A DNA stretch of 64,000 bases, from positions 1,860,001-1,924,000 of the forward strand of contig NZ_CP064338.1 in the NCBI RefSeq assembly GCF_015476235.1, written 5' to 3'. The notes below the pieces were generated by a model that saw nothing but the letters and a program-made list of their open reading frames with translations, did not search any database and was not told the DNA's origin. Source of the DNA: Caldimonas thermodepolymerans. GTDB lineage: Bacteria > Pseudomonadota > Gammaproteobacteria > Burkholderiales > Burkholderiaceae_C. Shown here in pieces: positions 1 to 64,000 of the stretch. Within the stretch, counting starts at the first letter, position 1; each line of letters begins with the position of its first letter. The translations under genes and the position numbers were made by a program.

Positions 1-83
1 GAGAAACCGATCACGATCAACGTCCAGATGAGCGCGACGGCGGTTATCAGGATGAAATGCTTGCCGGTGATCCGCTTTTCCAT
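1..83 (-). CDS. Small membrane protein, C-terminus outside window
   Basis: Only the first 27 codons or so are inside the window. They begin with MEKRITGK and run into a hydrophobic segment (residues about 9-27) that looks like one transmembrane helix. The start codon lies 3 bases beyond the stop codon of the DoxX-like gene upstream, so the two are almost certainly one transcript and translationally coupled. The family cannot be named from this fragment. Confidence 0.5.
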   Translation of the reverse strand, partial: MEKRITGKHFILITAVALIWTLIVIGF

Positions 84-86
84 GAT

Positions 87-539
87 TCACCCCTTGCGGT
101 TCTTGAAACCTTCCCACAGGAACAAGGGCTCGGCCTTTTTCCGCAGGTAGTCGACATAATAGCCACCATAAGCCAGCAGCAGGGAGCCGTTGATCAGCAG
201 TTCCTGCGTCCCGGTGAATGCCTGCCGGGGGTGGGGCGACACGAACAGGTTGAGGTAGGAGATCTGCACGGTGATGCCGGCCATCACGATCAGCGCCAGC
301 GGCACGAACCAGTTGAACAGCAGCATCGCGCCCAGCACCACCTCGAGGTACTTGACGAACGGGTAGAACCCGACGTTGTGCATCTCGGTCAGGTAGGGGC
401 CCACCGGGCCGGCCTTGCTGAAGTCGGGCACGTAGTTGAAGATCACGAAATACAGCCCGGACTTGAGGTAATGGAAGGCGTAGTAATACCTCAGCCACAT
501 CACCAGGTATTTCCATGGTGATTCGTTTGCCTTGATCAC
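87..539 (-). CDS. DoxX-like integral membrane protein
   Basis: A 150-residue protein with about four hydrophobic segments (near residues 10-35, 65-82, 83-98 and 115-130) and the size and pattern of the DoxX/DoxD-like family. These are small inner-membrane proteins, some tied to quinone-linked redox reactions or thiosulfate oxidation, but the role of most members is unknown. The start has a GGAG-type ribosome site just upstream. The next gene downstream starts 3 bases after its stop. The fold call is fairly firm; a specific substrate cannot be given. Confidence 0.7.
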   Translation of the reverse strand: MIKANESPWKYLVMWLRYYYAFHYLKSGLYFVIFNYVPDFSKAGPVGPYLTEMHNVGFYPFVKYLEVVLGAMLLFNWFVPLALIVMAGITVQISYLNLFVSPHPRQAFTGTQELLINGSLLLAYGGYYVDYLRKKAEPLFLWEGFKNRKG

Positions 540-768
540 GGCGTCTCCTCAATGATTGCGAACGCCGCGCAGCGTTAGAGAAGCCTGGAAAGCCGAACAA
601 GCGCAAACACTGAATATCAGTTATGCGGCGGCGCAGGTATTCAATTCCGGACGAAAAGCCAGTTGGATATTCGCAACCCAGGGAAAATCCGGATATCCGG
701 ATCGGCGGGTATCCTGCGGACAAATCGGGGCAGCCCGTCACCCGGAAAAAGGGGCGGCGGGCGCCGCC

Positions 769-2045
<1,277 letters not shown>

Positions 2046-2049
<4 letters not shown>

Positions 2050-3104
2050 GCCGCGGCCGCGACGAAGACATGGAACCAGCCGCGCTCGTCGCTCCAGTGT
2101 TGCAAGGCGCCGAAGCCGGCGTCGCGCAGCAGCGCGGCAAACCCGTCGGCAGCGTACTTGTAGGAGTACTCGGTCACGATGGCTTCTCCTGCGTCGAAGC
2201 GGCGCTCGGCAGCACCGATGCGCACCACCTGGGTCTCGCGCGAGACGAGCTGCATCTCGATGCGGCTCTCGCGGGCGTTGAACTGCGCGCGGTGCGCGAA
2301 GCGCCGCGGTTCGAAGTCGGCGTCGAGCTCGCGGTTCACGACGCGCAGCACGTTCAGGTTGAAGGCGGCCGTCACCCCCAGCGCGTCGTCGTAGGCGGCT
2401 TCGAGGACGTGGCGCTCCTTGAGGCCGTCCACGCCGATCAGCAGCCGCCCGTCGCGGCCAAGGTGCTCGCGCATCGAGCGCAGCAACGCGAGGGCCTCGT
2501 CGGGCGTGAAGTTGCCGATCGACGAACCGGGGTAGAAGAACACCGGCGGGGCGTCGAAGCGGGCCAGCACGCGCTGCAGGCGCAGCGGCCGGGTGAAATC
2601 GGTCGCCACCCCGGCGAGGGCCATGCCGGGAAAGCGCCCGGTGCCGGCCTGCAGCGAGATGCGCAGCCATTGCGGCGAGATGTCCACGCCGACCCACCGG
2701 CGTGCCCCCACCGCTTCCAGCCAGGGCCAGGACTTGGCGCCGTCGCCGCACCCCAGGTCCACCCACTGCGCGCCGCGCGGCAGGTGGCGCGCGATCTCCT
2801 CGCGGTGCCGTTCGAAGATCGCCGCCTCGGTGCGGGTCGGGTAGTACTCCTGCAGCTCGCAGATGGCGCTGTACAGCGCGCAGCCCTGGGCGTCGTAGAA
2901 GAACTTGGGCGAGACGCGTGCCGGCCGCTCGAACAGCCCGGCGCGCAGGGCGGCCAGCCGGGCGGCGCGGTCGGACAGCGCGTCGGCGGCCAGCATGTCG
3001 GTGATGTCATGGGCCCACGCCGCGGTCGGGACGTCGGGACGGGGGGAGGCGGGCGACCGCGCTGCCGCGGCGGCCTGGGCCGGGTGCTGTGGCGGAGGGT
3101 TCAT
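2046..3104 (-). CDS. egtD: L-histidine N-alpha-methyltransferase EgtD
   Basis: A 352-residue SAM-dependent methyltransferase that trimethylates histidine to hercynine, the first step of ergothioneine synthesis. Visible motifs are SPKFFYDAQG (about 65-74), the SAM-binding loop DLGCGDGAKS (about 116-125), and the family-typical PGSSIGNF. The start at 3104 is preferred over one 24 bases upstream, because an AAGGA sequence lies 5-6 bases before it. It is the first gene of an egtD-egtB operon. The only gene upstream on this strand is the CBS protein, 49 bases away. Confidence 0.93.
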
Positions 3105-3153
3105 CGAGGTCCTTGGCGGGGCCTGCATGCAGGTGCGGGTGGGAAAGGCGGGC

Positions 3154-3633
3154 TCAGTGCGCGGCGCGCGGGCCGCGGCCCGTGCGGGCCGTGCCGGTCG
3201 TCGAGCGGTCCGGCTCGGAGGGAGACGAAATGCGCTCCAGCGTGTCGTCCACGTCGGCGCCGTGGCGCGTGGCCAGGTCGCCCAGCGAGACGATGCCCAC
3301 CAGCTGCTGCCGGCGGTCCATCACCGGCACGCGGCGGATCTGCACCTCGCCCATCTGCTGCATCACCTCGTCGACATCCTGGTCCTCGAAGCACCAGCGC
3401 ACCTGCTCGCTCATCACGTCCTTCACCGGCGTGGCGTCGGGCGGCAGGCCGCTGGCCACCGCGCGCACGGTGATGTCGCGGTCGGTGATCATGCCGACCA
3501 GCGTGTGGCCGCTGCACACCGGCACCGCGCCGACGTTGATCTGGTCCATCAGCTGGGCGGCGACCTGCAGGCTGTCGTCGGGAGAGACCACGCGCACCTG
3601 GCGGGTCATGATCCCGGAGATCGGTCGTGGCAT
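3154..3633 (-). CDS. Tandem CBS-domain protein
   Basis: A 159-residue soluble protein made of two CBS repeats (about 5-60 and 70-130), with the typical blocks VGMITDRDITVRA and LVGIVSLGDLATRH. CBS pairs bind adenine nucleotides such as AMP, ATP or NADH and usually act as energy or redox sensors. As a stand-alone protein its partner is unknown. The C-terminal 30 residues are polar and probably disordered. It lies 49 bases upstream of egtD on the same strand and may share its transcript. Confidence 0.85.
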   Translation of the reverse strand: MPRPISGIMTRQVRVVSPDDSLQVAAQLMDQINVGAVPVCSGHTLVGMITDRDITVRAVASGLPPDATPVKDVMSEQVRWCFEDQDVDEVMQQMGEVQIRRVPVMDRRQQLVGIVSLGDLATRHGADVDDTLERISSPSEPDRSTTGTARTGRGPRAAH

Positions 3634-3800
3634 CGCATCCGCTCCTGGTCAGGCTGGCAAGGCAGGGGCGCACGCCACTGGGGGCGCGCGGACGTCCAGG
3701 CCCTGCGGCAAACCGCATGCCCGGCGCCTTGCAGGTCCGGACCCTGGCGTCGGGTGCCCGGTTGACTCCAGAATGGTCCACCCCACGACCACGACATCTC

Positions 3801-3806
3801 AGGAGG
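3801..3806 (+). promoter_or_regulatory. Ribosome binding site fixing a TTG start
   Basis: A perfect AGGAGG ends 5 bases before the TTG codon at 3812. No ATG in the reading frame has a comparable site (the ATG at 3773 has none), so the protease most likely starts at TTG. Confidence 0.7.
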
Positions 3807-3811
3807 TTTCC

Positions 3812-5326
3812 TTGGCCCTCGCGACCTCATCCCCTGCGCCGGCCGCGCGGCGTTCCTCGCTGGCGCGCTTCCTGCTGTTGCCGGCCGCCGGCTTCGTCGC
3901 GGCCGGACGCTACACGTCGAACGCCACGCAGCGCCTGCTGCGCCAGCTGCAGCCCTGCGCGCCGGGGGAATCGCGCACCGTGGCGGGGGTGGCGTTGCGG
4001 GTCATCGCGTCGGCGGCGACCGACGGCACCAAGGTGATCGCGCTGCGCCCCGACGAAGCCGCCTTGCTGCAAGCCGAGGCGCCCGGGCTGCGGCTGGTGC
4101 CCGAGCGGCGTTACCTGCCGGCACGCGCGCCGCGGCTGCATGCGAAGCGCCGCCCGCAGGCCCGGGGCGGCGAGCAGCAGACCCTGGTGCTCAAGGTCAC
4201 GGCCGGCGAAGGCGCACAGGCCCGGCCGCTGCCGGACTGCCTGGTCGTGATGCTCACCGACCTGGCCACCGGCGCGGGCGTCGAGGGCACCACCAATGCG
4301 CGCGGCGAGCTGCGGCTGCGCCTGCCGGCCGGCCTCGCCCAGGCGCCGCTGGTGGCAGCCTATCCGCTGCATGGCGCCTGGCCGCGCGAGTGGCGCCGGC
4401 TGCCCCTGCAGCCCGGGATGACGCTCGCGTTGCCCGCGCTGGAGCCCGATTTCGCGGATGCGCGCCGCACGCTCTACGGCGCGCCACAGGACCGCGCGGG
4501 CGAAGGGGTGACGGTCGGCGTGATCGACACCGGCGTCGGCCCGCATGCGGACCTGCCGGTCGCGCTGGGGCGCAACACGACATTGGTCGAGCCGGTCGAC
4601 CAGTGGCACGACGAGGACGGCCATGGCACGCACGTGGCCGGCGTCATCGCCGCGCGGGCGCGCGCGGGCGAGCCGGGTGTCACCGGCGAGGCCGCCGGCG
4701 TGCGGCTGCACGCCTACCGCGTCTTCGAGCACGGCGAGGTGGGCGCCTCCAACGCGGCGATCCGCGAAGCCATCCGCCAGGCGGTGCTGGACGGCTGCGA
4801 CATCATCAACATGAGCCTGGGCGGTGGCGGGCCCGACCCGGCGATCGCCGAGGCGATCCAGTTCGCGCGGCTGAGCGGCGCCGTGTGCGTGGTCGCGGCC
4901 GGCAACGAAGGCGGGCCGGTGAGCTTCCCGGCCAGCGACCCGCTGTCGGTGGCGGTATCGGCCATCGGGGTGCATGGCACCTGGCCCAAGGGGGCGGCGC
5001 AGCAACGCCACGTCACCACGCCGACCGGCAAACATGACAGCTTCGTGGCGCGTTTTTCCAACCGGGGGGTGCAGGTGCGGCTGGCCGCGCCGGGCGTGGG
5101 CATCGTCTCGACCATCCACCGCGACCGCTACGGGGTGATGGACGGCACCGCGATGGCCAGCCCGATCGCCGCCGGCGTGCTGGCCCGGGCGCTCGCACGC
5201 TCGCCGCAGCTGCTGCGCGTGCCGCGCGATGCGCGACGCTCCGAAGCGATCATCGAGCTGGCCATGCGCCATGCCGAAGACCTTGGCTTTCCTGCGACTA
5301 TGCAGGGCAAGGGCCTGGCGCGATAA
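3812..5326 (+). CDS. Subtilisin-like serine protease (S8 family)
   Basis: A 504-residue protein beginning with TTG. The S8 catalytic triad is complete: Asp239 in GVIDTGVG, His271 in DGHGTHVAG, Ser449 in GTAMASP, with the oxyanion Asn in AAGNEGG near 363. Residues 1-230 precede the catalytic domain. Residues about 60-100 look like part of an I9-type propeptide, and 125-205 resemble a beta-sandwich insert. The N-terminus has a short hydrophobic stretch (about 18-32) but no clear cleavage site, so export is uncertain. An 81-residue gene follows after 8 bases and is presumably cotranscribed. Substrate unknown. Confidence 0.88.
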   Translation: MALATSSPAPAARRSSLARFLLLPAAGFVAAGRYTSNATQRLLRQLQPCAPGESRTVAGVALRVIASAATDGTKVIALRPDEAALLQAEAPGLRLVPERRYLPARAPRLHAKRRPQARGGEQQTLVLKVTAGEGAQARPLPDCLVVMLTDLATGAGVEGTTNARGELRLRLPAGLAQAPLVAAYPLHGAWPREWRRLPLQPGMTLALPALEPDFADARRTLYGAPQDRAGEGVTVGVIDTGVGPHADLPVALGRNTTLVEPVDQWHDEDGHGTHVAGVIAARARAGEPGVTGEAAGVRLHAYRVFEHGEVGASNAAIREAIRQAVLDGCDIINMSLGGGGPDPAIAEAIQFARLSGAVCVVAAGNEGGPVSFPASDPLSVAVSAIGVHGTWPKGAAQQRHVTTPTGKHDSFVARFSNRGVQVRLAAPGVGIVSTIHRDRYGVMDGTAMASPIAAGVLARALARSPQLLRVPRDARRSEAIIELAMRHAEDLGFPATMQGKGLAR

Positions 5327-5334
5327 TCGACCCC

Positions 5335-5580
5335 ATGAAACGCTTCGTGCTCTACTGCGGTTCCGCGGGCGCGGATGGCCCGCAGGTCGGCCCCGAGGAG
5401 GCGGCTGCGGCCACCCGGGCCGAGGGCGCCACCGTGGTTGCCGCCGGCACGGGCACGCTGGTCGTCGACGCCGACCTGCCCCAGATCCAGCGCATCTCTC
5501 GCCAGCTGCCCGGCTGGTCCTACACCGTCGAGACCCGCAGCATCCGCAAGCCCGCGCCGCCGCGCCGCAAGGCCGCCTGA
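5335..5580 (+). CDS. Small protein paired with the subtilase; I9-propeptide-like fold suspected
   Basis: An 81-residue protein starting 8 bases after the protease stop codon. No motif identifies it. Reading its hydrophobic pattern by eye gives strand (2-8), helix (18-30), strand (32-38), strand (40-47), helix (48-59), strand (60-70), then a basic tail. This beta-alpha-beta-beta-alpha-beta order is the order of subtilisin propeptides and stand-alone I9 inhibitors. The inference is that it may be an inhibitor or folding helper for the neighbouring protease. It has no signal peptide. It is real by position and codon use; the function is a guess. Confidence 0.65.
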   Translation: MKRFVLYCGSAGADGPQVGPEEAAAATRAEGATVVAAGTGTLVVDADLPQIQRISRQLPGWSYTVETRSIRKPAPPRRKAA

Positions 5581-5586
5581 GGCGGC
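5572..5586. terminator. Short GC hairpin between convergent genes
   Basis: GCCGCC and GGCGGC flank a 3-base loop that contains the stop codon of the small gene. It sits in the 22-base gap between two convergent genes. There is no T-run, so a terminator role is only a possibility. Confidence 0.3.
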
Positions 5587-5602
5587 GGCTTCTCCGTCAG
5601 GT

Positions 5603-6025
5603 TCAACCGTAGGCGCCTTGGCGGGGCGGCCCGCCCGTGACGCCCGTGGTGGGCAGCTGGTCGCTGGCGTGCACGCCCGGCGCCTGCACGCCGCTGACGG
5701 TGCGGCAGCTGGCCGCACAGCGCTCGCAGGCGGCCACGCAGTGCTCCATCCCGTCCAGCTGCCGGCAGCTTTGCGCGCAGGCGCCGCAGACCGTGGCGCA
5801 CAGGGCGCAGACCTCGGTGTGCAGCGTCGAGCCGGCCAGCATGAAGTGCGCCGCCGTGCCGCACAGCTCGGCGCAGTTGAGCATCAGGGTCAGGTGGCCG
5901 CGTTCGCTGTGCGCGCCCTGACGCTCCAGGCAAGGGCCCATGGCCATCGCCAGGCAGGTGGTGCGGCACTGCAGGCAGTCGTCGATGCACTGCCGTACGG
6001 CAGGGTCGTGGGTGATGCCGGTCAT
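5603..6025 (-). CDS. Four-helix-bundle copper-binding protein (Csp / DUF326 type)
   Basis: A 140-residue protein with about 17 cysteines spaced as in the copper-storage protein family, for example CIDDCLQCRTTC near the start and CALCATVCGACAQSC in the middle. Such proteins line the inside of a four-helix bundle with Cys thiols and hold many Cu(I) ions. No signal peptide is seen, so this would be the cytosolic type. The start at 6025 has a GGAG about 8 bases upstream. A longer in-frame version starts at 6121 but its extra residues look non-coding. Confidence 0.85.
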   Translation of the reverse strand: MTGITHDPAVRQCIDDCLQCRTTCLAMAMGPCLERQGAHSERGHLTLMLNCAELCGTAAHFMLAGSTLHTEVCALCATVCGACAQSCRQLDGMEHCVAACERCAASCRTVSGVQAPGVHASDQLPTTGVTGGPPRQGAYG

Positions 6026-6133
6026 GTCATGGCTCCATCGGGTGTCCCGGGAGCGGCAAGCCGCATTCCCTGGGTATGGGGCTTGCCGTGCTCCCATCGC
6101 GCGGCCGCCCGGCCGCGACACGAGGAGCCTGGC

Positions 6134-6637
6134 ATGATCCCTTCACCCGCGATGCGTACCCTGGCCGCCGGCGGTGCTGCCGGGCTGCTGTCGGCCGCCG
6201 CGCTCGCCTGGCGCGGGCGCCGCGACGCGCACAGCGCCGTTGCCCCGCTGAATGCCACCAGCCACATCGTCTGGGGCGAGGAGGCCTTGCACGCGGACCG
6301 GCCGACGCTGCGCCATACGCTGACCGGCTCGCTGCTGCATGCCGGCTCCGCGCTGATGTGGGGGCTGCTGTTCGACCGCCTGCTGCACCGGCTGCGGCCC
6401 CCGCGGCAGGCGCCGGCCGTGGTGCGCAGTGCGGTCGAGGCCACGGCCGCCGCGGCGGTGGTCGACCTGCTGCTGGTGCCGCGGCGGCTGACGCCGGGGT
6501 TCGAGCGCCGCCTGTCCGGACGCAGCCTGGCGCTGGTCTATGCGGCGCTGGCCGCAGGCATGGTCGCCGGCACCATGGCGATCCGCCAGGGCTCCCGGGA
6601 GGGGCAAAGAAAAACGGGCCCCGAGGGGCCCGTGTGA
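6134..6637 (+). CDS. Hypothetical membrane protein
   Basis: A 167-residue protein with hydrophobic segments near residues 8-25, 65-80, 100-112 and 130-150, consistent with three or four membrane helices. The start is set by GAGGAG ending 6 bases before the ATG. No family is recognised. The final ten codons overlap the intrinsic terminator of the convergent flhDC operon, so the C-terminus (polar, Gly/Lys/Arg-rich) is partly dictated by that hairpin. Confidence 0.7.
   Translation: MIPSPAMRTLAAGGAAGLLSAAALAWRGRRDAHSAVAPLNATSHIVWGEEALHADRPTLRHTLTGSLLHAGSALMWGLLFDRLLHRLRPPRQAPAVVRSAVEATAAAAVVDLLLVPRRLTPGFERRLSGRSLALVYAALAAGMVAGTMAIRQGSREGQRKTGPEGPV
6606..6633 (-). terminator. Intrinsic terminator of flhDC
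   Basis: A perfect 8-bp stem (6614-6621 with 6626-6633, loop 6622-6625) is followed on the minus strand by TTTTTCTTT (6614-6606). It lies about 65 bases past the flhC stop and inside the last codons of the convergent plus-strand gene. Confidence 0.8.
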
Positions 6638-6698
6638 AGGCACAGCGTACTGTGCTTTTCTCAGGAGGAGACTGTCACCGACGCAAGGGGACAAGACG

Positions 6699-7235
6699 TC
6701 AATGGATGTGCAGGGCGCCCTTGGCCTTGCCCTTGCCGGCGCGCGCCGGCGGGTTGCACATGCCGCAGACGAAGTTGCGTGCGATCTCGTGCGGGTGGGT
6801 CACGAAGTGCCCGCCGCACTTGCTGCACTTGGTCATGGTCAGCATGCCGTTGTCGACGAACTTCACCAGGCGCCACGCGCGGGTGATCGACAGCAGCGGC
6901 TCCAGCGACTGCGCCTGGGTCTGCTCCAGGTACAGCCGGTAGGCCTTGATGATGGTGTCGATCTCGTCCAGTTCCGCGACCTTGTTCAGGTACTCGTGGA
7001 TGTTCAGGAACAGGCTGGCGTGGATGTTGGGCTGCCAGGTCATGAACCAGTCGGTCGAGAACGGCAGCTGGCCCTTGGACGGTGACCGGCCGGCCACTTC
7101 CTTGTACAGGCGCAGCAGGCGCTCGTAGGAGAGGTCGGTTTCCGATTCCAGCACCTGCAGGCGGGCGCCCAGCTGGATCAGCGTGACCGCGCGTTCGATC
7201 TGACGCGCTTCGGAGAGGATGCTCTTGTTGCGCAT
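6699..7235 (-). CDS. flhC: Flagellar master regulator subunit FlhC
   Basis: A 178-residue protein matching FlhC over its full length. With FlhD it forms the FlhD4C2 complex that activates class II flagellar genes with sigma-70. The zinc-binding cysteines are present as CSKC (about 139-142) and CGMC (about 160-163). The sequence LPFSTDWFMTWQPNIHAS is typical of the family. The gene follows flhD after 30 bases and ends in a good intrinsic terminator. Confidence 0.97.
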   Translation of the reverse strand: MRNKSILSEARQIERAVTLIQLGARLQVLESETDLSYERLLRLYKEVAGRSPSKGQLPFSTDWFMTWQPNIHASLFLNIHEYLNKVAELDEIDTIIKAYRLYLEQTQAQSLEPLLSITRAWRLVKFVDNGMLTMTKCSKCGGHFVTHPHEIARNFVCGMCNPPARAGKGKAKGALHIH

Positions 7236-7265
7236 GGCTGGCGACCTTCGCGATCGACGGGAGGA

Positions 7266-7595
7266 TCAGGCGGCTTCCTGGTGGCGGCCGGCCATCAGGA
7301 TCGAGGCGTGCAGGCGCGAGGTGCTGTCGTTGGCCGCGCTCTTGCCGTGGTTGGTGAGCAGGCCCCAGACCAGGTCGTCGTCGAAGCGGAAGCGGCACAG
7401 CAGCGTGTTGCCCGAGGCGATCTTCAACATCTGCGCGGGCGTCAGCATCGCCAGCATGTCGGCGGTGTCCTCGCTGATGCCCAGGCGGAACAGGGCTTCC
7501 TCGCGGTCGGCGCGGATCAGGTTCTGCGCCAGCATCAGGTACGACAGGTTGGCTTCGCGGATTTCGGTGAGGATCTGGTCGGCGGTGGTGCTCAT
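7266..7595 (-). CDS. flhD: Flagellar master regulator subunit FlhD
   Basis: A 109-residue FlhD homologue, first gene of the flhDC operon. Typical segments are EIREANLSYLMLAQ and LFRLGISEDTADMLAMLTP. The start at 7595 has AAGGAG 7 bases upstream; a 37-residue upstream in-frame extension has no such site and does not look like FlhD. FlhD is the DNA-binding partner of FlhC. No other flagellar gene is in the window, so the operon stands apart from the structural clusters. Confidence 0.96.
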   Translation of the reverse strand: MSTTADQILTEIREANLSYLMLAQNLIRADREEALFRLGISEDTADMLAMLTPAQMLKIASGNTLLCRFRFDDDLVWGLLTNHGKSAANDSTSRLHASILMAGRHQEAA

Positions 7596-7813
7596 CTTCG
7601 TTCTCCTTCGTGTCACCGCTGTCTCGCGGAACTGATGGTGTTTCGTGTGCTTGCTTTTGCTTGCAACGTGATACGAATTCTGTCCATCCCCGCAGGGCCA
7701 GCCCATCAGCCTCCTTCTGTTCGCGACGTCCCCTTCATCCGAGGGGTCATGTCAGACAAATTCCTACAAGGCCGCCTGAAACATCCCCTTGTTCCGGCTC
7801 AAGTTCACACTTT
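7596..7813 (-). promoter_or_regulatory. flhDC upstream region
   Basis: 218 bases without a gene upstream of flhD, less GC-rich than the surroundings around 7640-7680 and containing the repeated word GCTTGC / TGCTTGC on the plus strand near 7648-7665. The flhDC promoter must lie here, but no -35/-10 pair is good enough to place it. Confidence 0.4.
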
Positions 7814-7996
7814 TCAGACATCCATGACCGGAACCACCTGGCAGACCCCGGCTTCCGGCCATTGCTCGGCCGCCAACGCGCAGGCCAACTGAAGCGCGCG
7901 TTCGCGCTCGGTTTCCGCGACTTCGATCCATCGGGGGGCGGTGTCCCCGGCCGGGTACTTGAAGGCGACCAGCCAGCCTGTGATTTCTGCAAACAT
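7814..7996 (-). CDS. Small hypothetical protein (60 aa)
   Basis: A 60-residue open frame whose amino-acid pattern (FAEITGWLVAFKYPAGDTAP, then a helix-like stretch RERALQLACALAAEQW) is typical of a real small soluble protein. There is no strong ribosome site before the ATG at 7996, so the start could lie further upstream. It reads in the same direction as flhDC but is separated by the flhDC promoter region. Function unknown. Confidence 0.5.
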   Translation of the reverse strand: MFAEITGWLVAFKYPAGDTAPRWIEVAETERERALQLACALAAEQWPEAGVCQVVPVMDV

Positions 7997-8145
7997 CGGT
8001 GTCGTGCGCGCCGCCAGCGGACGCGCTCCACCCGCTCCATGCGGGGGCCAACGCATCGTATCGGCGCAGGCGGGCGCTGCGCGGCCGGGCAGCGCAGGCA
8101 GAAGGCGGTGGCGAGAAATATTTGTCCCGGCAACGCGCGCGGCGT

Positions 8146-8538
8146 TCAGCCGGGGTCGCGCAGGCGCGACGGGTGCATCTGCTCGTATCGCCCCTGGCAG
8201 AGGGCGCAGCGCAGCGCCGTGGGGTGGGCGAGCAGGCGCCGTGCTTCGATCGGTTGGTGGCAATCCACGCACTGGCCGTAGCTGCCGTCGTCCATGCGGC
8301 GCCGCGCGGCCTCGATCTCGACCAGCTCCTCGATGTCGCGGCTCATCTCCACGTGGCGGATGCCGTGCTGCAGCCGGTCGGTGGCGTTGTCGCCCTGGTC
8401 GCCCACCACCCCGGCCTGGCCGCTGGCCTGGTCCGCGGCGGCCTCGCGCGCGCCGCGCACCTGGGACTGCAGTTCGGCCTCGCGCTCGTCGAGCTTCTTG
8501 CGCAGCTGATGCAGCTGGGCGTCGGACAGGTGGGACAT
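8146..8538 (-). CDS. DksA/TraR-family zinc-finger protein
   Basis: A 130-residue protein with an N-terminal coiled-coil-like helix (residues about 4-75) and a C-terminal four-cysteine zinc finger, CVDC (about 90-93) and CALC (about 111-114), as in DksA/TraR proteins. These bind the RNA polymerase secondary channel and modulate initiation, often with ppGpp. It is shorter than DksA (about 150) and the coil-tip acidic residues cannot be judged with certainty. It is likely an accessory DksA-like protein rather than the main one. Confidence 0.85.
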   Translation of the reverse strand: MSHLSDAQLHQLRKKLDEREAELQSQVRGAREAAADQASGQAGVVGDQGDNATDRLQHGIRHVEMSRDIEELVEIEAARRRMDDGSYGQCVDCHQPIEARRLLAHPTALRCALCQGRYEQMHPSRLRDPG

Positions 8539-8567
8539 CGTTCGGCTTTCGGTGGGCCAGCCCGCAG

Positions 8568-8587
8568 GGGGCCGCGCGTGCGGCCCC
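8568..8587 (-). terminator. GC hairpin after the Ser/Thr kinase gene
   Basis: A perfect 8-bp inverted repeat (GGGGCCGC / GCGGCCCC, 4-base loop) lies 7 bases past the kinase stop codon. No T-run follows, so termination is plausible but unproven. Confidence 0.4.
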
Positions 8588-8593
8588 GCGGTG

Positions 8594-10603
8594 CTACTGC
8601 ATCACTTCATCGTGCTGGCGCAGGTAGACGCAGTGCGGATGGTTCACGAATTGCGCCTGCCGGCATTGCGTCTGCATGCAGTAGTAGAGGGCGAAGTTCG
8701 TGCGTGTGCCGCAGGCGGCGCGCGGGCTGCTCGGGCGCGCGACGACGCTGGTGCGGGTGATATCGGGCTCGGCGTCCTCCTCGGGCGGGTCCCGGGACGC
8801 CTCGGCGCGCGGCGGGGCCGCGGGCGCAGCAGGCGCTGCGGGCGTTGCCGCCTGGGGCGGGGCGGCCGGTGCGGACGGTTGCACCTCGACGATCTGCGGC
8901 GCGGTGCTTTCCGCACGCGTCGAGACCGGATCGGCATGCGGCGTCGGCCCGGCGGCAACGGGGGTGTCGGGTGGGGCGGCGGGAGCGGGCGCCGGCACGG
9001 GTGGCGACGGTGCCGGGGTGGCCTGCGCCGTCACCGGGGCGGGCGAGGGGACGGCCGCGGACGGGGCAGTGGCCGTGGCGGCCTCGGGCGCCGGGCCGGC
9101 GTCCGGCGCCAGCGGCGTGTTGGCCAGGCGCTCGAGCAGTTGCTGCGTCGTCCAGCGTTCCTGCCACTGCCAGGCGGCTGCACCCAGGACGAGCAGGATC
9201 GCCAGCGCAGCCATCCAGCGCGTGGTTGCCGGGCCACGCCTGGCCGCTGCGCGACGCTGCAGGTCGTCCTCGTCCGGGCGCATCGTCCCCCAGGCGGCAT
9301 CGGGGCGGTCGTCGGGCAGGGAGCCGAGCGCCGCATCGAGCGCGGCCATCACGGCGGCGTCCGAAGGCACCTCCTCCGACAGCGTGGGCGGCACGGCCCC
9401 GGGGGCTGCCGCAGGCGAGGTGGCGGCCGGGGGACGGGCCGGTGCTGCCGCAGGCGGCGGTGTTCCGGCAGGAGGCTGCGGCGTGGCAGGCGCCACGGTG
9501 GCAGGCGGGATGGAGGCGAACCACGCGGGTTCGGCCGCCGGTGCCGGTTCCGGCGCGACGGGCGGCCGGATGGCCGTCGCCTCCGGCGGGGCGGCAGGGG
9601 GCGCTGCGACCCGGGGGCGACGCGGCGGCACCCAGCCCGGGGCGTCGAGTGCGTCGCGCAGCTGGGTGACGGTCTGCGGCCGGTCCTGCGGGCGCACGGC
9701 CAGGGCCCACTCGATCGCCGCGAGGAAGGACGGGCTGTAGCGCAGGTCGGTGAAGGTCTGCTGCAGCGAGGCGGCGACTTCGGCGAGCGGGCGCAGCTGG
9801 TCGTCGACGGCGCGTACCGTGGAGGGCAGCGGGGACCGCCCGCTGATCAGGTAGTACATCACCGCGCCGAGCGCGTAGAGGTCGGTCCAGGGCCCCTGCT
9901 GCAGGTGTCCGGCCTCGGCGTACTGCTCGATCGGCGCGTAGGCCGGCTTGAGGATGGCCGTCAGCGTCTGGGTGCGATCACCGATGACGCGCCGCGCCGC
10001 GCCGAAATCCAGCAGCACCGGCCGGCCGTCCGGCAGCACCAGGACGTTGTCGGGCGCGATGTCGCGGTGGTAGCAGGAGCTCGCGTGCAGCACCTCGAGC
10101 GCGCCCATCAGCGACAGCAGCAGCTGGCGCAGCCAGGCTTCGTCGGGCGGCCGGGTCATCGCAAGGCGTGCGGCGGCGACGGTCGTGCCTTCGTAGTACG
10201 GCATCACCATGTAGGCGGTGCCGTTGGCTTCCCAGAAGCGGTAGACGCGCACCAGCGACGGATGGTCGAAGCGGGCCAGCAGGCGCGCCTCGTTGACGAA
10301 GGAGCGCAGCCCCAGCTTGAAGGTCTCGGCGTGCGAGGTGGCGCGCAGCGTGACGGCGGCGCGTGCCCCGCGCGCGGCCAGCGCCGCCGGCAGGTACTCC
10401 TTGATCGCCACGTGGCGCTGCAGGCCGTGGTCCGCTGCGAGGTAGACGATGCCGAAGCCGCCTTCGCCGAGCACCCGCACCACCTCGTACTCGGCCAACC
10501 GCGTGCCGGGCGGCAGCGCGTCCTGGCTGGGCATCAACGTCTGGGTCGGCTGGAACGCCGGGTCGAACGGATCCGGCGCCGCAGGTGGACGGGGGTGGTT
10601 CAT
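8594..10603 (-). CDS. Membrane-anchored Hanks-type Ser/Thr protein kinase
   Basis: A 669-residue protein. The kinase domain (about 38-300) has the glycine loop LGEGGFGIVY, the Lys in VAIKEYLP, the catalytic HRD in YHRDIAPDNVLV and DFG in LLDFGAAR. The HRD loop reads HRDIAPDN rather than the common HRDLKPEN, the form seen in many proteobacterial kinases. Next come a Pro/Ala-rich linker, one membrane helix (about 475-492), a second Pro/Ala-rich linker, and a short C-terminal domain with four cysteines ending at the C-terminus. The C-terminal part would be periplasmic. No cognate PP2C phosphatase or forkhead protein is adjacent, so its targets are unknown. Confidence 0.92.
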   Translation of the reverse strand: MNHPRPPAAPDPFDPAFQPTQTLMPSQDALPPGTRLAEYEVVRVLGEGGFGIVYLAADHGLQRHVAIKEYLPAALAARGARAAVTLRATSHAETFKLGLRSFVNEARLLARFDHPSLVRVYRFWEANGTAYMVMPYYEGTTVAAARLAMTRPPDEAWLRQLLLSLMGALEVLHASSCYHRDIAPDNVLVLPDGRPVLLDFGAARRVIGDRTQTLTAILKPAYAPIEQYAEAGHLQQGPWTDLYALGAVMYYLISGRSPLPSTVRAVDDQLRPLAEVAASLQQTFTDLRYSPSFLAAIEWALAVRPQDRPQTVTQLRDALDAPGWVPPRRPRVAAPPAAPPEATAIRPPVAPEPAPAAEPAWFASIPPATVAPATPQPPAGTPPPAAAPARPPAATSPAAAPGAVPPTLSEEVPSDAAVMAALDAALGSLPDDRPDAAWGTMRPDEDDLQRRAAARRGPATTRWMAALAILLVLGAAAWQWQERWTTQQLLERLANTPLAPDAGPAPEAATATAPSAAVPSPAPVTAQATPAPSPPVPAPAPAAPPDTPVAAGPTPHADPVSTRAESTAPQIVEVQPSAPAAPPQAATPAAPAAPAAPPRAEASRDPPEEDAEPDITRTSVVARPSSPRAACGTRTNFALYYCMQTQCRQAQFVNHPHCVYLRQHDEVMQ

Positions 10604-10953
10604 CGATCAGGCCAGTTCGGGCTTGGAAGCCCAGCAGGAACCGAGCCATCGCTCAGCAGATGTCTGGTGTTTATAGACGAAAGCGCTGCGCGCAACCGTA
10701 GCGAAGGGTGACCTGCACCAGGGACATTCCGGCGTGCGCTTGTCCCTGCCCGCGGGTGGGTCATGCCACGCGCCAGCGGCCCGCGCAGGGGCGGCGGGCC
10801 ATGCGGGCGGCATCCACGGGCCGGCAGCGTTGCTTCACCCCAACGGCATGCCGACTAGTCCTCCCGGCGCCCGCGCTTCGTGGGATGCTTGCGGTCCCGT
10901 ACCGGAACCGCAACGCCTGACGGCGCGAGCGGCTCAGCTGCCGAGGTGCCACC
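10604..10953. other. Intergenic region upstream of the Ser/Thr kinase
   Basis: 350 bases without a convincing gene. It must contain the kinase promoter (minus strand). No sigma-70 hexamers or repeats stand out. Confidence 0.4.
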
Positions 10954-11193
10954 ATGCCGCACGTCCTTCGCGATGCTTTCATGCTGTTGCACCATGTCGC
11001 CCGTCTGGTCCTGCCGCTGATGCGTCGCCGGCGCGGCGTCGCGGCGGGACCGAACGATGCCGCGGGGTTCAAGGGACCGTCGGCGCGCGTCGGCTTCCTG
11101 CCCCAGGCAGACTTCCAGGACACGCTGCCGCGCATCCACCCGGTGCCGGAGCTCCCGCCCACGGGCCGTGACGGCCCGTCCGCGCGGCACTGA
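10954..11193 (+). CDS. Possible small hypothetical protein (79 aa)
   Basis: An open frame of 79 codons with a helix-like N-terminus (LRDAFMLLHHVARLVLPLM) followed by a basic patch and a polar tail. It lies 57 bases upstream of the phosphoribosyltransferase gene on the same strand. The ribosome site is weak (GAGG about 7 bases before the ATG). GC-rich DNA often has frames of this length by chance, so this is a tentative call. Confidence 0.35.
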   Translation: MPHVLRDAFMLLHHVARLVLPLMRRRRGVAAGPNDAAGFKGPSARVGFLPQADFQDTLPRIHPVPELPPTGRDGPSARH

Positions 11194-11250
11194 GCGCCGC
11201 GGCACCTGGCGGGCCAGCGCGCGACGTGGCCAGGCGCGGGGCAGGTCATC

Positions 11251-11913
11251 ATGGAGCCTCTGTTCGACGATCGAGCCCATGCCGGGCGGTTGCTCGCGCC
11301 GCGGGTGCAGGCGCTGGGCTGGCCGCATCCCCTCGTGGTCGCGCTGCCGCGCGGCGGCGTGGCCGTGGCGACCGAGGTGGCGCGGCGCCTGCAGGTGCCG
11401 CTGGAGCTGCTGCTGGTGCGCAAGATCGGCGCGCCGTGGCAGCCGGAGCGCGCCGTCGCCGCGGTGGTCGACGGCCTGCCGCCCGAGCTGGTGGTCGACG
11501 AGTCCGGCCTCGCGCAGGCGGGCGTCGAGCGCGCGCATGTCGAGGCCCAGGTGCGGGAAGCGGTGAACGAGATCGAACGGCGGCGCGCCGCCTACCTCGG
11601 CGACCGCCGCACGGCCGAGGTGGCCGGGCGCGACGTGGTGCTGGTCGACGACGGCCTGGCCACCGGCACCACTGCCCGTGCGGCCCTGCGGGCGCTGCGG
11701 CAGCGGGGGGCCCGGCGGCTGGCGCTGGCCGTGCCGGTGGGCGCGGCCGACAGCGTGGCCGCCTTGCAGGGCGAGGCGGACGAGATCGTCTGCCTGGCCA
11801 CGCCGCGGTCGTTCTTTGCGGTCAGCCCGTACTACCGGCGTTTCGAGCAGCTCACCGACGCGCAAGTGATCGGGCTGCTGCGCCAGGCGGCCACGGACCC
11901 CGGTCGCGCGTGA
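11251..11913 (+). CDS. Phosphoribosyltransferase-domain protein
   Basis: A 220-residue protein with the type I PRTase signature VVLVDDGLATGTTARAA (about 129-145), which binds the PRPP phosphate and ribose hydroxyls, and the N-terminal block VVALPRGGVAVATEVA. The hood differs from that of known purine or pyrimidine salvage enzymes. Members of this family are often found as stress-associated genes of unknown substrate, alone or fused to hydrolases. A substrate should not be assigned. Confidence 0.85.
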   Translation: MEPLFDDRAHAGRLLAPRVQALGWPHPLVVALPRGGVAVATEVARRLQVPLELLLVRKIGAPWQPERAVAAVVDGLPPELVVDESGLAQAGVERAHVEAQVREAVNEIERRRAAYLGDRRTAEVAGRDVVLVDDGLATGTTARAALRALRQRGARRLALAVPVGAADSVAALQGEADEIVCLATPRSFFAVSPYYRRFEQLTDAQVIGLLRQAATDPGRA

Positions 11914-12147
11914 GCCTGGTGCCGCATGCAGCAGCCGTGTTCAGCTGCGTTTCAGCATCGGTTCGCGCTCGTGCCGCGGTGCCGGCGTGACCGGTGTCGC
12001 GTTCCCTCCACAGTGCTCGTCGACCGACTGTGACATCGGTGGGGAAGCCGCGGGGAACGAGCGGTCCATCCGGTTTTCCGGGATCGCCAAGCGCCTCCAC
12101 CCGCGCTAGCCTTGGCCGCCTCGAACATCCATGGAGGGAAGCCGGAC

Positions 12148-13368
12148 ATGAAGAACAGTGCAGCCCGACGGGCCCTGCGGTGGGGCGCGGCCCTGATGTT
12201 GTCCTGGTGTGCCGCGGCCGGCCACGCGCAGCCCCAGCCTCTGCGCATCGGGCTGGTCGGGCCGTTTTCCGGCGGCTCCGGCGACTTCGGCAACAGTGCC
12301 CGGTTCGGCGCCGAGCTGGCGGTCAAGGAGATCAATGCCGTGGGCGGCTTCCTGGGACGGCCGCTGGAACTGGTGATCCGCGACGACCAGGCGGTGCCCG
12401 ACGTCGGACGCCAGGCCGCCGAGGACCTGGTGCTCAAGGAGAAGGTCGCCTTCACGATCGGCTACTGCAACACCGGCGTGGCGATGAAGGCGCTGGACGT
12501 GTTCCAGGACAACAAGCACCTGCTGATGGTGCCGTGCTCGCAGGGCACGGCGGTCACCACCAAGTACCCGCCGGCGCAGAGCTACATCTTCCGCGTCGCG
12601 CCGCCGGACCTGCTGAACGCGAAGTTCCTGATCGCCGAGATCGTCGACCGCCGCAAGCTGCAGCGCGTTGCCATCTTCGCCGACGAGACGGGGTACGGCG
12701 AGGGCGGGCTGCAGGACCTGAGCGCCGAACTTGCCAAGCGGGGCCTCAAGCCGGTGTACGTGGCGCGTTTCCCGCTGGGGGTGACCTCGCTGCACGCGCA
12801 GATGCGCGCGGCGCGCGACGCGGGCGCGGACGCGATCGTGGCCTACACCGTGGGCCCCGAGCAGGCCGTGGCGGTGCGCAGCCGGCTGGAAGTGGGCTAC
12901 ACGGCGCCGTTCTTCGCGCCGTGGACGCTGTCGTTCCGCAGCGTGCTGGAGAACGCCGGCCAGGCGGCCGTGGAGGGCACGATGATGGTCCAGACCATCA
13001 TCCAGGACAACCACAACGAGCGGCGCGCCTCGTTCCTGGCGCGCTACTTCAAGCATTCGAACGAGACGCGCATCGGCTCGCTGATGGCCGCGGCGCAGAC
13101 CTACGATGCGGTGCACCTGATGCTGTGGGCGCTGTTCCAGACCAAGGGTGACACCTCCGGCGACGCGCTCAAGCGCGCGCTGGAGACCCTCGAGCGGCCC
13201 TACCAGGGCGTGGTGACCACCTACGCGCGCCCGTTCAGCGACAAGGACCACGACGCCATTGCCGCCAACATGCTGTGGCTGGGCGTGTGGCGCAAGGGCC
13301 AGATCGAGTACTACTACCAGGACGACGCCCGGCGCACGGGGGTGGTGCGGCGCAAGGACGCGCAGTGA
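12148..13368 (+). CDS. ABC transporter substrate-binding protein (Leu/Ile/Val-type)
   Basis: A 406-residue type I periplasmic binding protein with a signal peptide (residues 1-26, ending at AGHAQ). It opens its mature part with LRIGLVGPFSGGSGDFG, as in the branched-chain amino acid / amide binding family (HAAT). The start is supported by GGAGG upstream. No permease or ATPase gene is next to it, so it is either an orphan component or works with a transporter elsewhere. Ligand unknown; branched-chain amino acids, amides or aromatic compounds are all possible. Confidence 0.88.
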   Translation: MKNSAARRALRWGAALMLSWCAAAGHAQPQPLRIGLVGPFSGGSGDFGNSARFGAELAVKEINAVGGFLGRPLELVIRDDQAVPDVGRQAAEDLVLKEKVAFTIGYCNTGVAMKALDVFQDNKHLLMVPCSQGTAVTTKYPPAQSYIFRVAPPDLLNAKFLIAEIVDRRKLQRVAIFADETGYGEGGLQDLSAELAKRGLKPVYVARFPLGVTSLHAQMRAARDAGADAIVAYTVGPEQAVAVRSRLEVGYTAPFFAPWTLSFRSVLENAGQAAVEGTMMVQTIIQDNHNERRASFLARYFKHSNETRIGSLMAAAQTYDAVHLMLWALFQTKGDTSGDALKRALETLERPYQGVVTTYARPFSDKDHDAIAANMLWLGVWRKGQIEYYYQDDARRTGVVRRKDAQ

Positions 13369-13380
13369 GGCCGTGAACCC

Positions 13381-13399
13381 GCGGGCCCGGCCGGCCCGC
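13381..13399. terminator. GC hairpin between convergent genes
   Basis: GCGGGCC and GGCCCGC form a perfect 7-bp stem with a 5-base loop in the 42-base gap between two convergent genes. No T-run on either side. Confidence 0.35.
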
Positions 13400-13410
13400 A
13401 CCCGGCGCTG

Positions 13411-13902
13411 TCAGCCGAGCGTGTCGACCAGCAGGGCCTGCAGCAGGTAGGTCCGGCCGGCGCAGCCGGGCAGGCCCGGCTCGGCGTCGGCTTCGGCCTG
13501 CAGGTCCGGCAGCAGGTCGCACAGGTCGGCGTGCACCGGCACGCCGGTCTCGCGGCGCAGCGTGCACACCAGCTCGGCCGGCATGCCTTCGCACAGGATC
13601 GCGTCGTACAGGCGCCCGAGCATGCGCGCCGTCGTGGGGTCGTGCAGCCCGGCTTCCGAGGGGCGGATGCGCGCGACCTGCGCGCCCGCTTCGGTGGCGG
13701 CCCGGATCAGGTCGCGCGTGTCGTCGGCATCGTACGACTCGCTCAGCAGGGCGATGTTCTTGCCCCGCAGGGGGCGTTGGGGGGCCCCGGCATCGGCTGC
13801 CTGATACAGCGCCTGGGCCGCGTCCAGCAGCCGGCGCCTGCCGTCGACGGTGGTGAAGGGCAGGGAAGGCGCGGGACGGCGGTGGTCGAGGTTGGAATTC
13901 AT
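13411..13902 (-). CDS. Ornithine carbamoyltransferase-like fragment protein
   Basis: A 163-residue protein. The segment RGKNIALLSESYDADDTRDL and the following helix (ATEAGAQVARIRPSE) line up with the carbamoyl-phosphate-binding domain of ornithine carbamoyltransferases. The catalytic STRT loop, however, reads SYDADDTR and the ornithine-binding half is missing. It is probably not an active transcarbamylase; a decayed or repurposed paralogue is more likely. The resemblance is by eye. No strong ribosome site precedes the ATG at 13902. Confidence 0.55.
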   Translation of the reverse strand: MNSNLDHRRPAPSLPFTTVDGRRRLLDAAQALYQAADAGAPQRPLRGKNIALLSESYDADDTRDLIRAATEAGAQVARIRPSEAGLHDPTTARMLGRLYDAILCEGMPAELVCTLRRETGVPVHADLCDLLPDLQAEADAEPGLPGCAGRTYLLQALLVDTLG

Positions 13903-13969
13903 GGAAACACGCAACGGCACTGCTGCAGTGCTCGTCCCGCGTAGGCTAGCGGCGCGGCCGGCATTCTTT

Positions 13970-13988
13970 TTGACAACCGTCAACGGTT
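13970..13988. promoter_or_regulatory. Fnr/Crp-type palindrome upstream of the regulator gene
   Basis: TTGAC-N4-GTCAA (13970-13983) is a perfect dyad that differs from the FNR consensus TTGAT-N4-ATCAA at the fifth base of each arm. It overlaps a second dyad, AACCGT-CA-ACGGTT (13975-13988). It lies about 165 bases upstream of the Fnr-family gene and 68 bases upstream of the divergent gene at 13902. Autoregulation is an inference. Confidence 0.45.
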
Positions 13989-14150
13989 TCGCCGCTCTAG
14001 GGGTTGACACGTACCGTATACAAACCGTTTACCCAGCGTTACCGAGCGAGCCCGTGCATTGGCATGGTGTTGACCGTGGCTTCCTAGAGTGACGCCATCG
14101 GACGAGGCGAGACCCGACGTCCGGTGACCGAACCAGAGGAGCCCATGACC

Positions 14151-14930
14151 ATGCTTTCGATTGCTGCCCCCACCCCTGCCGTTGTCCGCGTTCCGCACAC
14201 GGCCCGGCATGTCGATCGCGCGGCGCCCCAGACGGCCGGTGCACACATTGCCGAGGCGTTGAAGCTGCTGCAGGACACCCTGCCGATCCAGCGTCGCCTG
14301 GTGCATGCCGGGGACACGATCTACCAGGCGGGCGAGCGCTTCGGCTGCCTGCACGTGGTGCATTCGGGCATCTTCAAGATCATCACGTACTCGGCCGACG
14401 GTCGCGAGCAGGTCGCCGGCTTCCACTTCAAGGGCGACTGGATGGGCTTCGACGGCATCGCCAACGGCCGCTACGGCTGCGACGCGGTGGCGATGGACAC
14501 GGCCGAGGTGTGGTCGTTCCGCTACGACACGCTGCTGCAGGCCTGTGTCGAGCATCCCGAGCTGCTGGCGCTGGTACACGCCGCGATGAGCCGCGAGATC
14601 ACCCGCGACCGTGACTCGCTGCTGTCGCTGTGCACGCTGTCCGCCGATGCGCGCGTGGCCGACTTCCTGCGCTACTGGGCCGAGTCGCTCGCCGCACGCG
14701 GCCTGCGCACCGACCAGATCACGCTGCGCCTGACCCGCGCCGAGATCGGCAACTACCTGGGCATGAAGCTGGAGACCGTCAGCCGCGCGATGTCGCGCCT
14801 GGCGCGCGAGAAGGTGATCCGCTTTGCCGAACGCGGCCGCCGCGAACTGCAGATCCCGGACATCGACGCGCTGCGCGAGTTCGTGCAGCGCAGCCTGGGT
14901 GCACCGGCGGCCTCGCGCACGCTCCAGTGA
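14151..14930 (+). CDS. Crp/Fnr-family transcriptional regulator, without Fe-S cysteines
   Basis: A 259-residue protein with a cyclic-nucleotide-type sensory beta-barrel (about 40-150), a long dimer helix and a C-terminal winged helix. The recognition region RAEIGNYLGMKLETVSRAM keeps the Glu-x-x-Ser-Arg pattern by which FNR reads TTGAT half-sites. The N-terminal cysteine cluster that holds the 4Fe-4S centre in FNR is absent; cysteines occur only at scattered positions. A direct oxygen sensor of the FNR kind is therefore unlikely. An alternative start lies 6 bases upstream at 14145; GAGGAG (14136-14141) is better spaced for 14151. The gene abuts the convergent kinase gene without a gap. Confidence 0.9.
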   Translation: MLSIAAPTPAVVRVPHTARHVDRAAPQTAGAHIAEALKLLQDTLPIQRRLVHAGDTIYQAGERFGCLHVVHSGIFKIITYSADGREQVAGFHFKGDWMGFDGIANGRYGCDAVAMDTAEVWSFRYDTLLQACVEHPELLALVHAAMSREITRDRDSLLSLCTLSADARVADFLRYWAESLAARGLRTDQITLRLTRAEIGNYLGMKLETVSRAMSRLAREKVIRFAERGRRELQIPDIDALREFVQRSLGAPAASRTLQ

Positions 14931-17021
14931 TCACCCTGCGCGCACGGCCGCCAGGGCCCGCGCCAGCGCCTGGGCCAACGCGGCCTTGGTGAACGGTTTG
15001 GGCAGCAGCTCGCAACGCAGGCCGGGGTCGCTGACGTCGGCCTGCGCCAGTTCCGACGAGTAGCCCGACATCAGCAGCACCGCCAGCTTCGGGCGGCGAG
15101 CGCGCACCTGGCGCACCAGCTCCGTGCCGCGCATGCCGGGGCCGAGCGCGACGTCGCTGAGCAGCGCGTCCAGTTCGGGTTCCGTGCCCAGCCGCACCAG
15201 CGCCTGTTCGGCGTTGGCACAGGCGATCACGCGGCACCCCAGTCCTTGCAGGAAGGCCTGCGCGACGGCGCGCACCTCCGGCTCGTCCTCCACCAGCAGC
15301 ACCTTCAGTCCTGGCGGCAGCAGGCCGGCTCCGCTCTCGTCCCCGCTGCCCGCGGCCTGGCGCTCCTGGTAGCGCGGGATGTAGAGCGTCACGGTGGTGC
15401 CCGCGCCCAGCGCGCTGTCGATCAGGATGGCGCCGTGCGACTGCTTGACGAAGCCGTACACCGTGCTCAACCCCAGCCCCGTGCCGCGGCCCGGCTCCTT
15501 GGTGGTGAAGAAGGGCTCGAAGGCGCGCTCCTTGACCGCGTCGGGCATGCCGGTGCCGGTGTCGCTGATCGCGATGGCGACGAACGCATGCATCGGCGGG
15601 GCGTCGGTGTCCAGGTCGCTGAGAGCGGCCGCAGGCAGCGTCTCGCAGGGGCGGCAGCTGAACGAGATCAGGCCCCCCTCGGGCATCGCGTCGCGCGCGT
15701 TGATCGCGATGTTGAGCAGCGCCGATTCCAGCTGGCCCGGGTCGGCCAGGCAGGGCGGGCAGTCGGGGGCCGCGTCGACCTCGATGCGCACGCGCTGGTC
15801 CAGGGTGCGGCGCAGCATGTCGGCCAGCGACTGCAGCATCGTCACGACGTCCACCCGCGACGGCCGCAGCACCTGGCGGCGCGAGAAGGCGAGCAGCTTG
15901 CCGGTGAGCTCGGCGCCGCGCCGGCTGGCCCGCGCGGCAGCCGCCACCAGCTGCTGCGCGTACGCGTCGCCCTCGACGGCGGGGTGTTCCTCCAGCACTT
16001 GCAGGTTGCCCTGGATGATGGTCAGCAGGTTGTTGAAGTCGTGCGCGATGCCGCCGGTCAGCTGGCCGACGCTTTCCAGGCGCTGGGCGTGCTGCAGCGC
16101 CTCCTCGCTTTGCGCGCGCTGCAGCGTCGAGGCCACCAGGTTGGCGAGCGACTCGACGAAGCGGATCTCGTCGTCGCCGAAGGTCTGTGCGCGGCGCGAG
16201 CGCACGGTCAGCACGCCGATGGCGCGGCCGCGGTCGGACAGCGGCACCGCCACCGCGCTCACCAGGCCGGCGCGAAGGTAGGCGTCAGGCACCGAGAAGC
16301 GCTGCTCGGCAGCATAGTTCTCGATGACCACCGGCCGGCCGGCGTTGAGCACGTAGCCGAGCGGCGTGTCAGGCAGGTTGGGCACGCGCGCCCCGACATG
16401 TTCCTCGTCCAGCAGCCCGATGCCGCTGGCCACGCGGAACGCGAGCCGGTCGGGCTCGAGCAGGAAGATCGCGCACAGGTCGGCTTCCAGGCCGTTGACG
16501 GCCACCGCCGGCACCTGCTGCAACAGCAGCTGCGGGTCGCGCGTGTCGACCGCCAGCCGCCCCATCTGCGCCACGTGTTCGCTGTAGCGGGCGCGCTGCA
16601 ACGCCTGCTTGACGCGCGGGTAGGCGCCGATGCCGCGGATCGCGGCCACCACGTACGGCAGGCCCTCGCCGTGCAGCGGGCTGAGCGCGATCTCGACCAT
16701 CACCTCGCTGCCGTCGCGGCGCTTGGCCACCAGCTCCATCTGCGTGCCCATGGGCCGTGGCCGCGGGTTGACGCCGTAGGCCGCGCGGTAGGCCGCATGG
16801 CGCGGCCGGATCGCGTCGGGCACCAGGGCCTCGACCGGCAGGCCGACCAGTTCGTCCGGGGCGTAGCCGAGCAGGTCCGAGGCCATCGGGTTGGCCATCA
16901 CGATCTGGCCGGTCGCGTCGACCAGCAGCAGCGCGTCGGGATAGGCCTTGAACAGGGCGCGGAAGACGCTCGGGTGGTCGACGTCGGGTCGCACCGAGCC
17001 GGGGGGAAGGTCGCCAGGCAT
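14931..17021 (-). CDS. Hybrid sensor histidine kinase (PAS-GAF-HisKA-HATPase-REC)
   Basis: A 696-residue soluble kinase. PAS domain at about 18-130; GAF at about 155-300; HisKA with the phospho-acceptor His in LTGGIAHDFNNLLT (near 325); ATPase with N box and G boxes (DTGTGMP, GTGLGLSTVYGF); C-terminal receiver (about 575-690) with phospho-acceptor Asp in LLSDVALG. No membrane segments, so it senses a cytoplasmic signal. Its ATG overlaps the upstream response-regulator stop codon by one base (TGATG) with GGAG 6 bases before it, so the pair is coupled and probably forms one pathway. The signal is unknown. Confidence 0.93.
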   Translation of the reverse strand: MPGDLPPGSVRPDVDHPSVFRALFKAYPDALLLVDATGQIVMANPMASDLLGYAPDELVGLPVEALVPDAIRPRHAAYRAAYGVNPRPRPMGTQMELVAKRRDGSEVMVEIALSPLHGEGLPYVVAAIRGIGAYPRVKQALQRARYSEHVAQMGRLAVDTRDPQLLLQQVPAVAVNGLEADLCAIFLLEPDRLAFRVASGIGLLDEEHVGARVPNLPDTPLGYVLNAGRPVVIENYAAEQRFSVPDAYLRAGLVSAVAVPLSDRGRAIGVLTVRSRRAQTFGDDEIRFVESLANLVASTLQRAQSEEALQHAQRLESVGQLTGGIAHDFNNLLTIIQGNLQVLEEHPAVEGDAYAQQLVAAAARASRRGAELTGKLLAFSRRQVLRPSRVDVVTMLQSLADMLRRTLDQRVRIEVDAAPDCPPCLADPGQLESALLNIAINARDAMPEGGLISFSCRPCETLPAAALSDLDTDAPPMHAFVAIAISDTGTGMPDAVKERAFEPFFTTKEPGRGTGLGLSTVYGFVKQSHGAILIDSALGAGTTVTLYIPRYQERQAAGSGDESGAGLLPPGLKVLLVEDEPEVRAVAQAFLQGLGCRVIACANAEQALVRLGTEPELDALLSDVALGPGMRGTELVRQVRARRPKLAVLLMSGYSSELAQADVSDPGLRCELLPKPFTKAALAQALARALAAVRAG

Positions 17022-17758
17022 CACACGAGCTCCACGTCCGGCACGAACAGGTAGCCGGCGCCGCGCACGGACTTGATGAAGGATTGCTCGCCGGCGTCGG
17101 TGCCGAGCTTCTTGCGCAGGCGGCCCACCAGCACGTCGACGGTCCGGTCGAAGGGCGCGGCTTCGCGCCCGCGGGTGTTCTCGAGCAGGAAGTCGCGCGA
17201 CAGCACGCGCCCGGGGTGGCGTGCGAACACCGCGAGCAGGTCGAACTCGCCGGTGGTCAGCACCACCTCCTTGCCGTCGGGCGCCAGCAGGCGGCGCGCC
17301 GCGGTGTCCAGCTCCCAGCCGGCAAAGCGCAGCCGGGTGCGTTCGGCCGGGGGCGCCACGGCGAGCACGGCAGGCGGTGGCGCCGGCGGGGTGAGGCGCC
17401 TCAGCACGGCCTTGATGCGGGCCACCAGCTCGCGCAGGTCAAAGGGCTTGGTGACGTAGTCGTCGGCGCCGATCTCCAGCCCGACCACCTTGTCCACCGG
17501 GTCGCCGCGGCCGGTGACGATCACCAGCCCGCAGTGGAAGTGCTCGCGCAGCTGGCGGGCGATGACGAAACCGTCCTCGCCCGGCAGCCCGAGGTCCAGC
17601 AGCACGAGTTCCGGCGGATCGGCGCGCATCAGGTCCATCAGCGCGCGCCCGCTGTGGAGCTGGCTGACCCGGAAGCCGTGGCTGTGCAGGTAGCCGGCCA
17701 GCAGCTGGGTGATGTCGACTTCGTCGTCGAGAACGGCAATGTGGGTTACGGTGGTCAC
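17021..17758 (-). CDS. OmpR-family response regulator
   Basis: A protein of about 245 residues with an N-terminal receiver (acidic pair DDE near residue 10, phospho-acceptor Asp in LVLLDLGLPGEDG, Lys in YVTKPFD) and a C-terminal winged-helix DNA-binding domain ending in SVRGAGYLF. The conserved domain begins right after a GTG at 17758. An ATG at 17836 with GGAG about 9 bases upstream would add 26 residues of no recognised homology, so the start is open. It is the first gene of the pair with the hybrid kinase. Confidence 0.92.
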   Translation of the reverse strand: MTTVTHIAVLDDEVDITQLLAGYLHSHGFRVSQLHSGRALMDLMRADPPELVLLDLGLPGEDGFVIARQLREHFHCGLVIVTGRGDPVDKVVGLEIGADDYVTKPFDLRELVARIKAVLRRLTPPAPPPAVLAVAPPAERTRLRFAGWELDTAARRLLAPDGKEVVLTTGEFDLLAVFARHPGRVLSRDFLLENTRGREAAPFDRTVDVLVGRLRKKLGTDAGEQSFIKSVRGAGYLFVPDVELV

Positions 17759-18014
17759 GGAATCGGTCTGGGAGGGAAGGGGGCCACGGCAGCCGTGGCG
17801 GTGTCGTTCTCTCCGGCTTTCGGCCGCATCCGGCATTCTGCCGTGCTCCGGCGCCGCCTGCGCGCGGGCCGCGTCCCGCCGTCCGGGTCTTGATGCATGT
17901 CAATCCGTTGCCCGCCTGCCGCGATGGCCCTTCGCACCCGGCGGGCACGCCGGGCCGTGGTACCGTTCGCGGCTGGATGCCGACTCCTGCGGTGCGCTTG
18001 CAACAACCGACTCC

Positions 18015-18380
18015 ATGCTGCGTTCGACGGTGACCCTGCTGTGGCGCCTGCTGGCCGTGCTGGCGCTGGTCGCGGGAGCGATCGGGGTCTTCGTGCCCGT
18101 GCTGCCGACGGTGCCTTTCATCCTGGTGGCGGCCTGGGCCGGCAGCCGCGGCTGGCCCGCGCTGGAACGCTGGCTGCTCGACCACGCCCGCTTCGGCCCG
18201 GCGATCCGGGATTGGCGACACCGTGGTGCGGTGCCGCGCCGTGCCAAGTGGTATGCGACGCTGGCAATGACCGGCAGCGGCCTGATGATCTGGTGGTTCC
18301 CGCTGCCGCTGTGGGTGCAGGCCGGCGTGTGCGTCGTGATGGCGTGCGTCGCATGCTGGCTGTGGTGGCGCCCGGAGTAG
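18015..18380 (+). CDS. YbaN / DUF454-family inner-membrane protein
   Basis: A 121-residue protein with two to four hydrophobic helices and the family signature GVFVPVLPTVPFILVAAW near residues 20-37. YbaN-type proteins are short inner-membrane proteins of unknown role. The start ATG has no clear ribosome site. It is transcribed divergently from the response-regulator gene. Confidence 0.85.
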   Translation: MLRSTVTLLWRLLAVLALVAGAIGVFVPVLPTVPFILVAAWAGSRGWPALERWLLDHARFGPAIRDWRHRGAVPRRAKWYATLAMTGSGLMIWWFPLPLWVQAGVCVVMACVACWLWWRPE

Positions 18381-18698
18381 GACAATGCAGGACTTTGTTG
18401 CGTCCTGTCACTTTCTACAGTTCACAGCACCGGGGCGGTGAATTGGAATCCGAGGCCAGCCTGAGGGACGGGTGCGTCGGTTGCGCGCCGCGTGACTTCC
18501 TTGGAGTTCCGACCGTTCCTGTCCTGACGCGCCCGCTTGCGCGGATCGGCAGCTGCCGCCACACTAGGCCGGTTGCCGTCCGGGCCTGCGGGCCCGGGCG
18601 ATGGCAGGAGGGTACTGCAGAGGAGAGGCATCGGCGCCGCCCACACGGTGTCGGGACAAGACACTGAGCACTATCAGAGAAGGTAACGAAGGAACCTG
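18381..18698 (+). promoter_or_regulatory. Upstream region of the quorum-sensing regulator/kinase pair
   Basis: 318 bases without a gene. It includes a lower-GC patch (18385-18425, with TTGTTG and TACAGT words spaced 15 bases) that is the best, though imperfect, promoter candidate for the response regulator at 18699. The base run just before the start (GAAGGAACCTG) is a good ribosome site. Confidence 0.35.
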
Positions 18699-19670
18699 AT
18701 GTTCCACCCCACCCCCGAGCTGCTGCCGTACTGGTACACGACGGCCGTGCTCCTGGTCGATGACGACGAGGGCTACCTCGACGCTCTGGGTTCGCTGCTC
18801 TCCGCCGACCGCAAGGTTTACGCCTGTTCCAGCCACCAGGAGGCACTGGAAGTCCTGGAACACTCGAAGACGGTCAGCCGCAACTTCATCCGGCGCAGCA
18901 CCGACCAGAGCACCGCCCCGCACGAACACCTGCTGGCCATCGACACCTCGCGCGTCACGAGCCTCGCGCACGAACCGCGCCGCCACGACGAGATCGCGCT
19001 GGTCATCGCCGACTACTCGATGCCCGAAGGCGACGGGCTCACGCTGTGCCGTGCGCTGTTGAACTATCCCTGCCGGCGCATCCTCCTGACCGGCGCGGCC
19101 GACGAACGGCTGGCGGTCGAGGCGTTCAACGAGCGCCTGATCCACCAGTTCCTGCGCAAGGCCGACCGGCTCGCCGACGTGTTGCCGCGCATGGTCGCGG
19201 TGCAGCAGCATGCCTATTTCCGCGAGCTGACCCGTCCGCTGGCCGAAGGGCTGCAGCAGCGCCTCGGCGCCTTCGAGCACGACCCCGCGGTGGCCGAGGC
19301 CGTGCTGGCGCTGTTTGCCGAAGCCGACGTGGCAGAGTACTACCTTTGCACCGAGCCCGGCGGCTACCTGGTGCGCACCGCGCGCGGGCAGTGGCGTTTC
19401 CTGCTCGTGCAGTCCAACGAGGAGCGCGAGTCCACCCTCGAGATCCTGCAGAGCATGCCGCGCTTCGAGCCGCTGGTCAGCCAGCATGCGCGCGGCGACG
19501 CGCTGCTGTACCTGTCCGACCCGTCGCGCCTGCCGCGTGCCGGTGGCTACGAGGGTTTCGTGGTGCCGCCGCTGCGGACCGTCTCCACCCCCGCGCAGAC
19601 CTACCGCCTCGCGTGGGTCGACGCCCCGGGGCACATGACGCCGCACAGCGTGCGCGGAGGCCGCTGTTGA
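18699..19670 (+). CDS. Atypical response regulator of the alpha-hydroxyketone system (LqsR/JqsR-like)
   Basis: A 323-residue protein. Its receiver has the acidic triplet Asp21-Asp23 (VLLVDDDEG), the phospho-acceptor Asp105 in LVIADYSMPEGDG, the Thr in ILLTGAADE and the Lys in FLRKAD. About 84 residues separate Asp21 from Asp105, against about 44 in ordinary receivers, so there is an insertion of about 40 residues (roughly 57-98). The C-terminal half (about 165-323) is not a recognised DNA-binding domain. By position beside a CqsS-like kinase and a CqsA-like synthase it fits the LqsR/JqsR role. Its stop overlaps the kinase TTG start (TTGA), indicating coupling. Confidence 0.85.
   Translation: MFHPTPELLPYWYTTAVLLVDDDEGYLDALGSLLSADRKVYACSSHQEALEVLEHSKTVSRNFIRRSTDQSTAPHEHLLAIDTSRVTSLAHEPRRHDEIALVIADYSMPEGDGLTLCRALLNYPCRRILLTGAADERLAVEAFNERLIHQFLRKADRLADVLPRMVAVQQHAYFRELTRPLAEGLQQRLGAFEHDPAVAEAVLALFAEADVAEYYLCTEPGGYLVRTARGQWRFLLVQSNEERESTLEILQSMPRFEPLVSQHARGDALLYLSDPSRLPRAGGYEGFVVPPLRTVSTPAQTYRLAWVDAPGHMTPHSVRGGRC
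19656..19660 (+). promoter_or_regulatory. Ribosome binding site fixing a TTG start for the sensor kinase
   Basis: GGAGG ends 6 bases before TTG at 19667, which overlaps the stop codon of the regulator. The next in-frame ATGs (near 19758) have no comparable site, so a coupled TTG start is favoured. Confidence 0.6.
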
Positions 19671-21019
19671 GCCGGCTGGCGTCGACCGGGCCCTATTCCT
19701 CCCCGGGGACACGCAAGCCGGGGGCGCTGTTTCACGCGTGGATCGCCCGCCTGCGGGCGATGATGGGCAGCTTCCAGCGGCCCAGTGGCGCGCCGATGCT
19801 CGATGCGGTGCTGGACAGCGCGATCGACGCCTGGCCGGCGCGGATCTGCGTCGGCCTGATGGGCGTGCTGGGGTTCCCGCTGTTCTACGTGGTGTGGAAG
19901 TACCTCGAGCCGCAACCCTACGAATCGCTCGCGCTGCGGCTGGCGCTGGCGGCGCTGTTCCTGCCGTTCCTGGCCCCGAGGTCATGGCTGGAGCCCTTGC
20001 GGCGCTACTGGCCGTGGTACTGGCACGGCACGCTGCTGCTCGCGCTGCCGTTCTTCTTCATGTTCATGGCGCTGGAGAACGACACCACGCAATGGGCGCT
20101 CAGCTACCTGACCGCGCTGATGTTCACCGTGGTGCTGGCGCCGGCCGCGCTCGCGGCGGTGATGGTGATCGCCGGTGGCGCCGCCGCGCTGCTGCTGCAC
20201 CTGGCGCGGCACCCGGGCGCAGACCTGTCGCAGCACGTGATGGTCGACGCCTGGCCGGTGATGCTGTTCGCGTTCGGCGGCGGGCTGATCCTGAACCTCG
20301 CGGTGGCCCAGCACAAGCGCCGGCGCACCGAGGCGCTGCTGTCGGTGGCCGGCTTCGTCGCGCACGAGCTGCGCACGCCGCTGTCGGCCATCGAGATGCA
20401 GCTCGATGCCTGCGCCCACGCCCCGCAGCGCCTGGCCGAGCGCCTGCCGATGCTGCAGCGCGAAACCCGCCGTGCCCACGTGTTCATCGACATGCTGCTG
20501 GCCAGCGTGCAACCCACGCGGCTGCAGGCGCACCAGCACCAGCCGGTCAGCATCGCGCAGGTGGTGCGCAATGCCGTGCAGCGCTATCCGTACGCCAACG
20601 AACACCAGCGTCGCGCGGTGCGCATCCAGATGGCAGACGACTTCGTCGTCGAAGGCGTGGAGATCCTGCTCGAGCACCTGGTGCTCAACCTGATGAAGAA
20701 CGCCTACACCCACGGCGGCGGCCTGCCGGGCTTCTGCATCACCATCTCCACCGAGACCCGTCCTGCGGCGCACGTGCTCGTGGTCGCGGACAACGGCCGC
20801 GGGATCGACGAGCACGAGCTGCCGCGCGTGCTGCAGCGCTACTACCGCGGGCAGGGCAGCACGGCCCTGGGCAGCGGGCTGGGGCTGTCGTTCTGCCAGG
20901 ACGTGATGCGCAGCCTGGGCGGCAACCTGGAGGTCGAGTCCAGCACGCGGCGGGGGACCAGCATGAAGCTGGTGTTCCCCCGTTTTCCCGCCGATCAGGC
21001 GGCCAGGACCGCCGCCTGA
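19667..21019 (+). CDS. cqsS: CqsS/LqsS-type sensor histidine kinase
   Basis: A 450-residue membrane kinase. Residues about 60-212 form six hydrophobic helices that match the Vibrio CqsS sensor domain from memory: LMGVLGFPLFYVVWKYLEPQ and the LPFFFMF region. Trp143 and Ser146 in QWALSY correspond to the W-x-x-S pair near the CqsS ligand site. The phospho-acceptor is His233 in VAHELRTPLSAIE, followed by an ATPase domain with GSGLGLSFCQDVM. Unlike Vibrio CqsS it has no C-terminal receiver, as in LqsS. It would sense an alpha-hydroxyketone and act on the coupled regulator. Its 3' end overlaps the convergent synthase gene by 25 bases. Confidence 0.9.
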   Translation: MSRLASTGPYSSPGTRKPGALFHAWIARLRAMMGSFQRPSGAPMLDAVLDSAIDAWPARICVGLMGVLGFPLFYVVWKYLEPQPYESLALRLALAALFLPFLAPRSWLEPLRRYWPWYWHGTLLLALPFFFMFMALENDTTQWALSYLTALMFTVVLAPAALAAVMVIAGGAAALLLHLARHPGADLSQHVMVDAWPVMLFAFGGGLILNLAVAQHKRRRTEALLSVAGFVAHELRTPLSAIEMQLDACAHAPQRLAERLPMLQRETRRAHVFIDMLLASVQPTRLQAHQHQPVSIAQVVRNAVQRYPYANEHQRRAVRIQMADDFVVEGVEILLEHLVLNLMKNAYTHGGGLPGFCITISTETRPAAHVLVVADNGRGIDEHELPRVLQRYYRGQGSTALGSGLGLSFCQDVMRSLGGNLEVESSTRRGTSMKLVFPRFPADQAARTAA

Positions 21020-22254
21020 GGCAGCGTCGGCACCGGCGCGGACGCCGCCGGTGCGGCGGTGCGGGCGGCGCCGCGGCCGGGCTGCAGGTAGGGCAGGGCG
21101 TACTCCATCGCTTCCAGCACGCGGTCGATGTCCGCGTCGCTGAGCCGGGCGTTGACGGTCAGCCGCAGGATGGCGTTGCGCCACTCGGTGGCCGGGTACC
21201 AGAACAGCGAGCCGTAGACCCCGCGGCGCTCCAGCGCGTCGCGCAGCGCCACCGCGTTGAGCACCGGGCCGCTGCGGATGCCGATGATCTGCTCTGTGCC
21301 GTTGCTGATGTCGTAGCCGAGCGCGCGGATGCCTTCGCGCAGGCGCCGCGTGTTGTGCCACAGCCGCTCGCGCCGCTGCGGCTCCCCGGCGATCACGTCC
21401 AGCGTCGCGTCGAGCCGGGCCACCTCGTGCTCCAGCAGCGTCGAGCTGAAGATCGCCGGGAACGACGAGAAGCGGATGTACTCCACGTAGCGCTTGCTGC
21501 AGGCGATGAAGCCGGCCCGGTAGGCGAAGGCCTTGGCCAGGCTGGCGGTGACGAAGTGCACCCGCGACGATAGGCCCAGCGCGCGGACCAGGCCCTCGCC
21601 GCGGTCGCCGTGGGTGCCCAGCGAGTGCGACTCGTCGACCACCAGCACGCAGCCGGTGGCCTCGGCGATCTCGACCATCGCAAGCAGGGGACAGACGCTG
21701 CCGCTGGTGCTGTAGACCGAGTCGACCACGATCACGCCGGGACCGTGGGTGGCCACCAGCTGGCGCAGCTCCTCGGTGTCGTTGTGCGGGAAGCGCACGG
21801 CCTGCGCCTCGGCGGCGTGGATGCCCTGCCACAGCGAGGCGTGCGCGTACTGGTCGATGTAGACGGGCTGCCCCTGCTGGGCCACGACCTGCAGCAGGCC
21901 GACGTTGGCGTCGTAGCCCGACTGGCACAGGATGCCCGCTTCCATGCCCATGTAGCTGGCCAGGCGTTCCTCGAAGCGCGCGGACGGGGTGGCCGCACCG
22001 CGCAGGAACACGAAGATCGGCGACATCACGCTGGCCGAGGCTTCCTCGCGCAGGCTGCGCACGGTTGCCTCGATGATGTGGGGATGGTCGGCCAGCGACA
22101 GGTAGTCGTTCGACTGCAGCGAGAGGCTGTCGCCCGCCGGCTGTTCCACGCTGTACCAGAACGGCAGTCCCGGCTTTCGCGGGTGGTCGAAGAACCGCTT
22201 GCGGAAGAAGCGGTCCACCTGCTGGTCGAGAAAGCTGGGATGGGTTGGCGTCAT
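20995..22254 (-). CDS. cqsA: CqsA/LqsA-type alpha-hydroxyketone autoinducer synthase
   Basis: A 419-residue PLP enzyme of the alpha-oxoamine synthase group. In CqsA this group condenses a fatty acyl-CoA with an S-adenosylmethionine- or aminobutyrate-derived amine to make the precursor of CAI-1-like signals. Near-identical blocks to Vibrio CqsA are LQSNDYLSLADHP, HGPGVIVVDSVYST, VVDESHSLGTHG (PLP Asp207) and FVTASLAKAFAYRAG (PLP Lys241). Start at 22254 has AAGGAG 7 bases before it. The last 25 or so residues are Ala/Pro-rich, go beyond the family end and overlap the kinase gene. Chain length of the product cannot be read from the sequence. Confidence 0.94.
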   Translation of the reverse strand: MTPTHPSFLDQQVDRFFRKRFFDHPRKPGLPFWYSVEQPAGDSLSLQSNDYLSLADHPHIIEATVRSLREEASASVMSPIFVFLRGAATPSARFEERLASYMGMEAGILCQSGYDANVGLLQVVAQQGQPVYIDQYAHASLWQGIHAAEAQAVRFPHNDTEELRQLVATHGPGVIVVDSVYSTSGSVCPLLAMVEIAEATGCVLVVDESHSLGTHGDRGEGLVRALGLSSRVHFVTASLAKAFAYRAGFIACSKRYVEYIRFSSFPAIFSSTLLEHEVARLDATLDVIAGEPQRRERLWHNTRRLREGIRALGYDISNGTEQIIGIRSGPVLNAVALRDALERRGVYGSLFWYPATEWRNAILRLTVNARLSDADIDRVLEAMEYALPYLQPGRGAARTAAPAASAPVPTLPQAAVLAA

Positions 22255-22624
22255 GGGAAGGCTCCTTGGTGTGAGTACGACTTGTGGAAAAGACGCGGGA
22301 ACGACACCGGCGCTGCCTCGAGGACGAGCAGCCGGCCTCGAGACGGGTCGCCCGAAGGAAGGGTGAAGCCAATGACGCCTTCGGGAAGGGTTCTCTGCGA
22401 TGCACGCCTGCTGCGACGCGGCACGCGCACCCCTGCTGCCTGACAAGGAGGGCACCGGCGGTCGCGTCCGCACAGAGCTTCGTGGATTGCGTGCAGGGCT
22501 GCAAGCTGCAACCGGACGGAGGGCAACGCCGTACCGATGACGGGCATGTCGTCGGGGCGGTCATCGGGCCAGGCGTGCATGGGCCTCCCTCTAGAATGCC
22601 GGCATTCCTCCAGTCCGAGCTGCC
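22255..22624. promoter_or_regulatory. Divergent intergenic region cqsA / PBP-like gene
   Basis: 370 bases with no convincing gene between divergently transcribed cqsA and the PBP-like gene. It must hold both promoters. The sequence CTAGAATGCCGGCATTC (22592-22608) contains a perfect 12-bp palindrome, GAATGCCGGCATTC in its extended form, just 16 bases before the PBP start, where an operator would be expected. Confidence 0.45.
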
Positions 22625-24952
22625 ATGAGTGCCCCGCCTTCCGTAGCGACCGGTCCTGCGCGGCGATGGTGGCACGCCGTGCCGGCCGGCATGCGCGGGG
22701 TGCTGCGGGTCGTCTCGGTGGGGCTGGCTGCCGGTGCAGCACTCCTGGCCTCGGCGACGATGCTGGCCGGCATCTGCTACGCCGTGGCCTATCCCCACCT
22801 CCCGGACCTGGGCGAGCTTACCGACTACCGGCCCCGTCTGCCAATGCGGGTCTATGCCGCCGATGGCGTGCTGCTGGGCGAATATGGCGAGGAGCGCCGG
22901 CATTTCCTGTCGCTCGACGAGATCCCGCAGGTGATGCAGGACGCGCTGCTGTCGGTGGAGGACGCGCGCTTCCACCAGCACGGCGGCATCGACTTCCTGC
23001 GCGTGCTGGGTGCCAGCCTGCACAACCTCGTGGCACCGCTGAGCCAGGGGGCTTCGACGATCACGATGCAGCTGGCGCGCAACTTCTACCTGCCCACCGA
23101 GAAGACCTTCACCCGCAAGCTCTACGAAGCCATGCTGGCGCTGAAGATCGAGAGCCAGCTCGGCAAGCGGCAGATCCTCGAGACCTACATGAACCAGATC
23201 TACCTGGGGCAGCGGGCCTACGGCTTTGCCGCGGCCAGCGAGATCTACTTCGGCAAGCCCCTGCAGGACGTCACGCTCGCCGAGGCGGCGTTGCTGGCCG
23301 GCCTGCCGCAGTCGCCGTCGAGGCTCGATCCCCTGGTCAACCCGCAGCGCGCCAAGGCCAGGCAGCTGGTGGTGCTGGAGCGCATGTACCGCAACGGCAT
23401 CATCACCCGCGAGCAGCGCGACGCGGCAGGTGCCGAGCCGCTGCACTACCGGGCGCGCGAGCAGCTGCCGCCCTATGCCCGCCCGCTGGCGGAGACGGCG
23501 CGTCGCATCGTCGTGCGGCAGTACGGCAGCGAGGCGTACACGCGCGGGCTGAACGTGCACCTGACCGTCACCTCCAGCGAACAGGAAGCGGCCTACCGCG
23601 CGGTGCGCGAGGCCGTGCTGGCCCATGAACGCGGCCGGCCCTACCGTGGCCCGGAAGGCGAAGTGCGCCTGCCCGACGATCCGGAGGCGGTGGACGAGCG
23701 GGTGGCCGAGGCGCTGCGCGCGCATCCGGACCGCGGCGAGCTGCTGGCCGCGGTGGTGCTGGAAGCGCAGCCCGGGCGCCTGCAGGTCATGCTGCGCGAC
23801 GGCACGACGGTGACGCTGGGCGGGCCAGGGCTTGCGCTGGCCCCCCATGCAGCGACCTCGACACCGCTGCGGCGCGGCGCGATCGTGCGCGTGTGGCAGT
23901 CGCAGGCCGGTGCATGGCAGCTGACCCAGCTGCCCCGCGTGGAGGCGGCACTGGTGGCGCTCGACCCGCGCGACGGTGCGGTGCGTGCCTGGGTGGGCGG
24001 CTTTGCGCCGCGGCCCGGTGCCGAGGAGCGGGTCGCCCAGGGCGGGCGCGAGGCCGGCACCAGCCTGGCGCCCTTCATCTATGCGGCAGCACTCGAGCAG
24101 GGGCATACCGCGAGCACGGTGGTCGAATGGCGGCCCGGGGCACCGGAGGTCGCGGGGCAGGGGGAGGGGACGGTGCCCGAAGCGCGGAACGACGTCGCGC
24201 CGCTGGTGCTGCGCCAAGCGCTGGCCGCCGCGCAGCCGGAGACGACCCGGCGCCTTGTCGAGGCGCTGGGACCGGACCAGGTGCAGGCATGGTTGCGTCG
24301 CTTCGGCTTCGATCCGGCATCGCCGCCGGACGGTGCGTCGATGACCGCGGGCACCGAGGCGATCACGCCGCTGCAGCTGGCCTCGGCCCATGCCGTGCTG
24401 GCCAATGGCGGCTACCGGGTCCGCCCGGTGCTGGTGCGCCGGCTCACCGATGCGGACGGACGGGTGCTGAAGGAGACCTTGCCCCGGCTGCCGGGCGACT
24501 CGGCACGGGTCATCGATGCGCGCAATGCATTCGTGATCACCAGGCTGCTGCACGAGGCCAGCCGCATGAACTTCGGTGGCCGGGCAGGGCGCTGGCTGCA
24601 CCGGCCGGACGTGCAGGGCCATGCCGGCAGCACCCGCGACGGCGGCGATGCCTGGTTCGCCGGCTTCCAGCCCGGTGTCGTGGCCGTGGCCTGGGTGGGC
24701 GACGAGCCGCCGCGCCCGCATGGCGAGCGCGATGCGCACGGCAAACCGAGCCTGCCGATCTGGCTGGACTACATGAGGTTTGCACTGCGCGACACCCCGG
24801 TCATGCGGCCGGCGGTGCCCGACGGCGTCGTGAACATCGACGGCCAGTGGTACTACCGCGAGTACACCCCCGACAGCGGCATCCGCAGCCTGGATCCGGC
24901 GCCGCCCGCAGGGCCGTCGCTGCCAGCCGATTCCCTGCCGAGCGGGGAGTGA
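22625..24952 (+). CDS. Class A penicillin-binding protein with intact glycosyltransferase and degenerate transpeptidase
   Basis: A 775-residue protein with an N-terminal membrane helix (about 27-56). The GT51 domain has all its motifs: EDARFHQHGG (Glu112 catalytic), GASTITMQLARN (142-153), RKLYE (164-168) and KRQILETYMN (181-190). It should therefore polymerise lipid II into glycan strands. The transpeptidase-like half (about 440-720) keeps the fold-level similarity, but SxxK is TSLA (479-482), SxN is AQP (536-538) and KTG is HAG (666-668). It thus lacks the acylated Ser and both assisting motifs. No frameshift is present. It is read divergently from cqsA. Confidence 0.92.
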   Translation: MSAPPSVATGPARRWWHAVPAGMRGVLRVVSVGLAAGAALLASATMLAGICYAVAYPHLPDLGELTDYRPRLPMRVYAADGVLLGEYGEERRHFLSLDEIPQVMQDALLSVEDARFHQHGGIDFLRVLGASLHNLVAPLSQGASTITMQLARNFYLPTEKTFTRKLYEAMLALKIESQLGKRQILETYMNQIYLGQRAYGFAAASEIYFGKPLQDVTLAEAALLAGLPQSPSRLDPLVNPQRAKARQLVVLERMYRNGIITREQRDAAGAEPLHYRAREQLPPYARPLAETARRIVVRQYGSEAYTRGLNVHLTVTSSEQEAAYRAVREAVLAHERGRPYRGPEGEVRLPDDPEAVDERVAEALRAHPDRGELLAAVVLEAQPGRLQVMLRDGTTVTLGGPGLALAPHAATSTPLRRGAIVRVWQSQAGAWQLTQLPRVEAALVALDPRDGAVRAWVGGFAPRPGAEERVAQGGREAGTSLAPFIYAAALEQGHTASTVVEWRPGAPEVAGQGEGTVPEARNDVAPLVLRQALAAAQPETTRRLVEALGPDQVQAWLRRFGFDPASPPDGASMTAGTEAITPLQLASAHAVLANGGYRVRPVLVRRLTDADGRVLKETLPRLPGDSARVIDARNAFVITRLLHEASRMNFGGRAGRWLHRPDVQGHAGSTRDGGDAWFAGFQPGVVAVAWVGDEPPRPHGERDAHGKPSLPIWLDYMRFALRDTPVMRPAVPDGVVNIDGQWYYREYTPDSGIRSLDPAPPAGPSLPADSLPSGE

Positions 24953-25212
24953 CGACCCGGTGCCGTGCCTGGCACGGCAGGCCCTGAAGCGCAACACCCT
25001 GGCAATCCTGCCGGCTTGCGCCGGCCATCCGCCGCGTCACACTCGGTGTCCGACGACCCGCCGGCGCATCCGGGCCGTCCGCGGCAAGGCGAGCACCACG
25101 GCGGGGCGTGCAGAAGTCGCAGGGGCGTGGCCCGCCTGCCGCCGCGCCCCGGACCGCGCTTGCTTCCGTCCGCCGGCATTGTCATCATCGTTGCGCGCTC
25201 GCGAACACGCCG

Positions 25213-26577
25213 ATGTATTCCATCCTTCCTGCCCTCGTGGCTGCCCTGTTTCTCGCCTGTGGCCTGTACGTGGCCGTGGACCGCGGGCGCAGCCGCGTGA
25301 CCGACGCGTTCCTGCTGCTGTGCCTGACCACCGCGGTGTGGCAGGGCACCTGGGCGGTGCTGTTCCAGACCGAGGATGCGGCTGTCGCGTCGGTGCTGGT
25401 GCGGGTCGGCTACCTGTTCATCCTGTTCCTGCCGACCGCGCTCTACCAGTTCCTCGCCGAGATCGCCGAGGTGCGCAGCGAGCGGCGCTGGGTCGGCGTG
25501 TCGTACGGCGTGGCGGGCCTGCTGGCGCTCACGCTGGTGACGACCGACTGGTTCGTCGCGGGCTACTACCGGTACGAATGGGGCTACTACCCCGAGGCCG
25601 GTCCGCTGCACCTGGTGCACGTGGCGCAGACCGCCATCGTCGTGCTGCGCGGGCTGTGGCTGAACGTGCGCGAGCAGGCGCATGCCCCGCCGCTGCAGCG
25701 CGCGCGCCTGCGCCTGTGCATCGCCAGCATGTTCATCTACTTCTTCGCGGCGACCGACTACCTCTGCAACTACGGCTACGACTTCTACCCGGTCGGCGTG
25801 CTGTTCAACGCGGCCAGCCTGGCCATCATCCTGGTCGCGATCCTCAAGTACGACCTGATGAACAACAACGTGGTCATCGCCACGGTGGCCCACGAGGTGC
25901 GCACGCCGCTGGCGACGATCCGGTTGCACGCAGCGGCGGTCGACCGTTACTGGCAGGAGGTGGTGGCCGGCTACCGGCTGGCCGTCGAACACGGGCTGTG
26001 CCCCACGGTGCCGACGATGGCGATCGAGGAGGTCGTCCGCCTGCCCGCGCGCATCGCGCGGGAGGTGGATCGTTCCAACATGATCGTCGACCTGATGGTG
26101 GCCTCCTCGCGGCTGAGCCGGGTCGACGAGAGCGACTTCGTGACCGCCAGCGCGGTGGCCTGCATCGAGGAGGCCGTCGAGCGCTACCCCTACGGCCCCG
26201 GCGAGCGCGAGCGCGTGCACGTGCGGCTGGGCGAGGACTTCGAGTTCTGGGGCTCGCCGGCACTGCTGGTCAACGTGATCTTCAACCTGCTGAAGAACGC
26301 GCTGCAGGCGATCAAGCAGGCCGGGCAGGGCGAGGTGACGATCGAAACCGGGCGGCAGGGCGCCCACCCGTGCATCATCGTCACGGACACCGGGCCGGGC
26401 ATCCCGCGCCAGGTGCAGCGCCGCCTGTTCCACCCGTTCTGGACCACCAAGCGCGGCGATGCGGGCGGGATCGGGCTGGCGTTCTGCCGCAACGTCATGA
26501 AGGCGTTCGGCGGCAGGATCCGCTGCGATTCGCGGCCGGGACGCACGGCCTTCACCCTGCAGTTCCCGGCGGCTTGA
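25213..26577 (+). CDS. Second sensor kinase with CqsS-like catalytic half and 7TM-type sensor
   Basis: A 454-residue kinase with about seven hydrophobic helices (1-22, 32-52, 60-84, 95-115, 133-150, 165-182, 193-212), unlike the six-helix CqsS sensor and closer to histidine-kinase 7TM N-terminal domains. The phospho-acceptor is His227 in TVAHEVRTPLATIRL. Catalytic-half blocks closely follow CqsS: ERYPYGPGERE, FNLLKNALQAIKQ, IGLAFCRNVMKAFGGRIRC. It has no receiver. The gene lies 260 bases after the PBP-like gene. By similarity it may feed the same regulator, like a second sensor (LqsT in Legionella). Start ATG lacks a strong ribosome site. Confidence 0.88.
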   Translation: MYSILPALVAALFLACGLYVAVDRGRSRVTDAFLLLCLTTAVWQGTWAVLFQTEDAAVASVLVRVGYLFILFLPTALYQFLAEIAEVRSERRWVGVSYGVAGLLALTLVTTDWFVAGYYRYEWGYYPEAGPLHLVHVAQTAIVVLRGLWLNVREQAHAPPLQRARLRLCIASMFIYFFAATDYLCNYGYDFYPVGVLFNAASLAIILVAILKYDLMNNNVVIATVAHEVRTPLATIRLHAAAVDRYWQEVVAGYRLAVEHGLCPTVPTMAIEEVVRLPARIAREVDRSNMIVDLMVASSRLSRVDESDFVTASAVACIEEAVERYPYGPGERERVHVRLGEDFEFWGSPALLVNVIFNLLKNALQAIKQAGQGEVTIETGRQGAHPCIIVTDTGPGIPRQVQRRLFHPFWTTKRGDAGGIGLAFCRNVMKAFGGRIRCDSRPGRTAFTLQFPAA

Positions 26578-26582
26578 GCCGC

Positions 26583-26603
26583 GCCGGCAGGGCGCCTGCC
26601 GGC
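26583..26603. terminator. Perfect hairpin between convergent genes
   Basis: GCCGGCAGG and CCTGCCGGC form a perfect 9-bp stem with a 3-base loop in the 57-base gap between the second sensor kinase and the convergent thioesterase gene. No T-run, but position and stability fit a bidirectional terminator. Confidence 0.5.
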
Positions 26604-26634
26604 ACCCCGGCCGCGCAGCCGCATGCCGCCGCGC

Positions 26635-27132
26635 TCAGACGGGCAGCGGCGCTTCCGCGAGCTCGTACTCCTTGATGCGTGCCAGCACGTCTTCGGGCAG
26701 CCGCTGGATGCGCTTGTCCTCACGGGCGAAGACGATCTGCTGGTAGCCGGTCGACACCAGGGTGTCCTCGACGTGGAAGCGGAACAGCAGGTAGAACGAG
26801 CAGCGCGAGACGTTGAACGTGTTGAGGTGGCACTCGACGGTCTGGAACGGGAAGGTCTCGTGCACGTACTCCTGGTGCGCCCGCTTCGTGATGAACACCC
26901 CCTGGTCGCGCAGCAGGTCCGGCGCGATGCACTGGTAGAACCAGCGCTCGCGGCAGATGCCCTGCCACTCGAAGTAGCGCGAGAAATAGGTGTTCATGTA
27001 GGCGTTCGAGTCCTTCAGGTAGATCTCGATCGCGTGGCGGAAGGTCTTGGGCGCCGCCGGTTCGCAGACCTTGCGCTGCAGGGCGCGGGCGGGAGCCGTG
27101 ACGGGGCCGCGGTGGGGGGCTTCGATGTACAT
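26635..27132 (-). CDS. Hotdog-fold acyl-CoA thioesterase
   Basis: A 165-residue protein of the 4-hydroxybenzoyl-CoA-thioesterase type. The motif LKDSNAYMNTYFSRYFEWQG (about 40-59) matches the family active-site helix, with Asp41 and Asn43 in the usual positions. Start at 27132 has AAGGAG 6 bases before it. Such enzymes cleave acyl-CoA or acyl-carrier thioesters. Its place beside a CqsA-type synthase, which consumes acyl-CoA, suggests a link to signal precursor supply, but this is inferred from context alone. It is convergent with the second kinase. Confidence 0.8.
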   Translation of the reverse strand: MYIEAPHRGPVTAPARALQRKVCEPAAPKTFRHAIEIYLKDSNAYMNTYFSRYFEWQGICRERWFYQCIAPDLLRDQGVFITKRAHQEYVHETFPFQTVECHLNTFNVSRCSFYLLFRFHVEDTLVSTGYQQIVFAREDKRIQRLPEDVLARIKEYELAEAPLPV

Positions 27133-28383
27133 TGAGTTCTCCTTCAGTTGAAAAGTGCTGTCCGCGACAGCGATATCCGCGGCCCATCGGCCGCAGGCAT
27201 TCGGTGACTGTGAACTCAAGGGGACGCTTGCCGGGACATCGACCGGCCGCCGGTGCGTCGGCAGCGGCTCCTCCTCCAACGCTGCACGGTTGAAGCCGCC
27301 AGGGATCCGTCCGCCGTCGATGCTGTGGGGCGGCGATCCTTGCGTCAAGGCCCGTCGCGGCCCAGGACCGGTCCCTGGCGCGCGGGCTGGGTGCACCGCG
27401 AGCGGCTGCGACGGCATGACGGGTGGTGCGGGGCGCTGTGGATGGCACGTGGAGAGGCTCGCTGATGGCAGGTTCATGGCCTGCCTCCATTCGGGGATCC
27501 GGGGCAACCGACAGGGCAGGCGGGGCCGGTGGAGCGTCGGTCGCGTGCCGTACATGTCGGCGTTTGCGCGCCAAGCCTGAGGCTGCCACGGCCGAGGCTC
27601 GCACCGAGTTGGACGGCCGGCAGGACGTCGCGCGCTGTCTCCGGGACCCCTGTTGCGCATGCTTCACCCGCACGTCCGCTGCACCGCGCAGCGGGTTCGC
27701 CTTTCACGGCCCATTCCACGTGCGGTCGGCCAGTGAAGGGAACCTGTCAGTCTTCGCAGGTTCCGCTCGAGTGGGAGCGCCGCACTCGAGCCACCAGCCG
27801 GTGTACCAGTTCGAGTTCGTCGACGAGGACGCCCCGGTCCTCGGCGTGGGCATGCCGGCGCAGCCCGACCCCGGCTTCCGGCTGGGCGCCGAGCACCCGC
27901 CGCGCTCAACGGCCTGCTCCTGAACCGTTCGAACACCTCGCGCATCGACGCGACCGAGCTGCCTGCGCGTCGCAGCAGCTCGCCGGCCGCGCCACGCTGG
28001 CGGCGCCACGGTGCAGCGTCTGGCACCCGGCAAGGTCGGCCCGGTCGATGCGGCCAAGGCGCACCGTTGCGGGTTACGGCACGGGCTGTATCCGCAGCGC
28101 CTGCAGTGCTGAGTCCCGGCGCCGGCGCTGGACGCCCTGTCGCGCATCCGGGGCAGGGGGCGTTGACGCCCTCGCGTCGAACGGAACAGGAACGCATCAG
28201 CCCCTAGAATGGCCCGGCGCACCCGCCCGTGCGCAGGAAGATCCCCCGCCCGAATGCCCGACTTGGTGGCCGTGTCACTGGCGGATGCAGGATCGGCCCT
28301 TCATGCGCTCACCGTCGACCCGCGTGCGCAGTCCCGGGTCGACCGAGCCCGCGGGCAGATGTCTTTGTCCTGAAACAACCCTC
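27133..28383. other. 1.25-kb region without a recognisable gene
   Basis: Several open frames of 80-180 codons exist on both strands, but none has a convincing ribosome site, fold pattern or family motif, and they contradict one another. The first 60 bases must hold the thioesterase promoter. The rest may be decayed coding sequence: the stretch 27805-27900 reads as an acidic, protein-like segment ([20 protein letters not shown]) but is not part of a complete frame. Confidence 0.4.
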
Positions 28384-28806
28384 ATGAGCGAGATCACGAT
28401 CTATCACAACCCTGCCTGCGGGACGAGCCGCAACGTGCTGGGGCTGATCCGTCACGCCGGCTTCGAGCCGCGCATCGTCGAGTACCTGAAGACGCCGCCG
28501 ACCAAGGAAGAGCTGCGTCAGCTGCTTGCCGAGATGGGCATCGGCGTGCGCGACCTGTTGCGCGAGAAGGGCACGCCGTACGCGGAACTGGGCCTGTCCG
28601 ACCCGAAGTGGACCGATGAAGAGCTGCTGGATTTCATCCAGCAGCACCCCATCCTGATGAACCGGCCCGTGGTGCGCACCCCGCTGGGGACCAAGCTGTG
28701 CCGTCCTTCGGACGAAGTGCTCGAGCTGCTGCCCGTGGGCAAGCTGGAGCCGTTCGTCAGGGAGGATGGCGAGACGGTCATCGACCACGGGAAGCGGCGC
28801 GGCTGA
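28384..28806 (+). CDS. arsC: Arsenate reductase, glutaredoxin-dependent ArsC type
   Basis: A 140-residue protein with the ArsC signature IYHNPACGTSRNVLGLIR (Cys of the active site near residue 12) and the arsenate-binding arginines in MNRPVVRTPLG. It reduces arsenate to arsenite with glutathione/glutaredoxin. No arsR, arsB or acr3 gene is near it. It stands alone between two gene-poor stretches, so a role in general thiol chemistry cannot be ruled out. Confidence 0.93.
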   Translation: MSEITIYHNPACGTSRNVLGLIRHAGFEPRIVEYLKTPPTKEELRQLLAEMGIGVRDLLREKGTPYAELGLSDPKWTDEELLDFIQQHPILMNRPVVRTPLGTKLCRPSDEVLELLPVGKLEPFVREDGETVIDHGKRRG

Positions 28807-29322
28807 GGCCGCACGCGGCTGGCCTGCCTGGTGCGCCGGCCGGTCAAGGGGCCGGCACTGTCGCGGCATGCCGGCAGCCCCTCTGGTCAGGCGTGGGCGG
28901 ATGTCCGAGGCTGCGGCTGGGTTCCGTCCGGACGTGTGGCCATGGCCGTTCGGAGAAACCGCTCGCACCTACGCGCCGGCTCGCAGCGAGGGCTGCCGGC
29001 CGGCATGCGATGCGCTTGCAGGGCGTTGGTTGCCGGAAGGCGACTCGACGGTCTCCCGGGGGCCGGTTCGTTCGCCTCGGCCCTCGCATCCTGTATTTGA
29101 CATAACGCACATTCTGGAAAGTAAATCGGATGCCGAGAACAGATCCTGCCGATGCTTCCCCAAGGCCTGACGCCCATGGGCCGCCCGGCTTTCGCATGCG
29201 TTGCCCGTTTGCCGGCGCACGATAATCGCGGACCTGCCGTCCGGTCTCGTGCCGGCAGCGTGCAACCCGTCTTCCTCCGCTGCCGTGGCGCATCCGCGGC
29301 AGGCTCCTTGCGCAACCGACCC
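28807..29322. other. 516-base gap, gene-free apart from a candidate promoter
   Basis: No gene is recognised. GC content drops sharply around 29090-29150. A TTGACA hexamer at 29097 is the main feature. Confidence 0.4.
29097..29126 (+). promoter_or_regulatory. Putative sigma-70 promoter
   Basis: A consensus -35 TTGACA (29097-29102) and a weak -10 GTAAAT (29121-29126) with an 18-base spacer, in the most AT-rich part of the gap. It could drive the gene at 29323 and the ligase gene behind it. Confidence 0.4.
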
Positions 29323-29637
29323 GTGTCCGACGACCACCAGCTGTACATCCCGCCGTCCTTCGTCGATCTCTACGTCGACCCCGGGCGCCTGAAGCCGCGC
29401 GAACCGCGCGACGTGATCGCGCAGCGCTACGAGTACTGCGAGGACCTGGCGCAGATGCTCACCGAGACCGCGCGCGACAAGCTCTGGCAGCTCCACGTCA
29501 CCGAGGCCGACGTGCTCCAGCGCATCCACCAGGGCCTGGCTGGCGGCGATGCCGGCGTCGACGCAGCCGAAGCGCGCTGGGTGGTCCGGCGGCTGGCGGA
29601 ACTGCTGGGCTGGGACGATCCGTTCCCGTCCGCCTGA
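29323..29637 (+). CDS. Small conserved hypothetical protein (104 aa)
   Basis: An acidic protein starting with GTG. Segments such as LYIPPSFVDLYVDPGRLKP and the helical region EYCEDLAQMLTETARDKLW, followed by a Trp-rich tail, look like a genuine conserved soluble protein found with chaperone-ATPase annotations in Burkholderiales, though no ATPase motif is present. The function is unknown. Upstream in-frame codons look non-coding. The next gene, acetoacetate-CoA ligase, starts 83 bases later. Confidence 0.75.
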   Translation: MSDDHQLYIPPSFVDLYVDPGRLKPREPRDVIAQRYEYCEDLAQMLTETARDKLWQLHVTEADVLQRIHQGLAGGDAGVDAAEARWVVRRLAELLGWDDPFPSA

Positions 29638-29720
29638 GCCGCGCGCTTCGGGCGCATAGCGCACGCGCAAGGGACAAACCCTGAACCACGCGCCGCGGTG
29701 CGCCCCGTACGCTGCGGGTC

Positions 29721-31730
29721 ATGAGACCCGCCTACGTTCCACAGCTTCGCCTCTACCAGGACTGGCTGCGCGAGCATCGCGGCCTGTCCTTTCCCGATTT
29801 CGAGTCGCTGCGCCGCTGGTCGGTCACCGACCTGGACGCCTTCTGGCGCAGCATCTGGGACTACGACCGCTTCGAGTCCCCGACCCCGTACACCGCCGTG
29901 CTGGAAGACGAGCGCATGCCCGGCGCGCGCTGGTTCCCGGGGGCGCAGGTCAATTACGCGCAGCGCGTGTTCCGCCATGTCGGGCCGGCGCACGCGGCCG
30001 GGATGCCTGCCATCGTCAGCGACAACGAACGCGGCGAGGCGCGCGAGCTGTCGTGGCCCGAGCTGCGCCGCCAGGTGGCATCGCTGGCGCTGACGCTGCG
30101 CGAGGCCGGCGTGCAGCGCGGCGACCGCGTGGCGGCCTACCTGCCCAACGTGCCCGAGACCGTGGTCGCGTTCCTGGCCTGCGCCAGCATCGGCGCGGTG
30201 TGGAGCGTCTGCGCGCCCGACATGGGCACGCGTGCCGTGCTGGACCGCTTCCGCCAGATCGAGCCGCGTGTGCTGATCGCGGCCGACGGCATTCATTACG
30301 CCGGCAAGGCGATGGACCGCGCGGAGACCGTCGCGGCGCTGCGTGCCGATCTGCCCAGCGTGCAGACCCTGGTGGTGCTGGAGACGCCCTACGCCAGCCG
30401 CCGGCTGCCCGCGGAACTGGGCTTTGCCGAGGCCACCGCGCGCGACGACGCGCAGACCGCGGCCTTCGAGCCCGAATGGCTGCCCTTCGACCACCCGCTG
30501 TGGATCGTCTACTCGAGCGGCACGACCGGCCTGCCCAAGCCCATCGTGCACGGTCACGGCGGCATCGCGCTGATGGCCGCCGCCAGTGCCAAGCACTTCG
30601 ACATGGGCACCAGCTACAGCGCCAACAACTGGGGCGAACGCTTCCACTGGTACAGCAGCACCGGCTGGGTGATGTGGAACTGCCAGGTCAACGGGCTGCT
30701 GGACGGCGTCACGATCTGCCTGTTCGACGGCAGCCCCTCGGGGTCCAAGGACGCGCCGGACTGGGGCGTGCTGTGGCGCTTTGCGGCGAAACACCGCATC
30801 ACCTACCTGGGCGCGGGCGCGGCCTTCTATGCCAACTGCATGAAGGCCGGGCTGGACCTGTCGCAATGCGGCGACCTGCGCGCGATCCGGGCGCTGGGCA
30901 GCACCGGATCGCCACTGTCGGAAGAGGTGCAGCGCTGGGGCACGGAGCAGTTCGAGCGCATCGGCACCCCCGGGATCTGGTGGAGCAACGTCTCCGGTGG
31001 CACCGACTTCTGCGGCGCCTTCATCGCCGGCAACCGCGAGCTGCCGCAGACGCCCGGGCGCATGCAGTGCCGGCAGATCGGCGCGGCGGTCGAGGCCTGG
31101 AACGAGGCCGGCCAGCCGGTCATCGACGAGGTCGGCGAGCTGGTCTGCACGCGCCCCCTGCCCTCGATGCCGCTGTACCTGTGGGGCGACCGCGACCATG
31201 CACGCTACCTGTCGAGCTACTTCGACGTCTACCCGGGCGTCTGGCGGCACGGCGACTGGCTGCGCATGCTGCCCGACGGCAGCTGCATCATCTACGGGCG
31301 CAGCGACGCGACCATCAACCGCCACGGCCTGCGCATGGGCACCAGCGAGATCTACGCGGCCGTCGAGGCGCTGCCCGAGGTGCTCGACTCGATGGTGATC
31401 GACCTGGAGTACCTGGGCCGTCCCAGCCGCATGATCTTGTTCGTCGTGATGCGTCCCGGGCACCCGCTGGACGCGCCGATGCAGGCGCGCATCCGCGACG
31501 CGATCCGCAACGCCCTGTCGCCGCGCTTCCTGCCGGACGACATCATCGAGGCGCCCGAGATCCCGCGCACCCTGTCGGGCAAGAAGCAGGAAGTGCCGAT
31601 CAAGAAGCTGTTCCTCGGCCACGAGCTCGAGCGGGTGGTCAACCGCGACGCGATGGCCAATCCACAATGCCTGGCGTGGTACGCGCAGCAGGCGGCGGCC
31701 GCGGCCACTACCAGGGATGCCGCCCAATAG
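29721..31730 (+). CDS. Acetoacetate-CoA ligase
   Basis: A 669-residue member of the ANL (acyl-adenylate) superfamily and of the acetoacetyl-CoA synthetase branch by length and N-terminus (WFPGAQVNYAQRVFRH). The ATP loop VYSSGTTGLPKPIVHGHGG (about 262-280), the conserved GRSDATINRHGLRMGTSEIY hinge and the C-terminal Lys in LSGKKQEVP are present. It converts acetoacetate, ATP and CoA to acetoacetyl-CoA and links ketone-body and polyhydroxybutyrate metabolism. An acetyl-CoA synthetase is excluded by length and N-terminal sequence, though close specificities cannot be separated by eye. Confidence 0.88.
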   Translation: MRPAYVPQLRLYQDWLREHRGLSFPDFESLRRWSVTDLDAFWRSIWDYDRFESPTPYTAVLEDERMPGARWFPGAQVNYAQRVFRHVGPAHAAGMPAIVSDNERGEARELSWPELRRQVASLALTLREAGVQRGDRVAAYLPNVPETVVAFLACASIGAVWSVCAPDMGTRAVLDRFRQIEPRVLIAADGIHYAGKAMDRAETVAALRADLPSVQTLVVLETPYASRRLPAELGFAEATARDDAQTAAFEPEWLPFDHPLWIVYSSGTTGLPKPIVHGHGGIALMAAASAKHFDMGTSYSANNWGERFHWYSSTGWVMWNCQVNGLLDGVTICLFDGSPSGSKDAPDWGVLWRFAAKHRITYLGAGAAFYANCMKAGLDLSQCGDLRAIRALGSTGSPLSEEVQRWGTEQFERIGTPGIWWSNVSGGTDFCGAFIAGNRELPQTPGRMQCRQIGAAVEAWNEAGQPVIDEVGELVCTRPLPSMPLYLWGDRDHARYLSSYFDVYPGVWRHGDWLRMLPDGSCIIYGRSDATINRHGLRMGTSEIYAAVEALPEVLDSMVIDLEYLGRPSRMILFVVMRPGHPLDAPMQARIRDAIRNALSPRFLPDDIIEAPEIPRTLSGKKQEVPIKKLFLGHELERVVNRDAMANPQCLAWYAQQAAAAATTRDAAQ

Positions 31731-32220
31731 CCGTTGAATGACAACGAGATATCCATGATTTCTCGAGTTTTACATCAACAAATGTTCAAGTAAAACTTGA
31801 AGTCGTCTTCGGGTTGGCGCCGCTGGAGGCCCTGCGCCGTGGAAGCGCTTGGGCCGGCGTGGGACGCGTCGTAGACCGCCCCGGCCTGGCACGACGGGTG
31901 TCGACGAGGAGCTGCGCGCCCCTCGAAGTTGCGGGCGAGCACGGGGGCAGGATCAGCCGCTTGCCGTCCCAGCGTCGCCCGCTGGCTGGCGCCGCCGGCG
32001 GTGCAGCACGCCGCCCTGCACTTCCACCCGGTCGAGAGCCGCTTCGGGGGCCCGTCGGGTGTCGCAGTGGCGGATCGACCGCTTCGCGCGGGTCGAGCTG
32101 CATCGCTTGCTGGCCCCGGTCAAGCCGCTGTCGAGCTGACGCACCATCCGTGGGAAGCCCGATGCGGCGCGCCGCAGGGGCTTCCTATACTGCGCACGAT
32201 CGTTCGTTTCCGGAGCTGTC
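31731..32220. other. 490-base gap with an AT-rich inverted-repeat patch
   Basis: No gene recognised. The first 70 bases are strikingly AT-rich for this genome and hold two nested inverted repeats. The remaining 420 bases are GC-rich, with short frames only, and could include a decayed gene. The peptidase promoter presumably lies in the last part. Confidence 0.4.
31766..31800. repeat. Nested inverted repeats in an AT-rich patch
   Basis: AGTTTTAC (31766-31773) pairs perfectly with GTAAAACT (31790-31797). A second, mutually exclusive hairpin, TCAAGT-AAA-ACTTGA, occupies 31786-31800. Located 36-70 bases past the ligase stop codon, it may act as a terminator or an operator. Confidence 0.5.
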
Positions 32221-33711
32221 GTGCGCATCACTGGCTGGACCGTCCTCAAGCGCCTGATCCTGGGCCTTCTGCTGCTGATCCTCCTCCTTGCGGCCGCCGT
32301 TGCGGTCAACACCTGGCGACAGGGCTCTCGACAGGTCGACGTCCCGGCCATCGCACCGCTGCCGGTCGACGAGGCCGGGCTGGCGCAGCGCCTGGCCGGC
32401 GCGATCCGCGCGCGCACGGTCTCCTCGGCCGACGATCCCGAGCTCAACGCCGACCAGTTCCGGCTGCTGCACGAGCACCTGCGCCAGAGCTATCCGCGCG
32501 TGCACGCCACGCTCAAGCAGGAGGTCGTCAACGGCCTGAGCCTGCTCTACACCTGGCCCGGCAGCGACCCGCAGGCCCGCCCCATCCTGCTGATGGCGCA
32601 CCAGGACGTGGTGCCGATCGCGGCCGGCACCGAGGGCGACTGGACGGTGGACCCGTTCGCCGGCGAGATCCGCGACGGCTACGTCTGGGGGCGTGGCGCC
32701 TGGGACGACAAGGGCAACCTGGTCGCGCAGCTCGAGGCCATCGAGATGCTGCTGGCCGAAGGCTTCCAGCCGCGCCGCACCATCTACCTCGCCTTCGGCG
32801 CCGACGAGGAGGTCGGCGGCCAGCGCGGCGCGGTCGAGATCGCGAAGCTGCTCGCCTCGCGCGGCGTGAAGCTCGAGTTCGTGATCGACGAGGGCCTGCT
32901 GATCACCGAAGGCGTGATGCCGGGCCTGTCGAAGCCCGCCGCGCTGATCGGCATTGCCGAGAAAGGCTACCTCTCGGTGGTGCTGCGCGTCTCGGCCACG
33001 CCCGGCCATTCGTCGATGCCGCCGCCGCGCGGCAGTGGCGCGATCGCGATGATGAGTGCCGCGCTCAAGCGGCTCGACGACGAGCAGCTGCCGGGCGGCC
33101 TCCGCGGCGTGGCGCGCGAGATGTTCGAGACGCTCGCACCGGAGATGGACGGCTTCGGGCGCGTGGCGCTGTCCAACCTGTGGCTGTTCGGCCCGCTGGT
33201 GCAGAAGCAGCTGGAGGCCGGCGCCAGCACCAACGCGATGCTGCGCACCACCACCGCGCTGACGGTGGTGCATGCGGGCAACAAGGACAACGTCGTCCCC
33301 GGCCGAGCCGAGGCCACGGTCAACTTCCGGCTGCTGCCGGGCGACACGCAGGCCTCGGTGATGGAGCACGTGCGGCGCGCGGTCGGCAGCGACCGCTTCG
33401 AGCTGCAGGTGCTGTCGGGCAACGCCGAGCCCTCGCCGGTGTCGCCGACGCAGTCGCCGTCGTACCAGCTGATCCAGCGTACCGTGCGCGAGGTCTTCCC
33501 CGGCACCATCGTCGCGCCCGGCCTGATGATCGCGGCCACCGACTCGCGCCACTTCACCGGCATCAGCGACCACATCTACCGCTTCTCGCCGGTGCGCGCC
33601 CGGCCGGAGGACCTGCCGCGTTTCCACGGCACCAACGAGCGCATCGCCACCTCGAACCTGGCCGAGCTGGTGCGCTTCTACCACCGGCTGGTGTCGCAGG
33701 CCACCCGCTAG
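32221..33711 (+). CDS. M20-family metallopeptidase / aminoacylase-like enzyme
   Basis: A 496-residue protein starting with GTG. It has an N-terminal membrane anchor (about 10-30) and a periplasmic-side catalytic domain. Metal-binding motifs of the M20 family are present: LLMAHQDVVP (His), GRGAWDDKGN (bridging Asp), GADEEVGG (catalytic Glu pair) and TDSRHFTG (distal His). The length and anchor resemble the PM20D1 / carboxypeptidase S branch, which hydrolyses N-acyl amino acids or small peptides. The dimerisation lid domain lies at about 255-370. No partner gene is adjacent. Confidence 0.9.
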   Translation: MRITGWTVLKRLILGLLLLILLLAAAVAVNTWRQGSRQVDVPAIAPLPVDEAGLAQRLAGAIRARTVSSADDPELNADQFRLLHEHLRQSYPRVHATLKQEVVNGLSLLYTWPGSDPQARPILLMAHQDVVPIAAGTEGDWTVDPFAGEIRDGYVWGRGAWDDKGNLVAQLEAIEMLLAEGFQPRRTIYLAFGADEEVGGQRGAVEIAKLLASRGVKLEFVIDEGLLITEGVMPGLSKPAALIGIAEKGYLSVVLRVSATPGHSSMPPPRGSGAIAMMSAALKRLDDEQLPGGLRGVAREMFETLAPEMDGFGRVALSNLWLFGPLVQKQLEAGASTNAMLRTTTALTVVHAGNKDNVVPGRAEATVNFRLLPGDTQASVMEHVRRAVGSDRFELQVLSGNAEPSPVSPTQSPSYQLIQRTVREVFPGTIVAPGLMIAATDSRHFTGISDHIYRFSPVRARPEDLPRFHGTNERIATSNLAELVRFYHRLVSQATR

Positions 33712-33796
33712 CCACCCGGTCCGGGCCCGGGCGGGGACACCGGCTTCGGCCGTCGCGTCGACAGGCTAGACTGCCACCCTGCTGCAGCCTGCTGAC

Positions 33797-35440
33797 ATGT
33801 ACGCGAAGTTCTTCGGACTCAAGCAAGAACCGTTTTCGATCGCGCCCGATCCACGTTACCTCTTCATGAGCGAACGCCATCGGGAGGCGCTCGCGCACCT
33901 GCTGTACGGCGTGCGCGGCGGGGGCGGCTTCGTGCTGCTGAGCGGCGAGATCGGCGCCGGCAAGACCACCGTGTGCCGCTGCTTCCTCGAGAAGATCCCC
34001 AAGCGCTGCAACGTCGCCTACATCTTCAATCCCAAGCTCACGGTCGAGGAGCTGCTCCAGGCCGTGTGCGAGGAGTTCCGCATCCCGCTGCCCGAAGGCG
34101 GCCAGCGGGCGCTGACGGTGAAGGACTACGTCGACCGGCTCAACGAGTTCCTGCTGCGCACGCACGCCGTCGGACAGAACAACGTCCTGATCATCGACGA
34201 GGCCCAGAACCTTTCGGCCGACGTGCTCGAGCAGCTGCGCCTGCTGACCAACCTCGAGACCAGCGAGCGCAAGCTGTTGCAGATCATCCTGATCGGCCAG
34301 CCCGAGCTGCGCACCATGCTGGCGCGGCCCGAGCTGGAGCAGCTGGCGCAGCGCGTCGTCGCCCGTTTCCACCTGGACGCGCTGTCCGAGGCGGAGACCG
34401 AGCAGTACATCCGCCACCGGCTTGCGGTGGCCGGCATGGAGCGGCCGGTGCCGTTCGACCGCGGCGCGCTCCGGCGTATCCACGAGCTCTCGCGTGGCGT
34501 GCCCCGCCGCATCAACCTGCTGTGCGACCGTGCGCTGCTGGGGGCCTACGCGAGCGGGCGCAGCCGCGTCGACGAGCGCATCGTCGAGCAGGCCGCGCGC
34601 GAGGTCTTCGGTGCGCCGCGCAAGACGGCGTCGCGGCCGGTGCGCCGCATGGTGGCGGTCGGTGCGGTGGGCGTGGTCGCCGGTGCCGCGCTGATGGCCG
34701 CGATCGGCTACGCGATGCGCGGTACCGGCAAGCCCGTCGCGGCCATCGCGGCGGCCGCGCCCGCACCGGTGGCTTCGGCGGCGTCCGCCGGCCTGGCCCC
34801 GCGCGCCTCGGCGCCCGCGGTGCCGGCCGCAGCGGCGCGGCCGCAGGAAGACCTGCCGCCACGCGGCACCTTCAAGGCGCTGATCCCGGACGAACAGGAA
34901 GCCTGGCGCCAGCTGGCCGCGGCCTGGCAGCTGCAGCTCGGTCCGCGCGGCGACGCCTGCCAGGCGGCTCAGCGCCAGGGGGTGCACTGCTACCGCACGG
35001 CACGCAGCACCCTGGCGCAGATCCGGCTGCTCGACCGGCCGGGCATCCTGACTCTCGACGACGGCAGCCGCGACGGCGGGCGCGTGCTGCTGACCCGGCT
35101 GACCGCCGAGGAAGCGGTGCTGCGCGTGGGCGACATCGCGCACACCGTGCCGCTGTCGGCGCTGGCCCAGGTGTGGCGCGGCGACTTCGCCACCTTCTGG
35201 CGCGCGCCGGCCGGCTACGACAACAAGGCGGTCTCGGACCGCGGCCCGGTGGCCGAATGGCTGGCTCAGCAGCTCGCGAAGGTGCCCGGCCTGCCCAGCG
35301 AAGGCCCGCTGCGCGCGCGCATCCAGGCGTTCCAGCTGGCCGAAGGGCTGGAGGCCGACGGGCTGGCGGGACCGGTCACGTTCATGCAGCTCAACCGCGT
35401 GATCGGCGTCGACGAGCCGCGCCTGCAGGGAGTGCACTGA
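33797..35440 (+). CDS. gspA: GspA/ExeA-like ATPase with peptidoglycan-binding C-terminus
   Basis: A 547-residue protein. The AAA-type ATPase domain (about 1-270) has Walker A GEIGAGKT (50-57) and Walker B VLIIDEAQNL (about 130-139). A membrane helix follows (about 290-310), then an Ala-rich linker and a periplasmic part ending in a peptidoglycan-binding-like segment (about 485-535, RIQAFQLAEGLEADGLAGP). GspA works with GspB to insert the type II secretion secretin through the cell wall. The gspB start shares one base with its stop. No other gsp gene is in the window. Confidence 0.88.
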   Translation: MYAKFFGLKQEPFSIAPDPRYLFMSERHREALAHLLYGVRGGGGFVLLSGEIGAGKTTVCRCFLEKIPKRCNVAYIFNPKLTVEELLQAVCEEFRIPLPEGGQRALTVKDYVDRLNEFLLRTHAVGQNNVLIIDEAQNLSADVLEQLRLLTNLETSERKLLQIILIGQPELRTMLARPELEQLAQRVVARFHLDALSEAETEQYIRHRLAVAGMERPVPFDRGALRRIHELSRGVPRRINLLCDRALLGAYASGRSRVDERIVEQAAREVFGAPRKTASRPVRRMVAVGAVGVVAGAALMAAIGYAMRGTGKPVAAIAAAAPAPVASAASAGLAPRASAPAVPAAAARPQEDLPPRGTFKALIPDEQEAWRQLAAAWQLQLGPRGDACQAAQRQGVHCYRTARSTLAQIRLLDRPGILTLDDGSRDGGRVLLTRLTAEEAVLRVGDIAHTVPLSALAQVWRGDFATFWRAPAGYDNKAVSDRGPVAEWLAQQLAKVPGLPSEGPLRARIQAFQLAEGLEADGLAGPVTFMQLNRVIGVDEPRLQGVH

Positions 35441-36141
35441 TGTCCTACATCCTCGAAGCCTTGCGGCGGGCCGAGGCCGAGCGCGAACGCGGCGCGGTGC
35501 CGGGCCTGCATTCGCACACGGCGCCGCCGCCCGCAGGCGAGGCACCCGCGTCGCTGGCCGCGCGCCCCTGGGCCTGGATCGGCGTGGGCGCAGCCGTCGG
35601 CCTGCTCGTGCCGCTGGCCGCATGGTGGTTCTGGGGGAGCCAGCCCCAAGCGACCGGGGTCGTGGCGGCCCCGCCTGCCGCACCGGCGTCCCCCGCCCTG
35701 CCCCCGGCCCCGCCGGCGCGCGAGGCGGCCGCTCCCGTGCCGCGGGACCCGGCGCCGCCCGTGGTGGCCATCGCGCCGCCGGTGGTGGAGCGGGTCGCCC
35801 CTCCGCCACCACCGCCCGCCCCTGCCCCGGTCCCGGCCCAACCTGCCGCTGCCACGCCGGCCGCGCCGTCGCCCGCAGCTGCCGAGCCGGCACCGCCCCC
35901 GACCACCGAGGCGAGGATCTACCGGCAGGCCGAGCTGCCCGACGAGGTGCGCCGCAACCTGCCGGCCCTGACGGTGAACGGGTCGGTGTACTCGCCCCTG
36001 CGGGCCGACCGCCTGCTGATCCTCAACGGCCGGCCGGTGCGCGAAGGCGAAGCGGTGGCCCAGGACCTCACGCTGGAGGAGATCCGGCTCAAGAGCGCGG
36101 TGCTACGCTATCGCGACTACCGCTACACGATCGACTACTGA
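35440..36141 (+). CDS. gspB: GspB-like protein
   Basis: A 233-residue protein with the N-terminal motif MSYILEALRRAEAERERG typical of GspB, a membrane helix (about 45-65), a long Pro/Ala-rich spacer across the periplasm (about 70-155) and a C-terminal domain (about 160-233) ending YRDYRYTIDY. It partners with GspA. The gene is translationally coupled to gspA (TGATG) and its last 7 bases overlap the end of the convergent dehydrogenase gene. Confidence 0.88.
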   Translation: MSYILEALRRAEAERERGAVPGLHSHTAPPPAGEAPASLAARPWAWIGVGAAVGLLVPLAAWWFWGSQPQATGVVAAPPAAPASPALPPAPPAREAAAPVPRDPAPPVVAIAPPVVERVAPPPPPPAPAPVPAQPAAATPAAPSPAAAEPAPPPTTEARIYRQAELPDEVRRNLPALTVNGSVYSPLRADRLLILNGRPVREGEAVAQDLTLEEIRLKSAVLRYRDYRYTIDY

Positions 36142-38573
36142 CCGGAACGCGGCAGCGCATACGCGATGACGTGGTCGCCGGCCTGGGTGCCGAGCGAACC
36201 GTGGCCGCCCGCCACCACCAGCAGGTACTGCCGCCCGTCCTCGCCCAGGTAGCTCATCGGGGTGGCCTGGCCGCCGGCCGGCAGGCGTTGCGTCCACAGC
36301 TCGCGCCCGGTGGCCAGCTCGTAGCCGCGCACGTAGTAGTCCAGCGTCCCGGAGAGGAACGCGACGCCGCCTGCGGTGACCAGCGGCCCGCCCAGCGAGG
36401 GCACGCCCATGCGGAACGGCAGCGGCACGGGCGAGCTGTCGCGCACCGTGCCGTTGCGGTGCTTCCAGATCACCTCGCCGGTACGCAGGTCCACCAGCGC
36501 GACATGGCCCCAGGGCGGCGCCTGGCACGGGATGCCGAGCGGCGAGGTGAACGCGCCCATCTTCACCGCATAGGGCGCGCCGAAGTTCTCGTTCAGCGCG
36601 GGCAGCGGCTCGACGGGCTGCTGGCCCTGCACGTGCAGCGAGGTGTCGTCGCGCCGTCGCACCAGCTGCGAGGTGAAGGCCAGGTAGGCCGGCGTGGTGA
36701 ACGCCACCTGCTGCACCGGGTCGACCGCGATGCCGCCCCAGTTGAACACGCCGAAGTTGCCGGGATAGACCAGCGTGCCCTCCAGCGACGGCGGCGTATA
36801 GCGTCCCTCGTAGCGCAGCCGGCGGAAGGCGATGCGGCAGTACAGCTGGTCGAACAGGGTCGTGCCCCACATGTCGCGCTCGCGCAGCGGCTCGGGTTCG
36901 AACGACAGCGCCGAGACCGGCTGGGTCGGCGCGGTGCGGTCGTCTTCGACCGCGCCTTGCGGGACGGGCCGCTCTTCCACCGGCAGCAGCGGACGGCCGT
37001 CGCGCCGGTCGAGCACGAACAGCTCGCCCTGCTTGGTCGGCTGCACCAGCGCCGGCACGCGCTCGCCGTCGATGGTCAGGTCCACCAGCGTGGGCTGCGA
37101 GGGCACGTCGTAGTCCCACAGGTCGTGGTGCACGGTCTGGAAGTGCCAGCGCACCTTGCCGGTGGCCAGATCCAGCGCGACCACGGAGGACCCGTAGCGC
37201 TCGACGTCCTCGCTGCGCTGCCCGCCCCACTGGTCCGGCGGCTGGTTGCCCAGCGGCACGTAGACCAGGCCGAGCTCGGTGTCGACGCTGGAGATGGACC
37301 AGCTGTTGGGCGAGCTCGGCGTGTAGGTGGCGTCGGGCGCGATCGGCTCGGTGGCCTCGGGCCGCGCCGGGTCCCAGTTCCAGACCAGCGCGCCGGTGCG
37401 CACGTCGAAGGCGCGGATCACGCCCGAGGGCTCGTTGGTGCTGACGTTGTCCAGCACCGTGCCGCCGACCACGACCACGCGGTCGGTCACCACCACCGGC
37501 GAGGTCGAGTAGTAGCCGCCCGCCCGCTTGTTCGGCATGTTGGCCCACAGGTCGATCTGGCCGGTGCCGCCACCGAAGCTGCGGCAGACCTGCCCGTCGT
37601 CCGGGTTCAGCGCGATCAGGCGCCCGTCGGCCGTGGGCATGAACAGCTTCGCCGGGCAGTCGTCCGTGGCCGGCGCGTCTTCCGCCGCGACGGGCTGGGA
37701 GCCGGAGCCGACCGGCGCACGCCCGGTGGCCGCGGGCGTCGCGGCGGTCCCTGGTGGCAGGTAGGACAGTCCGCGGCAGGTCAGGTGCTGCAACGCCAGC
37801 TCGCCTTCGATGCGCGGGTTGAAGCGCCAGACCTCGGCACCGGTGGTCGCATCGAGGGCCACCACCTGCTGGTGCGGCGTGCACAGGAACAGGCGGTTGC
37901 CGACCTTGAGCGGCGTGACCTCGAAGGTGGTTTCCTCCGGGTCGCCCGGCTGGCCCCGCATGTCGCCGGTGCGGAAGTGCCAGGCGACTTCGAGCCGCGC
38001 GACGTTCTGCGGCGTGATCTGGTCCAGCGGCGCGTAGCGCTGGCCGTGGCCGGTGCGACCATAGGCATGCCACTCACCGGCCGGCACGGGATCGTCAAGG
38101 GCCGCGGCGTTGCCCTGCAGCGGTGGCAGGCGCCCCTCGATGCGGTGCGGGTCCCGGGCCCACGAGGCCACGGCGACGACGACGAAGGCCAGCAGCGCGA
38201 CCCCCAGCGCGATGCGGCCACCGCGCAGCGCCGGCGGTTCCAGGCGCCGCGCGATCCAGGGCGTGAGCAGCAGCAGGCCGAGCAGGAACGGCACGTTGTT
38301 GCGGATCGCCAGCGGCCACCAGTCCAGGCCGGCTTCCCACAGCGACCAGGCGATGGTCAGCCCCACCAGCGCCGCGAAGCTCCACAGCGCATGGGCGCGG
38401 CGGCGCGCCAGCAGCGCGGCGCCCAGCAGCATCAGCAGACCGGCCGCCAGGTAGTACCAGGCCCCGCCCAGGCTCAGCAGCCAGCCCCCGCCGATGGCCA
38501 GGGCCAGGCCCATGATGACGAGCAGCAGGGTCGTCAGCAGCAACAGCAGGGATGCGTGGGGTCGCACGGGCAT
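36135..38573 (-). CDS. Membrane-bound PQQ-dependent glucose/quinate-type dehydrogenase
   Basis: An 812-residue quinoprotein of the glucose/quinate/shikimate dehydrogenase family. The N-terminus has five membrane helices (about 8-135), followed by the eight-bladed propeller with repeats such as VVALDATTGAEVWRFN and DLATGKVRWHFQTVHHD. It oxidises a sugar or polyol at the periplasmic face and passes electrons to ubiquinone. Start at 38573 is favoured by GGAGG 6 bases before it. Substrate (glucose, quinate, other) is not decided. There is no PQQ synthesis cluster here. Confidence 0.9.
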   Translation of the reverse strand: MPVRPHASLLLLLTTLLLVIMGLALAIGGGWLLSLGGAWYYLAAGLLMLLGAALLARRRAHALWSFAALVGLTIAWSLWEAGLDWWPLAIRNNVPFLLGLLLLTPWIARRLEPPALRGGRIALGVALLAFVVVAVASWARDPHRIEGRLPPLQGNAAALDDPVPAGEWHAYGRTGHGQRYAPLDQITPQNVARLEVAWHFRTGDMRGQPGDPEETTFEVTPLKVGNRLFLCTPHQQVVALDATTGAEVWRFNPRIEGELALQHLTCRGLSYLPPGTAATPAATGRAPVGSGSQPVAAEDAPATDDCPAKLFMPTADGRLIALNPDDGQVCRSFGGGTGQIDLWANMPNKRAGGYYSTSPVVVTDRVVVVGGTVLDNVSTNEPSGVIRAFDVRTGALVWNWDPARPEATEPIAPDATYTPSSPNSWSISSVDTELGLVYVPLGNQPPDQWGGQRSEDVERYGSSVVALDLATGKVRWHFQTVHHDLWDYDVPSQPTLVDLTIDGERVPALVQPTKQGELFVLDRRDGRPLLPVEERPVPQGAVEDDRTAPTQPVSALSFEPEPLRERDMWGTTLFDQLYCRIAFRRLRYEGRYTPPSLEGTLVYPGNFGVFNWGGIAVDPVQQVAFTTPAYLAFTSQLVRRRDDTSLHVQGQQPVEPLPALNENFGAPYAVKMGAFTSPLGIPCQAPPWGHVALVDLRTGEVIWKHRNGTVRDSSPVPLPFRMGVPSLGGPLVTAGGVAFLSGTLDYYVRGYELATGRELWTQRLPAGGQATPMSYLGEDGRQYLLVVAGGHGSLGTQAGDHVIAYALPRSGQ

Positions 38574-38638
38574 CGGTCGCCTCCGTCGGCAGGTGGATGG
38601 TCCCGTCGACGGGCAAATTCGGCGCCTGCCGTGTCGGG

Positions 38639-38962
38639 CTACACGATGCCGGCCAGCGCCTGCGCGATCGCGGCCGCGTCCTGGGGGCGCACCAGCCGCG
38701 TGGTCTCCTGGCCGTCGCGCAGGAAGACCAGCGTCGGCCACAGCTTGACCTTGAAGGCGCGTCCCAGCGGCCGTCCCTTGCCGTCCTCGATCTTCAGGTG
38801 CCGCACCTCGGGATGCGCGGCCAAGGCCTGCGCGATCAGCGGCTGCGCGCCTTGGCACCAGCCGCACCACGGGGCGCCGAACTCGAGCAACAGGGGGCCG
38901 TGGCTGGCGTCGATCTCGGCGCGGGTCGGTTCGGCGATTTCGTACTGGCGGCTCATGGCCAT
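38639..38962 (-). CDS. Thioredoxin-like protein with CGWC active site
   Basis: A 107-residue thioredoxin-fold protein. The active site reads FGAPWCGWCQGAQPLI, so the middle dipeptide is Gly-Trp instead of Gly-Pro of thioredoxin 1. The cis-Pro is in KLWPTLVFLRDG. The start at 38962 has GGAG 7 bases upstream. It has no signal peptide. It lies just upstream of the quinoprotein gene (65 bases) on the same strand and may share its transcript. Confidence 0.87.
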   Translation of the reverse strand: MAMSRQYEIAEPTRAEIDASHGPLLLEFGAPWCGWCQGAQPLIAQALAAHPEVRHLKIEDGKGRPLGRAFKVKLWPTLVFLRDGQETTRLVRPQDAAAIAQALAGIV

Positions 38963-39511
38963 GGCGGCACTCCGGATGGCGTTGTGCGGATCACTTTTCC
39001 GCGGACGGGCAAATTGTGCTCCGGCGATGCTGCGTGCGTGCGGTGGCGCGGGCGGCGCGCCCGGCCGCCTCCGTGCGCCGGCCTGCCGGGGTGAAGGTCC
39101 ATGCCTGCGTCCCGCCTCCCGCGAGCGCTCGCTGCTGCGGATCCCGGGGCGAATCCGGTTCACCCATGGGGTCGACTCTTCGTCGTGAGGATGCGGATCG
39201 GGCCTCGCTTGGACCGGGCCGCTGAGCGCCAGCGACGCGGGCTTCTACCTGTTGATCTCGCGCGAGGAGGCCGGCAGGCCGGTCGGCTTCGGTCGCTGCG
39301 GCGGGCTGGCCACGATGCTCGCGCTGCGGTTGCCGTGGTGGGTGGGACGGCTGCCGCGTCGGGTGCCGCGTGGCGTCGGTGATCGGCTGACACGCGCGGG
39401 CGATCGCGGGCATGTGGGTTGCACGGCAAAGGTGTCGGGACGCCGGACGATTTCGTGGCTCGCCGAGCCCGCCGGTGCCCGTCGATCATCCCACCCTCAC
39501 AGGAGACTCTG
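38963..39511. other. 549-base gap without recognised gene
   Basis: Short frames of 60-90 codons occur on both strands with no ribosome site or family motif. The left edge must contain the thioredoxin-like gene promoter, and the right edge the promoter of the small secreted protein, whose ribosome site AGGAG is at 39501. Confidence 0.4.
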
Positions 39512-39817
39512 ATGACCTCATTGACCAAGCGACTGGCCCTGGCCGCCGCGCTGTCCGCCGCCTTGGGCATGGCCCATGCGCAATCGACCGGCACGCCGGG
39601 CACGGCGCAGGGCTCGGGTGCTGCACCGACCACCCAGCCGGAAGCCGCCACCAATCCGGGCGGCGCTGCCACGCCGGAAGGTCGCGCCATGGGCAACGAA
39701 GCGGCCAGCGGCACCACCGGCACGACGCAGGGCACGCAAGGTATGGACTCGTCGTCCGACAGCATGGGCAGCAGCACGACGATGGAAGAGCGCGCCCCGC
39801 GCGCAGACCGCAACTGA
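39512..39817 (+). CDS. Small secreted low-complexity protein
   Basis: A 101-residue protein with a clear signal peptide (MTSLTKRLALAAALSAALG, cleavage likely after AHA near residue 24). The mature part of about 77 residues is rich in Gly, Ser, Thr, Ala and Gln with no hydrophobic core, hence probably disordered, and it ends in a charged tail. Ribosome site AGGAGA is well placed. Function unknown; similar proteins are often annotated as hypothetical exported proteins in Burkholderiales. Confidence 0.75.
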   Translation: MTSLTKRLALAAALSAALGMAHAQSTGTPGTAQGSGAAPTTQPEAATNPGGAATPEGRAMGNEAASGTTGTTQGTQGMDSSSDSMGSSTTMEERAPRADRN

Positions 39818-39822
39818 CCCTC

Positions 39823-39861
39823 GTCCTGCCGGGCGTGGCCACCCTGCGCGCCCGGCAGGAC
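39823..39861. terminator. Long hairpin between convergent genes
   Basis: A perfect 13-bp stem (39823-39835 with 39849-39861) and a 13-base loop fill the 75-base gap between the secreted-protein gene and the convergent L,D-transpeptidase-like gene. There is no T-run. Position suggests a shared terminator. Confidence 0.5.
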
Positions 39862-39892
39862 CGCACCCGACCGCATGGTCCGGTGCCTGGCA

Positions 39893-40510
39893 TCAGTCCA
39901 GGAAGCCCAGCACCTCGTGCACCGGACGCGTTTCCGGCAGCACGTACACGACCGCATGGCGGGCCCGGAAGGTGGGCTTCAGGACGCGATCGTAGAAGTC
40001 CGCCGGCACGTTGATGCAGCCGTACGAGATGCGGTTGTCGGCAATGGTCGGTGACGCCAGCCGTTCGAGGCGCCGTTCGCGCGGGTTGGTCGCGCGGACG
40101 CGGTGCATCGAAACAGCAGCCTCGTAGTCCACCCAGATGATGTCCTCGCCCTGCACGTTGCGGCCATGCTCGGCCACGAAACGGCCCGCCGGCGTGGTGC
40201 GCTCGTGGGGCCGGATCTCGGACATCCTGCGCTCGCCGATCCCGGGTACGGAATGGTCGCCGCGTGCCAGCCCGAGCAGCACCGGTGCCGTCCCCTGCAC
40301 GCGCCCCAGGGCGTCGTAGACGTGCAGGCGCGCTCCCGTCTTGTCGACGATCGCGAAGGCCATGCCCTGCGCGTCGCCGCTGCGCACCACGGCGTGGGCC
40401 ACCTGCTGCACGACGCGCGCGCGCTCGCCCTCGTCGGCGCGGGACGCCGCCCATGGCAGGCACGCCCCGGCTGCGAGCATCGCCACGGCGCCCAGGTGCT
40501 TGAACGGCAT
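39893..40510 (-). CDS. L,D-transpeptidase (YkuD)-like secreted protein
   Basis: A 205-residue protein with a signal peptide (about 1-25, ending AASRA). The catalytic Cys motif is in RISYGCINVPADFYD (about 170-184), the S-x-G-C-x-N form of YkuD domains. The usual upstream HGT is replaced by a lone His in SMHRVRATN, so activity is likely but not certain. These enzymes crosslink peptidoglycan or attach proteins to it. Start 40510 has GGGGAG 6 bases before it; an ATG 6 bases upstream is too close. It is the second gene after the squalene-synthase-like gene on this strand. Confidence 0.82.
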   Translation of the reverse strand: MPFKHLGAVAMLAAGACLPWAASRADEGERARVVQQVAHAVVRSGDAQGMAFAIVDKTGARLHVYDALGRVQGTAPVLLGLARGDHSVPGIGERRMSEIRPHERTTPAGRFVAEHGRNVQGEDIIWVDYEAAVSMHRVRATNPRERRLERLASPTIADNRISYGCINVPADFYDRVLKPTFRARHAVVYVLPETRPVHEVLGFLD

Positions 40511-40554
40511 CGGCATCTCCCCAAGGTGCGGCATGCGCCGCCCTGCCGCCTCGT

Positions 40555-41583
40555 TCAGCAAGCGGGGTGCCCGTCCAGCGCGCGGCAGGCGGCTTCGACC
40601 TCGGCCCAGGCCCGGTCGAACCAGTGCCGCAGCGCCCGGTCGGACAGGGCGAGCCACACCGAGCGGCCCAGGATGCGGTACACCTCGCCGCGCCGCACCT
40701 TGCTGCGGTGCCCCGGATCGGGCCAGTGCGGGTTGCGCGCGAGCTCGCGCAGGGTGGCCAGGCCGATCATCAGCGGCCAGAGGCTGGCCAGTCGCAGGCG
40801 CAGCGCACGACGCGGGATCGCCAGCACGTACGCCGCGGCCTGCCGGTACAGCGCGAGCGCCTCCAGGCTCAGCCGCCCCAGTGCCGGCAGCGCCTGGGGG
40901 CGCCCGAGCGGCCTGCCTTCCGGTGCGCCGGTGTACGCGCTCGGCAGGTAGCAGCGCCCGGCGGCCAGGTCCTCGCCGCAGTCGCGCAGCACGTTCGTCA
41001 GCTGCAGCGCCTTGCCGTAGTCCACTGCGAGCGCGCTCATCTGCGCGGCGGGCCAGTTGCGCACCGCCGGGCAATGGCGCATGGCCATCGCGGTCCAGAA
41101 CTCGCCGACGCAGCCGGCCACGAGGTAGGTGTAGCGATCGAGTTCGGCGCGTTCGGCCAGCATCACCGGGGTGGCCGCCGTGCCGCCGGCAAAGCGGCGC
41201 AGGTCGTATTCCATCCCGTCGACCAGCGTGCCCAGCACGCGGCGGATCGCGGCCTGGTCTGCCGGGTCCAGGCGTTGCAGCAGCTGCAGTGCCTCGGGCA
41301 GCGCCGCCCACAGGCGGCGTTCGTCGTCCTGCCACGCCGGGGCCGCCGGCGGCAGGACCATGCCCTGCCCCAGGAACGCCGCGCGCAACTGCGCGAGGCC
41401 GGCGAGCCGCACGGCTTCGGGCTGGCCGGGCGTGTCGGCAACCGTGTCGGCCGCCCGCGCGAGCAGGTAAGCCAGGCTGACCGGCGTGCGCAGCCCCGCA
41501 GGCAGCGCCCGCAGGCTGAGATAGAAGGAGCGTGAGACGCGCTGCAGCAGTTCGCCCAGCAGCGCACCGGTGCGGTCGGTCAT
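40555..41583 (-). CDS. Squalene/phytoene synthase-family enzyme
   Basis: A 342-residue trans-isoprenyl diphosphate synthase of the head-to-head type. The two Asp-rich motifs are DTVADT (about 46-51) and DCGED (about 206-210, in NVLRDCGEDLAAG), with the family block DYGKALQLTNVLRD. It condenses two farnesyl or geranylgeranyl diphosphates to squalene or phytoene. Without desaturase or hopanoid genes nearby the product cannot be set; squalene synthase is favoured by length and the lack of carotenoid genes. Confidence 0.85.
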   Translation of the reverse strand: MTDRTGALLGELLQRVSRSFYLSLRALPAGLRTPVSLAYLLARAADTVADTPGQPEAVRLAGLAQLRAAFLGQGMVLPPAAPAWQDDERRLWAALPEALQLLQRLDPADQAAIRRVLGTLVDGMEYDLRRFAGGTAATPVMLAERAELDRYTYLVAGCVGEFWTAMAMRHCPAVRNWPAAQMSALAVDYGKALQLTNVLRDCGEDLAAGRCYLPSAYTGAPEGRPLGRPQALPALGRLSLEALALYRQAAAYVLAIPRRALRLRLASLWPLMIGLATLRELARNPHWPDPGHRSKVRRGEVYRILGRSVWLALSDRALRHWFDRAWAEVEAACRALDGHPAC

Positions 41584-41638
41584 CGGCGATCGGCGTGAGG
41601 CCGCCCATGCGGCCGGCGCATTCTCGCCGATGCGGTGT

Positions 41639-42916
41639 TCAGATGGCGTAGCGTCCGCCGTCGAGCGCTTGCCTGGCGACCAGGAAGGCCGCGGCGTTCC
41701 AGCTCTGGCCGGCCATGCCGCACGGCTGCAGCGTGCGGCCGTGGAACCACTCGGTGAAGCGCCAGTCGTCCAGGCTCAGTGCCTGCGCCAGCTTGCCAAG
41801 CTCCTGCTGCGCCTGGTCGCGCTTGCCGAGCTGGGCCAGCGCCAGGGTCCAGAAGCCGCCGACGAACGGCCAGATGCCGCCGTTGTGGTACTGGTGCGGA
41901 TGGTTCTGCCGGTGCCGGCCCATGTAGGCGCGCCACAGCGGATCGCGCGGGGACAGCGGGTCCACCACCACCCGCACCGGATAGGGGTCGGCCACGCGTG
42001 CCCGCGACAGCGCCTGCACGATGCCTTCGGCCATCGAGTCGCCGGCCAGGCCGTAGAGGATGGCCAGCACGTTGCCGAACACGTCGCCCTCGTTGCCGGC
42101 GAAGGACAGGTTCACGAAGCTGAGGTACAGGTCCGGGTTGCGCCGGCCGCGACGCGCGTAGTGGCCCAGCAGGCGGCTGCGCCGGTAGTCGGGCAGGTCG
42201 CGCCGGAACGGGTGGAACAGGTGGTTGAAGTGGTCGTGCGTCTCCTCCTGCCGCGGCAGGTCGTACAGGCGCTTGACGCGGTACCACAGCGCGTTGGTGT
42301 AGAGCACGAAGCCCGAGCGCGGCATGATGTCGGCCCAGTCGCTGGCCTCGTTCTGCTGCAGCAGGAAGAAGCGCTGGTGCTCCTGCGCCTGCAGCCAGGC
42401 GATCGCCTTGCGCACCTGGGGCTCCCAGCCGCCCTGCGCCTCGCACAGCGGGCTGTGGCGCCGCAGGTGGTCGACCGCGATGAGCCACCACAGTGTCGCG
42501 TCGATGCAGCCCAGGTACCAGAAATCCGCATCCTGCCCTTCCGGGTCGACGTACTTGGGGATCTGGCCGTTGGGCGCCTGCGCGCGCGCCAGCGCATCGA
42601 TGCTGGCCAGCGCGCCGCGCTCCAGCGGTTCGACCCCGCTGCCGGCCATCGCCAGCACGCAGATCGCGGCGTCGCGGCCGAAGATGCGCGTGTAGCGGCG
42701 CGCCTCGGCCGCCTCGGTGGGGCTGGCCGCGAGGATGCCCTGCGGCGTCAGGTTGTCCTGCAGCAGCCGCAGCGACTCGACGGCGCAGCGGTCGAGCAGG
42801 TTGGGCGAGCCGGCCAGGCCCGCAGGCCGCAGCACGCGCGCCGGGCCGGCGACCGCCTCGGGGGCCGGTCCCGGGCGGGCAGCCGCGTCGCGGCTCGGGA
42901 GGATCTGCGGGTTCAT
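41639..42916 (-). CDS. Alpha-toroid glycoside hydrolase, amylo-alpha-1,6-glucosidase-like
   Basis: A 425-residue (alpha/alpha)6-barrel-type glycosidase. Segments such as YTRIFGRDAAICVLAMAGSG near residue 75 and NGGIWPFVGGFWTLALAQLG near 355 are those of the GH15/GH63/GH100-like clan, often annotated as glycogen debranching or amylo-1,6-glucosidase. The exact specificity (alpha-1,6 of limit dextrin, or a disaccharide) is open. The start is set by AGGAA before the ATG at 42916. It lies 144 bases downstream of glgX on the same strand, so alpha-glucan breakdown is the probable context. Confidence 0.78.
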   Translation of the reverse strand: MNPQILPSRDAAARPGPAPEAVAGPARVLRPAGLAGSPNLLDRCAVESLRLLQDNLTPQGILAASPTEAAEARRYTRIFGRDAAICVLAMAGSGVEPLERGALASIDALARAQAPNGQIPKYVDPEGQDADFWYLGCIDATLWWLIAVDHLRRHSPLCEAQGGWEPQVRKAIAWLQAQEHQRFFLLQQNEASDWADIMPRSGFVLYTNALWYRVKRLYDLPRQEETHDHFNHLFHPFRRDLPDYRRSRLLGHYARRGRRNPDLYLSFVNLSFAGNEGDVFGNVLAILYGLAGDSMAEGIVQALSRARVADPYPVRVVVDPLSPRDPLWRAYMGRHRQNHPHQYHNGGIWPFVGGFWTLALAQLGKRDQAQQELGKLAQALSLDDWRFTEWFHGRTLQPCGMAGQSWNAAAFLVARQALDGGRYAI

Positions 42917-43060
42917 GGTCGTTCCTGGCACATGGACTGCAGACCAGTTTAGGGAGGGTTTGGCGCACCGCCACCCCCGGATGGGGTGCGCGCGCCCTGC
43001 GCGTGACCCATTCAACGGCCGGATGTCACGCGTTGGCCGTGCGTTGCATGCGGCGGTGCC

Positions 43061-45220
<2,160 letters not shown>

Positions 45221-45277
45221 GGTCGGCCTGTGTGGTGATGCTGCGAAAGACGTTGCGTGCTGCGCCCGCGCTGCCTG

Positions 45278-45300
45278 CCGGCCCCGGGGCGCCGGGCCGG
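45278..45300 (-). terminator. GC hairpin before glgX
   Basis: CCGGCCC and GGGCCGG form a perfect 7-bp stem around a 9-base loop in the gap between the channel-like gene and glgX. It may attenuate readthrough into glgX. No T-run. Confidence 0.35.
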
Positions 45301-45304
45301 GCTG

Positions 45305-45986
45305 TCAGGAATCGTCGATGTCGTGGCGGGACCGGCCGGGCGTGGGCCACCACTGCTCCAGCCGCGCGGCGGCCCAGTCCTTGCCGCCCAGCCCGAAGGC
45401 GAGCGCGAAGGCCAGCACGATGCCGCCCAGCAGGATCAGGAAGGCATGCCGCACGATCACGCCGCCGATGTCCAGCTGGTCCAGCGCGATGATGACGACG
45501 AAGGCGGTGATGGCGTACCGGGCCAGCCGGCCCAGCGAATCGGCGTCGCGGATGCCGATGCTGCGCGTGTAGGCGGTGACCGAGGTGCCGACGAAGCGAG
45601 CGAAGTACATCCCGAACGCCAGGATCAGCAGCCCGACGACGACGCGCGGCACGAACAGCATCACGCGGCCGAGCAGCTCGGTGACGTAGGCCGCGCCCAG
45701 GCTGTTGAACGCGACGATCAGCGCGGCCAGGATCACCACCCAGTAGGCCAGCCGGCCGAGCAGGTCCACGGTGTCGGAGCTCGTGCCGCCGCGCTGCAGG
45801 AAGCCGTCCATGCCCGAGCGCTGGGTGACGATGTGGAGGTTGACGGCGCGCAGCCCCTTGACCAGCCCGAAGCGCAGCGCCCGCGCGAGCAGGTAGCCCA
45901 CCAGCAGCACCACTGCCGCCAGCGCGAGCCGCGGCAGGAAGGCCGCGATCTGGTACAGGAAGGCCCGCGCGGGGTCGAGCAGCACT

Positions 45987-46000
<14 letters not shown>
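45305..46000 (-). CDS. Small-conductance channel-like TM-helix repeat protein
   Basis: A 231-residue protein with four or five membrane helices (about 18-40, 85-105, 112-135, 155-175 and 180-200) and the TM-helix repeat pattern seen in CmpX-like proteins, relatives of mechanosensitive MscS channels that lack the cytoplasmic cage. The block [20 protein letters not shown] is typical. Its start overlaps the end of treS/mak by 14 bases, so it is translated from the trehalose/glycogen mRNA. This fits osmoprotection by trehalose, although the fit is inference. Confidence 0.8.
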
Positions 46001-49337
<3,337 letters not shown>

Positions 49338-49352
49338 GTCGGGGGACCTTGC

Positions 49353-51395
49353 TCAATCGAATCCGTCGAAGTCCTGCTCGCTGCGCACCCGGTGTTGCAG
49401 GCGGAACACGTGGGCCGGGACCTGGGAGGGGTCGAGGAGGATGAAGTTGCGGGTACCGTTCCAGACGAAGCGCTGATCGGTGAGCAAGTCATGTACCTGA
49501 CAGGGCTGGCCCGCGTCGATGCCGAGCGCCTCGGCCTCCAGGTCCAGCCAGCCCGACTGCACGTGGTGCGGATCCAGGTTCACGACGGTGAGGATGACGT
49601 TGTCGCCGTCGGCGCTGCGCTTGGCGTAGGCGATCAGCTGCTCGTTGTCCGTGGGGAAGAAGCGCAGGCTGTCGTTGGACTGCAATGCCGGGTTGTCGCG
49701 CCGGATGCGGTTGATGCGCGCGACGAAGTGCCGCAGGCTGTCGGCGCGATCGAGGTCCCAGTGGCGCAGCTGGTACTTCTCGGAGTCCAGGTATTCCTCG
49801 CTGCCCGGCTTGAGCGGCGCGTGCTCCATCAGCTCGTAGGCCGGCCCGTAGATGCCGTAGCTGGCGCTCAGCGTCGCGGCCAGCACCAGCCGCGCCATGA
49901 ACGCGGAGCGCAGCCCGGACTGCAGCGCCTCGTGCAGGATGTCCGGCGTGTTCGGCCAGATGTTGGGGCGGAAGTACTCCCTGCCCGGCCCCTGCGACAG
50001 CTCGGTGAAGTACTCGGTCAGTTCCTGGCGTGTGTTGCGCCAGGTGAAGTAGGTGTAGGACTGGGTGTAGCCCAGCTTGGCCAGCCGGTGCATCACCTTG
50101 GGGCGGGTGAAGGCCTCGGACAGGAAGATCAGGTCGGGGTGCTCGCGCTGGAGCGCGTCGATGCACCAGGCCCAGAACGCGAACGACTTGGTGTGCGGGT
50201 TGTCGACGCGAAAGATCTTCACGCCCTGCGCGATCCAGTGGTCGAAGATGCTCTTGAGCTCTGCCCACAGCGCCTGCCAGTCGCTGCTCTCGAAGTTGAA
50301 CGGGTAGATGTCCTGGTACTTCTTCGGCGGGTTCTCGGCGTACTGCACCGTGCCGTCCGGGCGCCAGCGGAACCACTCGGGGTGTTCCTGGACGTACGGA
50401 TGGTCGGGCGCGCACTGGAAGGCGATGTCCAGCGCGATCTCGATGCCGTGGTCGCGCGCGCGCTCCACCAGGTGCCGGAAGTCCTCCAGCGTGCCCAGCT
50501 CCGGATGCACCGCCTTGTGGCCGCCCTCTTCCGCGCCGATCGCCCAGGGGCTGCCCACGTCGTCCGGTGCGGCCGTCAGGGTGTTGTTCCTGCCCTTGCG
50601 CCTGGTTCGCCCGATCGGATGGATCGGCGGCAGGTAAAGCACGTCGAAGCCGAGCTCGGCCACGTACGGCAGGCGCGCCTCGACGTCGCGCAAGCTGCCG
50701 TGCCGGCCCGGTTCGGGCGCGGCCGAGCGCGGGAACAGCTCGTACCAGGTGCTGAAGCGCGCGCGTTGGCGGTCGGCCACCAGCGGCAGCTCCACCGGGT
50801 GGATCGCCGCGAACTTGCGGTCGGGATGGCGGTCGGCCAGCTCGGCCAGCTCCGCATCCAGCGCCAGGGCCTTGAGCGCCTGCGTGTCGGTGGCTGCCCC
50901 CGGCCCGGCTGCGGCGCCGCGCAGCCGCCGCGCCCAGTCCTTGAGGCGGCTGCGGTCGGCTCCGCCGGCGCGTGCGGCGGCCTCCTCCAGCAGCACGCCG
51001 CCGGCCAGCGCGGCGACGCGGATGTCCTCGGGATCGGTGCGGCGCTCGAGCTCGTGCCGCCAGGACCGGAAGTGGTCCACCCAGGCCGTGACGGTGTAGC
51101 GGTAGCGGCCTGGGGCCGGGGGCGCGAAGCCGGCCAGCCACTCGTCGTTGTAGCGCTGCTGCATCTCCACTTCCTGCCAGCCGGCGTCCGCCTCGGCGCG
51201 CCACAGCAGCAGCACGCGCAGCATGTCGTGGCCGTCGGCGAAGACATGCGCCTCCACCTGCACCGGCTCGCCGGCGATGCGCTTGACCGCGAACCGGCCC
51301 CCGTCGACGCAGGGGTGCACGGCATCGATCACGGCACGCACGCGCCCGTCGGGGACGGCGCCCTTGCGCGCGGGGCGGCGACGGGCCTCAGCCAT
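49353..51395 (-). CDS. glgE: Maltose-1-phosphate maltosyltransferase GlgE
   Basis: A 680-residue GH13_3 enzyme that extends alpha-1,4-glucans with maltosyl units from maltose 1-phosphate, with phosphate release. Identifying blocks are TWYELFPRS near 215, the nucleophile Asp in IFRVDNPHTKSFAFW, the acid Glu in IFLSEAFTRPK and PNIWPNTPDILHEALQSG. Its start overlaps the glgB stop by 8 bases. With TreS-Mak and GlgB it makes a complete trehalose-to-glycogen route that bypasses ADP-glucose. Confidence 0.96.
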   Translation of the reverse strand: MAEARRRPARKGAVPDGRVRAVIDAVHPCVDGGRFAVKRIAGEPVQVEAHVFADGHDMLRVLLLWRAEADAGWQEVEMQQRYNDEWLAGFAPPAPGRYRYTVTAWVDHFRSWRHELERRTDPEDIRVAALAGGVLLEEAAARAGGADRSRLKDWARRLRGAAAGPGAATDTQALKALALDAELAELADRHPDRKFAAIHPVELPLVADRQRARFSTWYELFPRSAAPEPGRHGSLRDVEARLPYVAELGFDVLYLPPIHPIGRTRRKGRNNTLTAAPDDVGSPWAIGAEEGGHKAVHPELGTLEDFRHLVERARDHGIEIALDIAFQCAPDHPYVQEHPEWFRWRPDGTVQYAENPPKKYQDIYPFNFESSDWQALWAELKSIFDHWIAQGVKIFRVDNPHTKSFAFWAWCIDALQREHPDLIFLSEAFTRPKVMHRLAKLGYTQSYTYFTWRNTRQELTEYFTELSQGPGREYFRPNIWPNTPDILHEALQSGLRSAFMARLVLAATLSASYGIYGPAYELMEHAPLKPGSEEYLDSEKYQLRHWDLDRADSLRHFVARINRIRRDNPALQSNDSLRFFPTDNEQLIAYAKRSADGDNVILTVVNLDPHHVQSGWLDLEAEALGIDAGQPCQVHDLLTDQRFVWNGTRNFILLDPSQVPAHVFRLQHRVRSEQDFDGFD

Positions 51396-53301
51396 GGGCC
51401 TCGTGCCTCAGCACGATGGTGGACAGCGGCGGCAGCGTGAGGCTCACCGACTGCGGCTGCCCGTGGGCCGGCTGCGGCACCGCGTCGACGCCGCCCAGGT
51501 TGCCCCAGCCGGCGCCGCCGAACTCCCGCGCGTCGCTGTTGACGATCTCGCGCCAATGCCCCGGCGCCGGCACGCCGACCACGTAGCGGGTGCGCGGCTC
51601 GGGCGTGAAGTTGCACACCACGAGCAGCGTGGCGGCCTGCGCAGCCTTGCCCCTGCGCAGGAAGGCGATCACGGTCGATTCGGTGTCGTTGGCCTCGATC
51701 CACTCGAAGCCGGCCGGCTCGAAATCCACCTCGTGCAGCGCCGGTTCCTCTCGCAGCACGCGGTTGAGCTGTTGCATGTAGCGTTGCACGCCCCCATGGT
51801 CGGGCAGCTGCGCCAGGTGCCAGTCGAGCTCGCCTTCGTGCGTCCACTCGCGGCGCTGGCCGAACTCGCCACCCATGAACAGCAGCTTCTTGCCGGGATG
51901 GGTCCACATGTAGCCGTACAGCGCGCGCAGGTTGGCGAACTGCCGCCAGGGATCGCCAGGCATGCGGCTGAGCAGCGAGCCCTTGCCGTGCACCACCTCG
52001 TCGTGCGAGAGCGCGAGCACGAAGTTCTCGTTGAAGGCATAGACCAGCGAGAAGCTCAGCCGTCCCAGGTGGTACATGCGATGGATCGGGTCTTCCTTCA
52101 TGAACGACAGCGTGTCGTGCATCCAGCCCATGTTCCACTTCATGCCGAACCCGAGCCCGCCCAGGTGGGTCGGGCGCGAGACCATCGGCCAGGCGGTCGA
52201 TTCCTCGGCCACCGTCATCACGTCCGGGTGCTCGCGGTACACGGCGCGGTTGAGCTCGCGCAGGAAATCGATCGCGTCCAGGTTCTCCTTGCCGCCGTGC
52301 ACGTTGGGGATCCACTCGCCCGGCCGGCGGCCGTAGTCCAGGTACAGCATCGAGGCCACCGCGTCGACGCGCAGCCCGTCCAGGTGGTAGGTGTCCAGCC
52401 AGTACAACGCCGAGGACAGCAGGAAGCTGCGCACCTCGAGGCGGCCGTAGTTGAAGATGCTGGAGTTCCAGTCCGGATGGAAGCCCTGGCGGGGGTCGGC
52501 GTGCTCGTACAGGTGCGTGCCGTCGAAGTACTGCAGGCCGTGCTCGTCGCTCGGGAAATGCGACGGCACCCAGTCGAGCAGCACGCCGATGCCGTGGCGG
52601 TGCAGGTGGTCGACGAAGTACATGAAGTCCTGCGGCGTGCCGTAGCGCGCCGTGGGCGCGAAATAGCCGGTGGTCTGGTAGCCCCAGGAGCCGTAGAACG
52701 GGTGCTCGGTGACGGGCAGCAGCTCCACGTGGGTGAAGCCCATCGCCTGCACGTACTCCGCCAGCGCGTGGGCAAGCTCGCGGTAGCCCAGGGGCTGCCC
52801 GTCGGCGCGCCGCCACGAGCCTGCGTGCAGCTCGTAGATCGAGACCGGCGCGTCGAGTGCGTTGCGTGCCGCGCGCGTGCGCATCCACCCCTCGTCCTGC
52901 CATTCGTGGTCCAGGCTCCAGATGCGCGAGCCGGTCGCCGGCGGCACTTCCGCATGGACCGCGAACGGGTCGGCCTTGTCGACCACGTAACCTCCCTGCC
53001 CGTGCACGCGGTACTTGTAGACCTGCCCGTGGCGGGCCGCGGGGGCGTGGCCTTCCCAGATGCCGCTGCCGTCGGGGCGAGGCGCGAGCCGGTCGGCCCC
53101 GGGCGACCAGCCGTTCCACTCGCCGGTCACGGACACGGCATTGGCGTTGGGCGCCCAGACGGCGAAGCGTGCACCGCCGCCCGGATCCAGGTGGCAGCCG
53201 AGCTTTTCGTGCAGCCGCGCATGCGTGCCTTCCCGGAACAGGTAGACGTCGTGGTCGGTGATCGCGGCGGGCCGTGCGGCCCGCCTGCCTTGTTCGTGCA
53301 T
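51388..53301 (-). CDS. glgB: 1,4-alpha-glucan branching enzyme GlgB
   Basis: A 637-residue GH13_9 enzyme with CBM48 near 35-125. Catalytic Asp in LDGLRVDAVASMLYLDYG, Glu in VMTVAEESTAWP and Asp in LALSHDEVVHGKGSL are present. It cuts an alpha-1,4 chain and reattaches it through alpha-1,6. Start 53301 has AAGGA 6 bases upstream; a longer version starting 63 bases upstream is less likely. It is shorter than E. coli GlgB, as expected for GlgBs with one N-terminal module. It is the first gene of the operon, whose promoter lies between it and the divergent small gene at 53506. Confidence 0.96.
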   Translation of the reverse strand: MHEQGRRAARPAAITDHDVYLFREGTHARLHEKLGCHLDPGGGARFAVWAPNANAVSVTGEWNGWSPGADRLAPRPDGSGIWEGHAPAARHGQVYKYRVHGQGGYVVDKADPFAVHAEVPPATGSRIWSLDHEWQDEGWMRTRAARNALDAPVSIYELHAGSWRRADGQPLGYRELAHALAEYVQAMGFTHVELLPVTEHPFYGSWGYQTTGYFAPTARYGTPQDFMYFVDHLHRHGIGVLLDWVPSHFPSDEHGLQYFDGTHLYEHADPRQGFHPDWNSSIFNYGRLEVRSFLLSSALYWLDTYHLDGLRVDAVASMLYLDYGRRPGEWIPNVHGGKENLDAIDFLRELNRAVYREHPDVMTVAEESTAWPMVSRPTHLGGLGFGMKWNMGWMHDTLSFMKEDPIHRMYHLGRLSFSLVYAFNENFVLALSHDEVVHGKGSLLSRMPGDPWRQFANLRALYGYMWTHPGKKLLFMGGEFGQRREWTHEGELDWHLAQLPDHGGVQRYMQQLNRVLREEPALHEVDFEPAGFEWIEANDTESTVIAFLRRGKAAQAATLLVVCNFTPEPRTRYVVGVPAPGHWREIVNSDAREFGGAGWGNLGGVDAVPQPAHGQPQSVSLTLPPLSTIVLRHEAHG

Positions 53302-53505
53302 CGGTCGTCCTTGCCGCGTGGGGCCGTATGCCTGCATGCCGCAGGTGCGCATGGCGCGCGGCAATCCCTGTGCCCGCGGCCGGCCCGGCCAAGCGCGCTA
53401 GCATGTCGGCCTTTGCGCCAGGAATGACGCGATGAGCTTGCGCCGAACGATGCCGTTCTTCTTTCCGATCCGCCCGGCCCGGGCGCGCGTGCCGGGCTGC
53501 CACGC

Positions 53506-53853
53506 ATGAGCACGCCCTCCGTTCCCGAGCACTGGGAGACCGATGCCGGCAGCGGCGACGTCGCCCACCTGGACATCCCGGCCGATGCCGTGCGCGACCG
53601 CCTGTTCGAGGTGTCGTGCACCTTCGTCGTCACGCACCGCGGCGACGCACCGGCCCGCCACGGCCTGCGCGTGCTGGTCGACGGCCGCCACCAGTGGTCG
53701 CGCGAGGTGCCGACGCACCCGGGCCAGGACACGCTGGACGTGAGCTTCCGCTGTCCCGTGCCGGTCGGCTCCCCGTTGCGCATCACCGCGATCGGCTCGG
53801 TGCACGGGGCGCTGCGCCAACGCCTGCTGGTCGTCGCTGAAGAACAGCTCTGA
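53506..53853 (+). CDS. Conserved hypothetical protein (115 aa)
   Basis: A soluble 115-residue protein with an alternating, strand-rich pattern (LRVLVDGRHQWSREVPTHPG, TLDVSFRCPVP) that looks like a small beta-sandwich. It contains no motif that I can name and no signal peptide. It is read divergently from glgB and is followed after 61 bases by the P450 gene on the same strand. Confidence 0.65.
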   Translation: MSTPSVPEHWETDAGSGDVAHLDIPADAVRDRLFEVSCTFVVTHRGDAPARHGLRVLVDGRHQWSREVPTHPGQDTLDVSFRCPVPVGSPLRITAIGSVHGALRQRLLVVAEEQL

Positions 53854-53903
53854 CCGGCGCCCGCGCGAAGGCACGCCGGTTGCCGAAACCTCCGCAGCTC
53901 CAC

Positions 53904-53908
53904 GGAGG
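53904..53908 (+). promoter_or_regulatory. Ribosome binding site supporting a GTG start
   Basis: GGAGG ends 6 bases before GTG at 53915, which makes GTG the better start for the P450 than the ATG 9 bases further on. Confidence 0.55.
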
Positions 53909-53914
53909 TGACCC

Positions 53915-55174
53915 GTGTCCCGCATGCCCCGCGACCCCCGGCTGGACAGCAGCCTGGCCCTGCTCGCCGATCCGTACCGCTACATCGGCAAGCAATGCCG
54001 GGCATTCGGCACCGACCTGTTCGAGGCGCGCCTGCTGCTGCAACCGGCCATCTGCATGACCGGCCCGGCCGCCGCTGCGCTGTTCTACGACCCGCAGCGC
54101 TTCGTGCGTGCCGGCGCGGCGCCCGGGCCGTTGCGCGCGACGCTGTTCGGCAACGGTGGCGTGCAGGGCCTGGACGGTGCGGACCACCACCACCGCAAGG
54201 CGCTGTTCATGGCGCTGATGCAACCGGCCACGGTGGCCGAGCTCGGGCAGCGCTACCAGGAGCAGCTGGAACGCAGTGCCGCCGGCTGGATCGGCCAGCG
54301 GCGCGTGAGGCTCTACGAGGCGCTGCACCTGCCGCTGGCGCGGGCAGTGTGCGCCTGGGCCGACGTGCCCTGGCCCGAGGCCGAGGAAGCGGGCCGCTGC
54401 GCCGACCTCGTGGCGCTGTTCGACCAGGCCGCCGCCCCGGGCCGCGGCCACTTCTTTCATGCGCGCGCGGCGCGCAAGCGTTGCGAGGCCTGGGCGGGCC
54501 GACTCGTCGAGGCGGTGCGGCAGGGACGGCAGCCGGTGCGCGCCGGCAGTGCCCTCGCGGCCGTCGCCATGCACCGCGACGCAGGGGGCCAGCGCCTGCC
54601 CGTGCCGGTGGCCGCGGTCGAACTGCTGAACCTGTTGCGCCCGACCGTGGCGGTGTCGGTCTACGTCGTCTTCGTCGCGCATGCCTTGCACCGCCACCCC
54701 GAATGCGCGCTGGCGCTGCAGCAGCGCAGCAACGGCGACTACGCCGAATGCTTCGTGCACGAGGTGCGGCGCTGCTATCCCTTCTTCCCGGCGGTGGTCG
54801 CTCGCGTGCGCGAGGATTTCGAATGGAACGGCTACGCCTTCCCTGCCGGCCGCCGGGTGCTGCTGGACCTGTACGGCACCAACCTCGACCCGCGCACCTG
54901 GCACGATCCCCTCTCCTTCCAGCCGGAGCGTTTTCGCGAGCGCACGCCCGGCCGGTTCGACTTCGTGCCGCAAGGCGGCGGCGACCCGCACCTCGGCCAC
55001 CGTTGCCCGGGCGAGGCCATCGCGCTGGAGCTGATGCAGCGCTCGGCGCGGTTCTTCGCCACCCGGCTGCGCTATGCCGTGCCCGAGCAGGACCTCACGC
55101 TGGACATGACGCGCGCGCCGGCGCTGCCGCGTGACCGCATGGTGATCGCACAGGCGATGCCCGCGCTGCCCTGA
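53915..55174 (+). CDS. CYP152-type cytochrome P450 peroxygenase
   Basis: A 419-residue P450. The haem-binding loop is PQGGGDPHLGHRCPGEAIAL (about 349-368), with the Cys ligand and the GGG/HRCPGE form diagnostic of fatty-acid peroxygenases (BS-beta, SP-alpha). The I-helix carries LLRPTVAVSVYVVFVAHAL with the Arg-Pro pair that anchors the fatty acid carboxylate in place of the usual acid-alcohol pair. Such enzymes use H2O2 to hydroxylate or decarboxylate fatty acids and need no reductase. None is present here. The GTG start follows GGAGG by 6 bases. Confidence 0.93.
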   Translation: MSRMPRDPRLDSSLALLADPYRYIGKQCRAFGTDLFEARLLLQPAICMTGPAAAALFYDPQRFVRAGAAPGPLRATLFGNGGVQGLDGADHHHRKALFMALMQPATVAELGQRYQEQLERSAAGWIGQRRVRLYEALHLPLARAVCAWADVPWPEAEEAGRCADLVALFDQAAAPGRGHFFHARAARKRCEAWAGRLVEAVRQGRQPVRAGSALAAVAMHRDAGGQRLPVPVAAVELLNLLRPTVAVSVYVVFVAHALHRHPECALALQQRSNGDYAECFVHEVRRCYPFFPAVVARVREDFEWNGYAFPAGRRVLLDLYGTNLDPRTWHDPLSFQPERFRERTPGRFDFVPQGGGDPHLGHRCPGEAIALELMQRSARFFATRLRYAVPEQDLTLDMTRAPALPRDRMVIAQAMPALP

Positions 55175-55243
55175 TCCCCCTCCGCGCTGCGGGTACGCCC
55201 CTTGCCGCAAGCGGGGCGTGCATGTGCTTGTCCGGGAGCCCCG

Positions 55244-56068
55244 ATGCCGAGTACCCCATCTGGCCGCCGTGCCGGGCTGCTGGCCGCCACTTGCGGCCTT
55301 GCCCTCATGCTGGCCGCCGCCTGGCCGGCCCTGGCGGCGGATGCCGGCACCCCTCGCGGGCCGGTCTCGGCCTCGCCCGACCTGCGCGCCAGCCGCCTGC
55401 TCGGCCGCGAGGTGCGCGACCCGCAGGGACGGGACCTGGGCGAGGTTCGCGACCTGATCGTCGACCTCCATTACGGGCGGCTGCACTACGCCATCCTCGC
55501 CTTCGGCGGCGTCCTGGGGCTGGGCGAGAAACTGCATGCCGTGCCGGTCAGCACGCTGCAGTGGACCGGCGCCCGGTGGGTGCTGGACCTGCCACGCGGG
55601 CGCGTCGAGCGGGCCCCGGGCTTCGAGCGCAGCCGATGGCCCGACTGGCAGGACCATCCCTACCGCGACGCGGTCGACCGCCACTTCGGCAGCGACGTGG
55701 CCCCTCGCCGGGACAGCGGCGAGCGCCTGATGCGCATCACCCGCTTGCTCGGCCTGGACGTGGAGGACCGCGACGGCCGGGAGCTGGGCGAGATCGAGGA
55801 CGTGATCGTCAACCTGGGCCGCAGCGAGCTGCGCTATGTCGTGCTGGAGCTGGACGAGCGCTGGCAGCCCGGCGACAAGCTGCTGCCGCTGCCCCTGGGT
55901 GCCCTGAGTGTGCCGCAGGGACGCGGCGGCGACGCGCTGCTCAACGTCCCGCGCGACCAGCTGGACCCGTTCACGAGCTTCGACGAAGACCGGTGGCCGG
56001 ACCTGGACGACCCGGCCTTCCGCGACCAGGTGGACCGGCTGCTGCGCGTCGACCCGCCGGCGCGCTGA
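55244..56068 (+). CDS. Secreted protein with two PRC-barrel domains
   Basis: A 274-residue protein with an N-terminal signal peptide or anchor (about 10-34). Two PRC-barrel-like units follow (about 50-120 and 160-240), with blocks SRLLGREVRDPQGRDLGEVRDL and TRLLGLDVEDRDGRELGEIEDV, each of which reads like a strand-turn-strand barrel. PRC-barrel proteins are frequent in stress-induced periplasmic proteins. Start at 55244 has GGGAG 5 bases before it. It is followed by an SDR gene in the same direction. Confidence 0.82.
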   Translation: MPSTPSGRRAGLLAATCGLALMLAAAWPALAADAGTPRGPVSASPDLRASRLLGREVRDPQGRDLGEVRDLIVDLHYGRLHYAILAFGGVLGLGEKLHAVPVSTLQWTGARWVLDLPRGRVERAPGFERSRWPDWQDHPYRDAVDRHFGSDVAPRRDSGERLMRITRLLGLDVEDRDGRELGEIEDVIVNLGRSELRYVVLELDERWQPGDKLLPLPLGALSVPQGRGGDALLNVPRDQLDPFTSFDEDRWPDLDDPAFRDQVDRLLRVDPPAR

Positions 56069-56098
56069 ACCGGTTGCCTCCACCGACAGGGAGATCCC

Positions 56099-57094
56099 AT
56101 GCGCACGAGCGAGCCGCTGGTCGTGGTGGTGACGGGGGCCTCGGCCGGCATCGGCCGCGCCACGGTGCGCGCCTTCGCGGCGCGCGGGGCCTGGGTGGCG
56201 CTGCTGGCGCGCGGGACCGACGGACTGGCAGCCGCGCGGCGCGAGGTCGAAGCGGCCGGCGGGCGCGCGCTGGTGCTGCCCACCGACGTCGCCGACGCCG
56301 CCCAGGTGGACGCCGCGGCCGCGCGCATGATCGAGGCCTGGGGCCACATCGACGTGTGGGTCAACAACGCGATGGCGACCCTCTACGCCCCTTGCGAGCA
56401 GATCGTCCCGGACGACTTACGCCGTGCCACCGAGGTCACCTACCTGGGCGCGGTGTGGGGCACGCTTGCCGCGCTGCGCCACATGAAGCCGCGCAACCGC
56501 GGTGTCATCGTGCAGGTGGGCTCGGCGCTGGCGTACCGATCGATCCCCTTGCAGGCCCCCTACTGCGGCGCGAAGGCGGCGTTGCGCGCCTTCACCGACT
56601 CGCTGCGTTCGGAGCTGATCCATGACCGCAGCGCGGTGGCGCTGACCATGGTCCAGCTGTCGGCCTTCAACACCCCGCAGTTCGACTGGGCGCGCACCAC
56701 CTTGCCCTGCAGGCCACGACCGGTGCCACCGGTCTTCCAGCCCGAACTCGCCGCGCAGGCCATCGTGTGGGCCAGCCGCCACCCGCGCCGCGAGGTCACG
56801 GTGGGCTTTCCGGCGTGGCAGGCCATGCTGGCGCAGAAGCTTGCCCCCGGACTGCTCGACCGGCTGCTCGCGCGGCAGGGCTACCGTGGCCAGCGCAGCG
56901 ACACCCCCCTGCCGCCCGGCCACCCCGACAACCTGCATGCCCCGGTGCCGGGCGACCACGGCGCGCACGGTCGCTTCGACCACGGCGCGCGGCGCACCAG
57001 CTGGCAGTGGTGGCTGCACCACCACGCGCCGGAAGCCATCGCCACCCTCACCGCCGGGCTGCTGGCGCTGGCCCTGGCGCTGGTGCTGCGCTGA
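56099..57094 (+). CDS. Short-chain dehydrogenase with C-terminal membrane helix
   Basis: A 331-residue protein. The SDR nucleotide motif is VVVTGASAGIGRATV (about 9-23); the active-site Tyr and Lys are in APYCGAKAALR (about 158-168) and the catalytic Ser in QVGSALAY. The C-terminal 60 residues extend beyond the SDR core and end with a membrane helix (about 311-330). It is likely a stress-associated short-chain reductase of unknown substrate. It follows the PRC-barrel gene after 30 bases. Confidence 0.88.
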   Translation: MRTSEPLVVVVTGASAGIGRATVRAFAARGAWVALLARGTDGLAAARREVEAAGGRALVLPTDVADAAQVDAAAARMIEAWGHIDVWVNNAMATLYAPCEQIVPDDLRRATEVTYLGAVWGTLAALRHMKPRNRGVIVQVGSALAYRSIPLQAPYCGAKAALRAFTDSLRSELIHDRSAVALTMVQLSAFNTPQFDWARTTLPCRPRPVPPVFQPELAAQAIVWASRHPRREVTVGFPAWQAMLAQKLAPGLLDRLLARQGYRGQRSDTPLPPGHPDNLHAPVPGDHGAHGRFDHGARRTSWQWWLHHHAPEAIATLTAGLLALALALVLR

Positions 57095-57103
57095 AGCGGT
57101 GCC

Positions 57104-57496
57104 TCAGTGGCGGTGCCGGGCCACCGCGCGCGCCAGTTCCTCCTTGCCCATGCGCGAACGCCCGGCAATGCCCAGGGCCTGCGCCTGGGCGTACAGCTCC
57201 TGGCGCGTGTGGCCCCGCACGTCCACGCCGCCCGCGGTGGCCTGGGGGCGTTCGCGCGCGGCGCGTCCCGACTGCGCGGCCTGGGCATCGGACGGCCCCT
57301 TGCGTGCCTTGGCGACCCACCGGTCGCCCACCTTCTCGAAGCCGTGCTTCAAGGCAGCATAGGCAGTGCGGGCGGCACGTGCGCCGCTGCCGTAGCTGTC
57401 CTCGGCACTGCGCAGCGCCTTGGCATAGGTGCGCTGCGCCTTGTCGGACGAGCGTTCCAGCGTGCCGGGCATCTCGACTCCGTACTTCCTGCTCAT
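57104..57496 (-). CDS. ChaB-family protein with Rho_N/SAP-like tail
   Basis: A 130-residue protein. The first 60 residues match the ChaB fold (MPGTLERSSDKAQRTYAKAL, YAALKHGFEKVGDRWVAKA). A linker follows and the C-terminal 35 residues form a second helix-extension-helix unit (TRQELYAQAQALGIAGRSRM), typical of Rho_N or SAP-like nucleic-acid-binding motifs. Start 57496 has AGGAGG 8 bases upstream. Its end is 9 bases from the end of the convergent SDR gene. The function is not known; ChaB is only loosely tied to cation transport regulation. Confidence 0.85.
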   Translation of the reverse strand: MSRKYGVEMPGTLERSSDKAQRTYAKALRSAEDSYGSGARAARTAYAALKHGFEKVGDRWVAKARKGPSDAQAAQSGRAARERPQATAGGVDVRGHTRQELYAQAQALGIAGRSRMGKEELARAVARHRH

Positions 57497-57555
57497 CGCG
57501 GCATCCTCCTGGTGAGAAGGAGGCAGGCAAACGCCATGCGCGGTCGCGTGAGGGC

Positions 57556-59076
57556 TCAGGCCGGCTGGTCCTGCACCGCCTGCCGTGCGGCCGCGCGCTG
57601 CCGCCGCCACGCGAACAGCGGCGGCAGGGCAAGCAGCAGCGCCGCGATCAGCAGCAGGCTGCCCGACAGCGGCCGGGTCACGAAGGTGCTCCACTGGCCC
57701 TGGCTGATCGTGAGCGCCTGGCGCATCGACTGCTCCATCATCGGCCCGAGGATCAGCCCGACCACCAGCGGCGCGACCGGGAAGTCGAAGCGTCGCATCG
57801 CGTAGCCCAGCGCGCCGAACGCGTACAGCAGGCCGACGTCGAAGACCGAGTTGCTCGCGCCGTAGACCCCGACCGTCGAGATCAGCACGATGCCGGCATA
57901 CAGCAGCGGCGCCGGGATGCTGAGCAGCTTCACCCACAGCCCCACCAGCGGCAGGTTGAGCAGCAGCAGGATGACGTTGCCGATGTACAGGCTCGCGATC
58001 AGCGTCCACACCAGCCCGGACTCCGACGTGAACAGCATCGGCCCTGGCTGCAGGCCGTAGCCCTCGAAGGCCGACAGGATCACCGCGGCGGTGGCCGAGG
58101 TCGGGATGCCCAGCGTCAGCAGCGGCATCAGCACGCCGGCGGCCGAGGCGTTGTTGGCGGCCTCCGGCCCGGCCACGCCCTCGATCGCGCCCTGGCCGAA
58201 CTCCTCCGGGTGGCGGGAAAGCTTCTTCTCGGTGTAGTAGGACAGCAGCGTCGGCAGCTCGGCGCCGCCGGCGGGCATGGCCCCGATCGGGAAGCCGAAC
58301 AGCGCGCCGCGCAGCCAGGGCTTCCAGCTGCGCCGCCAGTCCTCCTTGCCGAGCCACAGGCGGCCGCTGACCTTGAGCACCTCGCTCTGGCCCTGGCGCC
58401 CTTGCCAGGCCAGGTACAGCGCCTCGCCGACGGCGAACAGGCCGACCGCCGCGGCGGTGAACTCGATGCCGTCCAGCAGCTCGGCCGTGCCGAAGGTGAA
58501 ACGCGGCTGCCCGCTTTGCAGGTCCACCCCGACCAGCCCGAACAGCAGGCCCATGCACAGCGAGATCAGCCCGCGCAGCACCGAGGAGCCGAGCACCGCG
58601 GTGACCGCGACCAGCGACAGCACCATCAGGCTGAAGTATTCCGCCGGACCGAACCTCAGCGCCGCCTCGACGATCCACGGCGCGAAGAAGGTCAGCGCCA
58701 GCGTGCCGATCGTGCCGGCGACGAAGCTGCCGATCGCCGCCGTCGCCAGCGCCGGCCCGGCGCGGCCGCGGCGCGCCATCTTGTAGCCCTCCAGCGCGGT
58801 GACCACGGTGGCCGACTCGCCCGGCGTGTTGATCAGGATGGAGGTGGTCGAGCCGCCGTACATCGCGCCGTAGTAGACGCCGGCGAACATCACGAACATC
58901 GCCGCGGCCGGCACCTTGTAGGTCAGCGGCAGCAGCAGCGCGATGGTCAGCGCCGGCCCGATGCCGGGTAGCACGCCCACCAGCGTGCCGAGCAGGCAGC
59001 CGATGAAGCCGTAGATCAGGATCTGAGGTTGCAGCGCGGCGGCAAAGCCGCCCATCAGCGCGTCGAAGGTCTCCAT
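57556..59076 (-). CDS. tctA: Tripartite tricarboxylate transporter permease TctA
   Basis: A 506-residue membrane protein with about twelve helices. The TctA signature is [20 protein letters not shown] near residues 34-53 and the second conserved block is [20 protein letters not shown] near 261-280. It is the large membrane subunit of the TctABC carrier for tricarboxylates or related aromatic or dicarboxylic acids. It lies 7 bases downstream of tctB and is the last gene of tctCBA. Confidence 0.95.
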
Positions 59077-59083
59077 CCGCGCC

Positions 59084-59575
59084 TCATCCCGGCCAGTGGA
59101 CGAAGGGCCCGAGCTGCAGCCCCAGCAGCTGCTGGAACAGCAGCCACAGCGCGCCGCTCACCGCCAGCCCGATCAGCAGGTCGCGCAGCCAGCGCCGGCT
59201 GTCGAAGGCGCGCGCGATCAGCGCGAAGGCCGGCACCCCGGCCGCCCCGATGCCGAAGCCCGGCGTCAGCAGCACGAGCGCGGCCAGGCCGGCGACCATC
59301 CAGGCCGAACGGGCCACGCGACCGGGCAGCGGGCCCTCGACCTCGTCGTGCAGCGCGTCCGGGCTGCGTCCGCGCCAGCTCGCCACCAGGTACGCCAGCA
59401 CCAGCACCGCCAGCACGGCGGCCACCGCCGCGGGCATCGCCGTGGCGCCCACCGGCGTGTAGCCGGGCGGCTCGGGGATCAGCGTGACCTGCCAGATCGC
59501 GATGCCGGTGAACGCGGCCAGCAGCAGCCCCAGGCCCAGGGCACCGCGCCGCTTGGGTGCAGCCGCGCCGTGCAT
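59084..59575 (-). CDS. tctB: Tripartite tricarboxylate transporter small membrane subunit TctB
   Basis: A 163-residue protein with four hydrophobic helices (about 10-30, 44-62, 92-112 and 122-148), as expected for TctB. Its ATG at 59575 overlaps the tctC stop by one base (TGATG). Sequence conservation in this family is low, so the call rests on size, topology and position between tctC and tctA. Confidence 0.88.
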
Positions 59576-60549
59576 CAGGCCAGCCCCAGGTCCTTCATCA
59601 CCGTTTCCGTGGCCGCGATGTCCTTGGCGAGGAACTCGGCAAACGCGTCTCCGGCCAGGAAGGTGTCGGTCCACTTGCGCTGCTCCAGCAGCTGCTTCCA
59701 GGCGGGGGTGTCGTGCATGCGGGTCAGCAACTCGATCAGCGCGGCGCGCTGCTGCGCGCTGATGCCCGGCGCGCCGAACAGCGCGCGCCAGTTGGCGGTG
59801 GCCACGTCGACGCCCAGCTCCTGCAGCGTCGGCACGTCCACGCCCGGGATGCGCTTGCTGCCCGACACGGCCAGCGCGCGCATGCGCCCGGCCTGGATCT
59901 GCTCGGCAAACTCCGAGTAGCCCGAAATGCCCGCCGAGACCTGACCGCCGATGATGGCCGCGTTGGCCGGGCCGCCGCCGGCGAACGCCACGTAGGCGCC
60001 CTGGCGCGGGTCCTTGCCCAGCGTCTTGAGGATCATGCCGAGCAACTGGTGGTCGGTGCCGCCCGAGGAGCCGCCTGCCACGCTGACCGCACGCGGGTCG
60101 GCCTTGAAGGCGGCGGCCAGATCGTTCCAGCTCTTGTACGGGCTGTTGGCCGGCACGACGATGACGCCGGCCTCCTCGGTCAGGCGTGCCAGCGGCACCA
60201 CGTCCTTGATCGTGACCGGGCTCTTGTTCGCGATGCCGCCACCCACCATCACCGAGCCGCCGACCATCATCGCGTTGCCCTGCCCCTTGCGCTGCGAGAC
60301 GAAGCGCGGCAGGCCGACCATGCCGGCGGCACCGCCCACGTTCTCGAACTGGAAGCTGCCCACCAGGCCGGCGGCCTTGCAGGCCTGCTCGACCGCACGC
60401 GCCGTGCCGTCCCAGCCGCCACCTGGCGCGGCGGGCACGAACATCAGGATGGATTCGAACAGCGGCTGGGCCCAGGCCATGCCGGGCAGCGCGGCGGCCA
60501 CCGGCGCGAGGCCCGCGGCGGTGATCAGGCGTCGACGATTGCGGTTCAT
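59575..60549 (-). CDS. tctC: Tripartite tricarboxylate transporter substrate-binding protein TctC
   Basis: A 324-residue extracytoplasmic solute receptor of the Bug/TctC family. The N-terminus has a signal peptide with an arginine-rich start (MNRNRRRLITAAG, cleavage after AWA near 27), which resembles a Tat signal. The typical family blocks ILMFVPAAPGGGWDGTARAV and NVGGAAGMVGLPRFVSQ are present. It leads the tctCBA operon. The ligand of these proteins is usually a carboxylic acid, but it cannot be deduced here. Confidence 0.93.
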   Translation of the reverse strand: MNRNRRRLITAAGLAPVAAALPGMAWAQPLFESILMFVPAAPGGGWDGTARAVEQACKAAGLVGSFQFENVGGAAGMVGLPRFVSQRKGQGNAMMVGGSVMVGGGIANKSPVTIKDVVPLARLTEEAGVIVVPANSPYKSWNDLAAAFKADPRAVSVAGGSSGGTDHQLLGMILKTLGKDPRQGAYVAFAGGGPANAAIIGGQVSAGISGYSEFAEQIQAGRMRALAVSGSKRIPGVDVPTLQELGVDVATANWRALFGAPGISAQQRAALIELLTRMHDTPAWKQLLEQRKWTDTFLAGDAFAEFLAKDIAATETVMKDLGLA

Positions 60550-60948
60550 GACGGTCTCCTCTCTCTGATGGGGGGTGGGTTCAGCGCACGCAACGGCACG
60601 CAGGTCGCCGGGATCGTCGTACAGGTCGGCGCGGCGCGCGATCAGGGCAAACGTCAGGCCCGCGCGCCGGGCGCCGGGCGATGCGGCGGTGGCGTCGCAT
60701 CCATGCCACGCAGGCGTGGCGCGCTGCCGCCACCGTGGCTGCCCCCGGCGCGGCGGATTGCGAGGCACACCGATTGCCTCCTAGCCAGCGTGCGGCAGCC
60801 AGGACGCTGCACGCACCTTCGTGGCACGACAGGGAGCAGTCCATGGCGCACCAGCATACGCGCGAGCCGGCCCGCGGGCGACCCGTGAAACCGCGGCTTG
60901 CCACGGACACCGCCTGCCCGCCTGGCGCATGAACGTGCGGGACCCGGC
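60550..60948. other. 399-base divergent intergenic region
   Basis: No gene is recognised. Both the tctCBA promoter (minus strand) and the promoter of the second glgX (plus strand) must lie here. No sigma-70 hexamers or dyads are strong enough to call. Confidence 0.4.
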
Positions 60949-63076
<2,128 letters not shown>

Positions 63077-63093
<17 letters not shown>

Positions 63094-64000
63094 CATGCCC
63101 TTCGGCGCCCGGTTGCGCCCCGACGGTGGTGCCGGGTTCCGGCTGTGGGCTCCGGCCGCGCGTCGTGCCGCGCTGTGGCTGGGGGACCAGCGCATCGAGG
63201 CGCGGGCCGGCCCGCACGGCTGGTACGACGCCGAGGCCCCCGGGGCGCGCCCGGTCGACCTCTATCGCTGGGAGATCGACGGCGACCTCTTGGTGCCCGA
63301 CCCGGCGTCGCGCTTCAACCCGCAAGGCCCGCACGGGCCCAGCCAGCTCGTCGACCCCCGGGCCTTCGCCTGGGAGGCAGGGTGGCGCGGCCGCCCCTGG
63401 CACGAAGCGGTGATCCACGAGCTGCACGTCGGCAGCTACACGCCGGACGGCACCTACGCCGCGGCCGAGGCGCGGCTGCCGGCGCTGGCCGGGCTCGGCA
63501 TCACCGCGGTGCAGCTGATGCCGTTGGCCACCTTCCCCGGCCGCTACGGCTGGGGCTACGACGGCGTGCTGCCCTACGCGCCGCACCCGGCCTACGGCAC
63601 GCCCGACGAGCTGAAGCACTTCGTGCAGGCCGCCCACCGGCTCGGGCTGATGGTGCTGCTCGACGTGGTCTACAACCACTTCGGCCCGGACGGCAACTAC
63701 CTGCACCGCTACGCCCCGCCGTTCTTCAGCGACCGGCACCGCACCGCCTGGGGCGACGCGATGAACTTCGACGGACCGGGCAGCGACACCGTGCGCGAGT
63801 TCTTCATCCACAACGCGCTGTACTGGCTGCACGAATACCGCTTCGACGGCCTGCGCTTCGACGCCGTGCATGCGATGCTCGACGACAGCGAACCCGACAT
63901 CATGGCCAGCCTCTCGCAGCGCGTGCGCGCGGCCTGTCCCGGCCGCCACGTGCACCTGGTGCTGGAAAACGACAGCAACGATGCCAGCCGCCTGGCCGCG
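63077..64000 (+). CDS. treZ: Malto-oligosyltrehalose trehalohydrolase TreZ, partial
   Basis: The first 308 residues of a GH13_10 enzyme; the 3' end is outside the window. N-terminal segment (FGARLRPDGGAGFRLWAPAA) and the blocks PFATF/GRYGWGYDGVLPYAPHPAYG are typical. The catalytic Asp in FDGLRFDAVHAM and Glu in HLVLENDSND are visible. It cleaves maltooligosyltrehalose to trehalose. The ATG overlaps the glgX end by 17 bases. A treY gene is expected next, outside the window. Confidence 0.94.

What the first reader, a model, noticed from the sequence alone, without database searches (positions are those of the whole stretch)
18699..27132. Alpha-hydroxyketone quorum-sensing island (Cqs/Lqs/Jqs type) with two sensor kinases
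Seen: a CqsA-like synthase (419 aa, near-exact CqsA blocks), a CqsS-like six-helix kinase without receiver, and a coupled atypical response regulator. A second kinase nearby has the same CqsS-like catalytic half but a different seven-helix sensor. A thioesterase ends the block. Known: such systems are described in Vibrio (CqsA/CqsS), Legionella (LqsA/R/S/T) and Janthinobacterium (JqsA/S/R). Inference: this is a complete circuit with two inputs and a possible acyl-CoA-editing enzyme.
Basis: partly seen in the sequence, partly recalled or inferred. Interest (0 to 1): 0.88.

Follow-up and report, generated by a model that had tools for sequence, protein, structure and literature searches.

The report
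Quorum-sensing island beside sensor–thioesterase module
A bacterium carries a known kind of chemical-signalling circuit (alpha-hydroxyketone quorum sensing) next to a second, separately inherited pair, a membrane sensor kinase and a thioesterase, that recurs across related bacteria and may be an unrecognised signalling module of its own.

Summary
The synthase at 20995-22254 is a true CqsA: it passes the curated cut-off and groups inside CqsA. K1 (19763-21019) and the response regulator (18699-19670) are its Jqs/Lqs-type partners. The trio is divergent, closest to one same-genus genome and Roseateles, with altered acyl-pocket residues. The second kinase K2 (25213-26577) shares the catalytic half (profile E 1.6e-80) but not the sensor.

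The 'single island' reading needs correcting. K2 and the thioesterase TE (26635-27132) are a separate conserved module, tail to tail in 29 of 30 TE loci examined. TE occurs in 70 of 299 genomes of one related family, 42 without cqsA. An LqsR-type regulator was found in all 70 TE genomes, but in 40 of 229 without TE. TE resembles enediyne thioesterases (CalE7, DynE7, EspE7) and keeps the arginine mutated in an EspE7 structure.

Best mechanism (inferred): CqsA-K1-RR is an alpha-hydroxyketone circuit. K2 is a second input, here probably to the same regulator, the only LqsR-family one detected in this genome. TE makes or trims K2's acyl-derived ligand. Where the only such regulator looks like the kinase-less PhcX, K2 is a candidate partner. 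Ligand, phosphotransfer and TE chemistry are untested.

The parts
18699..19670 (+). LqsR/JqsR-type response regulator (RR), 323 aa, receiver with insert plus C-terminal output domain
19763..21019 (+). K1: CqsS/JqsS-type membrane histidine kinase without receiver (start 19760, 19763 or 19796 uncertain); lacks about 25 residues of the DHp region that many homologues and K2 have
20995..22254 (-). cqsA: alpha-hydroxyketone autoinducer synthase, 419 aa, divergent acyl pocket; 3' end overlaps K1
22625..24952 (+). PBP1A-family gene, not part of the system; syntenic beside cqsA in G002 too
25213..26577 (+). K2: seven-helix (PF16927) histidine kinase with the same catalytic half as K1
26635..27132 (-). 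TE: hotdog thioesterase of CalE7/DynE7/EspE7 type, convergent partner of K2

Best explanation
Two signalling modules lie side by side. Module A (cqsA, K1, RR): CqsA condenses an acyl-CoA with S-adenosylmethionine to an alpha-aminoketone/alpha-hydroxyketone signal, K1 senses it, RR carries the output (inferred from family). Module B (K2, TE): a widespread, separately inherited pair in which TE hydrolyses an acyl-ACP or acyl-CoA (possibly a 3-oxoacyl thioester) and its product, or the substrate pool it controls, is what the K2 seven-helix domain senses. K2 has an LqsS-type kinase core, so it most likely signals to an LqsR-family regulator: its own RR' where there is one, otherwise the Cqs RR (here) or a PhcX-like regulator. 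Shown: gene content, homology, linkage, co-occurrence, domain swap. Inferred: ligand, enzyme chemistry, phosphotransfer, convergence on RR.
For: CqsA identity. Canonical neighbourhood: 76 of 80 named cqsA loci carry both an RR-like and a K1-like gene, the other 4 end at a contig edge. K2-TE: of 30 wide TE loci, K2 adjacent and convergent in 29; among the 25 largest neighbour clusters printed, the only other gene spread over several genera was RR' (11 of 30). On plasmids the full-length K2 and the TE (at least 60% identity) hit the same 11 records. Of 299 genomes of the G193 family: TE 70, cqsA 56, LqsR-family regulator 110; TE with regulator 70 of 70, without TE 40 of 229. RR' adjoins K2 in the same direction in L140, L182, L187. 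Own genome: one LqsR-family regulator at E 1e-9, at the Cqs locus. TE: nearest PDB sequences CalE7 1.7e-8, 5vpj, 9ccr (EspE7), DynE7, 4i4j (SgcE10); the same group on top by fold, along with 3ck1; N43 and R61 invariant in 22 aligned TEs.
Against: TE-regulator co-occurrence is structured by genus (TE in 6 genera of the sample), so the Fisher values overstate independence. The own RR scores only 4.3e-17 with the query used, so other divergent regulators could be missed. TE-PDB identity is only 20-25% and ordinary YbgC-like thioesterases match the fold nearly as well. Full-length K2 occurs without TE in G289; TE without K2 nearby in G688 (L176). K2's phosphoacceptor His is Gln in 3 of 30 (L144, L145, L146). 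K1 rows do not form one group in the kinase tree, and the window RR is on a long branch. In the eight g127 regulator loci fetched no kinase like K1 or K2 was found near the PhcX-like gene. A seven-TM kinase of R. solanacearum, Shk, pulled down RSc0040, and PhcX is not named in the main text of that paper (PMC12993560); whether Shk is K2 is unknown.
Confidence: 0.6

Rival explanations
1. One integrated circuit: K2 is a second receptor for the CqsA signal (LqsT-like) and TE edits the acyl-CoA pool or destroys signal precursors for CqsA.
For: Physical proximity here and in Trinickia (L053: K2, TE, RR', cqsA, RR, K1 within about 7 kb); in the genus, the same 2 of 9 genomes hold cqsA above cut-off and TE; TE and cqsA co-occur more than expected in one family (28 of 70 against 28 of 229).
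Against: 42 of 70 TE genomes lack cqsA; in G002 and G042 the pair is not at the cqsA locus; the K2 sensor shows no similarity to the Cqs-type sensor.
Confidence: 0.2
2. K2-TE is a metabolic or envelope sensor (for example of lipid or fatty-acid stress), with TE as a local housekeeping thioesterase under K2 control, and no cell-cell signal.
For: A PF16927 sensor also sits on a diguanylate cyclase beside TE in L194 and beside the second K2 in L195, so such sensors are not tied to quorum sensing; in the Shk work phcA fell in planta but not in vitro (PMC12993560; Shk not shown to be K2).
Against: LqsS-type catalytic core and co-occurrence with LqsR-family regulators; TE is closest in sequence to natural-product thioesterases.
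Confidence: 0.25
3. The K2-TE neighbourhood next to cqsA in this genome is chance proximity, with K2 using an unrelated regulator.
For: A PBP1A gene separates them; in G002 the Cqs-PBP block is kept without K2-TE in the 20 kb fetched.
Against: Trinickia shows the same proximity, though it is 1 of 80 named cqsA loci; the own genome has only one detected LqsR-family regulator.
Confidence: 0.25

Closest known systems
JqsA/JqsS/JqsR of Janthinobacterium (PMC3566124, passages read)
   Same: Synthase, receiver-less kinase and LqsR-type regulator side by side (L109, L115)
   Different: Here K1 lies tail to tail with cqsA (in L109 and L115 the kinase is also beside cqsA but head to head); divergent clade and altered acyl pocket
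CqsA/CqsS of Vibrio (PMC3285556, passages read; PDB 2wk7)
   Same: CqsA by sequence, catalytic lysine kept (K241 in all 88 rows); K1 belongs to the same kinase class by family
   Different: V. cholerae lacks an LqsR homologue in its cluster (PMC3566124); the acyl pocket stretch H30-V32 reads aromatic here (register uncertain by one) and C346 reads W352
LqsA/R/S/T of Legionella (PMC10653808, passages read)
   Same: One synthase, one LqsR-type regulator, two kinases
   Different: LqsS and LqsT are called homologous in that paper; K2's sensor shows no similarity to K1's and it has a thioesterase partner. No Legionella sequence other than PDB 6sy9 (identity recalled) was compared
PhcX of Ralstonia (PMC10653808, passages read)
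   Same: LqsR-family regulator; the paper says Lqs synthase and sensor kinases are missing in the R. solanacearum complex
   Different: PhcX lies by phc genes; the word thioesterase has no hit in that paper
CalE7/DynE7/SgcE10/EspE7 enediyne thioesterases
   Same: Hotdog fold; Asn and Arg aligned (N43, R61)
   Different: 20-25% identity; no polyketide synthase among the families found beside K2-TE

Membership tests
CqsA/LqsA/JqsA synthase | Passes equivalog model NF005526 and groups with CqsA, not KBL/AONS | tested here: met
   494.4 bits over 428; group of 35 CqsA rows separated from 12 other AOS rows at SH-aLRT 99
CqsA/LqsA/JqsA synthase | Makes an alpha-amino/hydroxyketone from acyl-CoA and SAM | not testable with these tools
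   needs enzyme assay and mass spectrometry
CqsS/LqsS/JqsS kinase (K1) | Sensor and catalytic halves align with kinases of named cqsA loci, phosphoacceptor His kept | tested here: met
   in the catalytic tree K1 rows fall in more than one group
CqsS/LqsS/JqsS kinase (K2) | LqsS-type catalytic half | tested here: met
   hhalign E 1.6e-80; K2 one clade (92) next to K1 groups (80)
CqsS/LqsS/JqsS kinase (K2) | CqsS-type six-helix sensor | tested here: not met
   no sensor similarity; seven helices
LqsR family regulator | Similarity over most of its length to LqsR (PDB 6sy9; that 6sy9 is LqsR is recalled) | tested here: met
   E 1.1e-50 over profile 1-266 of 319, profile of RR plus nine RR'
CalE7-type thioesterase | Best sequence matches and among the best fold matches, plus the Asn/Arg pair | tested here: met
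   roles of the pair recalled, Arg supported by the title of 9ccr (R35A)
CalE7-type thioesterase | Releases 3-oxo acids that become methyl ketones | not testable with these tools
   needs enzyme assay; the CalE7 paper was not held

The most novel reading that the evidence does not exclude
K2-TE(-RR') is an unrecognised cell-cell signalling system of Burkholderiales: a CalE7-like thioesterase makes a 3-oxo-acid or methyl-ketone type signal from fatty-acid intermediates, sensed by a seven-helix kinase that shares the alpha-hydroxyketone kinase core, and read out by LqsR-family regulators. It would supply a kinase for PhcX-like regulators left without one, and in this genome it would merge with CqsA signalling at one regulator.
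Probability: 0.22. Interest if true: 0.85.

Novelty: new variant of a known kind. Interest (0 to 1): 0.6.

Why it matters
The Cqs part extends a known quorum-sensing type to a divergent lineage with altered pocket residues, predicting a different acyl tail. The K2-TE pair is the more valuable lead: a gene pair conserved across six genera of one family sample and beyond, whose co-occurrence with LqsR-family regulators makes the output side directly testable, and which offers a candidate kinase for PhcX-like regulators.

Tried and rejected
Synthase as KBL/AONS/SPT: rejected. Viral origin of the synthase: one single-protein viral scan, 2 pattern matches, no relative. K2 as a copy of K1 with a drifted sensor: no sensor similarity. 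TE as CqsA partner: rejected as the general rule by distribution. K2 as Shk (RSp0220) of R. solanacearum: not resolved. RSp0219 is listed as a hydroxylase; of 10 ORFs near K2-TE in L194 and L195 scanned, 7 gave Pfam families (GGDEF with PF16927, amidohydrolase, methyltransferase, solute-binding) and 3 none; no Ralstonia plasmid record was hit, but whether such records are in that collection was not checked. Host identity: single 3,858,501-base contig; my guess of Caldimonas thermodepolymerans is recall and was not confirmed. RNA families: none at gathering threshold. K2 fold search: the 50 rows shown are kinase cores or other kinases, nothing informative for the sensor. Literature searches aimed at a K2-TE-like system: (15 of 39 papers listed; 4 of 4; 12 of 153; 10 of 55) showed none by title or abstract; this is not proof of absence.

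Names phcS and phcR are my labels. Trees are quick ones without bootstrap. One search used 35 of 88 CqsA rows, 31 of 81 K1 and 17 of 30 K2 rows, 62 RR rows of a chosen set of loci. Genes come from six-frame ORFs, no gene caller. The clustering also returned antisense shadow ORFs, which I disregarded. Some plasmid records in the 30 TE loci may be near kin of genomes in the same set (for example L142 and L189). Two further TE-like plasmid hits below 60% identity (Sinorhizobium, Gloeothece) had no full-length K2 and were left out of the count.
Full report
Observation. From left to right: RR 18699-19670 (+), K1 about 19763-21019 (+), cqsA 20995-22254 (-), a PBP1A gene 22625-24952 (+), K2 25213-26577 (+), TE 26635-27132 (-). 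The K1 and cqsA 3' ends overlap.

Synthase. NF005526 scores 494.4 bits against a cut-off of 428, and the next model (bioF) 238. CqsA of V. cholerae is the best solved structure by sequence, E 2.2e-98, the best KBL 5.6e-45. In a tree of 35 CqsA and 12 other AOS-family rows, CqsA is one group (SH-aLRT 99), and the window, G002 and Roseateles caseinilyticus form a clade of three (99) beside the other 32 (84). The three share inserts and substitutions. PMC3285556 (passages) lists the V. cholerae acyl pocket as H30, V32, F79, F257, I263, F264, C346, P348, A349. In the 88-row alignment the H30-V32 stretch falls at F32-W33-Y34 of the window; the pairwise alignment puts it one residue earlier. C346 falls at W352, where the 85 rows other than the three read C 74, S 6, F 2, I 1, W 1, M 1. 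The residues at the other pocket positions (F81, F262, I268, F269, P354, A355) are the same as in V. cholerae by the alignment, which I read by eye. This predicts a different acyl tail (inference).

K1 and RR. Of 80 named cqsA loci, 76 carry both an RR-like and a K1-like gene; L040, L045, L056 and L105 end at a contig edge. Janthinobacterium loci L109 and L115 are among the 76, so the Jqs comparison is direct. Gene order varies: in many loci the RR lies between kinase and cqsA, while the window, L037 and L038 have RR then kinase tail to tail with cqsA, and L109 and L115 have the kinase head to head with cqsA. Window K1 lacks about 25 residues of the DHp region that many homologues and K2 keep. 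A profile of RR plus nine RR' matches PDB 6sy9 at 1.1e-50; that this is LqsR is recalled. The receiver residues D21, D22, D105 and K154 are invariant in that alignment.

K2. Catalytic halves of K1 and K2 match at probability 100, E 1.6e-80 over 240 columns; the sensor halves do not match. AF2 gives seven helices and a beta hairpin before the kinase part, mean pLDDT 78.6, and Pfam calls HisKA_7TM. In a 60-row catalytic tree K2 is one clade (92) beside K1 groups; K1 itself falls in more than one group. The sensor has many invariant polar and aromatic residues in 22 rows (W43, Q44, W47, Q52, Y98, Y126, H136, Q139, T140, D182, Y183, N186, Y187, Y192).

TE. Nearest solved sequences are CalE7 (1.7e-8), 5vpj, 9ccr (EspE7), DynE7 and 4i4j (SgcE10) (names of 9ccr and 4i4j). 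The AF2 model (pLDDT 76.8) finds the same group on top together with 3ck1, with YbgC-like proteins close behind. N43 and R61 are invariant in 22 TEs; R61 aligns with the position that reads Ala in 9ccr, whose title is EspE7 R35A. That CalE7 uses Asn19 and Arg37 and yields methyl ketones is recalled; the paper was not available. A YbgC-like thioesterase of S. meliloti forms 2-tridecanone, an infochemical, in vitro, though its deletion did not significantly change release (PMC12794305, abstract).

K2-TE is its own module. Among 399 genomes of the order, full-length K2 was found in 4 and TE in 3. On plasmids the 11 records with full-length K2 are the 11 with TE at 60% or more. In 30 wide TE loci, one per genome or record, K2 is adjacent and convergent in 29, with gaps of 3-98 bases. 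Clustering all neighbours found, among the 25 largest clusters printed, RR' (11 of 30) as the only further gene spread over several genera, plus lineage-specific blocks and shadow ORFs. The exception is L176 (G688). In the genus, 2 of 9 genomes have TE, and the same two have cqsA above cut-off. In G002 the pair is on another contig, while the RR-K1-cqsA-PBP block is syntenic. In Trinickia terrae K2, TE and RR' lie directly beside cqsA, RR and K1 (L053); it is the only one of 80 named cqsA loci with full-length K2 or TE in the stretch held.

Co-occurrence. In 299 genomes of the G193 family: TE 70, cqsA 56, LqsR-family regulator at 1e-12 110. TE and regulator 70 of 70, against 40 of 229 without TE; cqsA and regulator 56 of 56; TE and cqsA 28 of 70 against 28 of 229. 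RR' is in 42 of the 70, covering all TE genomes of g152, g160, g204 and g193; the 28 without RR' are all of g127 and g203. Seven genomes have RR' without TE. In three g203 loci the regulator lies by kinases weakly similar to K1/K2 (L225, L228, L230), consistent with PhcX beside phcBSRQ (PMC10653808, passages); in the eight g127 loci fetched no such kinase was found nearby. That paper states that Lqs synthase and kinases are missing in the R. solanacearum complex and that PhcX descended from the Lqs system; in my tree the PhcX-like rows are one group (77, weak) near Oxalobacteraceae Cqs regulators, RR' another (100). In 19 genomes examined, 17 had exactly one LqsR-family regulator at 1e-9, and G289 and G708 two. 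These counts are not phylogenetically independent.

Mechanism. For module A the function follows from established families. For module B, K2's core and its company point to LqsR-family output; in this genome the only such regulator detected is the Cqs RR, so two sensors on one regulator is the simplest reading. Constant TE linkage suggests TE makes, trims or removes the ligand. A ketone or 3-oxo acid is attractive because the related kinases sense ketones, but this is a guess from fold and residues.

Literature. Passages were read of PMC3566124, PMC3285556, PMC10653808, PMC12993560 (also its outline and section 16), PMC3107222 and PMC4371752; outline and abstract only of PMC12794305; PMC12906555 and PMC6989110 were searched by term without hits. 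PMC12993560 describes a seven-TM kinase Shk of R. solanacearum that affects quorum-sensing-dependent traits and pulls down RSc0040; whether it is K2 could not be settled. The listings showed no description of the K2-TE pair.

Verdict. The Cqs part is a divergent member of a known kind. The K2-TE part is a conserved pairing for which I found no description, with a clear set of tests.

Noticed in passing
L194 5649-7547; L195 4458-6272: A diguanylate cyclase with the same Pfam seven-helix sensor class (PF16927) as K2 lies beside TE in L194 and beside the second K2 in L195; direct profile comparison with K2 is weak.
   Followed up: partly
L195 6296-7678 and 8501-9889: Two K2 genes flank one TE in G566.
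   Followed up: no
L144, L145, L146 (K2 at 8001-9455): K2 of three Paraburkholderia plasmid records has Gln instead of the phosphoacceptor His, and no RR' was found nearby.
   Followed up: no
window 14931-17836: A PAS-GAF hybrid histidine kinase and an OmpR-type regulator lie upstream on the other strand.
   Followed up: no
G708 C2:822404-823585: A second CqsA-like gene with one internal stop in a genome that also has an intact one.
   Followed up: no
window ORF 27529-28806, piece 28609-28803: ArsC-family reductase gene downstream of TE; only its last 65 residues were scanned.
   Followed up: no
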